DNA of 64,000 nucleotides from Maribacter litopenaei (GTDB lineage: Bacteria; Bacteroidota; Bacteroidia; Flavobacteriales; Flavobacteriaceae). Under the pieces are notes generated by a model. That model saw only the letters and a list, made by a program, of their open reading frames with translations, was not told the DNA's origin and did not search any database. Where the stretch lies: positions 2,477,001-2,541,000 of the forward strand of contig NZ_CP104205.1 in the NCBI RefSeq assembly GCF_025244665.1, read 5' to 3'. Numbering within the stretch: the first letter of the stretch is position 1; each line of letters opens with the position of its first letter. Positions 1 to 64,000 of this stretch are shown one piece after another. The position numbers and the translations under genes were made by a program.

Positions 1-117
1 TATTTGCCCCCTGAATGAAATGAGTTAATAAACAATTGCAGCTGTTGTCCTATTTCCAATTGACTGCGATTTACACATTAGTTCCTCGAAATAAAAAAAG
101 TTTTAAGAATTTGATCT

Positions 118-813
118 ATGAAAAAAGTTGTTGTTATCCTGTCTATACTTTTTATGGTTTCTTGCGGAAGCGATAAGGAAGATAACCTAATCGTAAATGG
201 AAAGGTTAGAGGGTTAAAAAAAGGAACACTCTATTTACAGCATTTGACAGATACCACTTTGGTCTCGGTGGACTCCCTAGAAATTGATGGCGACGGCACG
301 TTTAGTTTATCGACTTTCCTGGAAAGCCCGAAATATATTATCTGTATTTAAATAAAAAGGACAATAACGACATCAATGACCGAATTACTTTTTTTGCTGA
401 ACCAGGTACCATCACTATTAATTCAGACTGGAATACCTTTGATACCACGGCGGAAATTACAGGTTCACCTTCCCAGGTAATGCTAGAGGAATATCAAAAA
501 GCATTGTCCAATATTAATTTAAGGAATATGGAGATTATGCTAAAGGCCTCACAATCCGAAGAACCTTTGGACCAAGCCGCAATAGACTCTTTGGAACAGG
601 TAAGTGTAAAGAATACAAAGAGAGGGTATGCCTATTCCATTAATTTTGCCCTGAACAACAAGGATTCGTACATTGCCCCTTATATCGCAACTAAGGAAAT
701 TCCAGATGCCAATATAAAATATCCGGATTCTATATATAATGTTCTTTCTCCGTGATGTAGCCAATTCCAAGTATGGAAAGGAACTGAAAAAACTGTTGGA
801 GAACAAGCAATAA
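118..813 (+). CDS. DUF4369-like lipoprotein (two frame breaks)
   Basis: Repaired product is about 231 aa. It begins with a lipoprotein signal (MKKVVVILSILFMVSC, Cys at residue 16), so it is likely anchored in a membrane facing the periplasm. The next stretch (VNGKVRGLKKGTLYLQ, then a DTTLVSVDSL segment) resembles the DUF4369 domain found at the N-terminus of Bacteroidota thiol-disulfide and AhpC-like proteins. No thioredoxin domain with CxxC follows, so only the DUF4369-like part is present and its function is unknown. The frame is lost near 330 (a G missing in CCCGGAAA) and regained near 753 (extra T in CCGGATG); both lie on CCGGA and look like sequence errors. The repaired length is an exact multiple of three. 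It stands alone, followed by a strong terminator. Confidence 0.68.
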
Positions 814-840
814 AAAAAGCATCCGAAAAGGATGCTTTTT
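814..840. terminator. Bidirectional terminator between convergent genes
   Basis: AAAAAGCATCC, loop GAAAA, GGATGCTTTTT. The stem is perfect, with an A-run on one side and a T-run on the other, so it can serve the plus-strand lipoprotein gene and the minus-strand operon ending at 862. Confidence 0.85.
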
Positions 841-861
841 GCTTTATGGTGAAAGCTATTG

Positions 862-1131
862 CTAAGCCATACTATTTAATTTATCCACCAATTGATTGGC
901 CTTGGTTTCCAATTCGATCCTTATCCCATTAAAATGGGCCTTTTTGTTTTCAATATCATCTTGATTAACCTTGGCAATCAGCTCATCAAAAGTTTCAATA
1001 GCACCATCTATTATAGCTGTTCCCTCTTTTGATGGACCAACTCCATTCGCTTCTTCAACTATGTAGACACCTTCAATAATATCACCAAGGACATTATTTA
1101 TATCTTTTTTCAAATTTTTAATACTTGCCAT
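862..1131 (-). CDS. Small conserved-type hypothetical protein, 89 aa
   Basis: Soluble, acidic and predicted helical, with no signal peptide, membrane segment or cysteine. It begins MASIKNLKKDINNVLG and carries alternating charged residues (for example DDIENKKAHFNGIRIELETK) that would suit a small helical bundle. I recognise it only as the kind of short hypothetical protein common in Flavobacteriaceae and assign no function. It is the last gene of the minus-strand run idi, queD-like, manA, but a 54-base gap and a promoter-like element upstream suggest it can be transcribed alone. The frame is intact. Confidence 0.6.
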   Translation of the reverse strand: MASIKNLKKDINNVLGDIIEGVYIVEEANGVGPSKEGTAIIDGAIETFDELIAKVNQDDIENKKAHFNGIRIELETKANQLVDKLNSMA

Positions 1132-1148
1132 TTGTTTTAAATTTTGAA

Positions 1149-1156
1149 CAAAAGTA
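1149..1156 (-). promoter_or_regulatory. Candidate -7 promoter element for the 89-aa gene
   Basis: On the minus strand the sequence reads TACTTTTG, matching the Bacteroidota -7 consensus TAnnTTTG. A TTTTG lies about 22 bases further upstream as a possible -33 element, slightly beyond the usual spacing. It sits 18 bases before the ATG. Confidence 0.35.
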
Positions 1157-1185
1157 CAATTTAACCTTAGAATATTTGCAAAAGT

Positions 1186-2154
1186 TTAAATAGTAACTTC
1201 CAGTAATTTAACCCCTGTAGTTTTTATAGCTATCTCCTCAGTGATTGCCGGCAAAAGCGTAGTTTCTCCTTTTTCTAAACTTACTTTACCAAATTCGTTT
1301 TCAATTAGTGCCTCCCCATCCACACACATATAAATAGTAAAGGAATCTCGATTTTTAGTTTCAAACTTGAGGTCTTTGTCTAAATCCAAGAAGTTGGTTT
1401 TAAAATAAGGGCAGTCCACCATACTGTTTACAGAGTTCATTCCTTTAGGGTATTCTACCTTGAAATCATCCTTATTTTTATAATCAATTGCGTCCAAGGC
1501 CAGTTCTGTGTGCAATTCTCTCAAATTTCCATCTTTGTCCTTTCTGTTAAAGTCGAAAACACGATAGGTAACATCTGAAGTTTGTTGAATTTCGGCCAAA
1601 AGGACCCCGGCACCAATGGCATGTATTTTTCCCGTATTAATAAAAAATGTATCACCCTCCTTGACCTTTTCATAATTCAACAAGTCCAGTAACGTATCAT
1701 TTTCTAGACTCTTGGAATACTCCTCCTTTGAAACATCCTTATTAAAGCCTACAATTAATTCCGCTCCAGGATCAGCATCCATAATATACCACATTTCTGT
1801 TTTGCCAAAGGAATTATGTCTTTCCTGTGCCAATTCGTCATTAGGGTGTAGTTGAATGGAAAGGTCCTGTTTAGCATCTATAAATTTAATCAGTATTGGA
1901 AACTCAGTTCCAAATCGTTCCACTACGCTCTTACCCAATAATTCTTCGGGATATTTTTCTATTAATTCTTGAAGTGAAGTATTGGCAAGTTCGCCATTGG
2001 CAACAACTGAAACATCCCCTTTCACCGTAGAAAGTTCCCAACTTTCCCCCGTTATAGCACTCGTGCTTGGTTTTCCAAATGTGTCCTTTAATTTGGTTCC
2101 TCCCCAAAGTCGTTCTTTTAAAATTGGTTTGAATTTTAAAGGATAAAATTTCAT
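1186..2154 (-). CDS. manA: Mannose-6-phosphate isomerase, class I
   Basis: About 322 aa. It interconverts mannose-6-phosphate and fructose-6-phosphate in the cytoplasm, linking glycolysis to GDP-mannose and surface polysaccharide synthesis. Type I features are visible: the N-terminal KERLWGGTKL, the zinc-site segments IQLHPND (Gln and His ligands), GKTEMWY (Glu ligand) and TGKIHAIGAG (His ligand), and a C-terminal cupin-like strand region. I chose the MKFYPLKFKP start over an ATG seven codons upstream because the family begins at this segment. It follows the queD-like gene with a gap of about 94 bases. The frame is intact. Confidence 0.88.
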   Translation of the reverse strand: MKFYPLKFKPILKERLWGGTKLKDTFGKPSTSAITGESWELSTVKGDVSVVANGELANTSLQELIEKYPEELLGKSVVERFGTEFPILIKFIDAKQDLSIQLHPNDELAQERHNSFGKTEMWYIMDADPGAELIVGFNKDVSKEEYSKSLENDTLLDLLNYEKVKEGDTFFINTGKIHAIGAGVLLAEIQQTSDVTYRVFDFNRKDKDGNLRELHTELALDAIDYKNKDDFKVEYPKGMNSVNSMVDCPYFKTNFLDLDKDLKFETKNRDSFTIYMCVDGEALIENEFGKVSLEKGETTLLPAITEEIAIKTTGVKLLEVTI

Positions 2155-2248
2155 ATTGGTAGATTTATACATCATACTAATGAACGCAATATTATCTATA
2201 ATATTTGGATCAAATTGATGTCCTCAAGTAAAATTTAAAGGAATGGGG

Positions 2249-2656
2249 TTAACCCGAATAGGTTACAAAATTACGGGGAGTTTCATATAGAACGACCTCC
2301 AAATCCTTATTTTCCTCAATACTAGGCCTCAACCTGTTCCAAATAACGACTGCGATATTTTCTGCGGTTGGATTTAAATTTTGAAACTCCGGCACTTCCT
2401 TGTTCAGGTTCTTATGGTCAAATGCGTCCTCGATTTTGTCCTTAATAAGGTCCTTTAATTCCTTCATATCCATCACAAAACCAGTTTCCGGATCAATCTC
2501 TCCGGTGACGCTGACAACCAATTCATAGTTATGGCCATGAAAATTAGGATTATTGCATTTACCAAAAACCTCCCAATTTTTTGAATCGTCCCAATCTGCT
2601 CGGTAGAGTCTATGTGCCGCATTAAAATGTGCCTTTCTACTGACCTTAACTTTCAT
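2249..2656 (-). CDS. queD: 6-carboxytetrahydropterin synthase / 6-pyruvoyl-tetrahydropterin synthase family
   Basis: 135 aa, the normal size for the family. These enzymes act on dihydroneopterin triphosphate, giving 6-carboxytetrahydropterin for queuosine (QueD) or 6-pyruvoyltetrahydropterin. Visible signature residues: zinc histidines in FNAAHRL and in NPNFHGHNYEL, the catalytic Cys in FGKCNNPN, a DHKNLN segment, and ETPRNFVTYSG at the C-terminus. The presence of the Cys in the CNNPNFHGH context favours the QueD side, but queuosine genes are not adjacent, so the exact product is uncertain. It overlaps the end of idi by 11 bases, which indicates co-transcription. Confidence 0.82.
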   Translation of the reverse strand: MKVKVSRKAHFNAAHRLYRADWDDSKNWEVFGKCNNPNFHGHNYELVVSVTGEIDPETGFVMDMKELKDLIKDKIEDAFDHKNLNKEVPEFQNLNPTAENIAVVIWNRLRPSIEENKDLEVVLYETPRNFVTYSG

Positions 2657-3185
2657 TTTGTACCAAATTATCGATTAAATGCTGATAAAATTTTTCAAAA
2701 ATTATCTTAAACCATGCAGTGTAGCTATCAGGATTTTTAGTCATATCCAATTTTACTTCTTTGGGAGTCATCCATTTCCAATCAGCAACTTCATCCCTAT
2801 TAATATTTGAGATCCCATCAAAATAACCAATCATTACATGGTCTAATTCATGCTCCGTCAAACCATTATCAAAAGGTGCTTTGTAGATAAATGAAAAAAG
2901 TTCCTTTAGATCCGTTTCAAAACCCATTTCCTCTTGAAGCCTACGCTTCCCTGCCTCCAAATTGGACTCCCCTACTCTTTGATGGCTGCAACAGGTATTG
3001 ATCCATAAAAGAGGGGAGTGATATTTATGAGCCGCCCTTTGTTGCAACATGATTTCATTTTTGTCGTTTAAAACGAAAACGGAAAACGCCCTATGCAACT
3101 CCGCTTTTTCATGGGCCTCCATTTTAGGCATGGTTCCCCTTGGATTATCGTTTTTGTCGACTAGAATTACTTCTTCTTCCTTCAT
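2646..3185 (-). CDS. idi: Isopentenyl-diphosphate delta-isomerase, type 1 (Nudix)
   Basis: About 179 aa. It interconverts isopentenyl and dimethylallyl diphosphate for isoprenoids (quinones, carotenoids). Type 1 features: the active-site Cys segment WINTCCSHQ, a Nudix-like GKRRLQEEMGF helix with metal-binding glutamates, and the ELDHVMIGYF segment carrying a catalytic-type Glu. Bacteroidota members often have CCSHQ where other bacteria have CCSHP, as here. The start is MKEEEVILVDKND, the family N-terminus; a longer reading adds 29 unrelated residues. It is first in the run idi, queD-like, manA. The frame is intact. Confidence 0.88.
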   Translation of the reverse strand: MKEEEVILVDKNDNPRGTMPKMEAHEKAELHRAFSVFVLNDKNEIMLQQRAAHKYHSPLLWINTCCSHQRVGESNLEAGKRRLQEEMGFETDLKELFSFIYKAPFDNGLTEHELDHVMIGYFDGISNINRDEVADWKWMTPKEVKLDMTKNPDSYTAWFKIIFEKFYQHLIDNLVQNES

Positions 3186-3300
3186 CCTGTAAAAATAAGG
3201 CCTTTGAGCATTTCTATTCGAAGCCTTTAGGAAAAATATAAGAAATGAGCCATCGAAAGTCCTGATGCCCACCGAGATTGTTATTGGCGAATTACATCCC

Positions 3301-3326
3301 TGTGCTGAGCATAGTCGAAGAATGAC
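3301..3326. repeat. Possible dispersed intergenic repeat fragment
   Basis: The segment containing GCTGAGCATAGTCGAAG resembles short intergenic sequences that recur in many flavobacterial genomes. It lies between the PorP/SprF gene end and the idi start. Recognition is from memory; only one copy is in this window. Confidence 0.3.
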
Positions 3327-3378
3327 CTATGAAAAACAATAAAATAAACAGATGAAAGAAAAAATGAAAAAAGTAGTA

Positions 3379-4336
3379 TTAGAAGAACCTAGGTGATTTG
3401 AGGTTGTTCTTGCTCGATATAAAATCATATCTAAGAATAACTTCAAATGAACCGTCGTTGAAGGCCTGTTTGCCTAATTCAGTTGTTTCACGGTCATAAG
3501 CCGAGACCTATCAAAAAGTTACCATTGATATTGAATCCGACCATACCACTGAATGCCGCATCCCACCGATAGGCACCTCCTAAAATAAATCGTTCGTTAA
3601 GCATAAAATTTGCCGAAAGGTCTACCTGTAAAGGCGCTCCCTGCACTACCTTGGTAAGCAGGGTTGGTTTAAACTTTAACATTGGATTCAAATCCCAAAC
3701 ATATCCCGTAATAAAATAAAAGTTCATTTGTTCCTTCGCCGTACTCAATGAAGATTCCTCAAAATGGGATGTCTCCAAAATTCTAGGTACTGAAAGACCC
3801 GCATAAAACTTATTCGTATGATAATATACCCCTGCACCAATGTTGGGAGTAAAACGGTTATCTATATCCTGCTGAAGGGTCTGATCGGTCGTAAACTGGT
3901 TGAGTTCCGAAAAACGTACATCCAATAAGTTGGCACTTGCCTTTAAACCAAAACTTAAACGGCCCTCTGCAGAAGTCCAAACCGTATAGGAAAAGTCTAC
4001 ATCAAAATTGGTTTCTGAAGTGGGTCCTATCTTATCATTTACAATGGACAATCCCAATCCAAGTCCTTTATAACCAATAGGGGAATGAATGTTGAAGGTT
4101 TGTGTTGTGGGAGCCCCCTCCAAACCCAACCACTGGGAACGGTGTAAAGCTGCAATACTAACTTGTCCTCGAGAACCTGCATAACCGGGATTAACGCTTA
4201 CGGTGTTATACATGTATTGTGTATACTGGGCATCCTGCTGTGCAAGTACCGAGGTTCCAATCCATAAAGATAAAAGGACCAATACACTTTTTATAGAAAA
4301 GCCAAAATCCACATTTAATTTTTTGCTGTCTAACAT
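3379..4336 (-). CDS. PorP/SprF family type IX secretion membrane protein (one frame break)
   Basis: Repaired product is about 318 aa, an outer-membrane barrel of the PorP/SprF family. After a signal peptide ending SVLAQ it carries the family opening QQDAQYTQYMYNTVSVNPGY and the RSQWLGLEGAP segment, followed by alternating beta strands. SprF is needed in Flavobacterium johnsoniae for export of the type B adhesin SprB, and PorP-like proteins pair with type B CTD proteins. This one starts 4 bases after such a protein (4341-6363). The frame breaks near 3502 (one extra base before GAGACC on the plus strand); after repair the C-terminus continues AYDRETTELG and ends KSPRFF, matching the paralogue at 26920-27873, which ends VSPRFF. 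The two paralogues are clearly similar throughout. Confidence 0.88.
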
Positions 4337-4340
4337 CCCC

Positions 4341-6363
4341 TTATCTGTTTATGTATATATAACCCGAAAGCTGTTTCATATCTCCGTTAGGTTCCTCGTA
4401 GTCCAGTATATAGAAATAGGTTCCCACAGGTAATTTATTGCTCTGCTCCACGGTTACCCTACCTTGTGAAGTTCCATCAAAAACATTACCCTCAGTATTG
4501 TAGGCCCTTGTTGTAAATACGGATACGCCCCATCTGTTATAGATTCTTATGGTATTGTTTGGATAATTTTCCAACCCATCAATTCGCAATACGTCATGTA
4601 CACCGTCACCATTTGGCGTTATTACATTAAAGACCTCTATTTGTTCAGATAATTCTCCTAAATCACTATCCAAATAGTTCGGGGTACCATCGCCGTCTGT
4701 ATCATCGTTTGCATAATCACCGTCCAAGTTCAAGTCTTCATCAATAGTCTCTATACCATCATCGTCGTCGTCGGTATCACGATAGTCGGACTCCAGATCA
4801 CTGTCGGTATTAGGTAACTGGTCAAATGGATTATCCAGTTCATCGTTTACATCGATATCATTGGTATTACTTCCCTCGTATCCATCATCAAGACCATCTC
4901 CATCCACATCTGAACCTAACAAGGTAAAATCGGCCATACCATCTTGATTATGGTCATGTCCTTCTATGCTATCAGGTACATTGTCATTATCACTGTCGTC
5001 ATCCAAATAGTCAGGTAGGCTATCCCCATCAGTATCCACTGGGAATATTCCAAGATTTCCATTAGCCTCATAGGCATCGTCCACTCCATTTCCATTTGCA
5101 TCCGTTCCACTAGGAGCGATGTAATCTGATGTTGTCTGAGCTTCTACGTTATCTCGGAATACCGTCATTATCACTATCTATATCTAGATAATCAGGGTAG
5201 CCGTCCAAATCGGTATCTGTAGGATTTGTGGCGGGATCATTATCACCATCCAAATTCAAATCCTCAAAACTGTCCAGTATTCCATCGTTATCACTATCCA
5301 AATCCGCATTTGCCGGACTTACGATTATGGTAATCGTAGATGTACTGCAATTTCCTACATCGTCGCAAAGGGTATAATCAAAGCCATCTGTACCGACGAA
5401 ATCATTATTTGGGAAATAGGTAATTGTATCGTCCGATGGATCATTAGGTGTACCATTATCATCGATAGTCGCTGAACCACTCGTGGGCTGTGTAATACTA
5501 AATGTTCCGATAGTAGGAATATCATTGTCATTCAAAACCCACTCATCGATTACCCTAATTTCATTCACCAAAATGGCAATATTATCATCAAAAGTATCTA
5601 CAATTGGAAGCACATCAATACTTACAGTTGCCGTACTACAATCGCCAAAACTGTTACAGATAGTATAATCAAAGCTATCCGCACCATTAAAATCTGGGTT
5701 TGGTATATAGGTGAGTACATCGTCCAAAGGATTGTTGGGCGTCCCGTTATCATCTATGGTGACCGTACCGTTGGATGGTGTAGTAGTGGTCAAAGCACCG
5801 GGATTTGGCAGATCGGAATCATTGGCATAAATATCCACGATTACGGAAGTGTCTTCGTCAACAGAAACAATATCGTCCACCAAGGTTGCGGCCTGAGGCA
5901 AACAAACGACCGTAAAGTTAGGTAGGGCAAAATCATTACCTGCCTTAGTAACTGTGGCCGTATATTTCACCACGGCATCCGTAGCAGTAACAGTCGGCCT
6001 AGTGGGGTCTCCGCTTACTGCAGGTGACCATGTTACTGTTGCACCACCGGTTACATTATTGGTAATGTCCAAGGTAACCTGATTATCAGGATTATTACAA
6101 TCAGTAACGATGAAATAACCAGTGGCATTTGATCCACAAAGAGTACCATCATAGGTGGCAAAGTAAATACCGGGTGCGGTTACCTCAAAGAAAAAATCTG
6201 TTCCTAAAACGGTACTGGTATCCGAAGCCTCGTACCATCGATAATTGTTTTCATCGGTGGAATTAGGTGCCTGAAGCAAAAACTGGGCATTTGATACCAA
6301 CATCCCGAACATTGTAAATACAATGCCCAGGAATATGGATTTATGTAGATTGATTTTTTTCAA
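4341..6363 (-). CDS. Secreted adhesin with T9SS type B sorting domain (one frame break)
   Basis: Repaired product is about 673 aa. In order: signal peptide ending VSNAQ; a short Ig-like N-terminal region; two cadherin/Big-like modules of about 95 aa that carry VDEDTS, NGTVTIDDNGTP and FNGADSFDYTIC motifs; a run of thrombospondin type 3 calcium-binding repeats (DSDNDGI, DTDGDS and similar); and the gliding-motility-associated CHU_C type B domain at the end (ITPNGDGVHDVLRI, IYNRWGVSVF, GTYFYILDY, YIYINR). It is expected to be exported by T9SS and held at the cell surface. The frame breaks near 5154, where CCGGATAA has gained an A on the coding strand. The PorP/SprF gene follows after 4 bases. 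Confidence 0.9.
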
Positions 6364-6384
6364 ACCGATTTGGCCTTTATCTGA

Positions 6385-9300
6385 TTACTTTACTACGAAT
6401 ACCACGTTTATCAAGGAGTTATAATCCGGTGGAGTTCCTATTACATCGTATTGCATAACACCATCCGCTCCGATCAAATCTATATTCAAAACCGCCGGAT
6501 CTGCATAGGTTACATAGTAGTATAGTTCTGTTCTACCATAAGTAGGTACCGTTCCAGGCGCACCTGCGCTTGCCGTAAAGTTAGCTGCGGAACCGCCATA
6601 CTGATCTAGGTATTCCTGATAAAGATCCACGGTGGTATCGTTAATAAGTACAGATGCATCGATTGCTATGGAAGGTGGATAGAAAATCCGTGCCGCCTTT
6701 GATGTTATTGGAGCGATAGCCTGTATTACATCTTCTACTGTATCATCCGTAACTCCATCACCGTCTACATCCACAGGAGTATCGGAATCCACTTCAGAAG
6801 CTAATTGGTCATCGGTGCCCAAAGCACTCAATGCAACATCCAAATTGCCATTACTATCTGTAATTCTTAGTACATCTTCAACACCATTATTTGTTACTGA
6901 AAAAGCAGTGTTCACCTCGTTGGTCACACTACCGTCCACCTCAGTTCCTGTTACCACATATGGGTCGCCACTGGTTCCACTACCTGTTACCACGTTGATA
7001 CCACCACCGTTCACGATGGTCTCCGATCCGTCGGCCGTTGGCAATGTTACCGTGTTCCCACCGGCAATCGATAGGTCGTTCCCAGTAATGCTCAAGTTCT
7101 GATTGTCCGTGTTGTCCAAATAGCCACTAAGATCCACCGTAGTGGCATCGTCGCTCAGGCTCAGTGTATTTCCACTGATGCTCAAATCCTGTATCTCATT
7201 TGTCACACTGCCATCCACTTCCGTAAAGGTATTGTTCACCACATATGGGTCGCCGCTCGTTCCGCTTCCCGTTACGCTTATATCAGTTCCGCCATTTACT
7301 ATGGTCTCCGATCCATCGGCCGTCGGCAATGTTACCGTGTTCCCACCGGCAATCGATAGGTCGTTCCCGGTGATGCTCAATGTCCGGCTGTCCGTGTTGT
7401 CCAAGTAGCCGCTAAGGTCAACCGTAGTGGCATCGTCGCTCAGGCTCAATGTATTTCCACTGATGCTCAAATCCTGGATCTCATTGGTAACGCTTCCATC
7501 CACCTCGGTTCCGGTCACCACATATGGGTCGCCACTGGTGCCGCTTCCGGTAACCACGTTGATACCGCCTCCGTTCACTATCGTCTCCGATCCGTCGGCA
7601 ACCGGTACGGAAAGGTCGTAGTCATCACCGGTTTGAGTCAATGTTACGGAACCATCTATGGAAGTTATTGTTTGTATTTCGTTGGTAATACTACCATCCA
7701 CTTCCGTAAAGGTATTGTTTACCACATATGGGTCGCCGCTCGTTCCGCTTCCCGTTACGCTTATGTCAGTTCCGCCATTTACTATGGTCTCCGATCCGTC
7801 TGCAACTGGTACGGAAAGGTCGTAGTCATCACCGGTTTGTGTCAATGTTACGGAACCATCTATGGAGGTTATTGTCTGTATCTCATTGGTCACACTGCCA
7901 TCCACTTCCGTAAAGGTATTGTTCACCACATATGGGTCGCCGCTCGTTCCGCTTCCCGTTACGCTAATATCGGTTCCGCCATTTACTATGGTCTCCGATC
8001 CATCGGCAGTCGGCAAGGTCACCGTGTTCCCTCCCGCAATCGATAGGTCGTTCCCGGTGATGCTCAAGTTCTGATTGTCCGTGTTGTCCAAGTAACCGCT
8101 CAAATCGGCAGTAGTGTCAGCACCGGTTCCATTGGAAAGGGTCAACGTGTTCGTGCTCAAGCTTATCTGCTGGTCGTCAGTGTTCACGAAACCACTAAGG
8201 TCAACACTATTACCACCGGTAGCTGGATTGGTCAGGGTCAACGTATTGCCGCTAAGGCTCAGATCCGTAAGCTCGTTGGTAACGCTACCGTCCACCTCGG
8301 TTCCGGTCACCACATATGGGTCTCCCGAGGTACCGCTACCTGTAACCACGTTGATACCGCCTCCGTTAACTATCGTCTCCGATCCGTCCGCAACTGGTAC
8401 GGAAAGGTCGTAGTCATCACCGGTTTGTGTCAATGTTACGGAACCATCTATGGAGGTTATTGTCTGTATCTCATTGGTCACACTACCGTCCACTTCAGTA
8501 AAGGTACTGTTCACCACATATGGGTCGCCACTGGTTCCGCTTCCCGTTACGCTGATGTCCGTTCCGCCATTTACTATGGTCTCCGATCCGTCGGCCGTTG
8601 GCAAGGTCACCGTGTTGCCTCCAGCAATCGATAGGTCGTTCCCGGTGATGCTCAATGTCTGATTGTCCGTGTTGTCCAAGTAGCCGCTAAGGTCCACCGT
8701 AGTGGCATCGTCGCTCAGGCTCAGTGTATTTCCACTGATGCTCAAATCCTGTATCTCGTTGGTAACGCTACCGTCAACCTCGGTTCCGGTCACCACATAT
8801 GGGTCTCCCGAGGTACCGCTACCTGTAACCACGTTGATACCGCCTCCGTTAACTATCGTCTCCGATCCGTCCGCAACTGGTACGGAAAGGTCGTAGTCAT
8901 CACCGGTTTGTGTCAATGTCACGGAACCATCTATGGAGGTTATTGTCTGTATCTCATTGGTCACACTACCGTCCACTTCAGTAAAGGTACTGTTCACCAC
9001 ATATGGGTCGCCACTGGTTCCGCTTCCCGTTACGCTGATGTCCGTTCCGCCATTTACTATGGTCTCCGATCCGTCGGCCGTTGGCAAGGTCACCGTGTTG
9101 CCTCCAGCAATCGATAGGTCGTTCCCGGTGATGCTCAATGTCTGATTGTCCGTGTTGTCCAAATAGCCGCTAAGGTCCACCGTAGTGGCATCGTCGCTCA
9201 GGCTCAGTGTATTTCCACTGATGCTCAAATCCTGTATCTCGTTGGTAACGCTACCGTCAACCTCGGTTCCGGTCACCACATATGGGTCTCCCGAGATACC

Positions 9301-12300
9301 GCTACCTGTAACCACGTTGATACCGCCTCCGTTTACGATGGTCTCAGAACCATCGGCCATTGGCAGGGTCACCGTGTTCCCTCCTGCAATCGATAGGTCG
9401 TTCCCGGTGATGCTCAGCGTCTGACTGTCCGTGTTGTCCAAGTAACCGCTCAAATCGGCAGTAGTGTCAGCCCCGGTTCCATTGGATAGGGTCAATGTAT
9501 TTGTGCTCAAGCTTATCTGCTGGTCGTCCGTGTTCACGAAACCGCTAAGGTCTACACTGTTTCCTCCGGTAGCTGGATTGGTCAGGGTCAACGTATTGCC
9601 GCTAAGGCTCAGATCCGTAAGCTCGTTCGTCACACTGCCATCCACTTCCGTAAAGGTATTGTTAACCACATATGGGTCGCCACTGGTTCCGCTTCCCGTT
9701 ACGCTGATGTCCGTTCCGCCATTTACTATGGTCTCCGATCCATCGGCCGTCGGCAAGGTCACCGTGTTGCCGCCAGCAATCGACAGGTCGTTCCCGGTAA
9801 TACTCAAGTTCTGATTGTCCGTATTGTCCAAATATCCACTAAGGTCTACCGTAGTGGCATCGTCGCTTAGGCTCAGTGTATTTCCACTGATGCTCAAATC
9901 CTGTATCTCATTTGTCACACTGCCGTCCACCTCTGTTCCTGTTACCACATATGGGTCGCCACTGGTTCCACTACCTGTTACCACGTTGATACCACCACCG
10001 TTCACGATGGTCTCCGATCCGTCGGCCGTTGGCAAGGTCACCGTGTTCCCTCCTGCAATCGATAGGTCGTTCCCGGTAATGCTCAATGTCCGGCTGTCCG
10101 TGTTGTCCAAGTAGCCGCTAAGATCCACCGTAGTAACATCGTCGCTCAGGCTCAGTGTATTTCCACTGATGCTCAAATCCTGTATCTCATTGGTCACACT
10201 TCCGTCCACCTCCGTAAAGGTATTGTTCACTACATATGGGTCACCGCTCGTTCCGCTTCCTGTTACGCTGATGTCCGTTCCGCCATTTACTATCGTCTCC
10301 GATCCGTCGGCCGTCGGCAGGGTTACCGTGTTCCCACCGGCAATCGATAGGTCGTTCCCGGTGATGCTCAATGTCCGGCTGTCCGTGTTGTCCAAGTAGC
10401 CGCTCAAATCGGCGGTCGTATCGGCCCCGGTTCCATTGGAAAGGGTCAACGTATTAGTGTTCAAGCTTATCTGCTGGTCGTCAGTGTTCACGAAACCGCT
10501 AAGATCCACGCTGTTTCCTCCGGTAGCTGGATTGGTCAGGGTCAACGTATTGCCGCTAAGGCTCAGATCCGTAAGCTCGTTGGTCACACTGCCATCGACC
10601 TCGGTTCCGGTCACCACATATGGGTCGCCACTGGTTCCGCTACCTGTTACCACGTTGATACCGCCTCCGTTTACTATCGTCTCAGAACCGTTGGCCGTTG
10701 GCAATGTAACCGTATTACCGCCCGTAATCGATAGGTCGTTCCCGGTGATGCTCAATGTCTGACTGTCTGTTCCTGAGTTATCTAAAGATGATAAATCTAT
10801 AGATGGATTGTTTCCTAATTCATTGGTATATGTCAATTGATTGGTTCCACTATCAAAAGACAGGGAGGTGTTGGTCTCGGCTATAGATACCGATGCAACA
10901 TTCAGGTATAATGCTCCATCAGATCCAACCCCAATGTTATTATTTGCATCGCCACTAATCAAATTCACGGATTCCGTACCTCCACCATCAGTTATTTCTA
11001 AGTTTCCTCCAGTTATACCACTACCCGTATTGTATTCGTTGGTTGCATCGTTATCATTATTGGTCGGAAAGTTTACGGACAAATCGTAATCTATTCCTGT
11101 TTGGTTTACCGTAATTGACCCATCACCTGAGGTAATATCTTGTATCTCATTGGTCACGCTACCGTCCACCTCGGTTCCGGTCACCACATATGGGTCTCCT
11201 GAGGTACCGCTACCTGTTACCACGTTGATACCGCCTCCGTTTACGATGGTCTCCGATCCATCGGCCGTTGGCAATGTTACCGTGTTGCCTCCCGTAATCG
11301 ATAGGTCATTGCCGGTAATGCTCAGCGTCTGATTGTCCGTGTTGTCCAAATAACCGCTCAAATCGGCAGTCGTATCGGCCCCGGTTCCATTGGATAGGGT
11401 CAATGTATTTGTGCTCAAGCTTATCTGCTGGTCGTCCGTGTTCACAAAACCGCTAAGGTCTACACTATTACCACCTGTCGCAGGATTGGTCAGGGTCAAG
11501 GTATTGCCGCTCAGGCTCAGATCCGTAAGCTCATTGGTAATGCTACCATCTACTTCAGTAAAAGTATTGTTCACAATATATGGGTCGCCACTGGTTCCGC
11601 TTCCCGTTACGCTTATGTCAGTTCCTCCATTTACTATAGTCTCAGATCCGTCGGCCGATGGCAAGGTAACCGTATTACCGCCTGCAATCGACAGGTCGTT
11701 CCCTGTAATGCTCAGCGTTTGGGAATCTGTGTTGTCCAAGTAACCGCTAAGGTCAATACTATTTCCATCTACTATGGCCGGAGTATTCCCCGTTAGACTC
11801 AATGTCCGGTCATCGGTATCGGTCAAAGCCGCGATGTCGGCCACAGGTACGCTTACCGTACCCCCGTCGCTGTCGGTAATGACCAGATCGGTTCCCACCA
11901 CCGCGAAGGTCGCGTTCGTCGTATTGGTGTCCGTAGCGGCGGCGATGTCCGCCAGGGCGATCGTCACCGTGTTACCGTCACTGTCCGTCAATATCAAATC
12001 CGTACCGTCCTCGGTCAAACTTGTGTTCGTGGTGTTCGTGTCCGTCAAGGCCGCGATATCGGCTACCGGTACGCTCACCGTACCACCGTCGCTGTCCGTA
12101 ATGACCAGGATCCGTGCCCACCACCGCGAAGGTCGCGTTCGTCGTATTCGTGTCCGTGGCGGCGGCGATGTCCGCCAGGGCGATCGTCACCGTGTTACCG
12201 TCACTGTCCGTCAATATAAGGTCCGTACCGTCCTCTGTCAAAGAGGTGTTCGTGGTGTTCGTGTCCGTCAAGGCCGCGATGTCCGCCACAGGTACGCTCA

Positions 12301-15300
12301 CGGTATTACCGTCGCTGTCGGTGATCACAAGGTCCGTTCCCACTACCGCAAAGGTCGCGTTCGTCGTATTCGTGTCCGTGGCGGCGGCGATGTCCGCCAG
12401 GGCGATCGTCACCGTGTTACCGTCACTGTCCGTCAATATAAGGTCCGTGCCGTCCTCGGTCAAAGAGGTGTTCGTGGTGTTCGTGTCCGCCAAGGCCGCG
12501 ATGTCCGCCACAGGTACGCTCACCGTACCCCCGTCGCTGTCGGTGATCACAAGGTCCGTTCCCACCACCGCGAAGGTCGCGTTCGTGGTATTCGTGTCCG
12601 TGGCCGCCGCCAAAGCTGCTAAAGAAACGGATAAGATAGTACCGTCAGAATCCTCAAGTTCCAGATTGGAACCATTTATTTCAAGTCTACTATTAGTAGT
12701 ATTGGTATCAATATTTGCCAAAGGTACGCTCACCGTACCACCGTCGCTGTCCGTAATGACCAGATCCGTGCCCACCACCGCGAAGGTCGCGTTCGTGGTA
12801 TTGGTGTCCGTGGCAGCGGCGATGTCCGCCAGGGCGATCGTCACCGTGTTACCGTCACTGTCCGTCAATATAAGGTCCGTACCGTCCTCTGTCAAAGAGG
12901 TGTTCGTGGTGTTCGTGTCCGTCAAGGCCGCGATGTCCGCCACAGGTACGCTCACGGTATTACCGTCGCTGTCGGTGATCACAAGGTCCGTTCCCACTAC
13001 CGCAAAGGTCGCGTTGGTCGTATTCGTGTCCGTGGCGGCGGCGATGTCCGCCAGGGCGATCGTCACCGTGTTACCGTCACTGTCCGTCAATATCAAATCC
13101 GTACCGTCCTCGGTCAAAGAGGTGTTCGTGGTGTTCGTGTCCGTCAAGGCCGCGATATCGGCTACCGGTACGCTCACCGTACCACCGTCGCTGTCCGTAA
13201 TGACCAGATCCGTGCCCACCACCGCGAAGGTCGCGTTCGTGGTATTGGTGTCCGTGGCCGCGGCGATGTCCGCCAGGGCGATCGTCACCGTGTTACCGTC
13301 ACTGTCCGTCAATATAAGGTCCGTACCGTCCTCTGTCAAAGAGGTGTTCGTGGTGTTCGTGTCCGTCAAGGCCGCGATGTCCGCCAGGGCGATCGTCACC
13401 GTGTTACCGTCACTGTCCGTCAATATAAGGTCCGTGCCGTCCTCGGTCAAAGAGGTGTTCGTGGTGTTCGTGTCCGCCAAGGCCGCGATGTCCGCCACAG
13501 GTACGCTCACCGTACCCCCGTCGCTGTCGGGTGATCACAAGGTCTGTTCCCACCACCGCGAAGGTCGCGTTCGTGGTATTCGTGTCCGTGGCCGCCGCCA
13601 AAGCTGCTAAAGAAACGGATAAGATAGTACCGTCAGAATCCTCAAGTTCCAGATTGGAACCATTTATTTCAAGTCTACTATTAGTAGTATTGGTATCAAT
13701 ATTTGCCAAAGGTACGCTCACCGTACCACCGTCGCTGTCCGTAATGACCAGATCCGTGCCCACCACCGCGAAGGTCGCGTTCGTGGTATTGGTGTCCGTG
13801 GCAGCGGCGATGTCCGCCAGGGCGATCGTCACCGTGTTACCGTCACTGTCCGTCAATATAAGGTCCGTACCGTCCTCTGTCAAAGAGGTGTTCGTGGTGT
13901 TCGTGTCCGTCAAGGCCGCGATGTCCGCCACAGGTACGCTCACGGTATTACCGTCGCTGTCGGTGATCACAAGGTCCGTTCCCACTACCGCAAAGGTCGC
14001 GTTGGTCGTATTCGTGTCCGTGGCGGCGGCGATGTCCGCCAGGGCGATCGTCACCGTGTTACCGTCACTGTCCGTCAATATCAAATCCGTACCGTCCTCG
14101 GTCAAAGAGGTGTTCGTGGTGTTCGTGTCCGTCAAGGCCGCGATATCGGCTACCGGTACGCTCACCGTACCACCGTCGCTGTCCGTAATGACCAGATCCG
14201 TGCCCACCACCGCGAAGGTCGCGTTCGTGGTATTGGTGTCCGTGGCCGCGGCGATGTCCGCCAGGGCGATCGTCACCGTGTTACCGTCACTGTCCGTCAA
14301 TATAAGGTCCGTACCGTCCTCTGTCAAAGAGGTGTTCAGTGGTGTTCGTGTCCGTCAAGGCCGCGATGTCCGCCAGGGCGATCGTCACCGTGTTACCGTC
14401 ACTGTCCGTCAATATAAGGTCCGTGCCGTCCTCGGTCAAAGAGGTGTTCGTGGTGTTCGTGTCCGCCAAGGCCGCGATGTCCGCCACAGGTACGCTCACC
14501 GTACCCCCGTCGCTGTCGGTGATCACAAGGTCCGTTCCCACCACCGCGAAGGTCGCGTTCGTGGTATTCGTGTCCGTGGCCGCCGCCAAAGCTGCTAAAG
14601 AAACGGATAAGATAGTACCGTCAGAATCCTCAAGTTCCAGATTGGAACCATTTATTTCAAGTCTACTATTAGTAGTATTGGTATCAATATTTGCCACAGG
14701 TACGCTCACGGTGTTCCCGTCGCTGTCGGTGATGACCAGATCCGTGCCCACCACCGCGAAGGTCGCGTTCGTGGTATTGGTGTCCGTGGCAGCGGCGATG
14801 TCCGCCAGGGCGATCGTCACCGTGTTACCGTCACTGTCCGTCAATATAAGGTCCGTACCGTCCTCTGTCAAAGAGGTGTTCGTGGTGTTCGTGTCCGTCA
14901 AGGCCGCGATATCGGCCACAGGTACGCTCACGGTATTACCGTCGCTGTCGGTGATCACAAGATCCGTACCCACTACCGCAAAGGTCGCGTTGGTCGTATT
15001 CGTGTCCGTGGCAGCGGCGATGTCCGCCAGGGCGATCGTCACCGTGTTACCGTCACTGTCCGTCAATATAAGGTCCGTACCGTCCTCTGTCAAAGAGGTG
15101 TTCGTGGTGTTCGTATCGGTCAAGGCCGCGATGTCGGCCACAGGTACGCTCACGGTATTACCGTCGCTGTCCGTAATGACCAAATCCGTACCCACCACCG
15201 CGAAGGTCGCGTTGGTCGTATTCGTGTCCGTGGCAGCGGCGATGTCCGCCAGGGCGATCGTCACCGTGTTACCGTCACTGTCCGTCAATATCAAATCCGT

Positions 15301-16485
15301 ACCGTCCTCGGTCAAAGAGGTGTTGGTCGTGTTCGTATCGGTCAAGGCCGCGATGTCGGCCACAGGTACGCTCACGGTGTTCCCGTCGCTGTCGGTGATG
15401 ACCAGATCCGTGCCCACTACCGCAAAGGTCGCGTTGGTCGTATTCGTGTCCGTGGCAGCGGCGATGTCCGCCAGGGCGATCGTCACCGTGTTACCGTCAC
15501 TGTCCGTCAATATAAGGTCCGTACCGTCCTCTGTCAAAGAGGTGTTCGTGGTGTTCGTATCGGTCAAGGCCGCGATATCGGCCACAGGTACGCTCACGGT
15601 GTTCCCGTCGCTGTCGGTGATGACAAGATCCGTACCCACTACCGCAAAGGTCGCGTTGGTCGTATTCGTGTCCGTGGCAGCGGCGATGTCCGCCAGGGCT
15701 ATCGTTACCGTGTTACCGTCACTGTCCGTCAATATAAGGTCCGTACCGTCCTCCGTAAGGCTGGTGTTGGTCGTGTTCGTATCGGTCAAGGCCGCGATGT
15801 CGGCCACAGGTACGCTCACGGTATTACCGTCGCTGTCCGTAATGACCAAATCCGTACCCACCACCGCGAAGGTCGCGTTGGTCGTATTCGTGTCCGTGGC
15901 AGCGGCGATGTCCGCCAGGGCGATCGTCACCGTGTTACCGTCACTGTCCGTCAATATAAGGTCCGTACCGTCCTCGGTCAAAGAGGTGTTGGTCGTGTTC
16001 GTATCGGTCAAGGCCGCTATTTGGGCCAAAGGAATACCTACCATATTACCGTCTGAATCTACCATGACCAAATCTGTACCCATCACCAAAAAGGCATTAT
16101 TGGTGGTGTTCGTGTCCGTAGCGGCGGCGATGTCCGCCAAGGCGATCGTCACCGTGTTACCGTCACTATCGGTCAATATCAAATTGGTACCATCTTCAGT
16201 AAAACTGGCATTGGTCGTATTATTATCAGTGGAGGTCAATTCCCAGGAATCGCCATCCCAGAAAAAGATAGTCCCGGTATTCGTATTCACGTACAAATCA
16301 CCTAGATCTGCCCCACTCGGAGTGATAGCCCCTGCGGCGGTAACTGCGGTACCTTGCAATACCTCACAATTACACTGATCTTCCAATGTTACGGTCGTTT
16401 GTGCGAACGTGAATCCGGATAACAATAAAAATATCCATAAAATTCTTTTATCCATCACCTTATATTTACTTAAGTACTTTGTCAT
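6385..16485 (-). CDS. Giant repeat-rich secreted surface protein, about 3365 aa (three frame breaks)
   Basis: The start at 16485 (MTKYLSKYKV) gives a charged n-region before ILWIFLLLSGFTFAQ; an alternative start, MDKRILW, lies at 16455. After the signal come about 70 residues with DLGDLYVNTNTGTIFFW, then about forty alternating 37-aa units ending in TDSDGNTVTIALADIAAATD-like or TDSDGNTVSVPVADIAALTD-like sequence. Next is a longer repeat array (LSGYLDNTDNQTLSITGND, GSGTSGDPYVV, TEVDGSVTNEIQ) and a unique C-terminal domain of about 170 aa containing RIFYPPSIAIDASV, TELYYYVTYADPAVLNIDL and NSLINVVFVVK. The D-x-D-G motifs suggest calcium binding. I see no type A or type B sorting domain. Extra single bases near 12109, 13531 and 14338 break the frame; removing them gives an exact open frame. 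Function is unknown; adhesion or biofilm matrix is an inference. The next gene is a type B CTD adhesin 21 bases on. Confidence 0.85.
6950..11760 (-). repeat. C-terminal-half repeat array of the giant protein
   Basis: Many imperfect copies of a module reading (on the minus strand) LDNTDNQTLSITGND, LSIAGGNTVTLPTADGSET, then GSGTSGDPYVV and EVDGSVTNE, alternating with LSISGNTLSLSDD or LTLTNPATGGNSVDLSGF segments. Module order varies, as expected from unequal recombination within the array. A non-repeated island lies near 10770-11100. Confidence 0.85.
8280..9245 (-). repeat. 483-bp in-frame tandem duplication (two copies)
   Basis: 8280-8762 and 8763-9245 are nearly identical by reading, with only a few base differences (for example CCGTCCACC against CCGTCAACC). 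The unit is 161 codons, so the duplication keeps the frame. This is a recent expansion nested in the larger array. Confidence 0.8.
11800..16200 (-). repeat. 37-aa (111-bp) units in 222-bp pairs, N-terminal half of the giant protein
   Basis: Two alternating 37-residue units form a 74-residue pair. Successive copies of one site (for example TGTCCGTGGC at 12151 and 12373) are 222 bases apart. A third unit type, containing RLEINGSNLELEDSDGT, occurs three times. Copies are close to identical in DNA and richer in G+C than neighbouring genes. Confidence 0.9.
12603..14578 (-). repeat. Long tandem duplication of about 987 bp, two copies
   Basis: 12603-13590 and 13591-14578 read as the same sequence. 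Each carries the RLEINGSNLELEDSDG unit followed by the same order of 37-aa variants. Each copy is 988 bases with one probable extra base (near 13531 and near 14338), so the true unit is likely 987 bases, 329 codons. The next downstream unit (from 14579) starts the same way but soon differs. Confidence 0.8.
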
Positions 16486-16579
16486 TTTATGATTGACCTG
16501 GTTATAATTGTCGTTCAAATCCATAGTTGGTCGGTATTCCATTTCAACCGCAGACAGACCACGGCATATTAATTCCTTA

Positions 16580-16587
16580 CAAAATTA
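16580..16587 (-). promoter_or_regulatory. Candidate -7 element upstream of the giant gene
   Basis: The minus strand reads TAATTTTG, a match to TAnnTTTG, about 95 bases before the start at 16485. No convincing -33 TTG lies at the right distance, so this is weak. The rest of 16486-16784 shows no gene. Confidence 0.3.
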
Positions 16588-16784
16588 GATTTAAGCCCAG
16601 CCTAGTGAAATATTTGTTGTGTAAGTGGAATTTCACACGGTCTAGCTCTTGAAAAATGAGGTTATGTCTTTCCAAAATGCTAAAAAAAAGATGAGTCCTT
16701 TATCGATTAGCCCAATATTCACAGTACTTTGAAAAGGGCCATATGTAATCCAAAAACTACATTATTAAAAACAAAATTCAACGG

Positions 16785-19700
16785 TTAGTTCTTTTTTACC
16801 CTGTAGGTAATTCGACGGTTTGTTATGACCTTATTTACCCTAATATTTAAGATGGCAGGAGAAGAAGTTTCCAGCGAACAGACATAACCGTAATTAGAGA
16901 CTATTACCCTGTATTGACTATTATGATCTGATGGACTTGGGTTTGTAATGGTTAGATTGTCCGAATCAGTACCGCTATAAATTCCAGTATCGGACAAATC
17001 TACCCATGAAGTTCCATTAAAAAATTGCCATTGGTAGGTGTCCACATTACTAGCAGTAACAATGAAATCTGCCGTACATCCTGGACAAACCGTTACGTCA
17101 ATAGGGCTTGAAGCAATGGCAGGTGCCGTCGTTGCTTCCAAGAAATCATATGTTGTGTTTGAATTACCATCTACAGGTTGAGAATAGCTGGCAGCTAATA
17201 CAGCTCCATTGGAACCTACCGAAGGATTTCCAGTACCGTACATACCATTACCATCGGCATCGGTTCCTGCTACCCCATAAGCCTCATCGGCATCATTGCA
17301 AGAATCACCATCACTATCAATATCTAAACTGTTTATAGCTCCATCCCCATCCAGATCACTGCAAAGCGGAAGCAACAATCTAGCGGAATTAAGGGACGAA
17401 TTAATCAGACTTGTATAGGTAATACTAATTTCACTGATGGGCATGTTGGCCATGATATCAAAAGTAGAAAACGGAGCAGCACCTAAGGTTCCACTACTAG
17501 CGACCCGGTAATGCTTACCGTATTTCCATTCACAGTAACTTCAGCATCGGAACTGCTATTTAATTGCCATATGAAACCTACAGGCGCACCTACTGCTGTA
17601 ATTACAATTGAATCAGATTGATTGATGTTACTATTACCAAAACCATTGGAAGCAACCACTTGGACCAATTCTCGATTGGAATAGAGTATATTGGAGGTTA
17701 GGCCCTGATTGGTTGTAATTGAATTGAGTTCCATTCTTAAGGTTTGGAATTCAGCTCCCAACTGTTCTCCTTCAATGTTTACCGAAGTAGCCCCATTAAG
17801 TGCTACTGGAGACTGAAAAGTAAGGGTATTGGAGAATGAATTCCCATCGCTTGCCATGGAAACCATAAAGTCAGGATCACCGGGATCAAGTTGTGATGCA
17901 CCGGAAATTCCACTTAAGTCAGGATACTGTGTACTACATTCCTCCGTGTCGTAAATCCCGTCATTATCGTCATCCAAATCACAATAATCACCTACTCCGT
18001 CAGAATCCGTATCTACATAAGCAGGATTTAATGAATTACAGGTGCTACATTCGGTTGCCTGTAATAAAGGGTCATCACTTGTCCCCCCACCTTGTCCTCC
18101 AGAAACAATTAGAGGAACCCCATTTGCATCCACTCCTCCGGACAGGGAACCGTCAGGATTAAGGCTTGAGAAATTTATCTGTGAGTTGGAAATAGCTCCT
18201 TCTAATGCATCCGGACAACCATCACCATCACTGTCCAAGTCTAGAGAATTCACGATACCATCATTATCAATATCGTTATCCACGGAAGTGCATTGTTCAT
18301 ATACTGCGATATTGTCCACAAAAAACTCGTGATGCGAATCCACAGCCGAGGAACCTTCGAACAAGAGAGTTGATGTAGTGGCAGTAGCCGTAAAGGTCAA
18401 TGTTCTATTAACCATTATATTACTTCCTCCATTGGTTGACTCAATATTTGTTGAGGTATCTGAATACAACTGGTTTCCGGCAGCCAGCACCCTAAAATTG
18501 GAGGTGTTTGGAAAGGCTGTGTTAACACCTAAATCAAAACTTACGGTATAGGTGGTACCTATTACTGTTGTAAGGTCTTGTGCGAATGTACTTGTGGCGG
18601 CCGAATAGTCCTCGAACAAAGCCCTGTCGTTTGTAGGTTCTTGCCACTGATTCCCTGTGCGCGTCCATCCGTCATAATAAAATGATTCGAAGTCTCCATT
18701 ATATACCAAGTTTGCCACCGAAGTTGTTGAAAGGATCGAGAATGGCATTTGTTGTTTGGCAATGCTAGGTCCTTGATAAAGTACCTGTAAAGTCTGCCCT
18801 CCACCATTTTCATAATATGTTATCTCAATGTCATGAAGGCCTACCGATAAACTAATGGGACTACTAGAAACCTCCACTGCTCCGTGATCGCCATCATTAT
18901 CAACCACCTCGACCCCATCGATAAACAGCTTGGAGCCATCATCGGAATTTGTGAAGAAAGTATAGTTTCCGGATGTCGTAATATCGATTTGACCTCTATA
19001 TCTTATGGAGAATGAGTCCGTATCACCTGGGTCAACATTATTCTGAAGAGCGGCCACATCAAAATTGGAAACATACCCAGTGGCCAGTGCTCCACTATTA
19101 GGAATATTGTCCACAGTGTTCCCGGAAGGTACCAAATCATAAAATTCATAAAACAATGAATTAGCTACCGAACAATCAGGGTTTTCATCACTGTCCAAGA
19201 TTCCGTCATTATCATCGTCCAAATCCACTGTATCCGCGTATCCATCACCATCTGAATCATTTACTACGGTCAACAATCCAAAATCTGATATGACCTGGGC
19301 ACAGCTTGATCCACTTTCAGATACCAAAACCCTGTAGCGGTTACCATCATCTGAAAAACTAACATTATTTATGGTCACAGAAGCACCTGTCGCCCCAGCA
19401 ATATCGTTGTAGCTTGCTCCATTATCCATACTTACTTGCCACTGAAATAACAAATTACTACCTGTTGCACCTGCGTTGAAAGTCGCGTTATTTCCCTCTA
19501 TAATCGATTGATCAGCAGGTTGAGAAGTGATGGTGGATCCTTGTGTAATATTGATAGTAGTACTTGCGGAAACATTTACCGTGGGGTCGCCGGGCATCCC
19601 TCCATATTCCACAACATATCCCTTGGGTTGGTATGCTCCCGAGCCTGCTCCCGTATTACTCAAATCATTCCAAGATCCATCGATACCTGTTCCATTAGCT

Positions 19701-20908
19701 GTAATATGCGCATAGTCCTCGTCTCCAGATTGATTTGGTTCCCCTGTATTCCAAAAGGCATAGTTGGGTGTAGAACCATTTGCTAACCCGTTCCAAAAAA
19801 TCGTACCCGTTTCCGATCCTGTAACCCAACGCCATTCCCCTTCCACAGCGGCATCGCTACCACCAATCCAACCAGCACCTGAAATTTGAGAACCTGCAAA
19901 ATTAGATTCTTCGGCAGAAGTTAGGGTTGCCAAGTAACCTTGCAATCCAAAATACGTTGATAAAGCTGCCTTGTCCCTAGCACTTGTCCAAGTAATACCG
20001 ATATCCGAGAAAAATTGATAATAGTGACCAGTATCAGGAAGAAAATAGGCGTCACCAACGATAATCGAAAAATCCCTGCTTCCGTAAGCACTAAGTGAAC
20101 TATTTGAATACTCCACTGCTAAAACGGCATTTTCGAACTCTGTGGATGTCGCCGGCCCGGTTAAGACCAAGCGCCCTTCACTGGCAATCCAACTGGAAGT
20201 AATAGCAGGATGTGTACCCGTCAACGTCAAAAGATCCTCACCATCCACATAGCCATTGGAAACCTGTATCGAAACTTCCTGAATAGTTGGGTCATCTGGA
20301 TCAGTAATACTTATTGTTTCAACAACGGGTAATGAGGTTCCCGGGCAAAAATCTTGATTCCCAGTTGCGGTCACTACCGGGGGTTGATCCTCAATCCGAA
20401 ATGTGATATTATCAATGGCTATACTTTCGCCCGCATCCCAGTCATTGGAACTACTCCTAAAACGAATAGCCGATTGATTTGATTTTTGATTATTACTTAA
20501 TGTATACGTAACTGTCCCAGTAGTCGAAATTTGGAGTGTGGTAATGTTCTGCCAGTTATTAGATGTTGAATTATATAGATAAACCCTCAATCTTTCATTT
20601 CCTCTACTGGTAGCGTCATAATCAAACGTCAACACTACATCCTTGGTGATTCCGCTTAGATCTACCCCTCTCGAAATTTCATCATTTCTGTTGATCCTAT
20701 CAAAAACTAGTTCTCCGTAACTTACGTAAATATTCCCGCCGGTAGCCCCGCCACCGTTGACATCGATTTCTGTCCAATCATTTGAAAAATTAGAGTTACC
20801 ATCATTATTGTTGTAGGCATTGTTGGAAAATGCATCCATGTAGACCTGCTGGGCAGATACCATACCAGCGTAAAAAAATAATAAGAAAGCGTACCTAAAA
20901 AATTTCAT
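16785..20908 (-). CDS. Multidomain surface protein with C-type lectin and PA14 domains (one frame break)
   Basis: Repaired product is about 1374 aa. Domains by eye: signal peptide (MKFFRYAFLLFFYAGMVSAQ); an N-terminal jelly-roll-like domain to about residue 165 (AIDNITF near its end); a C-type lectin fold at about 290-435 (GHYYQFFSDIGITWTSARD, WIGGSDA, FWNTGEPNQ, WNDLS); an Ig-like domain (ITSQPADQSIIEGNNATF); TSP3 calcium repeats; a PA14-type carbohydrate-binding domain at about 590-720 (YRGQIDITTSGNYTFFTNSD, KLFIDGVEVVD); a second jelly-roll-like region; more TSP3 repeats; an Ig-like domain near the C-terminus; and the tail VITNRRITYRVKKN. Carbohydrate binding at the cell surface is the likely role. 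The frame breaks near 17502, where a base is missing in a GGACCC context. No type A or B CTD is recognised. Confidence 0.85.
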
Positions 20909-21035
20909 TTACCCCAAATACTTCGGACAAGGGCAATATTAGATATAGGTGCGAGAAGGAACTAATTATTGTTGTCAATGACGCTCTACATATAGTGAAA
21001 TGTAAAATTCCTACTATCAGGATACCTGAAAGGCC

Positions 21036-24000
21036 CTAATTTTTCTTTACCCTATAGGTAATCCTCTTATTTGTAATCAAAGAGTTGGCCCTAATTTCAC
21101 TTAAAGGAGAAAACTCAGAAGTGCTATTTGACAACGTTGCTGTAGCCGTAATCAACTCCCCAATGATTACTCCGGGAGGTAATGGAATGGTGAACTTAAA
21201 TTTGTTGGTGTTGTCAGTATTTCCGTCCATATCGGTATATGGTAGAACATTTGAATCCTGATCCGACCCACTGCCTTCAACCAGTGTTCCTATATACACT
21301 TGACCTTCACCATAGTCCCTTAAAAGTCCCAATTCATTATCACCGGCACTGGCAGTGCCTTCGTTAATATCGGTCATAAAAAATTCCAAGGTCGCTCCAG
21401 GTCGTGACCAACCTTCCACTGTTAATGAAGTAACACTTCCATATACACCCGATATTATCGGAAAATTGAGGCTGCCGTTAGATCCTCCATCGGCATCGTT
21501 CAAATCATTTAGGGTAACACCATCGCCTAAAATATCTATACCCAAGGCTGGTGCATTGGTACCATTTGCATAAAATGAGTTCTGACTTACTAGATTACCG
21601 TTCCCGGACCCAATTAAGGCGATTCCCGCACCTCCATTGCTGTGGATTACATTATTGGTTATTTGAGAGTTGCTACCTGCCAATTCTATACCCATATCTT
21701 CCGGATCCACACCACAATTACCACCATCCTGACCTGAACCTGTTATCGTATTTTCGGTTATAATAAGATTTCCCGATGATGAGGCAGCATCTATACCCAA
21801 GGAGGCCGCATTCTCAATTAAGTTTTGTTGTATTACGATACCACTGCCCCCATTGATCATGATGTTATCATCACAGGGTGCATCGCCATTGGAAGTAATA
21901 TGATTGTTCTCGGATAATGTTCGAGGTTCCACCATTTATGAGTATACCACCATCTGTATTGGTGGCAATATAATTGGAATCTACCAGCATATTTCCACCT
22001 AAATTCTCTACTGCAATATCGATATCACCTGCATTTACCCCGCAGGCATTAACCCCCAAAAGGTTGTTTTGAATATCAATACTTCCACCATCTATTCTGA
22101 TACCAGCGTTGTTGTTGGCATATACTGAGAGGTTCCTTATTTGGATGTTATTCGCATTAATTTTAAATACATCACCCCCATTTCTATGAACCTGAATCTC
22201 AGGTAAATCGTAATTGGGCAATGCTACGGCAGAGGTCCCGACAGCAGTACCCCCAGCACCTATTGAACCAGTATTTGTGTTACCGTAATAGGCGGTCTGA
22301 GTACGCCCATCAATTTTAGTATTATCAGAAGAAATATTCGAAAGAGGATTTCCATTCGAAATAAAAATATCAAAATACCCTCCGTAATAATTGGAATCCG
22401 CTGACCTACCCAGCGGATCGCCGGAGGATGGTATCATAAAAACAGACGTATCTTCACCCGAAGCCGGATCAAATAGCCCATTAGCCTCAATATCAAGACC
22501 TGCCTCATCCAAGTTGTTGGAATTTATGATAAACTGTTCCAACGATCCCTGCCCATCTTCATTAGTATTTACGATGGTATTAAAATTATAACCGAAGTCG
22601 ATATTTCCCAATCCACCTCCCGAAATTGTTACAGAACTAACGGATTGAGCTCCGGTAAATATTCCAGCTCCCACATCTTCCTGATCGGGAAATGCCCCTC
22701 CGATTTCACTAGTTACATAATTATAGGAGGTGCCGTTATGTGACGTCCTGAAAGTTTGTACCGGCCAACAAGTGGAACATGCACTTCCCCCTCCCCTGCT
22801 GGATCTGACGGTCGAATTCACCACACGAATATTATATGTACCATCTGCCATACCACCGAAGGCGTATTCACCATTGGCATCCGTTGTATCGGAATTCCAT
22901 AAATTTCCTAAGTTATCATAGATTTCAACGGTGGCACCCACAACAGGAACACCGGAAGATGTGGCCATGTTTCTACCAGCCCCGCCGCCGTAATCGACAT
23001 CCTCAAAAACGGTACCCGCAATTAGGTTTGACTGCACTTTAAGTACCACGGCATTGGAGATTACAAAATCCTGACCCATGGCTACATTGGCCGTGAATTG
23101 GGTATCGCCAGGGTCTAGGATACTCGTTAGATCGTATGTGTCCCAGTCCAAGCCGTATGATGTTGTAATATTTATAGTTGTTGGTGTGGTATTATCATAA
23201 ATGGTACTATTATAGGGATTATTCCCAGTCTGCCCTCCGTCTCCCGTTAAATTGACGGCTGGATCTCCAGGCACACTGATGGATAAGTTTTCCACCACCG
23301 ACCCTGATCCGGCACCCACAATGTTTTCATCGCCTTCCCAGGATAAAAAAGAAGCTTTTGAACCTGCCCCACTAATCGCATAAAAACTATCCAATGTATA
23401 ACTGTTGGTATCATCGCTTATTCCATAAAAACCTTGGTACACATTTATAGTTGATACGGGTAAAGATGGCTCCTCATAGAATATCATAAGTGCCCAACCT
23501 CCCAATACCGTTGAGGAACTGCAGTAGGTGGCTGAATTATCTATATCCAAATCTGTAAACGTGAAATCTGCCGTGTTTAAATTGGCCTTTGCCTGTACAA
23601 TGGAGGTTACATCACTTACGTAGCCATTAAACTGCCTTGTAGTAATGAAAGATGTATAGGCTTGGTCAGCTGTAACATTTTGTCCCTCGAATGTGACATT
23701 CGTATCCAACGTACCATTGGAATGGGCCCAATACAGATATGCCTTTTCAATAGTGGCACCTACAGGAACATCCACCAAAAGTGGTGCCTGAGAAGTTGCT
23801 TGTATCTGACAAGCATCGTTATTGGAATTATTATTAGGAAGGGTTCTTAATGAGCCTCCCGTTGAAGTGTAGTCAAAGTTACCATTAAACTCTCTAACCA
23901 GCACCAAAGGAGGGTTAACTTGAACTTCATCATCATTAATAGTAATCGTTCCGTTGTCAGTTATATCAACCGAAGGATTACTTGAACCCGTTAGGTCCAA

Positions 24001-24774
24001 AATGAAACTTTCCCGCCCCTCAAGTGAACTATCATCCAAAATTGTAACCGTAACCGTTTCAGTATCTCCAACAGTACCGTGAAAAATTAAGAGTACCGAA
24101 GTAAAGGTATAGTCCGACCCACTTATAGCAGTATTGTCAACAGTTTGAAAGTTAACGCTAAAACTACCTGTATTAGTTGCTGTATGGGTCACTGTAATGT
24201 CAACAGTACCAGCAGTTTCATCTACGGAAACATCAGTGATTTCAACTACTGGGTTATAAAATGCCGTAAATAACACATTATCGATAAAAATAGTATCTCC
24301 ATTTTGCCAGTCAGTATCCCTGGGATAAAAAATGATTGCTGGATTGGAATCGATTTCGGCAGCGGTGAGATTGTATGTTATGGTACCAGTAGTATTACTG
24401 TCTACACTCCCTACCAAATTCCAAAACGCCGTATTACTGTTATAAATGTAAACATCCATGATTTCTCCACCCCTAGATGTACCGTCAAAATCCAAGGTTA
24501 GTTGAACACTTGATGCTCCTGCCAATGGTACAAATCGATAAATCCAATCATCATCACTATTAGAAAAGCGCAAACGCCCTGAAGTAATTCTTGTAGAACC
24601 ACTACCGGGATTGTTATTATCATTGTTCTCAATCCAATTAGAACTAAAATTCTGACTACCATCATTATTTGAATATGAAGCTGAACTAAAATTATCCCTA
24701 AAGGTCTCCTGACTCCAAGAAACATTAGCGGCTACCATTAATGAAATAATCAAAAGCAGTTTAAAGAACTTCAT
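21036..24774 (-). CDS. Multidomain surface protein with Calx-beta, SdrD-like and beta-helix domains (one frame break)
   Basis: Repaired product is about 1245 aa. After a signal peptide (ending VSWSQ) it has the same N-terminal domain as its neighbour (SYSNNDGSQNFSSNWIE, DTDWQNGDTIFIDNV). Then come a Calx-beta-like domain (VDETAGTVDITVTH, ending LEGRESFILDL); a large beta domain resembling DUF3344 (VPVGATIEKAYLYWAHSNGT, LGGWALMIFYEEP); an SdrD B-like domain (AGTVFEDVDYGG, VPVVGATVEIYD, DANGEYAF); a right-handed parallel beta-helix (NNIQIRNLSVYANNNAGIRI, GSIDIQNNLLGVNACGV); and the tail LITNKRITYRVKKN. The frame breaks near 21910, where CCGGAAC on the coding strand gained an A. It is probably a secreted or surface-retained carbohydrate-active or adhesive protein; no catalytic residues are evident. 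Confidence 0.85.
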
Positions 24775-24917
24775 TTCTATACAACTTTTTGCAATTAAAC
24801 GAAGTTAACGCTTGGGAAGGGTATCAATAAACAATTGTTGTGAAAGGGCTGATCGATGAAGTGTAGCCCTTAAAAAACGTTATACAGTTTTTTAATGATG
24901 ACCTCCAAAACAAGAAA

Positions 24918-24938
24918 AGACAGCCCTTTTGGCTGTCT
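24918..24938 (-). terminator. Terminator after the PorE-like gene
   Basis: Stem AGACAGCC / GGCTGTCT with a short loop. On the minus strand it is followed by TTTCTTGTTTT. It separates the upstream type B/PorP/PorE-like operon from the downstream surface-protein genes. Confidence 0.8.
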
Positions 24939-24964
24939 TCTCATTTTGAAACTATTGTTCTATT

Positions 24965-26916
24965 TTATTCGAAAATTATAAATTCCGATCTTCTGTTGAC
25001 ATCGTGTTTAGCAGATGAACATGGAACACCATCTGCACATTCGTTCAACAATTTAGATTCGCCAAAGCCCTCGCTTAACAACCTATCCCTAGAAATACCT
25101 TTGTTCACCATGTAATTTACTGTTGATTCTGCTCTCTTTTGAGACAACCAAAGATTATAAGCGGCAGGTCCCCTACTATCTGTGTGGGAATTGACCTTGA
25201 TCTTTAGACTAGGGTATTTTTCCATGGCAGCGATTACCTTTTCTATTTCCACTTCTGAGTCCTTTCTTATATTGTATTTGTCGAAATCGAAATAAATGGT
25301 ACTCAGCTGTAACAGTTTGGCCAAATCATCCCCGTAACCAGCGGTTATTCTGTCCCTTTCCAAATAAAAATCGATGATTTTCGGTTTGCCGTCCGAAACA
25401 CCAATATACTCCTCATGAGGGGTATAGCCTTCCATTAAAGCCCTAACAAAATTCCCTTGATTGCAATCCAAAACCAAACTGTAGGTTCCTTTTGAATCCG
25501 TGATGGTGGATAAAATCTCTACATTATCCTCGTTGATTACCTTAACCGTGGCTCCTACCAACACCTGATTGGAAATTTTGTCCCTAACAGTTCCTGTTAC
25601 CTGTTGGATACAATCAAAAACCAAAGGTTCGTTTTCAACAAAAGCATAAATGTCATCATAGCCCATTCCACTATCCCGATTGGATGCAAAATAGCCCTTT
25701 CGGTTTTCCTCATTAAAAATAAAGGTGAAATCATCCTTAACACTGTTAACAGGTTCGCCTACATTCATGACGTTACCGTTAAAATCTTTGCGTTTTATTT
25801 TCGTTCCGAAAACATCCAAACCTCCCAATCCCGGATGTCCATCCGATGAAAAATAGAGATTCTCCTCTTCCGTGACAAATGGAAAAGTTTCCCGCGCTTC
25901 CGTATTTATATTTTCTCCTAAGTTGACGGGAGGACCAAAAGTTCTATCCTTGTTGATTTCTACCATGAATATATCGGAAGCGCCTAATGTTCCTGGCATA
26001 TCCGATGCGAAATACAGGGTCTTTTCATCCGGACTCAAAGCTGGATGCGCTACCGAATAGGAATCACTATTAAATGGAAGTTCCTCTACCTCGCCCCACA
26101 CACCATCTTCCATCATTTGGGCCCTAAATATCTTAAGACGAATCATACCTTCTTCGTCCTTTTTATATTTGCCTTCCACTATATTATTTCGAGTAAAATA
26201 GAGTGTTTGCCCATCTTTTGTTGTTATGGAAGTGGATTCATGCAAACGCGTATTCACATAATCGTCTAATTTTACGACTTTGCTATTTGAGGTACTGTCG
26301 GCATTCACCTTGTACAAGTCCAAAAAATCCTGACCATTCCAAGTATGTCTATTTCTCGCGAAGTTTCCTGTATCCCTATCGGACGAAAAGATAAGACCTT
26401 CCTCATAAAAGGAAGGTGCAAATTCTGAATAAGCAGAATTGTAAGGGAAAGAATTCAATTCATACCTACCGAATTCTTTTTAATATCCGCTAGATAATCT
26501 TCCATACTCTTATATTGTTTGGCCCGCACGTCATTGGACGTCATTTCGGTAAACTTGCCCATAATTTCATCTGCCCTATCATAGTCCTCCAATGATTTTA
26601 GGGTTTGGGCATATTTGAAATAGTCTTCGGCCGTAACCTCGGATTGAAATTCAGTAACTAACCTATTATAAATTTTCCCTGCTTCCTTATAGTCTGCATT
26701 GAAGTAATAAGAATTTCCCAATTTTCGCAATAAATCAGCCGATACAAACCCCTTGTCCAACACTTTCTTATAAATATCAATGGCGGGGCTAAAGGAATAC
26801 TCTTCATATTTTTCATCTCCCTTTTTTAAAAACCTTTCTTGGGCAAACGAAATTCCCGAAGCCATTTGAAAGATTATAATAAGAAAAAGGATATGTACTT
26901 TTTTTAACATTTGCAT
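24965..26916 (-). CDS. PorE-like OmpA-family protein (TPR, PD40, CRD, OmpA; one frame break)
   Basis: Repaired product is about 650 aa. In order: signal peptide (ISFAQE); TPR-like helices at about 25-150 (KLGNSYYFNADYKEAGKIYN, YFKYAQTLKSLEDYDRADEI); PD40 beta-propeller blades (PALSPDEKTLYFASDM, FVTEEENLYFSSDGHPGLGG, GYFASNRDSGMGYDDIYAF); a carboxypeptidase-regulatory-like domain (VTGTVRDKISNQVLVGATVKV); and a C-terminal OmpA domain that binds peptidoglycan (IYFDFDKYNIR, INSHTDSRGPAAYN-like segment, LLSEGFGES). This is the architecture of Porphyromonas gingivalis PorE, a T9SS component that interacts with PorP. The frame is lost near 26471, where CCGGAATT lost a G, so the two apparent genes are one. 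It starts 3 bases after the PorP/SprF gene. Confidence 0.88.
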
Positions 26917-26919
26917 ATT

Positions 26920-27873
26920 TTAGAAGAATCGGGGTGATACTAAACGTTGAAAGGATCTGACCAAATCAAACCTCAGAAAAACTTCAAATGAACCATCATT
27001 GAACTGGGTTCCCCCAAGTTCCGTAGTTTCCCTATCATACGCCAAACCCAACATGAACTGTTCCGATATTTGAAAACCTACCAAGCCACTAATAGCGGCA
27101 TCCCAGCGATAGGCGGCTCCAAAGGTAAACTTGTCGTTAAACATGAAGTTAGCCGATAAATCGACTTGCAAAGGGGCTCCACCCACTACCTTGGTCAATA
27201 AAGCGGGTTTGAATCTTAGATTACCGTTCAAATCAAAAACATAGCCAGTAATCAAATAAAAATTGATTCTTTCTTGGGAAACAAATTGAACCGCACTAGC
27301 ATCCCTATTTGAGTTATCAAAATAATCCGTCTGTAACAAATTAGGTGCCGATAGCCCTGCATAGAAATTATTGGTGTGATAATACATTCCTAATCCAAAA
27401 TTTGGGGAAAACCTGCTATCTATATTATCCGTTCGAACCACCTCATTATCAAAATTTCTTAGTTTGATAAAATCAAGACTTAAAATATTTCCTCCAGCCT
27501 TAAGCCCAAACGAAAGTTTTGCATCCCTGGAAACATCAATGGTATAGGAGAGCATAGCATCGAGATAGGTCTCCTGCACGATCCCATCTCCAATTTCATC
27601 GTTTACGATAGATACCCCATAACCCAATTTACTATTTCTAATGGGTGAATGTAAGTTTAGGGTAAAAGTACTTGGTGCTCCTTCCAACCCTACCCATTGA
27701 GATCTGTATAGTGCCGCTGCGCTCAATTGACCGCGTGATCCCACATAACCAGGATTAACTGTCATGGTATTATACATATACTGCGTATATTGAGCGTCTT
27801 GCTGCGCATTCGCCTCATCTAAAAAGATAAAAGTTATAGCTAAAAAAGTTAGAATCTTGTATCTGATATTCAT
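26920..27873 (-). CDS. PorP/SprF family type IX secretion membrane protein
   Basis: 317 aa, frame intact. Signal peptide (ending NAQ), the family start QQDAQYTQYMYNTMTVNPGY, GSRGQLSAAALYRSQWVGLE, a run of outer-membrane beta strands, and a C-terminal AYDRETTELGG, then RFF at the very end. It is the likely outer-membrane partner for export or surface retention of the adjacent type B CTD adhesin (27886-31390), from which it is separated by 12 bases, and for the PorE-like protein downstream. It is a close paralogue of 3379-4336, from VNPGY through the KVVGGAPLQVDLSANFM segment. Confidence 0.92.
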   Translation of the reverse strand: MNIRYKILTFLAITFIFLDEANAQQDAQYTQYMYNTMTVNPGYVGSRGQLSAAALYRSQWVGLEGAPSTFTLNLHSPIRNSKLGYGVSIVNDEIGDGIVQETYLDAMLSYTIDVSRDAKLSFGLKAGGNILSLDFIKLRNFDNEVVRTDNIDSRFSPNFGLGMYYHTNNFYAGLSAPNLLQTDYFDNSNRDASAVQFVSQERINFYLITGYVFDLNGNLRFKPALLTKVVGGAPLQVDLSANFMFNDKFTFGAAYRWDAAISGLVGFQISEQFMLGLAYDRETTELGGTQFNDGSFEVFLRFDLVRSFQRLVSPRFF

Positions 27874-27885
27874 ATAGTTATGCTT

Positions 27886-30800
27886 TTATCGGCTGATGTA
27901 AATATACTCACTATCCACAATATTTTCTCCGTCCAAGGTAGTATAGTTGAATATGTAAAAATAAACCCCGTAAGGCAAATAATCATTTACGCTAAGTGTT
28001 GAACGACCCCTAGAGCGACCATCAAAAACATTGTTCTGATTGTTATAATTTTCACCCTCATAAACGGATACGCCCCATCTATTGAAAATTTTCAAGGTAC
28101 TCTGTCGTATATTCTCTGTACCACGAATAAAGAGGAAATCATTCTTACCATCTCCATTGGGTGTCAACAATTGATTTACCTCGACTTTTTGAGTAATAGA
28201 TTCTTCTACTATGATGGTTACAGTAGCTGTATCACAGTTACCTTCGGTATCACAGACCGTGTATTCAAAACTATCCGTTCCATTGAAACCTTCATTAGGA
28301 GTATAAACGATGGTATCGTCCGTAATGTCATCAGGTGTGCCACCATCATCTATGGTGACCGTTCCACTCGAAGGATCCGTGACCGTCAACTCACCATCCG
28401 ATGGAATTCCCGTGTCGTTGGCCAAAACATCGATTTCCGTAGCCGTATCCTCCTGGTATGGAGACCTCGTCGTCCACAACATCCAATACCGGTGGCGTAC
28501 CTACCGTTATGGTCACAGTGGCAGTATCGCAATTTCCTTCCGTATCACAGACCGTGTATTCAAAACTGTCCGTTCCATTGAAACTTTCATTTGGAGTGTA
28601 AACGATTGTATCGTCAGTAATATCGGCCGGTGTGCCACCATCATCTATGGTGACCGTTCCACTTGAAGGGTCCGTGACCGTCAACTCACCATCCGATGGA
28701 ATTCCCGTGTCGTTGGCCAAAACATCAATTTCCGTAGCCGTATCCTCTCGGTATGGAGACCTCGTCGTCCACAACGTCCAAAACCGGTGGCGTACCTACC
28801 ATTATGGTCACAGTGGCAGTATCGCAATTACCTTCCGTATCACAGACCGTGTATTCAAAACTGTCCGTTCCATTAAAGCCATCATTTGGAGTGTAAACGA
28901 TTGTATCGTCAGTAATATCGTCCGGTGTGCCACCATCATCTATGGTAACCGTTCCACTCGAAGGGTCCGTGACCGTCAACTCTCCATCCGATGGAATTCC
29001 TGTATCGTTGGCCAAAACGTCGATTTCCGTAGCCGTACCCTCCGGTATAGAGACCTCGTCGTCCACAACATCCAATACCGGTGGCGTACCTACCGTTATG
29101 GTCACAGTGGCAGTATCGCAATTTCCTTCCGTATCACAGACCGTGTATTCAAAACTGTCCGTTCCATTGAAGCTTTCATTTGGAATGTAAACGATTGTAT
29201 CGTCAGTAATATCGTCCGGTGTGCCACCATCATCTATGGTAACCGTTCCGCTTGATGGATCCGTGACCGTCAACTCTCCATCGGACGGAATTCCTGTATC
29301 ATTGGCCAAAACATCTATTTCCGTAGCCGTATCCTCCGGTACGGAGACCTCGTCGTCCATAACATCCAATACCGGTGGCGTACCTACCGTTATGGTCACA
29401 GTGGCCGTGTCACAGTTACCTTCCGTATCACAGACCGTGTATTCAAAAGTGTCCGTTCCATTGAAGCTCTCATTTGGAGTGTAAACGATTGTATCATCGG
29501 TAATATCGTCCGGTGTGCCACCATCATCTATGGTAACCGTTCCGCTTGATGGATCCGTGACCGTCAACTCTCCATCGGACGGAATTCCTGTATCATTGGC
29601 CAAAACGTCGATTTCCGTAGCAGTATCCTCTGGTATGGAGACCTCGTCGTCCACAACGTCGAGTATTTCTGTAATAGGGTCTAAATAGTCAGGAGTACTG
29701 TCTTCATCAGTATCATCATTGGTCGGATCACTGTCTCCATTGGAATCCTCATCCGGAGTGTTGATACCGTCACCATCGTCATCCAGGTCCCTATAGTTCA
29801 CATCCTCGGTGCCGTCCGTATCAGGAAGGTCGTTGGCAGGATCGTCGATTTCATCGTTTACATCAAAGCCATCGCTTACATCACTGCCCTCGTATCCGTC
29901 ATCAAGGCCATCTCCATCTGTATCGATTCCAGTAAAAGTCTCAGTCCGGGATACCATCAAAGTTAAAGTCGTTCCCTTCGTTGTTGTCCGGTACCAAATC
30001 GTTGTCGGTATCATCGTCCGGATAATCGACTTCGTCTGTTCCATCCGTATTCACAGGGGTCAAACCGTCGGGATAGGCACTGTTCACCCCGTCGTTGCTC
30101 ACATAGGTGGCGGCATCGTCATCGTTAGGTGCAATGTATCCGAGAGGTTGTCCGGGCCTCTACGTTGTCGGGAATTCCGTCATTGTCGCTGTCGATGTCC
30201 AAATGGTTGGGATAGCCATCACCATCCGTGTCCAACGGATTCGTTAGTGGGTCGTTATCATCATCCAGATTAGGGTCCTCAACGGTATCCAATATTCCAT
30301 CGTTATCATCGTCCAAGTCCGTAATGTCAGGAACTCCATCTCCATCGGTATCAGGACCTTGATTATTGTCTACATCCAAATAGTTGGGCCTCCCATCATC
30401 ATCCGTATCATCATCCGTGGGATCATTATTTCCGTTTACATCTTCTTCAGGGGTAGTTAATCCATCTCCATCATCATCTAAATCTCTAAAGTTAACATCA
30501 TCGGTTCCATCCGTATCTCGGAAGGTGGTTGGCCGGATCGTCGATCTCATCGTTGACATCAAATCCATCGTTAATATCACTGCCCTCAAAACCATCATCC
30601 AGTCCATCGCCATCCATATCTGTACCCGTTGCATATTGATCAGGTATTCCATCAAAATTGAAATCGTTCCCCTCATTATTGTCCGGAACCCAGTCGTCAT
30701 CACTGTCAAAATCTTGATAATCTGGCTTATCAGGTGGAGGCGTACCATCAGTATTTACCGGTATCAATCCCCCAATATATGCGCTATTGATCCCTTGGTT

Positions 30801-31390
30801 TGATATGTAGGTAGATGGAGAGTCATCATTTGGAGCAATATAATTAGCCGTTGCTTGAGCCTCCACATTATCAGGAATACCATCCCCATCGGTGTCAATA
30901 TCCAATTGATTTGGATAACCATCATTGTCCCTATCGTTCAACACTATTCCTTCTCCTGCCCCAGGGTGACTTTCATATATATCATCCAATCCGTTCCCAT
31001 CACTATCCACGCCGATTTGGGTTTATAATTATGGAAATTTTGGGACTCTAGATTATCCAAAATACCGTCATTATCAGAATCTAAATCCAAATAATCAGGC
31101 ACTCCATCACCATCCGTATCCGTTGGATTAGTTGTATAATCATTATCACCATCAAGGTTTCCATCCTCCACAGTATTGATAATACCATCACCATCAGTAT
31201 CAATATCTACATCATCATAAACACCATCTCCATCATAATCCCAATAATAAATAGTATTATAATCAATAGTTGAATATTTGTTGGAATAGGCCATAATTCC
31301 CAAAGGGAAAGCCAAAAAAAGAAATGTAAAGAACAGAAAATTCCCTAGATACTTTATGAAACTTCCACAATTCAATGTTCTATCTTCCAT
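27886..31390 (-). CDS. Large secreted adhesin with T9SS type B sorting domain (six frame breaks)
   Basis: Repaired product is about 1166 aa. It has an N-terminal hydrophobic export segment ([19 protein letters not shown]); a long TSP3 calcium-repeat region ([20 protein letters not shown] and many relatives, including [17 protein letters not shown]); five nearly identical 98-aa cadherin/Big-like modules ([56 protein letters not shown]); and a type B CTD ([44 protein letters not shown]). Single-base errors near 28454, 28748, 29943, 30143, 30518 and 31014 split it; nearly all lie on CCGGA, and the corrected length is an exact multiple of three. It is first of a three-gene operon with PorP/SprF and the PorE-like protein. 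Confidence 0.88.
28205..29660 (-). repeat. Five tandem 294-bp (98-aa) adhesin modules
   Basis: Copies of the [15 protein letters not shown] module recur every 294 bases (for example CCACCATCATCTATGGT near 28933 and 29227). DNA identity is very high, with only scattered synonymous changes, which points to recent duplication or gene conversion. Confidence 0.85.
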
Positions 31391-31696
31391 ACGGGATATT
31401 GTTTAATTAACATATATCCAAAGCATATGAATTTCAAGCTGGTAGGATTTGGGTTTTTCCTAACGAAAATTACACGCAAGATACTTCTTAATATTTCAGT
31501 TATTGTGTAATTCGGATGACTTGTTGATAAATCTCCATAAACTGTGAAAAAGTTCTTAACTCACTGATTCTATCGTATTGATTAAGACACGTTTATAATT
31601 TTTTAGGTCACATTAAAAGGAATAAACCAGTAGTGGTTACCCCCACAACTCCATAAATATTCAAATTAGCTTATTTTTGCGGCAAATTTTGACCGA
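31391..31696. promoter_or_regulatory. Divergent intergenic region between the type B adhesin and prfC
   Basis: This is the only gap above 300 bases. It is AT-rich with no convincing open frame. A TATTTTTG at 31672-31679 fits the -7 consensus for prfC and would give a very short leader before the ATG at 31697. No matching -33 TTG is seen. An imperfect inverted repeat around GTGGTTACCCCCAC (31633-31646) may be regulatory. I see no RNA gene. Confidence 0.45.
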
Positions 31697-33286
31697 ATGA
31701 GCTTTAAGAATGAGATAGAAAGAAGAAGAACCTTTGGTATTATTTCCCATCCGGATGCTGGAAAGACTACCCTAACGGAAAAATTACTCCTTTTTGGAGG
31801 AGCGATACAGGAAGCGGGAGCAGTTAAAAATAATAAAATAAAAAAAACCGCCACCAGTGACTTCATGGAAATTGAGCGACAACGAGGAATATCGGTAGCA
31901 ACTTCCGTTTTAGCATTTATTTACAAGGACAAAAAAATCAATATTCTAGATACTCCAGGACACAAGGATTTTGCCGAAGATACCTTTAGAACATTGACAG
32001 CTGTTGATAGTGTTATAGTGGTTATTGATGTTGCCAAAGGTGTGGAGGAGCAAACCGAAAAACTTGTGGAGGTTTGCCGAATGAGAAAAATACCAATGTT
32101 GGTTTTCATAAACAAGCTAGATAGGGAAGGTCAAGATGCATTCGATCTATTAGATGAACTTGAACAAAAATTAGGACTTTCTGTTACACCTCTTAGTTTT
32201 CCAATTGGAATGGGATATGATTTTAAAGGCATTTACAATATCTACGAAAAAAACATAAATCTATTCAGCGGGGACAGTAAAAAGAACATTGAAGAAACTA
32301 TAGCTTTTGACGACATAGAAAGTCCGAATTGGAAAAAATAATAGGTTCTAAGGCAGCGGAGAATCTTAGGGAAAATCTTGATTTGGTTTGGGGCGTATAT
32401 CCGAGACTTTGACAAGGAGCTTTATTTAAAAGGGGAGCAACAACCCGTATTCTTTGGTTCCGCCCTTAACAATTTTGGCGTTAGAGAACTGTTGGACTGT
32501 TTTATTGAAATTGCGCCCTCTCCAAAGGCAAAAATGGCAGAGGAACGATTGGTAAAGGCCGATGAAAAAAACTTAACGGGATTTGTGTTTAAAATCCATG
32601 CAAATATGGATCCAAAGCACAGAGATCGATTAGCATTTGTAAAAGTTGTTTCCGGTACTTTTGAAAGAAACAAGCCTTATTTACATGTACGACTTGACAA
32701 AAATTTAAAATTCTCAAGTCCCAATGCCTTTTTTGCCGAGAAAAAAGAAATTGTTGATATCTCTTATCCTGGTGATATCGTAGGACTGCATGATACTGGA
32801 AATTTCAAGATTGGAGATACCTTGACCGAAGGTGAGGTATTGCACTATAAGGGCATACCCAGTTTCTCGCCGGAACATTTTAGGTATATCAATAATGCGA
32901 ATCCTATGAAATCCAAACAACTTTACAAGGGAATAGACCAATTAATGGATGAAGGGGTAGCACAACTTTTTACATTAGAAATGAATGGCAGAAAGGTTAT
33001 TGGTACCGTAGGTGCTCTTCAATTTGAGGTCATTCAGTATCGCTTGGAACATGAGTATGGGGCTAAGTGTAGTTATGAAAACTTTCCGGTATACAAAGCT
33101 TGTTGGGTTGGTACTGATAATACAAAAAGTGAGGAATACAAGGAGTTTATTCGAGTAAAGCAAAAGTTTTTGGCAAAGGACAAGAGAGGACAATTGGTTT
33201 TCTTAGCCGATTCTCAATTTTCTTTACAGATGGCCCAACAAAAATATCCTTCCGTTAAACTATACTTTACTTCTGAGTTTGAATGA
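31697..33286 (+). CDS. prfC: Peptide chain release factor 3 (two frame breaks)
   Basis: Repaired product is 529 aa, the normal RF3 length. RF3 is a translational GTPase that recycles RF1/RF2 from the ribosome. GTP-binding motifs are clear: G1 [15 protein letters not shown]2-like [10 protein letters not shown]3 [12 protein letters not shown] and G4 FINKLDRE. The second half contains the RF3-specific [36 protein letters not shown] and a C-terminal [12 protein letters not shown]. The frame is lost near 32327 (a G missing in CCGGAATT) and restored near 32404 (extra A in CCGGACTT). Both are on CCGGA, so this is a whole gene with sequence errors. It is monocistronic, ending in a strong terminator. 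Confidence 0.93.
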
Positions 33287-33314
33287 AAAAGAGCCACTTA
33301 AAGTGGCTCTTTTT
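33287..33314. terminator. Bidirectional terminator between prfC and the DUF3467 gene
   Basis: AAAAAGAGCCACT, loop TAA, AGTGGCTCTTTTT. A and T runs flank the stem on both sides. It touches the stop codon of the minus-strand gene at 33313. Confidence 0.88.
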
Positions 33315-33627
33315 ATGCTTCTCCTGTTGGACCAAAGTTTAATGGTATGGTTGGCTGCTCATAATCCTTAATGGTACCATGTGCCTTCTCAAAGCGCTGT
33401 ACATTATCATTAAGAGCCTTTAAAAACTTTTTGGCATGTTGGGGCGTAAGAATAATTCTACTCTTTACCTTTGCTTTAGGCGCGCCCGGCATCAAGCTGA
33501 TAAAATCAACCACGAATTCCGAGACCGAATGATTAATGATAGCCAAATTAGAGTAAACTCCCTCCGAAGTTTTTTCGTCCAGCTCAATATTGATCTGTTT
33601 TTGATTCTGATTTTTATTTTCGCTCAT
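33313..33627 (-). CDS. DUF3467 domain protein
   Basis: 104 aa with a charged, Gln/Asn-rich N-terminus followed by the DUF3467 region: EGVYSNLAIINHS, EFVVDFISLMPGAPKAKVKSR, IILTPQHAKKFLKALNDNV. This family commonly lies next to rpoC in Bacteroidota; its role is not established. No signal peptide. Here a terminator lies between rpoC and this gene, so it depends on read-through or on a promoter in the short gap. The frame is intact. Confidence 0.85.
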   Translation of the reverse strand: MSENKNQNQKQINIELDEKTSEGVYSNLAIINHSVSEFVVDFISLMPGAPKAKVKSRIILTPQHAKKFLKALNDNVQRFEKAHGTIKDYEQPTIPLNFGPTGEA

Positions 33628-33651
33628 CGGTATATATCAAAATTAACAATT

Positions 33652-33681
33652 AAAAAAGCCCTCATTTAATGAGGGCTTTTT
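33652..33681 (-). terminator. Terminator at the end of the rpoBC operon
   Basis: AAAAAAGCCCTCAT, loop TTA, ATGAGGGCTTTTT. On the minus strand it follows the rpoC stop by a few bases and ends in a T-run. It is near-symmetrical. Confidence 0.85.
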
Positions 33682-33685
33682 AGTA

Positions 33686-36600
33686 TTAGAATCTCAAGGC
33701 CTCTTTTCTCGCCATTATCTCATCGTATTCTTCCTTAGAACCAACTATGATGTTTTCATAGTCTCTCATACCCGTACCAGCAGGTATTTTGTGGCCTACG
33801 ATAACATTTTCTTTTAGTCCTTCTAAAGTATCTACTTTACCGCTTACGGCAGCTTCGTTCAGTACTTTAGTAGTTTCCTGGAACGATGCAGCGGATATAA
33901 ACGATTTGGTCTGCAAGGAAGCTCCGGTTATACCTTGTAAAATAGGTGTTGCCGTTGCTGCAATTGCATCCCTAGCTTCAACTAAAGCCTTATCACTTCG
34001 TTTTAAAATTGAGTTTTCATCACGAAGCTCCCTTAAAGTAACAATCTGTCCTGGTTTCAGATTTTCAGAATCACCAGCTTCCATAACAACCTTTTTTCCA
34101 AAAATCTCATCATTTTCGATGATAAAATCATCTTTATGAATCAATTGGTTCTCTAGGAAAATAGTATCTCCCGGATCTTCTATTCTAACCTTACGCATCA
34201 TCTGCCTAACGACCACCTCAAAGTGTTTATCATTAATTTTTACACCTTGTAAACGATATACTTCCTGCACTTCATTTACCAGGTACTGTTGTACAGCCGA
34301 TGGTCCCTTGATGGCCAATATATCCTCCGGCGTAATCGATCCGTCGGAAAGTGGCATACCAGCTCTCACATAATCGTTCTCCTGAACCAAAATCTGATTG
34401 GAGAGTTTCACCAAGTATTTCTTGACTTCTCCTAACTTGGACTCGATGATAATCTCTCGATTACCTCTTTTTATCTTACCGAATGAGACTACACCGTCAA
34501 TTTCGGATACTACCGCTGGGTTAGATGGATTACGGGCTTCGAATAATTCGGTTACCCTTGGAAGACCACCGGTAATATCCCCTGCCTTTGCAGACTTACG
34601 TGGGATTTTCACCAAAATCTTACCTTCTTTAATCTTATCACCATTGTCCACCATGATATGGGAACCTACAGGAAGGTTGTAAGAACGTAATGTCTCTCCT
34701 TTACTATCCTGAATAAGTAGCGTAGGAATCAACTTTTTGTTTCTTGACTCTGAAATTACCTTTTCCTGGAATCCAGTCTGCTCGTCAATCTCTACTTGAT
34801 AAGTTACACCTTGCTCAATATTCTCATAGGCAATTTTACCCGGAAATTCTGATACAATAACACCATTATACGGATCCCAAGAACAAATTAAATCTCCTTT
34901 TTGAACCTTGGCTCCATCTTCTATAAATAATTGCGAACCGTATGGGATATTATTGGTGCTTAGAGTAATACCTGTTTTGGCATCAACCACCTTAATTTCG
35001 GTAGTTCTAGAAATAACGATGTCTACTATCTTACCTTCTGAGTTTTCACCTTTAACCGTTCTCAAATCCTCAATTTCGGCAATACCGGAGAATTTAGCCT
35101 CCAATTTATTGTCCTCGGAAATGTTACCAGCGATTCCACCCACGTGGAAGGTACGAAGTGTCAACTGAGTACCTGGTTCACCGATTGACTGTGCTGCCAC
35201 AACTCCAACTGCCTCACCCCTTTGAACCATCTTATTGGTTGAAAGGTTTCTACCATAACATTTAGCACAAATTCCTTGTTGTGCCTCACAAGTCAATGCT
35301 GATCTCACTTCAACCGTTTCAATAGCGGAAGCCTCAATTTTCTTAACATCGGACTCCATGATTTCCTGACCGGCCTTCAATAACATCTCCTCAGAAATTG
35401 GGTCATAGACATCGTGCAAGGATACACGTCCAAGAATTCTTTCTCCCAAGGACTCCACTATTTCCTCGTTTTTCTTCAATGCCTGAACCTCTACTCCACG
35501 TAAGGTTTCACAATCCTCGATATTGATAATAACATCTTGGGAAACATCTACCAAACGACGCGTTAGATAACCGGCATCAGCTGTTTTAAGAGCCGTATCC
35601 GCCAATCCCTTACGTGCACCGTGCGTAGAAATAAAGTATTCAAGAATTGAAAGACCTTCCTTAAAGTTGGAAAGAATCGGGTTTTCAATAATCTCTCCAC
35701 CACCTGCAGTCGATTTCTTCGGTTTCGCCATCAATCCTCGCATACCTGTCAACTGACGAATCTGTTCCTTGGAACCCCTAGCACCTGAATCAAGCATCAT
35801 ATACACGGAGTTAAAGCCTTGCTGATCTTCCCTGATACGCTTCATGGCCAACTCGGTCAACATGGCGTTCGTGGAAGTCCACACATCGATTACCTGATTG
35901 TAACGTTCGTTATTGGTGATTAGACCCATGTTATAGTTGGCCATAATACCATCGACCTGACCGTTGGCATCATTGATCATATCGTGCTTTTCTTCGGGAT
36001 AATGATATCCCCCAAGCTGAAGGACAATCCGCCTTTAAAAGCGAACTCGTATCCCATAGTCTTGATCTTGTCCAAGAAATCCGCAGTAGTTGGCACATCG
36101 GTAACGGAAAGTATGTCACCAATGATATCCCTTAGAGATTTCTTGTTCAATACCTTATTGATATAACCGGCAGCTTCGGGCACTTCCATGTTGAACAATA
36201 CCCTTCCCACGGTAGTTGGAATAATCTGGTATACCAATTCTCCTGCTTCATTAAAATCCTTCGCCCTAACTTTAATACCGGCGTTCAACGCAACTTTTCC
36301 TTCGTTGAAAGCGATTTCCACTTCTTCTGCGGAATAGAAAGTCAAACCTTCACCTTTTACTGGAACTTCCGGCGTTGATTTACGCTCTTTTGTCATATAG
36401 TAAAGACCCAAGACCATATCCTGGGAAGGTACCGTAATTGGCGAACCATTTGCCGGGTTCAAGATATTATGGGAAGCCAACATCAACAGTTGTGCTTCCA
36501 AAATGGCCTCAGGACCCAACGGAAGGTGAACCGCCATCTGGTCACCATCAAAATCCGCGTTAAAGGCGGTACAAACCAATGGGTGCAGACGAATAGCCTT

Positions 36601-37983
36601 ACCTTCAATCAATTTGGGCTGAAATGCCTGAATACCCAATCTGTGTAATGTAGGGGCACGGTTCAGCAATACCGGATGTCCTTTCAGGACATTTTCCAAA
36701 ATATCCCAAACAACAGGCTCTTTCTTATCTATTATTTTCTTGGCGGACTTCACCGTTTTTACAATGCCCCTTTCAATTAATTTCCTAATTACGAAAGGCT
36801 TGTACAGCTCGGCAGCCATATCTTTTGGAAGACCACATTCGAACAATTTCATTTCAGATCCTACAACGATAACCGAACGTGCAGAGTAATCCACCCGCTT
36901 ACCAAGAAGGTTTTGACGGAAACGACCTTGTTTACCCTTCAAAGAATCCGAAAGGGATTTTAAAGGTCTATTTGATTCCGTTTTAACCGCCGATGCTTTT
37001 CTTGTATTGTCAAAAAGAGAATCCACGGCTTCCTGAAGCATACGTTTCTCGTTTCTAAGAATAACTTCCGGTGCCTTTATCTCAACCAACCTTTTTAAAC
37101 GATTGTTTCTGATAATGACCCTTCTGTACAAATCGTTCAAATCTGAAGTTGCGAAACGTCCACCGTCCAAAGGAACCAACGGTCTTAATTCGGCGGAATT
37201 ACCGGAATAACCTTCATGATCATCCACTCCGGAAGATTCTCACGATTGTCCTGGGACTCCCTTAAGGCCTCCACAACTTGAAGTCTCTTTAGAGCCTCGG
37301 TTTTTCTTTGCTTGGAAGTCTCCGTATTTGCCTTGTGCCTCAATTCAAAAGATAGTTCCTTTAAATTGATTCTGCCCAAAAGATCTATCAAACATTCCGC
37401 ACCCATCTTGGCGATGAACTTGTTTGGATCGGTATCCTCCAAGTATTGATTCTCTTGTGGAATGGATTCCAAAATGTTCAGATATTCCTCCTCAGTCAAG
37501 AAATCCATTTTTTGGATTTCCTCTCCCTCAGGACCTTTGGCGATACCAGGCTGAATTACTACATACCTTTCGTAGTAGATGATCATATCCAATTTTTTGG
37601 AAGGCAGCCCTAACAAGTACCCAATTTTATTCGGTAAGGAACGGAAATACCAAATATGTGCGACAGGAACCACCAAATTGATATGACCTACCCTATCCCT
37701 ACGTACCTTTTTCTCGGTAACTTCAACACCACATCGGTCACAAACAATACCTCGGTAACGGATTCTCTTATACTTTCCACACGCACATTCGTAGTCCTTC
37801 ACAGGTCCGAATATACGCTCACAGAACAATCCGTCACGTTCCGGTTTGTGGGTTCTATAATTGATTGTTTCAGGCTTTAAAACCTCACCTCTCGGACTCT
37901 GCCAAAATTGCTTCGGGCGAAGCCAATCCGATTGAAATTTTATCAAACCTTTTTACTTGGTTATTATCTTTTAATCTAGCCAT
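33686..37983 (-). CDS. rpoC: RNA polymerase beta' subunit (three frame breaks)
   Basis: Repaired product is about 1432 aa, the usual Bacteroidota length. It forms the catalytic core with RpoB. Seen: the N-terminal zinc site ([20 protein letters not shown]), the Mg-binding active site ([18 protein letters not shown]), the second zinc segment ([18 protein letters not shown]), and [15 protein letters not shown]. The true start is [20 protein letters not shown] at 37983, separated from the rest by an extra base near 37892. Two more breaks, near 37190 and 35994, are a lost G or C in CCGGAATT and CCGGAAGA. It lies 57 bases after rpoB in the classical order. RpoC is essential, so these are sequence errors rather than a pseudogene. 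Confidence 0.95.
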
Positions 37984-38040
37984 AATAGCGTACTGATAAT
38001 GATTTTAAATGTGTTTAAAACAGCCTCTTAAAGACCATCG

Positions 38041-41000
38041 TTATTCTTCCAACCTGATATCCAAACCTAATCCCTTAAGCTCGTGCATCAATACATTGAA
38101 AGATTCGCGCAAACCAGGTTCCGGCATCGTCTCACCTTTTACGATGGATTCGTAGGTCTTGGCCCTGCCGATAACATCATCCGATTTAACGGTCAATATT
38201 TCACGTAAGGTTGCCGATGCACCGTACGCCTCCAAGGCCCAAACTTCCATCTCCCCAAAACGCTGACCACCAAATTGTGCTTTACCACCCAATGGCTGTT
38301 GCGTAATCAAAGAGTAAGGTCCTATGGAACGTGCATGCATCTTATCATCTACCATGTGACCTAATTTCAGCATGTAGATAACACCAACTGTTGCCGGCTG
38401 GTCAAAACGCTGCCCTGTACCACCATCATAAAGATGTGTGTGCCCAAATCTAGGGATACCGGCCTCATCCGTATAGGCGTTGATTTCATCCAAGGATGCA
38501 CCATCGAAAATTGGGGTAGCGAATTTTCTACCCAGTTTCAATCCGGCCCAACCCAACACGGTTTCATATATCTGACCAATGTTCATACGGGAAGGTACAC
38601 CTAACGGGTTCAATACAATATCAACCGGTGTTCCGTCCTCTAAGAAAGGCATATCCTCCTGACGCACGATTCTGGATACGATACCTTTGTTACCGTGACG
38701 GCCCGCCATTTTATCACCTACTTTAAGCTTACGTTTTTTGGCAATATAGACTTTGGCCAATTTCATAATACCCGCTGGTAATTCATCCCCAACGGAAATC
38801 GTAAACTTATCCCTTCTCAAGTTTCCTTGAAGATCGTTCAACTTGATCTTATAGTTGTGAAGCAAATCGGCAACAGAATTGTTGGTATCCGTATCCGTAG
38901 TCCAGCTTCCGCTCACCAAGTGTGCGAAATCGTCCACGGAGTTCAACATCTTCATGGTATATTTCTTACCTTTTGGCAATACCTCCTCACCCAAATCATT
39001 CAATACACCTTGGGAAGTTTTTCCATTTACCAGGGTAAATAGTTTCTCTACCAATATATCTTTTAGCTCTTGGAATTTAACTTCATATTCCAATTCCAGT
39101 TTGGAAAGTTCCTCCTTGTCCTCAGAACGCTTTCTCTTATCCTTTACAGATCTTGAAAACAACTTCTTATCGATAACCACACCTCGTAAAGATGGGGAAG
39201 CTTTCAAAGAAGCATCCTTTACATCACCTGCTTTATCACCAAAGATGGCACGTAACAACTTCTCTTCGGAGTTGGGTCTGATTCCCCTTTTGGAGTAATC
39301 TTACCAATAAGGATATCTCCTGGCTTCACTTCGGCACCAATACGAATCATACCATTTTCATCCAAATCCTTTGTTGCCTCTTCGGAAACGTTCGGAATAT
39401 CATGGGTAAGCTCTTCTGCACCCAATTTGGTATCGCGCACCTCCAAAGAATATTCATCAACATGGATAGAGGTAAAAATATCTTCTCTAACCACTTTCTC
39501 AGAAATTACGATTGCATCCTCAAAGTTATATCCCTTCCAAGGCATGAACGCTACTGTAAGGTTTCTACCTAAAGCCAGTTCACCCTTCTCGGTTGCATAT
39601 CCCTCACACAATACCTGACCTTTCTTAACTCTGTCCCCTTTCTTAACAATAGGCTTCAAGTTAATGCTAGTACCTTGATTCGTCTTTCTGAACTTTACCA
39701 AGTAATACGTCTTCTCATCCTCATCAAAAGAAATCAATCTTTCCTCATCAGTCCTATCATATTTGATGATGATTTTCTGTGAATCTACATATTCGATGAC
39801 ACCATCACCTTCAGCATTTATCAAAACCCTAGAATCCGAGGCCACTTGCCTTTCAAGACCTGTACCCACAATTGGAGATTGAGGTTTTAAAAGAGGAACC
39901 GCCTGACGCATCATGTTGGATCCCATCAAGGCACGGTTAGCATCATCATGCTCCAAGAAAGGAATCAAGGATGCGGATATGGATGCAATTTGGTTTGGAG
40001 CAACGTCCGTATAGTGGATTTCGGCTGGATCAACTACTGGGAAGTCACCTTCCTCCCTTGCAATAACCTTATCGGTATCTATCTGCCCATTTTCCTTTAA
40101 AGGAATATTTGCCTGCGCAATCTTCATTCCTTCTTCTTCCTCGGCACTTAAATATGTGTAATTTTCTAAATCAACCTTAGAGTCTTCCACTTTTCTATAT
40201 GGAGTTTCCAAGAAGCCCATTGGGTTCACTTTGGCAAATACAGAGAGTGAAGAAATCAAACCAATGTTCGGACCTTCAGGTGTTTCAATAGGACAAAGAC
40301 GTCCATAATGCGTATAGTGAACGTCACGTACCTCAAAACCTGCTCTTTCCCTGGAAAGACCGCCTGGCCCAAGTGCAGATAATCTTCTTTTGTGCGTTAT
40401 CTCAGCAAGTGGATTGGTCTCAGTCCATAAACTGAGATAACTGGTTTGTACCAAAGAATGAATTGATTACAGAAGACAAAGTCTTTGCATTAATCAAATC
40501 GATAGGAGTAAACACCTCATTGTCACGTACGTTCATACGCTCACGAATTGTTCTTGCCATACGTGCAAGACCCACACCAAATTGTTGAGACAATTGTTCA
40601 CCTACCGTACGAACACGACGGTTTGAAAGGTGGTCTATATCATCAATCTCCGCTTTCGAGTTGATAAGCTCAATCAAATATTTTATAATGGTTATGATAT
40701 CTTCCTTGGTCAAAACTTGTTTGTCCATTCCAATATCAAGACCTAATTTTTTGTTCATTCTATAACGACCAACTTCACCTAAGTTGTAACGCTGATCTGA
40801 GAAGAACAATTTATCAATAATACCCCTGGCCGTTTCCTCATCGGGTGGCTCGGCATTACGTAATTGTCTGTAAATATGTTCAACAGCCTCCTTTTCAGAG
40901 TTCGTTGGATCCTTTTGAAGTGTATTATGAATAATCGCATAATCAGACTGCGCATTATTCTCTTTATGCAAAAGAATTGTCTTAACGTCGGCCTCTAAAA

Positions 41001-41850
41001 TCTCTGCAATATGTTCTTTCTCAAGAACTGTATCACGATCCAAAACGATCTCGTTTCTCTCAATGGAAACTACCTCACCGGTATCCTCATCCACAAAATC
41101 CTCGTGCCAAGTGTTCAAAACCCTTGCAGCAAGTTTACGTCCTAGTACCTTTTTAAGACCTGCATTGGAAACCTTAACTTCCTCTGAAAGGTCAAAAATT
41201 TCCAAAATATCCTTGTCCCTTTCAAAACCAATGGCTCTAAATAGGGTGGTTACGGGTAATTTTTTCTTTCTATCAATATAAGCGTACATTACGCCATTGA
41301 TATCGGTAGCAAATTCTATCCAAGAACCTTTAAAAGGAATAACCCTGGCAGAATACAATTTTGTACCGTTTGCATGGAAAGACTGTCCAAAGAATACACC
41401 AGGAGAACGGTGTAATTGGGAAACCACTACTCTTTCCGCTCCATTTATAACAAAAGTACCACTTGGAGTCATGTAGGGTATTGTCCCTAAATAAACGTCC
41501 TGTACAATAGTTTCAAAATCTTCGTGTTCCGGATCGGTACAATATAACTTTAACCTAGCCTTTAACGGAACGCTATAAGTAAGACCCCGCTCAATACACT
41601 CTTGAATGGAGTATCTTGGTGGATCGATAAAATAATCTAAAAATTCCAGTACGAACTGATTTCTAGTATCAGTTATGGGGAAGTTTTCCATGAAGGTATT
41701 GTACAATCCCTCATCACCTCTTTGATCAGATTTGGTTTCAAGTTGAAAAAAATCTTGAAAGGATTTAATCTGAATATCCAAGAAATCCGGATACTGCGGA
41801 GTATTCTTAGCGGATGCAAAATTTATTCTTTCAGTCTGATTTGTGAACAT
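38041..41850 (-). CDS. rpoB: RNA polymerase beta subunit (two frame breaks)
   Basis: Repaired product is about 1269 aa. It contains the classic rifampicin-region segments ([12 protein letters not shown], then [20 protein letters not shown] and [19 protein letters not shown]), [15 protein letters not shown] near the active centre, and the C-terminal [20 protein letters not shown]. The frame breaks near 40422, inside the rifampicin-region segment where Asp is followed by an expected Gln or Glu, and near 39267, where CCGGAAGAG lost a base. The corrected length is 1270 codons with stop. The first break sits on a GGAC-GAGACC context. Co-transcribed with rpoC. Confidence 0.95.
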
Positions 41851-41924
41851 CTACGGACAGTGTTTTGATCGTGAGTACTATTGGGGTGGTATATCACTTA
41901 ATATACCTGATTCTATAAAAAGGC

Positions 41925-41957
41925 TTAGGTCTAGCCGCAAAATGCGAAAAGACCTAA
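41925..41957 (-). terminator. Terminator or attenuator between rplL and rpoB
   Basis: On the minus strand TTAGGTCT pairs with AGACCTAA around an inner CGCA/TGCG stem, followed by GCCTTTTT. A partial terminator here commonly sets the ratio of ribosomal protein to polymerase transcripts. Confidence 0.75.
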
Positions 41958-41981
41958 ACCAAATGCAATATGGTAAAGCTA

Positions 41982-42362
41982 TTATTTAAGCTCAACTTCT
42001 GCTCCTGCTTCTTCCAATGATTTTTTGATACCTTCTGCCTCGTCTTTAGCGATACCTTCTTTAACAGCTTTTGGTGCGCTATCAACGATATCTTTAGCAT
42101 CTTTCAATCCTAAACCAGTTAATTCCTTAACCAATTTAACTACAGCAAGCTTAGAAGCTCCTGCTGATTTCAAAATTACATCGAATTCTGATTTTTCCTC
42201 TGCAGCTTCACCAGCTTCAGCGGCACCACCACCAGCAGCAACAGCTACTGCAGCAGCAGCAGGCTCAATACCGTATTCTTCTTTTAATATATCAGCTAAC
42301 TCGTTTACTTCTTTTACTGTAAGGTTAACCAATTGTTCTGCGAAATCTTTTAAATCTGCCAT
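41982..42362 (-). CDS. rplL: 50S ribosomal protein L7/L12
   Basis: 126 aa. It has the N-terminal dimerisation helices ([19 protein letters not shown]), an Ala/Gly-rich hinge (residues about 35-52) and the conserved C-terminal factor-binding domain ([40 protein letters not shown]). It forms the ribosomal stalk with L10 and recruits translation GTPases. It lies 50 bases after rplJ. The frame is intact. Confidence 0.97.
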
Positions 42363-42412
42363 TTTCTATCGTTTAATAAAATTTTAAAATATACTTAGTT
42401 TTTAGTGCGTAC

Positions 42413-42928
42413 TTATCTTTCGGATAATGTCTTAAGGATTCCGGCAAGTTTACCTCCACCAGATTTAAGTCCGGAAATAACATTTTTCGCTGGAGATTGT
42501 AACAATCCGATGATTTCTCCAATCATTTCCTCTTTAGACTTAATGCTCACTAAAGCATCCAAAGTTTCATCACCCACATAAATTGCTTCCTCTACAAAAG
42601 CACCTTTCAATAAAGGTTTATTGGATTTTTTCCTGAAATTCTTAATAAGTTTTGCCGGAGCATTACCTACTTCAGAGAACATTAAAGAGGTATTCCCCTT
42701 TAATACTTCGGAAGTTCACCAAATTCCTTTTCGGAAGCTTCCATTGCCTTTGCAAGCAATGTATTTTTAACTACTGCAAGTTTAATATTTGCCTTAAAAC
42801 AAGCTCTTCTCAAATCAGAGGTTGTTCCTGCATCCATTCCGAGAAATATCCGCTAGATAAATAATGGAATTTTCACCCAACTGCGTAGTTAAATCTTGTA
42901 TAACCGTTGCTTTTTCTTCTCTTGTCAT
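42413..42928 (-). CDS. rplJ: 50S ribosomal protein L10 (two frame breaks)
   Basis: Repaired product is 171 aa, the normal length. It starts MTREEKATVIQDLTTQLGEN at 42928 and continues with SIIYLADIS, then AGTTSDLRRACFKANIKLAV, EFGELPEVLKGNTSLMF and the C-terminal stalk helix. L10 anchors L7/L12 dimers to the ribosome and represses its own operon in many bacteria. Breaks: near 42842 (extra A in CCGGAAAT on the plus strand) and near 42708 (a G lost in CCGGAAGT). Both are on CCGGA. Only the second part would be found by a naive gene caller. Confidence 0.93.
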
Positions 42929-42953
42929 AATTGATATTTTTAACTAGCAGTGC

Positions 42954-43643
42954 TTAAACTGACTTTGGGTCTAATTGAACGCTAGGACTCATAGTGCTAG
43001 ACAAGAAAATACTTTTCATGTATACACCTTTTGCAGCAGTTGGTTTCATCTTGTTCAAAGTTTCCAATAACTCTTTTGCATTACCTGCAATTTTATCAGG
43101 GGAAAAAGAAACCTTCCCGATTGCAGCATGAACAATACCCGTCTTATCAACTTTAAAATCAATCTTACCAGCTTTAACCTCAGATACCGCCTTAGCAATA
43201 TCCATAGTCACTGTACCCGTTTTTGGATTGGGCATTAAACCTCTTGGCCCTAGAACACGTCCCAAAGGTCCAAGTTTACCCATAACGCTTGGCATAGTGA
43301 TGATTACATCAACATCTGTCCAACCATTTTTAATTTTATCCAAATATTCGTCCAATCCAACATAGTCAGCACCTGCTTCTTTAGCTTCGGCTTCCTTATC
43401 CGGAGTCACCAAAGCCAATACTTTTAAATCTTTACCGGTACCATGAGGAAGTGTCACCACCCCACGTACCATTTGATTCGCCTTACGGGGATCTACACCC
43501 AAACGGACAGCTATATCAACAGATGCATCAAACTTTGTGCTTGTTATTTCTTTTACTAAAGCAGAAGCCTCTTCCAAAGAATAAAGTTTATCCTTTTCAA
43601 TTTTGGAGTGCGCTTCCTTTTGCTTTTTTGTCAACTTTGCCAT
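42954..43643 (-). CDS. rplA: 50S ribosomal protein L1
   Basis: 229 aa, full length and in frame. Conserved L1 segments: [53 protein letters not shown] and the C-terminal [20 protein letters not shown]. It binds 23S rRNA at the L1 stalk and, in many bacteria, its own mRNA. It follows rplK by 19 bases. Confidence 0.97.
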
Positions 43644-43662
43644 TTAATTGCTTTTTAAGATT

Positions 43663-44101
43663 TTAAAAAGGTCTTTTACCTGCAACCTTCATACCCATTG
43701 AACGAGCAGTACCGGCAATCATACTCATAGCCGATTCTATCGTAAATGCATTAAGGTCTGCCATCTTATCTTCGGCTATTGCCTTGATTTGATCCCAGGT
43801 TACACTACCCAATTTTACTCTGTTAGGTTCGCCAGATCCTTTTTTAATCTTAGCCGCTTCCAATAGCTGAACTGCCGCTGGTGGTGTTTTAACGACGAAG
43901 TCAAAAGACTTGTCCTTGTAAACGGTGATAACAACTGGTAAAACCTTACCTTGTTTGTCCTGTGTACGAGCATTGAACTGCTTACAGAACTCCATGATGT
44001 TAACACCGGCAGCACCTAAGGCGGAGTCCAACCGGTGGCGATGGATTCGCTGCACCTCCCCTAACTTGTAGCTTAACTACTTTACCTACTTCTTTTGCCA
44101 T
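43663..44101 (-). CDS. rplK: 50S ribosomal protein L11 (one frame break)
   Basis: Repaired product is 145 aa. It starts [20 protein letters not shown] at 44101, continues [20 protein letters not shown] and includes [20 protein letters not shown] and the C-terminal [11 protein letters not shown]11 forms the GTPase-associated centre with 23S rRNA. The frame breaks near 44025: the plus strand has GGAGTCC where GGGTCC is needed, one extra base at a GGACC/GGTCC site. It is the first ribosomal protein gene after nusG. Confidence 0.95.
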
Positions 44102-44167
44102 TGTTTAAAATTAAATTGAAAGTGTGTTAATGGAAGCAACACAACTTTTAAATATGTAACAATTATC

Positions 44168-44719
44168 TTAAATCTTTTCTACCTGCATATAGCTTAACTC
44201 CAATGGTGTTTTTCTTCCAAAAATCTTTACCATTACTTCAAGCTTACGCTTTTCTTCGTTTATCTTTTCCACGGTACCATTAAAACCATTAAAAGGACCA
44301 TCGATAACCTTAACGGTTTCACCAAATACAAAAGGTATAGCCACACTATCCGTATTCACGGCCAACTCATCTACCTTACCTAGCATCCTGTTTACCTCAG
44401 ACTTTCTAAGAGGCACTGGATCACCGCCTTTGGTTTCACCTAAAAAGCCAATAACATTGGTTATGGATCGAATAATGTGAACCATCTCACCTCCCAAATT
44501 GGCTTTTACCATAATATATCCCGGAAAATAAACCCTTTCCTTATTAATTTTCTTTCCGTTCCTAATTTGAATTACTTTTTCAGTTGGAACCAAAACTTCT
44601 TCCAAATAATCGGAAAAACCATGACGCTCCACTTCACTCTCTATGTAGCCTTTGATTTTGTTTTCCTGACCACTTACAGCTCTTACTACATACCATTTCT
44701 TTTCCAATACTTCTGACAT
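44168..44719 (-). CDS. nusG: Transcription termination/antitermination protein NusG
   Basis: 183 aa from MSEVLEKKWYVVRAVSGQEN; an ATG three codons upstream is possible, but the family starts here. The NGN domain has KWYVVRAVSGQENKIKGYI, VYFPGYIMVKANLG and GFLGETKGGDPVPL; the C-terminal KOW domain has GETVKVIDGPFNGFNGTVEK. It couples RNA polymerase to Rho and to the ribosome. It sits in the universal secE-nusG-rplK order. Confidence 0.96.
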   Translation of the reverse strand: MSEVLEKKWYVVRAVSGQENKIKGYIESEVERHGFSDYLEEVLVPTEKVIQIRNGKKINKERVYFPGYIMVKANLGGEMVHIIRSITNVIGFLGETKGGDPVPLRKSEVNRMLGKVDELAVNTDSVAIPFVFGETVKVIDGPFNGFNGTVEKINEEKRKLEVMVKIFGRKTPLELSYMQVEKI

Positions 44720-44729
44720 AGAGCTCAAA

Positions 44730-44918
44730 TTAGTTTAATACGTAATCAAAATACAATTGAACTACTTTGCTAAAGACCGTATCCACACCCCAAGTCGCCA
44801 ATGCGAAAATGATTGAAAAAACTGCAACCACTACCATTAAGTTTGAGGCCTCAGCCCTGGAAGGAAGGGTAACATTATTCCTTAGTTCTTCAACGGATTC
44901 TTTAATATATGTAAGCAT
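44730..44918 (-). CDS. secE: Preprotein translocase subunit SecE
   Basis: 62 aa from MLTYIKESVEELRNNVTLPS; a start seven codons upstream exists, but the family begins at this MxxYIKES segment. One membrane helix (VVVAVFSIIFALATWGVDTVF). SecE stabilises SecY in the translocon. Between tRNA-Trp and nusG, as expected. Confidence 0.93.
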   Translation of the reverse strand: MLTYIKESVEELRNNVTLPSRAEASNLMVVVAVFSIIFALATWGVDTVFSKVVQLYFDYVLN

Positions 44919-44975
44919 CTCTACTGTATTAAGTTTCAAAAATTCAGGATACCGCCTATCCTAATTTTCCAATTT

Positions 44976-45051
44976 TGGCACGGGAGGAGAGACTCGAACT
45001 CCCGACACCTGGTTTTGGAGACCAGTGCTCTACCAACTGAGCTACACCCGT
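44976..45051 (-). tRNA. tRNA-Trp (anticodon CCA)
   Basis: On the minus strand the cloverleaf has acceptor ACGGGTG, D-arm GCTCAGTTGGTAGAGC, anticodon loop CTCCAAA, T-arm GGGAG-TTCGAGT-CTCTC, and an encoded 3' CCA. One T-T mismatch lies in the acceptor stem. It lies between tuf and secE, a conserved arrangement. Confidence 0.95.
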
Positions 45052-45102
45052 ATTTGCGTATCATAACTTCTCATATGACACGCCTTTATATTTACATTTA
45101 AA

Positions 45103-45126
45103 GGTATCCGTCAAAAGACGGACACC
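45103..45126 (-). terminator. Terminator after tuf
   Basis: Minus-strand stem GGTGTCCGTC, loop TTTT, GACGGATACC (one G-U pair), then TTTAAATG. Lies between tuf and tRNA-Trp. Confidence 0.6.
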
Positions 45127-45158
45127 CTTAAAATATATTATTGCATTAAAAGATTGGA

Positions 45159-46346
45159 TTAATCCAAAATCTTAGTCACCTGACCAGCTCCAACGGTTCT
45201 ACCGCCTTCACGGATAGCGAAACGAAGACCTACGCTAAGCGCGATTGGCTGAATCAAATCTACAGTAATTGTAAGGTTATCACCTGGCATTACCATCTCA
45301 ACACCAGAAGGCAAAGAAATATTACCGGTAACATCAGTAGTTCTTACATAAAACTGTGGACGATAGTTATTGTGGAATGGAGTGTGACGACCACCTTCTT
45401 CTTTTTTCAAGATATACACCTCAGCTTCAAACTTAGCATGTGGCTTAACAGATCCTGGCTTACAAATTACCATTCCCCTCTTGATATCAGACTTCTCAAT
45501 ACCTCTTAATAAGATACCAACGTTGTCACCAGCCTCACCTCTATCCAAAATCTTACGGAACATCTCAACACCAGTAATAGTAGAAGATAATTTCTCAGCT
45601 CCCATACCAATGATATCTACAGCGTCTCCAGTGTTGGCAACACCTGTTTCTATTCTACCAGTTGCAACAGTACCACGACCAGTGATAGTGAATACATCCT
45701 CAACAGGCATCAAGAAAGGCTTATCAACATCTCTCTCAGGCAATTCGATCCAGTTATCAACTGCCTCCATCAATTCCATAACAGTATCAACCCATTTTTG
45801 TTCACCGTTCAATGCACCTAGAGCAGAACCGGAAATAACGGGACCATTGTCACCATCATACTCGTAGAAAGAAAGCAATTCCCTTACTTCCATTTCAACT
45901 AGCTCCAACAATTCCTCATCGTCAACCATGTCTACTTTATTCAAGAAAACAACGATTCTAGGAATACCAACCTGACGACCTAAAAGGATGTGCTCACGAG
46001 TTTGTGGCATAGGACCATCTGTAGCGGCAACAACCAAAATAGCACCATCCATCTGAGCGGCACCAGTAACCATGTTCTTTACGTAATCCGCGTGACCTGG
46101 ACAGTCAACGTGCGCATAGTGACGGTTAGCAGTTTGATACTCAACGTGTGATGTATTGATTGTGATACCTCTTTCTTTTTCCTCCGGAGCGTTATCGATA
46201 GAATCGAAACTTCTCTTTTCAGAAAGACCTGCGTTAGACAGAACCTCTGTGATAGCAGCAGTCAATGTAGTTTTACCGTGATCCACGTGTCCAATAGTAC
46301 CAATATTTAAGTGCGGTTTGGAACGATCGAAAGTTTCCTTTGCCAT
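45159..46346 (-). CDS. tuf: Elongation factor Tu
   Basis: 395 aa and in frame. GTPase motifs: G1 GHVDHGKT, G3 DCPGHADY, G4 NKVD, G5 SGSALG; switch I has [16 protein letters not shown]. Domains II and III contain [13 protein letters not shown] and [20 protein letters not shown]. It delivers aminoacyl-tRNA to the ribosome. It follows the tRNA-Thr/Tyr/Gly/Thr cluster, which is often co-transcribed with tuf. Confidence 0.98.
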
Positions 46347-46401
46347 GTTTATTGAATTTTAATCTTAGTTTATATTAGTGTACAAATTTATACCTTAATT
46401 G

Positions 46402-46473
46402 AGCCAATGACGAGATTTGAACTCGTGACCTCTTCCTTACCAAGGAAACGCTCTACCCCTGAGCTACACCGGC
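46402..46473 (-). tRNA. tRNA-Thr (anticodon GGT)
   Basis: Acceptor GCCGGTG/CATTGGC with G-U pairs, D-arm GCTCAGGGGTAGAGC, anticodon loop TTGGTAA, T-arm ACGAG-TTCAAAT-CTCGT. CCA is not encoded. Confidence 0.94.
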
Positions 46474-46502
46474 GTAAAGTGTTGAATCCACCTCGCTGAT
46501 GG

Positions 46503-46522
46503 ATTCCTGCCTTCGCAGGAAT
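46503..46522. repeat. Short palindromic intergenic repeat between tRNA genes
   Basis: ATTCCTGCCTTCGCAGGAAT is a perfect inverted repeat (stem ATTCCTGC, loop CTTC) lying between tRNA-Thr(GGT) and tRNA-Gly. I recall this sequence as a common dispersed intergenic element in flavobacterial genomes. It has no T-run, so it is not an obvious terminator. Confidence 0.55.
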
Positions 46523-46544
46523 GACAATAAAGTCAAGAAAATAG

Positions 46545-46617
46545 AGCGGGAGACCGGGTTCGAACCGGCGACATTCAGCTTGGAAGGCTGACGCTCTACC
46601 AACTGAGCTACTCCCGC
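46545..46617 (-). tRNA. tRNA-Gly (anticodon TCC)
   Basis: Acceptor GCGGGAG/CTCCCGC, D-arm GCTCAGTTGGTAGAGC, anticodon loop CTTCCAA, T-arm CCGG-TTCGAAC-CCGG. CCA is not encoded. Confidence 0.95.
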
Positions 46618-46664
46618 TTATTAATTTTCAAAATTTCATTTAAATACTGATAGTCAAAGCTATG

Positions 46665-46746
<82 letters not shown>

Positions 46747-46773
46747 GCTTTACCAGTATTTTAAGAACTTCGG

Positions 46774-46847
46774 AGCCGATGGAGGGACTCGAACCCACGA
46801 CCTGCTGATTACAAATCAGCTGCTCTAGCCAGCTGAGCTACATCGGC
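46774..46847 (-). tRNA. tRNA-Thr (anticodon TGT)
   Basis: Acceptor GCCGATG/CATCGGC, D-arm GCTCAGCTGGCTAGAGC, anticodon loop TTTGTAA, T-arm GTGGG-TTCGAGT-CCCTC. First tRNA of the cluster leading into tuf. Confidence 0.95.
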
Positions 46848-46869
46848 ACTTTTCATACTTTTTTTAGCA

Positions 46870-46897
46870 TAAAAAAGTCCGCTATTTCTAACGGACT
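46870..46897 (-). terminator. Terminator after hpf
   Basis: Minus-strand AGTCCG pairs with CGGACT around a short AT-rich loop, followed by TTTTTT. It separates hpf from the tRNA/tuf unit. Confidence 0.75.
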
Positions 46898-46949
46898 GCA
46901 AATGTATAGATTTATTTGTTTTTTCAAAACAAATTTCAAAAAATTTTAT

Positions 46950-47252
46950 TCATGCATTAGCTCTTAATTTTTCCTTTCTCTTTATCAATTTTCTCTCCAA
47001 TGAACTGCACGCTGTATCCACTGCCTCTTCAAAGGATTTGCACTGCTTTTTTACCATGAAATTATTCTTTGGAACATTTAACTTAATTTCCACAATCTTG
47101 TTCTCTTTAGAACTTGTATTCTCAACCTTTAAATAAACATCGGAACTGATGACCTTGTCATAAAAAGTCTCCAGCTTATCCAAACGGTTTTGCAGAAAAT
47201 TAATCAATTTAACATCTGCATTAAAATTAACGGATTGTGCGTTTACTTTCAT
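46950..47252 (-). CDS. hpf: Ribosome hibernation promoting factor, short form
   Basis: 100 aa, matching the short HPF/RaiA type. It begins MKVNAQSVNFNADVKLINFL and carries the beta-alpha fold segments DVYLKVENTSSKENKIVEIK, then FEEAVDTACSSLERKLIKRK. It binds the 30S subunit and inactivates ribosomes in stationary phase. It lies after xerC, with a terminator behind it. The frame is intact. Confidence 0.9.
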   Translation of the reverse strand: MKVNAQSVNFNADVKLINFLQNRLDKLETFYDKVISSDVYLKVENTSSKENKIVEIKLNVPKNNFMVKKQCKSFEEAVDTACSSLERKLIKRKEKLRANA

Positions 47253-47305
47253 AAGCTAAAATTTTAATGCCCCTTTTTGATGCTTAAGGGACGGAATTAA
47301 ACAAT

Positions 47306-48199
47306 CTATTTGTTTTTCCCTCTAGGGTGGGAAGAAGCATGTATTCTTTTCAACTCCGCTATACCATTATGTGTATAAACTTGCGTGGATGCCAAACTAG
47401 CATGACCTAACAATTCCTTTACCGAATTCAAATCTGCACCTTTATTTAAAAGATGCGTAGCAAAAGTATGCCTCAAAACATGTGGGCTCCTTTTAACCTT
47501 AGCGGAAACCTTTCTAAAATACTTATTTATAATTCTATAAACAAGGGTTTCATATATTTTATTGCCCTTATTGGTCAACAATAAAAACTCTGAATTCTCG
47601 CCTATAAACAATGAGTTTCGTTCGGATAAATAATGCTTAAGAAGTGTAATGGATTCCTCCAACAAAGGAATAATACGCTCCTTATTTCTTTTCCCCAAAA
47701 CCTTTATAGTTTTTTCTACAAGGTCTACATCCTTAAGTTTAAGATTTACCAATTCCGCCCTTCTTATACCTGTAACATATAAAATGTGAATCACAAGCTG
47801 ATCTCTCTTACCTTCGAAATCATTGGAATAACTTATTTCATTTAGCACTTGTTCCATTTCAATTTCAGAAAACGGAGTCTCCAACTTTTTAGGAGTCTTC
47901 AAAGCCTTATGCTTGGCAAGAGGACTTGTTTTAATTGCCTCAATCTTTTGCAGGAATTTATAGTATGCCTTAAGGGAGGCAATTTTTCTATTAATCGTCC
48001 TATTTGAAATACCGGTATCCGACAAGGAAACTACCCAACTTCTGATAATGTTGTACGCTACCGAATCTATGTCCTCAACCTCAATCTCGGACTTACAAAA
48101 ATCCTGAAACTCCAAGAGGTCTTTTCCATAGGCTCTATACGTATGTTCAGAATATTTTTTCTCTAAAGAAAGATAGTCCAAGAATTGATTTAAAAACAT
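47306..48199 (-). CDS. xerC: Site-specific tyrosine recombinase XerC-type
   Basis: 297 aa with an N-terminal SAM-like core-binding domain (LDYLSLEKKYSEHTYRAYGK) and the catalytic domain: the first Arg in YVTGIRRAELVNL, Lys in the KVLGKRNKER hairpin, the HxxR box in SPHVLRHTFATHLLNKGADL, the second His in LLGHASL, and the nucleophile Tyr in STQVYTH. It resolves chromosome dimers at dif. The context between rpsU and hpf is the usual chromosomal Xer position in Bacteroidota, so it is not a mobile-element integrase. Confidence 0.92.
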   Translation of the reverse strand: MFLNQFLDYLSLEKKYSEHTYRAYGKDLLEFQDFCKSEIEVEDIDSVAYNIIRSWVVSLSDTGISNRTINRKIASLKAYYKFLQKIEAIKTSPLAKHKALKTPKKLETPFSEIEMEQVLNEISYSNDFEGKRDQLVIHILYVTGIRRAELVNLKLKDVDLVEKTIKVLGKRNKERIIPLLEESITLLKHYLSERNSLFIGENSEFLLLTNKGNKIYETLVYRIINKYFRKVSAKVKRSPHVLRHTFATHLLNKGADLNSVKELLGHASLASTQVYTHNGIAELKRIHASSHPRGKNK

Positions 48200-48245
48200 T
48201 TACCAAAGTTAGGAATTGCATTAGAAAAAATACCTAAAACAAAAA

Positions 48246-48264
48246 ATCCCGCATGATGCGGGAT
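48246..48264 (-). terminator. Terminator after rpsU
   Basis: ATCCCGC and GCGGGAT form the stem; the minus strand continues TTTTTTG. It lies between rpsU and xerC. Confidence 0.8.
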
Positions 48265-48287
48265 TATAATTTTCTTTGTATCAATTT

Positions 48288-48482
48288 CTAAATTTCCTCT
48301 TGGTCCCTCAGACTTTGAATATATTGTGCTTTTTGTATTTGAGCTCTTCGCTCAACAGAAGGCTTAGTAAACTGTTGACGTTTTCTCAACTGCCTCATTG
48401 TACCTGTCTTGTCAAACTTTCTTTTGAAACGTTTTAAAGCTCTGTCTATGTTTTCTCCTTCTTTTACTGGTATAATTAACAT
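48288..48482 (-). CDS. rpsU: 30S ribosomal protein S21
   Basis: 64 aa, highly basic. MLIIPVKEGENIDRALKRFK, then KFDKTGTMRQLRKRQQFTKP, is the bS21 signature. In Bacteroidota, bS21 is linked to sequestration of the anti-Shine-Dalgarno end of 16S rRNA, which fits the lack of clear ribosome-binding sites in this window. The frame is intact. Confidence 0.95.
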   Translation of the reverse strand: MLIIPVKEGENIDRALKRFKRKFDKTGTMRQLRKRQQFTKPSVERRAQIQKAQYIQSLRDQEEI

Positions 48483-48580
48483 GGGCTACAACCTCCTTTC
48501 TTTTGTGATTAAGGCCGCAAAGATAAAAACTAATTTAATATGGACAACTTTATTTAATTTTTTGATGAAAAAATCACTCT

Positions 48581-49741
48581 TTAGTTTGTTGCAGGACGAT
48601 ATTCCTTTTTATCTATGATAATTTTGGCAATAATCTCTCTTAATATCTCTGAAGTACCCCCACCTATAGGTCCCAATCTGCTATCGCGTAATAAACGGGC
48701 CATGGGGTAATCTTCGATGTATCCATAACCACCCAAAAATTGAAGACATTCATAAGCGACCTCATCGGCCATTTTGGTGGACTTAAGTTTGGAAATGGTT
48801 GCTTCCTTTACCACATACTCCCCTTTATCCAGTCTACCGGCCACATAATAATTATATTGTTTACAGATTTCAATATCAGAATGAAGATCTACTATTCGAT
48901 GGCGCAATGCTTGAAATTGGTTTATGGTTTTACCAAAAGCCTCTCGCTCAGACATATACTGCATCGCATATTCCAAAGCATATTCTGCCCTTGCATGGGC
49001 ATTGACTCCCATAATCAATCGTTCCAAGCTGAAATGCTCCATGATATAAGAAAACCCCATATTCTCTTCTCCCATTAAATTACTCGCAGGAACTTCAACA
49101 TTGTCAAAAGCCAATTCCGCCGTATCCGAGGCACGCCAACCAAGTTTATTCAATTTGTTCGCTGATACACCTTTACTTTTGCGATCTACCACAAAAATGC
49201 TGATTCCCTTGTTACCCAAACTGGTATCCGTCTTAGCGGCAACTACCATATAATCCGCATAAACTCCATTTGTGATAAACGTTTTGGAACCATTTAAGAC
49301 ATAAATGTCCCCTTTTTTGACCGCCGTTGTTCTCATTCCCGCAACATCACTTCCCCCAAAGGGTTCCGTGATACAAAGACAGCCTATCTTTTTCCCTTCT
49401 ACACTGGGTACCAAATACTTTTCTTTAATTTCATCGCCTGCCTCTTTGTTCAGATGAGTCATTGCGAGATAGGCATGTGCCCGGATAGCTGCGGCGAAGC
49501 CCCCGGAATTAATCTTTTGCAACTCTTCTAAAAGGATAACGGTATAAAAAATATCCAATCCCAAACCACCAAACTTTTCAGGAGTGGCCGGACCGAAATA
49601 TCCCATCTCACCAAACATTTCCCAAATGAATCTTTCAATAGTCCCGGTTTTCTCCCATTCTTCTATATGGGGAACAACTTCCTTCTGCAAAAAATCATTT
49701 AGGCTCTGCCTAAATAAAATATGTTCCTCAGTGAAGTACAT
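48581..49741 (-). CDS. Acyl-CoA dehydrogenase
   Basis: About 386 aa from MYFTEEHILFRQSLNDFLQK, the family start; upstream in-frame ATGs overlap the preceding gene. FAD-dependent oxidation of acyl-CoA to enoyl-CoA. Seen: CLCITEPFGGSDVAGMRTTA and SKTFITNGVYADYMVVAAKT in the substrate and FAD region, YMSEREAFGKTINQFQALRH, and the C-terminal GGTSEILREIIAK. The usual medium-chain catalytic Glu before GTSE is Gly here (IGGGTSE); a Glu in the FSLERLIMG helix matches the position used by isovaleryl- and long-chain-type enzymes, so activity is expected. Substrate unknown. It lies 13 bases after the helix-hairpin-helix gene. Confidence 0.9.
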   Translation of the reverse strand: MYFTEEHILFRQSLNDFLQKEVVPHIEEWEKTGTIERFIWEMFGEMGYFGPATPEKFGGLGLDIFYTVILLEELQKINSGGFAAAIRAHAYLAMTHLNKEAGDEIKEKYLVPSVEGKKIGCLCITEPFGGSDVAGMRTTAVKKGDIYVLNGSKTFITNGVYADYMVVAAKTDTSLGNKGISIFVVDRKSKGVSANKLNKLGWRASDTAELAFDNVEVPASNLMGEENMGFSYIMEHFSLERLIMGVNAHARAEYALEYAMQYMSEREAFGKTINQFQALRHRIVDLHSDIEICKQYNYYVAGRLDKGEYVVKEATISKLKSTKMADEVAYECLQFLGGYGYIEDYPMARLLRDSRLGPIGGGTSEILREIIAKIIIDKKEYRPATN

Positions 49742-49754
49742 ACTGTTCATAGCA

Positions 49755-50631
49755 TTATTTTTTGAGCGACAAATATAATGGAATTCTATCAATCCGATCT
49801 GCTGGAAAATTCTCGATTTGAATCAATTCCCCAAAGGATAGGATTTCACCTTTTTCATTTCGGTACCTTACAATTCCTTCCGCTACGCCTCTAGATATGT
49901 ATACTATTTTGGATAGTTCCCATGCCGTTGCCGTATTAATATCTATCTTTTGAATTTCGGGTACTTTTAACACCCTATACTTTTTAAGAATACGCTCGGC
50001 GACTTCAGGCTTTAGCGCATAAACGTCATACAATTGCTCGTCCACTATAAACCCACCTAATCTATCCCTAAATTTTAGTATTCTCTCGGAGAGGATATCT
50101 CCAATCCCATTAATGCTTTTTAATTCTTCTAGAGTTACCTGGTTTAAATCCTTAACCACAACTGATGACGGTTTATTCTCTTTCTCCTGCTTTGTAACAT
50201 CCTTCAAATTGTTTCTTTGATTATTTACCCACTCAGGAAATTTAAAATAGGGTGATATTAGATTTAGAATGGAATCCGATACACCCGTCACTTTCTGAAA
50301 CTCTTCCTTCGTATTTACAAATTGATCATCATCCCTATACTTATGAAGTCGGTCAATCTCTTCTACCGACATACCCAATGTATATCCTTTATAGTCAGAT
50401 ATGAAGTTTGGATTGAAAGGGAACATATTCAATGATTCCTTTTTTTCTCCTTCTTCCTTTAGGCTATCTATTTTTACTTGTATATCATTATCCAATATCA
50501 ACGGAGCGGAATATACTTTTGAATAATGTTGATACAACCAGTAAAGAAGTTTGAACCAACACTATTAGGAATACTAAAAAGAAAATCCCACTTCGTTCCT
50601 GTTTAGTAAACTTGAAGTGGGATTGTTTCAA
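49755..50631 (-). CDS. ComEA-like helix-hairpin-helix protein with membrane anchor (one frame break, TTG start)
   Basis: Repaired product is about 291 aa. It has an N-terminal membrane helix (RSGIFFLVFLIVLV), then several HhH-type segments: VEEIDRLHKYRDDDQFVNTK, VTLEELKSINGIGDILSERI and INTATAWELSKIVYISRGVA. HhH proteins of the ComEA type bind DNA in competence; in Flavobacteriaceae this longer form is common and its role is not settled. No in-frame ATG precedes KQSHFKFTKQERSGIFF, so TTG at 50631 is the best start. One base is in excess near 50544, in a T-run; this break does not fit CCGGA. A terminator-like hairpin overlaps the first codons. Confidence 0.72.
50584..50624 (-). terminator. Hairpin after the AGCS gene, overlapping the start of the HhH gene
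   Basis: AATCCCACTTC and GAAGTGGGATT form an 11-bp perfect stem; the minus strand continues with TTCTTTTTAG. It follows the symporter stop (50650) closely and reads as its terminator, yet it lies inside the N-terminal codons of the next gene. Confidence 0.65.
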
Positions 50632-50649
50632 TGCTGTAAGATTAAAAGA

Positions 50650-52325
50650 CTATTCAGTAACTGCCTTGACCTTAAGTTTAATGGCGTCCATGTATTTTTT
50701 AAGTTCACCCTTCACCTTTGGTGCCAATATTACAATTCCTACCATGTTTGGCACCATCATACCAAAAATCATGGCATCTGAAAACCCAATTACAGAACTC
50801 ATACTCGCCGAGGCCCCTACAATTACAAATAGACAGAAAATAATTTTATAGGTATACTCTGTTTTTTTAGTTCGTCCGAAAAGATATGCCCAAGCTTGGT
50901 ATCCATAATACGACCAAGAAATTTGGGTACTGAAGGCAAAAAGTACAACAGCAACCGTCAAAACATAGGGAAACCAACTAATGACAGAACCAAAAGCTCC
51001 GAGAGGTTAACAAAATGGCATCCGCATCATTCAACCCAGCATTTCCTGGATCCACATTTCCTGTTATAATAAGTACCAATGCAGTCATTGTACAAACTAC
51101 TACGGTGTCTATAAATGGTTCCAATAGAGCTACTAGACCCTCGGATGCCGGATATTTTGTTCTTACCGCGGAATGGGCAATAGAAGCAGAACCGACACCC
51201 GCTTCATTAGAAAAGGCCGCTCTCCTAAACCCTTGAATCATTACCCCAACAGCACCACCAACAATTCCTACCGGTGCAAAGGCACCTTGAATGATTTCAT
51301 TAAAGGCCCAACCGATCATATCAAACTTGGCAATTAATACAAAAAGAGATGCACCAACATAAATAATTACCATAAATGGCACGATTTTGTCTGTCACTTT
51401 AGCAATCGATTTAATTCCTCCAATAATTACGATACCAACCAAAATAGCCATAATTAATCCAAAAGCCCATCTGTAGCCATAAAGAAAGGATTCGGTACCA
51501 CCAGTCATACTTTCAAAAAGCTGTACCGCCTGATTCACTTGGAACATATTACCTCCGCCAAAGGATCCCCCAATACACATAACGGCAAAAGCACCTGCCA
51601 GCACCTTACCTAAACTCTTGTTTTTCAAACCTTTGTTCAGGTAATACATAGAGTCCTCCAAAAATGGTTCCATCCTTGCCTACATCCCTATATTTTACAC
51701 CTAGGGTACATTCCACAAACTTTGAAGCCATCCCTAAAAGTCCGGCAATAATCATCCAAAAAGTGGCACCGGCCCCACCAATGGAGACCGCAACGGCAAC
51801 GCCTGCGATATTTCCCGCACCAACAGTAGCTGAAAGCGCCGCCGTAAGTGCCTGGAAGTGGGATACCTCTCCATTGGAACTTTCATCCCTAATAGTGTCC
51901 AATATATCACCATCAACCACAATCTCATCTTTGTTATCCGCCAAGTGCTTATCCGGACTCTCCACTTTGTTCATATCTACACCAGCGGCAATACCATCCT
52001 CACCATATAATTCCTTGGCCCCATATTTTTCAATATCCTCGTATTTCCCCATTACAACTTTAATGGCTGTCAATACACCGGTAAAGTTGATGAACCTGAA
52101 ATAAAAAGTAAAAAACCCTGCTCCTAATATTAGCGGAAATAGTACCCAATAAATTTTGATATTTTCAGAAAAAGGTATCTGATAAAAAATAAAGTTTACG
52201 AACCACCCTGTAAGATCTCCGAAAACTTTATCGATTTTTTCATCTATTCCCATTTCACCAGCCTCTTGGGCCATGGATAAAAACGGTAACATGAAAGAAC
52301 AAAAACTCAGAAGTTTATACTTCAT
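50650..52325 (-). CDS. Sodium:alanine (AGCS) family symporter (two frame breaks)
   Basis: Repaired product is about 557 aa, longer than the usual 450-500. It starts with a signal-like segment ([14 protein letters not shown]), then has about ten membrane helices. AGCS signatures: [40 protein letters not shown], and [20 protein letters not shown]. An acidic hydrophilic insert of about 60 residues ([20 protein letters not shown] to [12 protein letters not shown]) lies before the [10 protein letters not shown] helix. Breaks: near 51652 (extra base at GGTCC) and near 51002 (extra A in CCGGAGG). It imports amino acids such as alanine or glycine with Na+, in keeping with a marine organism. Confidence 0.9.
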
Positions 52326-52400
52326 ACTTTTTTCTATTTTTTAGTTAGTTGGTTGGCAATATCACAAAAAAAAAGAACCCAATCAAATAATAACGTTGAA

Positions 52401-53414
52401 TTAACTCAGCTCAATATGGAACATTTCGTTCAACTTTCTTATTTGTTCCGGCCTACCCAAAACAATCACTTTGCTTTTTGGCTGTAACTGAAGGTCTGCT
52501 TCCGGATTAATTATGTATTCGCCATCCGGGGCTATATATCCTATAATGGTACAACCTGTTTTCTTACGTAAGTCCAAATCCCGCAATGAATTGCAGTCCA
52601 TTTGATCCGAGAAGTCCTCAATAGCCACCTCTTCCAAATTGGTTGTATGCTCCCCTTCTACCGATAATTTATCCATAAAGGTTATAAGATCGGGCATTAC
52701 GACCAAGGAGGCCATATGATCCCCGCCAATTTTATCGGGCATGATAACCTTGTTGGCACCGGCCAATTGCAATTTTCGCTGAGAAGTGACTTGGGAAGCC
52801 CTACTTATAATAAAAAGGTTAGAATTCAACTGACGTGCAGAAAGCACTACAAAAAGATTCGCCGCGTCGTCCGGAAGTGTAACAATCAAATATTGCGCCC
52901 TTTCTATTCCTGCTGCAAGCAATACTTCATCTTCATTGGCATCACCTTCCATAAAAAGGATCTCGTCTTCGAATTTTTCCAAAAGCTCTTTGTCCCTTTC
53001 TATGACCACAAAAGGCTTTTTATATGCTTTTAACCTCTCTGCGGCCTGCATTCCATTACGTCCAAAACCACAAACTACTACATGGTCCGTTAACTTATCA
53101 ACTGTATTTTTCACTTTCTTCAATTTTAAAATTTGAGGATTATTTCTGCTCAATAAATATTCTGTAATTACCGAAATGGCAAAACCAACAATGAAAACAC
53201 TTGTAACAATCAATATAACGGTAAATATTTTCCCTTCCACTCCCATTGGACGGACTTCGGAGAAACCAACGGTTGTTACCGTAATGATGGTCATGTAAAA
53301 TGCATCTATCCAAGAATAATCCGCTATAAGCCTATACCCCAAAACCCCAAAAAGAAGGACGGCAAGCATTAACATAAGTGCCAGGTAAATTTTAGAGCGA
53401 AATAATTTTATCAT
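52401..53414 (-). CDS. Potassium channel protein with TrkA-N and TrkA-C domains
   Basis: 337 aa, frame intact. Two N-terminal membrane helices flank a pore loop with filter TVTTVGFSEV (TVGF rather than TVGYG). Then an RCK/TrkA-N Rossmann domain (HVVVCGFGRNGMQAAERLKA, VVIERDKELLEKF, MEGDANEDEVLLAAGI) and a TrkA-C domain (CTIIGYIAPDGEYIINPEAD). It is a ligand-gated K+ channel of the MthK/Kch type in the inner membrane. It begins 3 bases after pspC, so it shares that operon. Confidence 0.9.
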   Translation of the reverse strand: MIKLFRSKIYLALMLMLAVLLFGVLGYRLIADYSWIDAFYMTIITVTTVGFSEVRPMGVEGKIFTVILIVTSVFIVGFAISVITEYLLSRNNPQILKLKKVKNTVDKLTDHVVVCGFGRNGMQAAERLKAYKKPFVVIERDKELLEKFEDEILFMEGDANEDEVLLAAGIERAQYLIVTLPDDAANLFVVLSARQLNSNLFIISRASQVTSQRKLQLAGANKVIMPDKIGGDHMASLVVMPDLITFMDKLSVEGEHTTNLEEVAIEDFSDQMDCNSLRDLDLRKKTGCTIIGYIAPDGEYIINPEADLQLQPKSKVIVLGRPEQIRKLNEMFHIELS

Positions 53415-53416
53415 AG

Positions 53417-53644
53417 TTATAAATCAAAAACGGATGTTCTTTTGGTGTAGATCAAATCTTTAATTTTTAGCCAAAATGCCAAAAACAGATAAAGGGCAAA
53501 TCCAAATCCAAGGGTTACAAATGTTAAATAGATGAAAGAAGTACGTACAACCCTGGCCCTAATACCAAGCCGATCCGCAATTCTTCTACAAACCTCGAAA
53601 CCCCTTTTCTGTAGATAATGCAATAAATTATACAAAATGTTCAT
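53417..53644 (-). CDS. PspC domain protein
   Basis: 75 aa with a PspC pattern (VCRRIADRLGIRARVVRTSF) followed by one membrane helix (FIYLTFVTLGFGFALYLFLA) and a short charged tail. PspC proteins are linked to envelope-stress responses, but this short form has no PspA or PspB nearby. It lies between the DUF2851 gene and the K+ channel with very short gaps, so the three are likely one operon. Confidence 0.85.
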   Translation of the reverse strand: MNILYNLLHYLQKRGFEVCRRIADRLGIRARVVRTSFIYLTFVTLGFGFALYLFLAFWLKIKDLIYTKRTSVFDL

Positions 53645-53654
53645 AAGGATAAAA

Positions 53655-54934
53655 TTAGGATTTTAAATTCAATAAATTAGTCCCAACAGTACACTTCAGA
53701 CATTTATTCTTGGTGCAATAATTGCTGTACAATTGCAAGAGCGACTGACTCTCAAAAGCCGAATCCACGGACAAACCCAAAAGCTTAAAATTCTCGATTA
53801 TACTATTTTTCTCCTCCTTTATATCTTGAATCAAGAAAAGTAAGGAATCCGAATTATAGTTCCCTTTACTTCTAAAATAACAGAACCTAACAGGGATTAA
53901 CGTATTTATAATCAAAAGGTCTATGAATTTCTTGGAAACTATCTTACGGGAATTTTTTGATTTTTTTCCAAAATTGAAATGCGTATCCCAATAGGAACTC
54001 GCACTTATTCTAAATCGTTTGTATATTTCCTCGGTAGAACAATAAACCAGTTCATTGAACAAATTATTGGAGCCTGAATATAACATAGCGAATTGAGAAA
54101 GGCGTATTGTAGGAAAATTTAATGGCCTCAATTTAAAAAAGGAAGCTTTGGGCGACCTGAAAGTACCCAAATCATATTTGGAACTTAAGTATCTATAAGA
54201 GTTCTGTAGTTCTATATAATAGGAATCCAAAATATCGTCTGTTTCGAGCAGTCCTGTCATACCAAAAAAAAGACTTTCAAGTTCCAAAGGTTTCCCTATC
54301 AGGTGCCTTACTTGCGAAAAATTCAAATCCTTCCCCAACTGAAAAAATGCCTCTCCATTTATTTTTGAGCCGAAGTTCTTTAACAACATCGTAAATAGAA
54401 CCTTTTCCCAGTCATTATTAAACTCTTCCAATAGATGTATGATGACCTGGGACTTTTCCTCCAACCTCTCCAAATATAATCGGTCTTGCCAATTTTTAAA
54501 ATTGAATTCCGAAACTTCACATATGTCCTTACCGCAATTAATGAATTGACCGTCATTTCCCTTCATTAACTTTTGATATCCATTCAATAATTGGGGGTCA
54601 ATAAGATCTTTTAATTCAAACGTAGGTATTTCGGTCCCCTCCTTTCTATAAACCGATACATCATCGTTCCATACAACATGCAGAATCACATTGTCGTAAT
54701 TTCCATCACTCTCATGATGATGTGCGTACCAGTCCGATGCATTTACATGAATCTCAACATTGCCGGCCCAAAGTTGTTTTCCTATTCGGACTTGAGCATT
54801 AAAAAAATCCGGACCACTTAAATGATTATGCGTACCTGAATGAACAATTGACAAATCCTCACCGAAGTGACCTTCAATCCATGCTTGGGAAATTTTTTAT
54901 AGTTCCGGATATAGTGAAGTAAGTCTTCTCGCAT
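53655..54934 (-). CDS. DUF2851 family protein (one frame break)
   Basis: Repaired product is about 426 aa. It starts MREDLLHYIRNYKKFPKHGL at 54934 and continues SIVHSGTHNHLSGPDFFNAQ, WAGNVEIHVNASDWYAHHHE, then NVILHVVWNDDVSVY. DUF2851 is widespread in Bacteroidota; its His-rich N-terminal region suggests metal binding or a nuclease-like fold, which is inference. Four Cys at the C-terminus (CTKNKCLKCTVG and an upstream FCYF) may form a metal site. The frame breaks near 54863, where ACCGGAAG lost a G. Heads the operon with pspC and the K+ channel gene. Confidence 0.82.
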
Positions 54935-54950
54935 TGGGCAGAATTAAAAA

Positions 54951-54969
54951 GACCCGCACAAAGCGGGTC
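54951..54969 (-). terminator. Terminator after the rhodanese gene
   Basis: GACCCGC, loop, GCGGGTC; the minus strand ends in TTTTTAATTC. It separates the rhodanese gene from the DUF2851 operon. Confidence 0.85.
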
Positions 54970-54995
54970 TACAATTTAAGTATTTAAATTTGTTT

Positions 54996-55307
54996 TTATT
55001 CGGCTATCTCGCCTTCCCAATTCATGAATCCACCCTCCAGGTTGTATGCATTTTTAAAACCAAGACTATTCATAATGGCACAAGCTTGACCAGATCGGTT
55101 ACCGGATCTGCAGTACACATAATAATTCTTTGATTTGTCCAACTTCTCCAGTTCGTCTATAAAGCCTTGCCCCTTATAAATATCTATATTGGTAGAGCTT
55201 GGAATATAACCGTCCTCTACTTCGGTTTCGGTACGTACATCTAAAATGACGGCATTGGAGTCATTTTCCAATTGTGAGGCCCATTCCTCCTGCGATAAAT
55301 CTGCCAT
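54996..55307 (-). CDS. Rhodanese-like domain protein
   Basis: 103 aa from MADLSQEEWASQL; an ATG five codons upstream is less likely. It is a single rhodanese domain: AVILDVRTETEVEDGYIPSS, then the active-site loop YCRSGNRSGQAC with the catalytic Cys and a typical CRSGNRS cradle, and LEGGFMNWEGE. It is probably a sulfur transferase or sulfur carrier in the cytoplasm. Monocistronic, divergent from marR. Confidence 0.9.
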   Translation of the reverse strand: MADLSQEEWASQLENDSNAVILDVRTETEVEDGYIPSSTNIDIYKGQGFIDELEKLDKSKNYYVYCRSGNRSGQACAIMNSLGFKNAYNLEGGFMNWEGEIAE

Positions 55308-55408
55308 AAGTATTTTTTTCAAAAATAATGGATCTGTCTTAAATCGATAAAAAATATTTTAACAAAAAATTAAAAGCTAAATAATAGGAAGATAATTTTT
55401 AATATCCA

Positions 55409-55427
55409 TACATTTGTATATACAAAT
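55409..55427 (+). promoter_or_regulatory. marR promoter element with overlapping palindromic operator
   Basis: TACATTTG (55409-55416) matches the -7 consensus TAnnTTTG. It overlaps a perfect 16-base palindrome, ATTTGTATATACAAAT (55412-55427), 11 bases before the marR ATG. MarR dimers bind such sites, so autoregulation is likely. No -33 TTG is obvious. Confidence 0.6.
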
Positions 55428-55438
55428 ATTGTTTATAC

Positions 55439-55885
55439 ATGAATGTTGAGGCGATAATTAAAACTAAAAAAGATATTCCCTTAGAGGCAAGGACAATTAT
55501 TCACTTGACTTTGGTCTACAATAAAATCAATGAGGAAATGACCGTTACTCTAAAACCATTTGGAATTTCGATTCAACAATTTAATGTGTTGCGAATTTTA
55601 AGAGGTCAAGGAGATCAACCTGCAAATCTGTCAACCATAAATGATAGGATGGTGACCAAAATGAGCAATACCACTCGTTTGGTGGATAAACTGCTTGCCA
55701 AGAATTATGTCGTAAGAAATGTATGTCCACAGAACAGAAGAAAAGTCGAAATAAAAATTACTTCCAAGGGATTGGAAGTTCTAAATGAGATTGATGGCAT
55801 AAAATTTGAAATGGAGAAAAACATCCTGGCAAACTTTACAGCAGCTGAGTTAAAGGAGCTTAATAGTTTATTGGATAAATTTTAA
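55439..55885 (+). CDS. MarR family transcriptional regulator
   Basis: 148 aa, frame intact. Winged helix-turn-helix fold: dimer helices at both ends, the recognition region QFNVLRILRGQGDQPANLST, then RMVTKMSNTTRLVDKLLAKN and the wing with RNVCPQNRRKVEIKITSKG. A single Cys at residue 98 could sense oxidants or quinones (inference). It is followed after 4 bases by a nitroreductase gene, a common pairing for quinone, nitro-compound or oxidant response. A palindrome overlaps its promoter. Confidence 0.9.
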   Translation: MNVEAIIKTKKDIPLEARTIIHLTLVYNKINEEMTVTLKPFGISIQQFNVLRILRGQGDQPANLSTINDRMVTKMSNTTRLVDKLLAKNYVVRNVCPQNRRKVEIKITSKGLEVLNEIDGIKFEMEKNILANFTAAELKELNSLLDKF

Positions 55886-55889
55886 TAAA

Positions 55890-56524
55890 ATGAAAAATAT
55901 AATTGAGGATTTAAAATGGCGCTATGCTACTAAAAAGTTTGATAGTAACAAAAAAGTAAGTGCGGAGGATTTAGAAACCTTACTTGAGGCCACTAGGTTA
56001 AGCGCTTCCTCGTACGGGCTTCAACCCTATCATATTTTTATAATTGAAAATAAGGAACTTAGGGAAAAACTTAAACCTTTCTCCTGGAACCAATCACAGA
56101 TTACGGATGCGTCGCATCTTATCGTATTTGCCAATAAACAGTCCTTTGGAGAAGAGTTGGTAGACGAATATTTGGATAATGAAACCAGAACAAGAGGACT
56201 CGCCAATGAAGCCGTGCAAGGTTATTCGGATTTCATGAAATCAAAGTTGATGGGTTTACCGAGATGACGTTAAAAGTAGTTGGACATCCGAGACAGGTGT
56301 ATTTAGCCCTAGGTAATGTAATGACGGTTGCTGCCTCTATGAAGATAGATACATGTCCTATCGAGGGGTTTGAAAATGAAAAATACAATGAAATTTTAGA
56401 GTTGAAAGATTCCAACCTCAATGCCGCAGTGGTTTTGGCCATTGGTTACAGGGCAGAAACTGATAGCACCCAACATTTACCCAAAGTGAGGTATACAAAG
56501 GAAAAATTATTTACCCATTTATAA
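55890..56524 (+). CDS. NAD(P)H-dependent nitroreductase, NfsB-like (two frame breaks)
   Basis: Repaired product is about 210 aa. Family features: LKWRYATKKFDSNKKVSAED at the N-terminus with an FMN-contacting RYATKKFD, SASSYGLQPYHIFIIEN, QVYLALGNVMTVAASMKIDT and CPIEGFENEKYNEILELK, and AVVLAIGYRAETD near the end. It reduces nitroaromatics or quinones with FMN. Frame breaks near 56262 and 56291 are extra A bases in CCGGATG and CCGGACA contexts, so the two apparent genes are one. Likely co-regulated with the marR gene upstream. Confidence 0.92.
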
Positions 56525-56560
56525 ACAATCAGTATTTATTCTAACAATTAAATTAAACAA

Positions 56561-57142
56561 ATGAAAAAGACAGTTTTTAGTATTGCAATGGCATTGGTAT
56601 TCGGATTTTCCGCTACGGCCAAATCTCCAATTGATGGGGAGAAAAAAGAAGTGAACGTAAAAGAAAGCAAAATTACTTGGAAGGGTTATAAGGTAACAGG
56701 TTCTCATGAGGGGACCATCAACCTTAAATCTGGTCATTTAGTAATGGATGGTAATAAATTGACAGGTGGAGAGTTCGTTGTAGATATGACCTCAATTACC
56801 AACTTGGATATGGCTGCAGGAGAAGGAAAGGAAAAATTGGAAGGACATTTGAAATCCGATGATTTTTTTGGTGTAGAAAACTATCCAACAGCAAAATTGG
56901 TGATTACCTCTGCGGAGTCAATGAACAAAAACTCCTATTCCGTTAAGGGTGATTTGACTGTTAAGGGGAAAACGAATCCCGTAACCTTCGTTGTTTCCAT
57001 TTATGAGAACAAAGCTACTGCCACACTTAAGGTCGACAGAGCCAAATACGATGTTCGTTACGGTTCAGGTAGTTTCTTCGATAACCTTGGTGACAAAACC
57101 ATTTATGATGAATTTGACTTGGTGGTGGATTTGGCCATATAG
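56561..57142 (+). CDS. YceI family periplasmic protein
   Basis: 193 aa, frame intact. After a signal peptide (MKKTVFSIAMALVFGFSATA) it has the YceI lipocalin-like pattern: ESKITWKGYKVTGSHEGTIN, GGEFVVDMTSITNLDM, HLKSDDFFGVENYPTAKLVI, KGDLTVKGKTNPVTF, and DRAKYDVRYGSGSFFDNLGD. The family binds long-chain isoprenoid lipids such as polyprenyl quinones. It lies after the nitroreductase with a 36-base gap and may share its operon, which would fit quinone stress. A strong terminator follows. Confidence 0.93.
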   Translation: MKKTVFSIAMALVFGFSATAKSPIDGEKKEVNVKESKITWKGYKVTGSHEGTINLKSGHLVMDGNKLTGGEFVVDMTSITNLDMAAGEGKEKLEGHLKSDDFFGVENYPTAKLVITSAESMNKNSYSVKGDLTVKGKTNPVTFVVSIYENKATATLKVDRAKYDVRYGSGSFFDNLGDKTIYDEFDLVVDLAI

Positions 57143-57181
57143 TGGTTAAATTTTTGCGAATAATCAAGTAAGAATATTAAA

Positions 57182-57219
57182 AAACCCTCTTGAAACAATC
57201 AAGAGGGTTTTTGTTTTTT
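57182..57219 (+). terminator. Terminator after yceI
   Basis: AAACCCTCTTGA, loop AACAA, TCAAGAGGGTTT, then TTGTTTTTTTTT. It isolates the trp operon from the yceI gene. Confidence 0.92.
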
Positions 57220-57233
57220 TTTAGAAAGAAAAT

Positions 57234-57263
57234 TTGCGACTTACATTTTCCTTTCTATATTTA
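57234..57263 (+). promoter_or_regulatory. Candidate trp operon promoter
   Basis: TTG at 57234-57236, 19 bases, then TATATTTA at 57256-57263. This matches the Bacteroidota form TTG-N19-TAnnTTTG except for the last base. The start point would fall close to the leader peptide ATG at 57269, implying a very short leader. Confidence 0.5.
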
Positions 57264-57268
57264 CGGCA

Positions 57269-57323
57269 ATGAAAGAAATAAAAAATATCTCGGTGGTGGA
57301 ATAACTTACGTCGACAATCGTGA
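57269..57323 (+). CDS. trpL: Probable trp leader peptide with tandem Trp codons (one frame break)
   Basis: The printed frame stops early, at TAA. Removing one T at 57290 restores CCGGT on this strand (CCGGA context on the other) and gives MKEIKNIRWWNNLRRQS, 17 aa with two adjacent Trp codons, ending at TGA 57321-57323. A terminator hairpin follows and trpE starts 71 bases later. Tandem Trp codons before a trp operon terminator are the hallmark of ribosome-mediated attenuation. Confidence 0.68.
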
Positions 57324-57349
57324 GCTAGTACTCCATTTAAATAATATAG

Positions 57350-57377
57350 AGGCTTGTCATCACGACAGGCCTTTTTT
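57350..57377 (+). promoter_or_regulatory. trp attenuator terminator hairpin
   Basis: AGGCTTGTC, loop ATCAC, GACAGGCCT (9-bp stem with one G-U), then TTTTTT. It lies between the leader peptide and trpE. A GACAA upstream (57314-57318) could pair with TTGTC in an antiterminator; that pairing is short and only suggestive. Confidence 0.78.
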
Positions 57378-57393
57378 AATTTTAATATTTTCC

Positions 57394-58791
57394 ATGTCAT
57401 ATACGCTTAAGACATATTCAAAGAAAATACTGGCAGACACTATTACTCCAGTCAGTGTTTATTTAAAAATCAGGGATAAATTTCCCAACAGTATCCTATT
57501 GGAGAGTAGCGACTACCATGCTAACGACAATAGCTTCTCCTATATCTGTTGTAATCCCATAGCATCAATAAAAATCCAGGATGAAACTATCTCCAAGGAA
57601 TGGCCGGATGGTTCAAAAGAAAGTTTGACTATCGATAAGAATGTAGACGTCATTCAAGAGATTGACCAATTTGGTAAAAGTTTCAATGTAACCGATCAAG
57701 ATTTTAAATTCATCACCAATGGTCTCTTTGGTTTTATGGCATATGATGCGGTTCGTTATTTTGAGGATGTTCAAATATCGAAAAAGCAAAATTCTGTTGA
57801 AATCCCGGATGTATTTTATGCCGTTTACCAAAATATAATCGCCATAAACCACTTTAAAAATGAGGCCTATATTTTTGCCCATTGTTTTAATTCTGAAAAT
57901 AATATTGCCGAGATAGAACGCCTATTGAGTGTGCGTACCTTCGCTTCCTATAATTTCTCTAAAGAAGGTGCCGTAAAAACGAACTTAGCGGACGGGGAAT
58001 ACAAGGAACATGTGGAGTTGGCTAAAAAACATTGTAAAAGAGGCGATGTTTTCCAGCTAGTTTTGTCCGAGAAGATTCTCTCAAAAATTCAAGGGTGATG
58101 AATTTAATGTATACAGGGCTTTACGCTCCATTAACCCCTCCCCTTATCTTTTCTTTTTTGATTATGGTGATTTTAAAATATTTGGAAGTTCTCCGGAAGC
58201 ACAACTTATTGTAAAAAATGGAAAGGCAGAAATTCATCCCATAGCCGGAACCTATAAACGTACCGGTAACGATGAAAAGGATGCTGAACTCGCCAAAAAA
58301 TTGGCCCAAGATGATAAGGAGAATAGTGAACATGTAATGTTGGTAGATCTGCCAGGAACGATTTAAGCCGAAATGGAAACTTGGTCAATGTGGATACCTT
58401 TAGGGAGGTACAGTATTTTTCCCATGTAATCCACTTGGTTTCCAAAGTAACGGGAATGAAAAAAGGAGACATTTCAACTTTAAAGATAGTGGCGGATACG
58501 TTCCCTGCAGGAACTTTGAGCGGAGCCCCTAAACACATGGCCATGCAGCTTATAGAAAAGTACGAAAAAACCAGTCGAAGCTATTATGGTGGAGCCATCG
58601 GGTTTATGGATTTCAATGGAAATTTTAATCATGCTATAATGATTAGAACCTTCCTTAGCAAAAATCACGAACTCCATTTCCAAGCGGGAGCAGGGCTAGT
58701 AGCCGCTTCTAATGCTGATGATGAACTTCAAGAAACCTATAATAAACTCGGAGCTTTGAACAAGGCCCTTGAAATTGCAGAAACTATCTAG
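57394..58791 (+). CDS. trpE: Anthranilate synthase component I (two frame breaks)
   Basis: Repaired product is 465 aa from MSYTLKTYSKKILADTITPV. It converts chorismate and ammonia to anthranilate with TrpG. Visible: the LLESSDY feedback (Trp-binding) motif near residue 40, and the chorismate-binding domain with RGDVFQLVLSRRFSQKFKGD, FGSSPEAQLIV, HPIAGTYKRTGNDEKD, LVDLARNDLSRNG and TFPAGTLSGAPKHMAMQLIE. Breaks: near 58070 (extra A in CCGGAAGA) and near 58350 (a G lost in CTGGCCAG). The coding start follows the attenuator. Its stop codon abuts the trpG start. Confidence 0.94.
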
Positions 58792-59357
58792 ATGGCACGT
58801 AAGATATTAATGATTGATAACTATGATAGTTTTACCTATAATTTGGTACACTATCTTGAGGATTTAGGTTGTGAAGTCGTTGTAAAACGAAATGACCAGT
58901 TAAGTTTGGAAGAAGTAGCGGATTACAACGAAATTGTACTTTCCCCGGACCGGGCATCCCCGATGAAGCCGGGTTGTTGAAACCCATTATAGAAAAATAC
59001 GGCCCTACAAAACGAATCTTTGGAGTTTGTCTAGGACAACAAGCTATTGCAGAGGTTTTTGGTGGGTCTTGGTGAACCTAGACCAGGTATATCATGGAGT
59101 AGCCACCAAGATAAAAATTACTAAGGACGACTATATATTCGATGGCATTGAAAAGGAGATTGAAATTGGAAGGTATCATTCTTGGGTAGTAGATCCAAAA
59201 TTACCTGAATGTTTAGAGGCAACCTCCATCGATGAAAACGGACAGGTTATGTCCTTACGACATAAGGTTTACGATATTAGGGCCGTGCAATTTCATCCGA
59301 GAATCGGTTCTTACCCCTAGTGGAAAACAGCTATTAGAAAACTGGTTAAAGTATTAG
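58792..59357 (+). CDS. trpG: Anthranilate synthase component II, glutamine amidotransferase (three frame breaks)
   Basis: Repaired product is 188 aa. It starts MARKILMIDNYDSFTYNLVH directly after trpE. The class I amidotransferase triad is present: Cys in FGVCLGQQAI, and His and Glu in RAVQFHPESVL after repair. The LSPGPGIPDEAG segment is restored by replacing a lost G near 58948 (CCGGGACC). Other breaks are near 59068 (a lost base in GGGTCC or a T-run) and near 59300 (extra A in CCGGAATC). It supplies ammonia from glutamine to TrpE. Confidence 0.94.
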
Positions 59358-59360
59358 CCC

Positions 59361-60356
59361 ATGAAAGAAACGCTAAATAAACTGATCAATCACGAAATCC
59401 TTGAAAAAGAGGATGCCAAACAAATATTGGTCAACATAGCAAAAGGTGATTATAACACCAGTCAAATTGCTGCCTTCTTGACTGTTTACATGATGCGAAG
59501 TGTAACCATTGAAGAATTGGAAGGGTTCCGGGATGCATTGCTAGATTTATGCCTAGCCGTGGATTTATCCGAGTATAACCCTATTGACCTGTGCGGTACA
59601 GGAGGAGACGGAAAAGATACCTTCAACATTTCCACATTGGCTTCATTTGTCACCGCGGGTGCCGGTGTAAAAGTGACAAAACATGGAAATTATGGAGTCT
59701 CATCTAAATGCGGTAGTAGTAATGTGATGGAGTTTTTGGGTATCAAATTTAGTAATGAACCTGACTTTCTAAGAAAATCCATTGAGGAAACAGGAATTTG
59801 TGTACTTCATGCGCCACTTTTTCATCCCGCTATGAAAAATGTGGCACCTATACGAAGGGAATTAGGCGTAAAGACTTTCTTTAACATGCTAGGGCCCATG
59901 GTGAATCCGGCATTTCCTAAGAATCAAATGGTGGGAGTTTTCAACTTGGAATTGGCTAGAATGTACGGCTATCTATATCAGAATACGGATAAAAATTTCA
60001 CGGTACTACATGCCTTGGATGGTTATGATGAAATCAGCCTAACGGGTGAGACCAAGACTATCTCCAATGGTTCCGAAGGTATTTTGAAGCCCTCTGATTT
60101 TGGTGTATCAAATGTAGCTGCCTCAGAAATAGAGGGAGGTGAAGACGTATCAGAATCCGCTCAAATTTTTATGAATGTGTTGAACGGCAAAGGGACGGAA
60201 GCCCAAAATAATGTGGTCTGTGCCAATGCGGGTATCGCCATAAGTACAGTACGTAATATCACCCCAAAGCAAGGTTTTGAGTTGGCCATGGAATCCCTTA
60301 AAAGTGGTAAGGGACTTACTGCCCTAAAAAAATTACAAGCAATTAGCGCGACATGA
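59361..60356 (+). CDS. trpD: Anthranilate phosphoribosyltransferase
   Basis: 331 aa, frame intact. Adds phosphoribose to anthranilate. Signatures: LCGTGGDGKDTFNISTLASF (PRPP-binding loop), TKHGNYGVSSKCGSSNVMEF, HPAMKNVAPIRRELGVKTFF and NMLGPMVNPA. It starts 3 bases after trpG and overlaps trpC by 4 bases (ATGA), a sign of translational coupling. Confidence 0.96.
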   Translation: MKETLNKLINHEILEKEDAKQILVNIAKGDYNTSQIAAFLTVYMMRSVTIEELEGFRDALLDLCLAVDLSEYNPIDLCGTGGDGKDTFNISTLASFVTAGAGVKVTKHGNYGVSSKCGSSNVMEFLGIKFSNEPDFLRKSIEETGICVLHAPLFHPAMKNVAPIRRELGVKTFFNMLGPMVNPAFPKNQMVGVFNLELARMYGYLYQNTDKNFTVLHALDGYDEISLTGETKTISNGSEGILKPSDFGVSNVAASEIEGGEDVSESAQIFMNVLNGKGTEAQNNVVCANAGIAISTVRNITPKQGFELAMESLKSGKGLTALKKLQAISAT

Positions 60357-61135
60357 ATATTTTAGATAAAATAGTTGCGGACAAGCGAAAGGAAGTAACT
60401 TTAAAAAAATACGTTATACCTTCCCAACAATTAGAGAAATCTGTTCTTTTTGAGCGAAATACAAATTCATTGTCCCAAGCTTTGAGAGATAGTAATACTG
60501 GGATTATAGCGGAGCACAAAAGGCGTTCCCCATCCAAAGCCACAATAAATCAGAATACAAATGTTGGACAAGTTGCTAAGGGATATAAAACGGCAGGCGT
60601 TTGTGGAATGAGTGTGCTCACCGATATTAAATATTTTGGAGGTTCCATCGAAGATCTTTTATTGGCAAGGGCCTCCGTAGATATCCCCCTGTTACGAAAG
60701 GAATTTATTGTTGATGAATATCAACTTTTGGAAGCTAAGGCCTATGGAGCAGACGTCATCTTACTGATTGCGGCCGTGCTTTCTGAAAAAGAAATTAAAG
60801 AACTATCCAATTTTGCCAAAAACTTAGGATTGGATGTTTTGTTGGAAGTCCACAACGAGGAAGAATTGAAGAGATCCATCATGCCTAGCTTGGATATGTT
60901 AGGTGTTAACAACAGAAACCTTAAAACCTTCGAAGTGAGTTTGGATACCAGTAAGGAGCTTTCCGACCTCATTCCGGATGATTTTGTAAAGGTTTCCGAA
61001 AGTGGAATTAGCACCATTGAAGCCATAAAGACTTTGAAAGAGTTTGGTTATAAAGGTTTTCTCATCGGTGAGAACTTTATGAAAACTGACAATCCAGGAG
61101 CAAGTGCGGCAGACTTTATTCAGCAATTAAAATGA
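60353..61135 (+). CDS. trpC: Indole-3-glycerol phosphate synthase
   Basis: 260 aa, frame intact. TIM barrel with IIAEHKRRSPSKATINQNTN (catalytic Glu and Lys), VLTDIKYFGGSIEDLLLA, LLRKEFIVDEYQLLEAKAYG, LLEVHNEEEL, LGVNNRNLKTFEV and VSESGIST. It closes the indole ring from CDRP. It overlaps both trpD and trpF by 4 bases. Confidence 0.96.
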   Translation: MNILDKIVADKRKEVTLKKYVIPSQQLEKSVLFERNTNSLSQALRDSNTGIIAEHKRRSPSKATINQNTNVGQVAKGYKTAGVCGMSVLTDIKYFGGSIEDLLLARASVDIPLLRKEFIVDEYQLLEAKAYGADVILLIAAVLSEKEIKELSNFAKNLGLDVLLEVHNEEELKRSIMPSLDMLGVNNRNLKTFEVSLDTSKELSDLIPDDFVKVSESGISTIEAIKTLKEFGYKGFLIGENFMKTDNPGASAADFIQQLK

Positions 61136-61758
61136 AACTAAAGATTTGTGGCATGAAAGATAATCCCGAAGAGGTTGCGCAACTGCAACCTGATTATTTG
61201 GGATTCATCTTTTGGGAACCATCCTCACGCTATTTTGATGGGGCAGTTCTACAAATAGCTTCTGCTATTGAGAAAATTGGGGTTTTCGTAGATGCAGATT
61301 TGTCTTCTGTTCTGGAACACATAAAAAAATATAATCTCCAAGGTGTGCAATTGCATGGAAAGGAGACTCCCGAATACTGCAAAAAACTCAACAAATTAAA
61401 ACAAAAACTCGATTTTAAAATTATTAAGGTTTTTTCGGTAAAAGAGAAGTTTGACCTTTCAGTTTTAAAAGAATATGAAGAGGTGTGCGATTATTTTTTA
61501 TTTGACACCAAAGGAAAACTTCCAGGGGGAAATGGTTTTACGTTCGATTGGTCTTTATTAAAGGACTATCCATCATCCAAACCTTATTTTCTAAGTGGAG
61601 GTATTGGACTTGAAAATGTGGAAGAAATTAAAGAGTTTATGCGAAGTCCCGAATCCAACTATTGTTATGCCCTTGACGTAAATAGCAAGTTTGAGGAAAA
61701 GCCCGGATTAAAAAATATTGAGAAATTAAAAGAATTTAAATCGCTACTTAGCATTTAA
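61132..61758 (+). CDS. trpF: Phosphoribosylanthranilate isomerase
   Basis: 208 aa, frame intact. MKLKICGMKDNPEEVAQLQP carries the catalytic Cys; YLGFIFWEPSSRY, GVFVDADLSSVLEHIKKY, VQLHGKETPEYC and a late Asp in CYALDVNSKFE complete the pattern. Starts on the trpC stop with a 4-base overlap. Confidence 0.94.
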   Translation: MKLKICGMKDNPEEVAQLQPDYLGFIFWEPSSRYFDGAVLQIASAIEKIGVFVDADLSSVLEHIKKYNLQGVQLHGKETPEYCKKLNKLKQKLDFKIIKVFSVKEKFDLSVLKEYEEVCDYFLFDTKGKLPGGNGFTFDWSLLKDYPSSKPYFLSGGIGLENVEEIKEFMRSPESNYCYALDVNSKFEEKPGLKNIEKLKEFKSLLSI

Positions 61759-61769
61759 ACCATGTGATT

Positions 61770-62951
61770 ATGACATATCATGTAGATGAAAAAGGATATT
61801 ACGGTGAATTTGGGGGAGCATTTATCCCTGAGATGTTGTACCCTAATGTGGAAGAATTACGCCGAAGTATCCGGAGATAATGAACGAGGAATCCTTTCAA
61901 AAGGAATTCCAGCAATTATTAAAAGATTATGTGGGCCGCCCATCCCCGTTGTATTTTGCACAAAGGCTTTCCGAAAAACATGGAACCAAAATTTATTTGA
62001 AAAGGGAAGACCTCAACCATACTGGTGCCCATAAAGTGAATAACACCATTGGTCAAATACTAATGGCAAAAAGATTGGGGAAAACGCGCATTATTGCAGA
62101 AACAGGAGCAGGTCAGCACGGAGTAGCCACAGCAACGGTATGTGCATTAATGGGCATACAATGCGTGGTCTATATGGGTGAAATTGATATTGCACGCCAA
62201 GCACCAAATGTTGCCCGTATGAAAATGCTAGGCGCCGAAGTGCGACCTGCAACATCGGGCAGCAAGACATTGAAAGATGCTACCAACGAAGCCATACGAG
62301 ATTGGATCAACAACCCTGTGGACACGCATTATATCATTGGGTCTGCTATTGGATCACACCCCTACCCCGATATGGTAACTCGTTTCCAATCCGTAATTTC
62401 TGAAGAAATAAAATGGCAGTTAAAGGAAAAAGAAGGCAGGGAAAATCCTGATTATGTTGTTGCCTGTATTGGAGGTGGCAGTAATGCGGCAGGAACCTAT
62501 TATCATTTTTTAGATAATCCGTAGTGGGTATCATCGCGGTAGAAGCTGCAGGTAAAGGAATTGATTCCGGGGAAAGTGCTGCCACATCTGCATTAGGGAA
62601 AATTGGAATCATCCATGGTTGTAAAACGATGTTGATGCAAACCCCCGATGGTCAGATTACCGAACCTTATTCTATTTCAGCAGGATTGGATTACCCAGGA
62701 GTGGACCCATGCATTCCCATCTTTATAAATCGGGTAGGGCAGAATTCTATTCCGCTACAGATGACGAGGCCATGACCGCAGGTTTGGAGCTTTCGCAATT
62801 GGAAGGAATTATACCGGCCATAGAATCGGGTCATGCTTTTGCCATTTTTCAGCACAAAAAATTTAAACCGGACGATGTTCTTGTCATAAGCCTGTCGGGC
62901 AGAGGCGATAAAGACTTGCAGACTTACATTGATTATTTTAAGCTAGCCTAA
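61770..62951 (+). CDS. trpB: Tryptophan synthase beta chain (three frame breaks)
   Basis: Repaired product is 394 aa. It starts [20 protein letters not shown] at 61770. The PLP lysine lies in [15 protein letters not shown]; further signatures are [29 protein letters not shown], the PLP phosphate loop [14 protein letters not shown] and [20 protein letters not shown]. It makes tryptophan from indole and serine. Breaks near 61865 (a G lost in CGCCGGAAG), 62521 (a G lost in CCGGTAGT) and 62703 (a G lost in GGGACCC) are repaired. Confidence 0.95.
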
Positions 62952-62954
62952 ATC

Positions 62955-63722
62955 ATGAACAACAGAATATTAAAAAAATTAAAATCGGACAAAAAACTAT
63001 TGTCCATTTATTTCACCGCTGGATATCCTTCTTTAAACAGCACCTTACAAATCATCGAAGATCTGGAAAAAAGCGGAGTGGATATGATTGAAATAGGCCT
63101 TCCCTTTAGTGACCCACTTGCTGATGGCCCCACTATTCAAGAAAGTTCTACAGCTGCATTAAAAAATGGAATGACAACGGAAATACTATTTGATCAATTA
63201 AAGGATATCCGGAAAACCGTTTCCATACCCTTGATCATTATGGGATATTTTAATCCGGTACTACAATTTGGCGTGGAAAAATTTTGTCAAAAATGTAAAG
63301 AAACTGGAATAGATGGACTCATTTTGCCCGACCTTCCCTTGGACGTATATGAATCTGAATACAAAGAGATTTTTGAAAAATATGGATTGCTGAATACGTT
63401 TTTGATTACCCCACAAACAAATGATGAACGTATTCGTCAAATTGACAAAGCCTCAAATGGATTTATCTATATGGTAAGCTCTGCGAGTGTCACAGGTTCC
63501 AAATCCGGATTCGGGAGTGAACAGGAATCATATTTTGAGCGAATTGCTTCTATGGGTCTTATTAACCCGCAAATTGTAGGTTTTGGCATCAAGGATGCAA
63601 CCACCTTTCAACAGGCAACCCAAAAAGCGAAGGGTGCTATCATAGGATCCGCATTTATAAAACATCTTACCCAAAATGGAACTGAAAAAATCAGTGAATT
63701 TGTAAATTCAATAAAAAAATAA
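62955..63722 (+). CDS. trpA: Tryptophan synthase alpha chain
   Basis: 255 aa, frame intact. Catalytic Glu in GVDMIEIGLPFSDPLADGPT, which also holds the catalytic Asp (ADGP), plus FCQKCKETGIDGLILPDLPL, YMVSSASVTGSKSGFGSEQE and GFGIKDATTF. It splits indole-3-glycerol phosphate and passes indole to TrpB. Last gene of the operon; no strong terminator hairpin is seen in 63723-63792. Confidence 0.96.
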   Translation: MNNRILKKLKSDKKLLSIYFTAGYPSLNSTLQIIEDLEKSGVDMIEIGLPFSDPLADGPTIQESSTAALKNGMTTEILFDQLKDIRKTVSIPLIIMGYFNPVLQFGVEKFCQKCKETGIDGLILPDLPLDVYESEYKEIFEKYGLLNTFLITPQTNDERIRQIDKASNGFIYMVSSASVTGSKSGFGSEQESYFERIASMGLINPQIVGFGIKDATTFQQATQKAKGAIIGSAFIKHLTQNGTEKISEFVNSIKK

Positions 63723-63792
63723 ATTTATTTGTCCCCCCTTTGTCTGTTTGAAACGTCATACTTGTGAGTAATAACTTTTAAAAACAAAAAAC

Positions 63793-64000
63793 ATGAAAGA
63801 ATTTATGATGATTTTTATCGGGGCTGATTACAAAGAAATGGGTCTATCCCCTGAGGAAATGCAGAACCGAATGGGGAAATGGTTTGCGTGGGGAAACAAA
63901 ATGGAATCCGCTGGTATTTTAAAAGGTGGAAATGCTTTAGAAAGCTCCGCAAAATGTATTTCCGGAAAGGATATGAATCGTTACCGACGGACCATTTGCG
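63793..64000 (+). CDS. YciI-family (YCII/DGPF) protein, partial at the window end
   Basis: The gene begins MKEFMMIFIGADYKEMGLSP and continues MGKWFAWGNKMESAGILKGG and ALESSAKCISGKDMN; a frame shift near 63978 precedes the family motif VTDGPFA. The DGPF domain is ferredoxin-like and is found in small dimeric enzymes or ECF-sigma partners of unknown substrate. One base is in excess in the last 30 bases. The 3' end lies outside the window, so length and partners are unknown. Confidence 0.78.
   Translation, partial: MKEFMMIFIGADYKEMGLSPEEMQNRMGKWFAWGNKMESAGILKGGNALESSAKCISGKDMNRYRRTIC

Follow-up and report, generated by a model that had tools for sequence, protein, structure and literature searches.

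A giant repeat protein of Maribacter litopenaei belongs to a flavobacterial family with constant ends and exchangeable shafts and may be a fibre paired with a separate type B T9SS partner

Known collagen-like fibres with a globular head include BclA and the C1q-type proteins; collagen triplets form triple helices, and heptads with asparagine at position d (N@d) are typical of trimeric coiled coils. For proteins exported by the type IX secretion system (T9SS), a conserved C-terminal sorting domain is described as a feature of the substrates, those of type B requiring cognate PorP/SprF shuttles (PMC12618676); type B proteins are reported to bind PorP-like proteins, with SprB binding SprF (PMC9143113), and remFG-sprCDBF is given as the gliding operon of Flavobacterium (PMC9723704). 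The locus described here shares with the SprB-type adhesins (F. johnsoniae; PG1035-PorP of P. gingivalis) giant repeats, a signal-like N-terminus, a PorP/SprF gene downstream and a type B domain within the operon, but differs from them in carrying the sorting domain on a second, short protein, with another conserved domain at the end of the giant. The family to which the giant belongs, with constant ends and exchangeable shafts, is undescribed and is widespread in Flavobacteriaceae; a literature search covering titles and abstract openings returned no description of this fibre family.

The window is the whole stretch of DNA that was analysed, 64,000 nucleotides of M. litopenaei at positions 2,477,001–2,541,000 of its genome, and all features given below lie on its minus strand. 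The giant fibre gene (6385–16485) appears in the window as sequenced as four overlapping ORFs (16542–14287, 14327–13410, 13510–11978 and 12078–6385; 751, 305, 510 and 1,897 aa), and its product is 3,365 residues long once three extra bases are discounted; the gene proposed in the initial annotation is real, but it is not a single ORF. The protein begins with a segment that resembles a signal peptide as judged by eye (16402–16455), in keeping with the earlier view of a secreted-looking giant repeat protein. It continues into an N-cap (16228–16401), found conserved by ortholog comparison, which recurs at the beginning of intact orthologs and is modelled by AlphaFold2 with a pLDDT of 85–88 over residues 11–50. 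The N-cap holds the only in-frame cysteine pair (CNC, at about 16366–16374), a further cysteine of the window giant lying in the out-of-frame tail. In 12 of the 13 orthologs that bear the N-cap, the mature chain has no cysteines besides Cys 10 and Cys 12, a count that includes one sequence with masked stretches (L078); the exception (L123) has two more. The small Aquimarina proteins inspected have an N-cap region without the pair.

Most of the giant consists of two repeat arrays. The first (11821–16227) had been estimated at about forty units of 37 residues in two alternating types, and repeat finding with unit counting gave exactly 40 units of about 37 aa with two main alternating types, 34 of them 111 nt long, three of 99 nt and three of 112 nt. 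Tandem Repeats Finder reported the same region (about 11,820–16,180) as 222 bp × 19.8 and 111 bp × 39.2. Mean DNA identity is 92.8% among 17 A-type units, 90.0% among 13 B-type units and 67.1% between the types, the other ten units (variants or frame-broken) being excluded from these means. Two consecutive blocks of 988 nt (12710–14685) align with one mismatch and two gap openings and are 99.7% identical; the earlier suggestion of near-identical, recently expanded repeats was supported. The second array (6916–11802) is made of GSG[TI]SGDPY modules (16 copies) with LSxxGN hairpins, and is joined to the C-terminal domain by a linker (6709–6915) composed of a hairpin and a TPVDVDGDG...VIQAIAP segment; both the second array and the separate C-terminal domain were therefore located where the initial annotation had placed them, after the first array. 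It was also right about base composition: in 500-base bins, GC is 0.47–0.61 over 7.0–16.0 kb versus 0.33–0.46 in the flanking bins to 24 kb, and within the window gene GC3 is 0.73 in the units, 0.49 in the second array and 0.36 in the C-terminal domain.

The calcium-type reading of the TDSDGNT motif gained no support. No EF-hand, TSP3 or RTX model matched any of the four ORF pieces (Pfam, E up to 0.1), a search that did find TSP_3 matches in neighbour proteins, and a calcium-binding repeat adhesin was dropped as a candidate on this ground; a low-confidence predicted model places DSDGN in a hairpin turn. Library models that exceeded their cut-offs on the arrays, including PG_binding_4 and NF033677 (83 bits versus 35), did so by summing weak repeats, and PG_binding_4, NifU, the BapA prefix and several phage families were all rejected, as none of the stretches passed alone; the earlier statement that no described family covers the full architecture stands. 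The likeness to BapA is confined to a 21-residue stretch of the 37-aa unit that resembles positions 39–59 of the 64 in the NF033677 prefix model, and this sole matching part is the repeated piece. A search of solved structures by sequence gave only weak matches for the arrays. The window's own shaft has neither collagen runs nor N@d heptads, and appears to consist of hairpin units.

HMM searches and structure prediction had been proposed in the initial annotation as checks. For the 37-aa units, the AlphaFold2 model is of low confidence (pTM 0.28), with none between units; it shows each unit as three short strands plus one short helix. The 107-aa C-terminal domain (6388–6708) was modelled from 51 sequences as a beta-rich fold with a mean pLDDT of 87.5 and a pTM of 0.60, its ten-residue blocks from residue 81 onwards lying at 82–97 apart from one at 75. 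The window's member of the family drew no match from Pfam or NCBIfam, even with the threshold relaxed to E 1. Across the 51 members, Pfam models matched at most three sequences each (best E 0.0059) and NCBIfam models at most one each (best E 9.6e-4, a phage-structural model), with no pattern in either case. The 107-aa domain is without a curated Pfam or NCBIfam family. Foldseek returned no match at E 0.001 in the PDB or viral libraries, sequence searches of solved structures found none for the domain, and VIA-align gave as best match a chain of phage SU10 (Z 5.1), followed by fibre, tailspike, adaptin and H-type lectin domains (Z 3–4), in a score range that the tool rates as perhaps no more than a shared arrangement.

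The domain had been called unique; it is distinct, but it is the most conserved part of the protein and is widespread in Flavobacteriaceae, the repeats being the variable part. Used as a query against 60 genomes, it gave a single match in each of 35, namely the genome of the window, 31 of the 35 other genomes of the genus and 3 of the 24 remaining ones, and a relative is encoded by 203 of the 288 pattern-bearing stretches in the GTDB contig collection, the best 80 of which were kept for locus comparison. The closest C-terminal domains among the matches kept are those of Maribacter sp. 4G9 and M. flavus (93%). A profile of the 51 members matched in 101 of 395 Flavobacteriaceae genomes and 57 of 203 genera, some of these genomes matching only through the linker before the domain. 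The shortest open frames that end in the domain have about 210 aa (Aquimarina L056 and the Croceitalea MAG L116), the longest has 4,622 aa, and the last residues of the domain, LINVVF, are invariant in the 51 sequences.

Only the ends, that is the N-cap and the C-terminal domain, are conserved among orthologs, and the core is replaced between species. Repeat periods differ across 22 orthologs (e.g. 94, 100, 83, 21, 77, 114, 87 and 178 aa), and 190-residue segments sampled mid-protein in 20 orthologs variously contain hairpin repeats, SSLTGVP repeats, heptads or collagen. Uninterrupted runs of ten or more Gly-X-Y triplets, the longest reaching 240, occur in 15 of 87 ortholog stretches, and at least four [IVL]xxNxxx (N@d) heptads in eight of the 87; 32 of the stretches are at least 600 aa long, and many, including many of the 72 collagen-free ones, are cut by contig ends. 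Neither collagen runs nor N@d heptads arose in 20 shuffles of the 32 long stretches. Lysine and arginine together make up at most 2.4% of the 23 orthologs counted, and GC3 is higher in the core than in the C-terminal domain in 19 of 22. Mainly because collagen triplets and Asn-at-d heptads occur in orthologs, we regard the family as probably homotrimeric fibres. A collagen shaft beside a compact C-terminal domain is shared with the BclA and C1q-type proteins in those 15 stretches, but here the domain has no match to C1q/TNF or BclA models and the shaft is swappable with hairpin or heptad modules. Similarly, some orthologs share with trimeric autotransporter adhesins N@d heptad stalks and, as predicted here, the form of a giant surface fibre, but the C-terminal domain matched no YadA-type anchor model and the neighbourhood is that of a T9SS instead.

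The next gene downstream of the giant encodes a protein that combines a type B sorting domain (CHU_C) with Big_9 domains (4341–6363; two ORFs here, one frame in relatives), followed by a PorP/SprF gene identified by Pfam/NCBIfam match (3388–4336; frame break near 3.5 kb). Upstream of the giant lie two large proteins without a sorting domain, each in two ORFs: one with PA14, lectin-like and Ig domains (16785–20908), ending in ITNRRITYRVKKN, and one with Calx-beta and beta-helix domains (21036–24774), ending in ITNKRITYRVKKN, their shared C-terminal end being ITN[RK]RITYRV. They are followed by a TPR/PD40/CarboxypepD_reg/OmpA protein (24965–26916; two ORFs here), whose domain layout we take to be PorE-like, and a second PorP/SprF gene (26920–27873). 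The description of the giant as T9SS-flanked was therefore correct as to its neighbours, which matched CHU_C/TIGR04131 and PorP_SprF, but it is the next gene and not the giant that has a sorting domain: no type B sorting domain (TIGR04131/PF13585) matched the giant's four ORFs, and no type A or type B model matched the 51 domain members (E up to 1). The giant itself is without a recognisable type A or type B T9SS sorting domain, as judged from its sequence.

This gene order is common to most of the family. In 71 of the 80 loci the giant is directly followed by a type B gene whose open frame spans 671–682 aa (counted stop to stop, as Met-to-stop ORFs are uneven and some start late) and ends 2,021–2,054 nt past the fibre's stop, and in the same 71 loci a PorP/SprF gene comes after it, one gene beyond the giant's direct neighbour. 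The candidate anchor is thus constant in size where the fibre is not. The tie between fibre and partner is not strict, because nine of the 80 loci (eight Aquimarina, one MAG) have the domain without an adjacent type B/PorP pair and without a PorP gene within reach; in eight of these a smaller type B protein (open frame 387–439 aa) is encoded at a greater distance, and in L069 there is no type B gene within 7 kb. Part of the synteny is plain vertical descent, as the order runs on into the NUDIX-PTPS-PMI housekeeping genes. Ten genomes were searched with the window's PorP, and the four inspected that lack the domain encode proteins with type-B-like ends just upstream of PorP (1,461, 2,021 (and at least 2,596), 3,363 and 4,565 aa); the 3,363-aa protein, the one among them tested for CHU_C, lies at the same NUDIX-PTPS-PMI site. 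These few examples suggest that one-piece and two-piece solutions both exist.

We consider it probable, by a little, that the giant forms homotrimeric fibres on the cell surface and belongs to a conserved operon linked to the T9SS, being exported or anchored together with its type B partner; surface location, trimerisation and docking are what we infer for it. Three chains would align in parallel through a collagen triple helix, an Asn-at-d coiled coil or beta-hairpin repeats, depending on the species, and the C-terminal domain would nucleate the trimer, dock onto the type B partner, or both. The partner would cross the T9SS by its own sorting domain and be held by its own PorP/SprF, giving a two-part appendage of fibre and anchor where SprB-like adhesins are one piece. 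Recombination between near-identical repeats would change the length of the shaft, and the appendage may help the cell to adhere or to reach outward from its surface, in attachment, in biofilms and possibly in gliding.

An unlikely alternative is that the 107-aa domain represents a third class of sorting domain for the T9SS, with the giant exported alone, perhaps through the neighbouring PorP/SprF shuttle. Its position at the extreme C-terminus, its length of about 100 residues and its beta-rich fold favour this, its LINVVF end is invariant in the way expected of a signal, a PorP/SprF gene is close by, and the small Aquimarina orthologs keep the domain without a long shaft or an adjacent type B/PorP pair. 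However, the domain matches no sorting-domain model, an hhalign comparison with type B sorting domains shows no profile likeness (probability 1%), and the adjacent PorP/SprF is already paired with a type B protein. Taken more broadly, the proposition that the domain acts either as such a third class of sorting signal or in docking, by which a trimeric fibre with no sorting domain of its own would be carried on a separate type B anchor, the whole being a split T9SS adhesin with a freely exchanged shaft (collagen, coiled-coil or beta-hairpin), has in our view slightly less than an even chance of being correct.

It is quite improbable that the giant is a decayed pseudogene with real frame breaks, as its four ORFs in the assembled sequence might imply. 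Three single-base breaks (near 14.3, 13.5 and 12.1 kb) sit within the 37-aa array, in units 14352–14241, 13586–13475 and 12154–12043, and jointly restore the first frame; one 988-nt block lacks the extra bases found in its near-identical twin. The host genome, a single contig of 3.86 Mb, has an estimated completeness of only 81.7%, and its rpoB is in three pieces, two with an internal stop. Of eleven Maribacter sp. PR1 genes used for comparison, nine matched the window; among these nine, the frame changed in five (PorP318, type B, OmpA/TPR, and proteins of 1,069 and 232 aa) and was kept in four (the other PorP, NUDIX, PTPS and PMI). The giant gene is intact in seven genomes of the same genus (3,749, 3,821, 3,449, 2,936, 2,397, 2,016 and 2,277 aa; contigs of 1.6–4.8 Mb). 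Because neighbours and rpoB are also broken and these relatives are unbroken, the breaks are likely an assembly error.

It is very improbable that the giant is instead a gliding adhesin like SprB or SprD, made in one piece and encoded within a remFG-sprCDBF cluster. The order of PorP, OmpA-type protein, large proteins, type B protein and PorP is similar, and would suggest an assignment as SprD, but the giant has no type B domain, and another cluster of the host genome (3.714–3.735 Mb) resembles sprCDBF by eye, with type-B-like ends, an SprB-like repeat gene and flanking PorP/SprF matches; because of this cluster, the SprD assignment was dropped and the giant is classed neither as SprB nor as SprD. 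Least probable of all is a phage tail fibre or injection-system fibre adopted by the host, a reading to which the shaft modules (a type that tail fibres also employ), the weak fold matches to phage fibre and tailspike C-terminal domains (Z 3–5) and the single weak phage-structural match among 51 members lend themselves, and against which stand the absence of any relative in viral contigs or phage records, the signal-like N-terminus and the T9SS neighbourhood.

The largest secreted-type protein of this widespread operon is without a recognisable sorting domain but ends in a conserved domain of its own, which points to either a new sorting signal or a two-part adhesin. As the shaft enclosed by these constant ends can be collagen in one species and hairpins in the next, the family amounts to a natural experiment on the composition and length of fibres in common marine bacteria, and a domain without a curated model could be named in hundreds of genomes.

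Third-position GC content (GC3) within the giant fibre gene reaches 0.73 in its array of 37-residue units (11821-16227), against 0.36 in the conserved C-terminal domain. Among 22 orthologs, 19 likewise have a higher GC3 in the repetitive core than in this domain. The high GC3 of the core could stem from GC-biased conversion between repeats, or from amino-acid choice. A further tandem array (28214-29657; 294 bp × 4.9, 93%) lies within a type IX secretion system (T9SS) type B sorting-domain protein with Big_9/cadherin-like repeats, which adjoins the second PorP/SprF gene. In the Maribacter litopenaei assembly rpoB is in three pieces (38041-41854) and split ORFs occur across the whole genome; single-base indels thus seem numerous, and ORF-based readings of this genome call for caution.

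In L134, which comes from a genome without the C-terminal domain, a one-piece type B protein of 3,363 residues with bacterial TSP3 repeats (L134:2310-12398) fills the same NUDIX-PTPS-PMI housekeeping site as the giant fibre locus.

Upstream of the giant fibre gene, two large proteins end in a common C-terminal motif, ITN[RK]RITYRVKKN (16785-17453 and 21036-21935, minus strand), and neither gave a sorting-domain match. Its DNA pattern was found in 7 of 21 genomes, with two occurrences in the genome of the window itself, and similar ends are carried by large neighbouring proteins in Maribacter sp. PR1 and Aquimarina; this end is possibly another C-terminal signal. The fibre orthologs at three Aquimarina loci (L056, L073 and L109) are small (209-364 residues), and the genes adjoining them start with a stretch resembling the N-cap, the conserved N-terminal stretch of the giant fibre, as if it were common to several fibre proteins.
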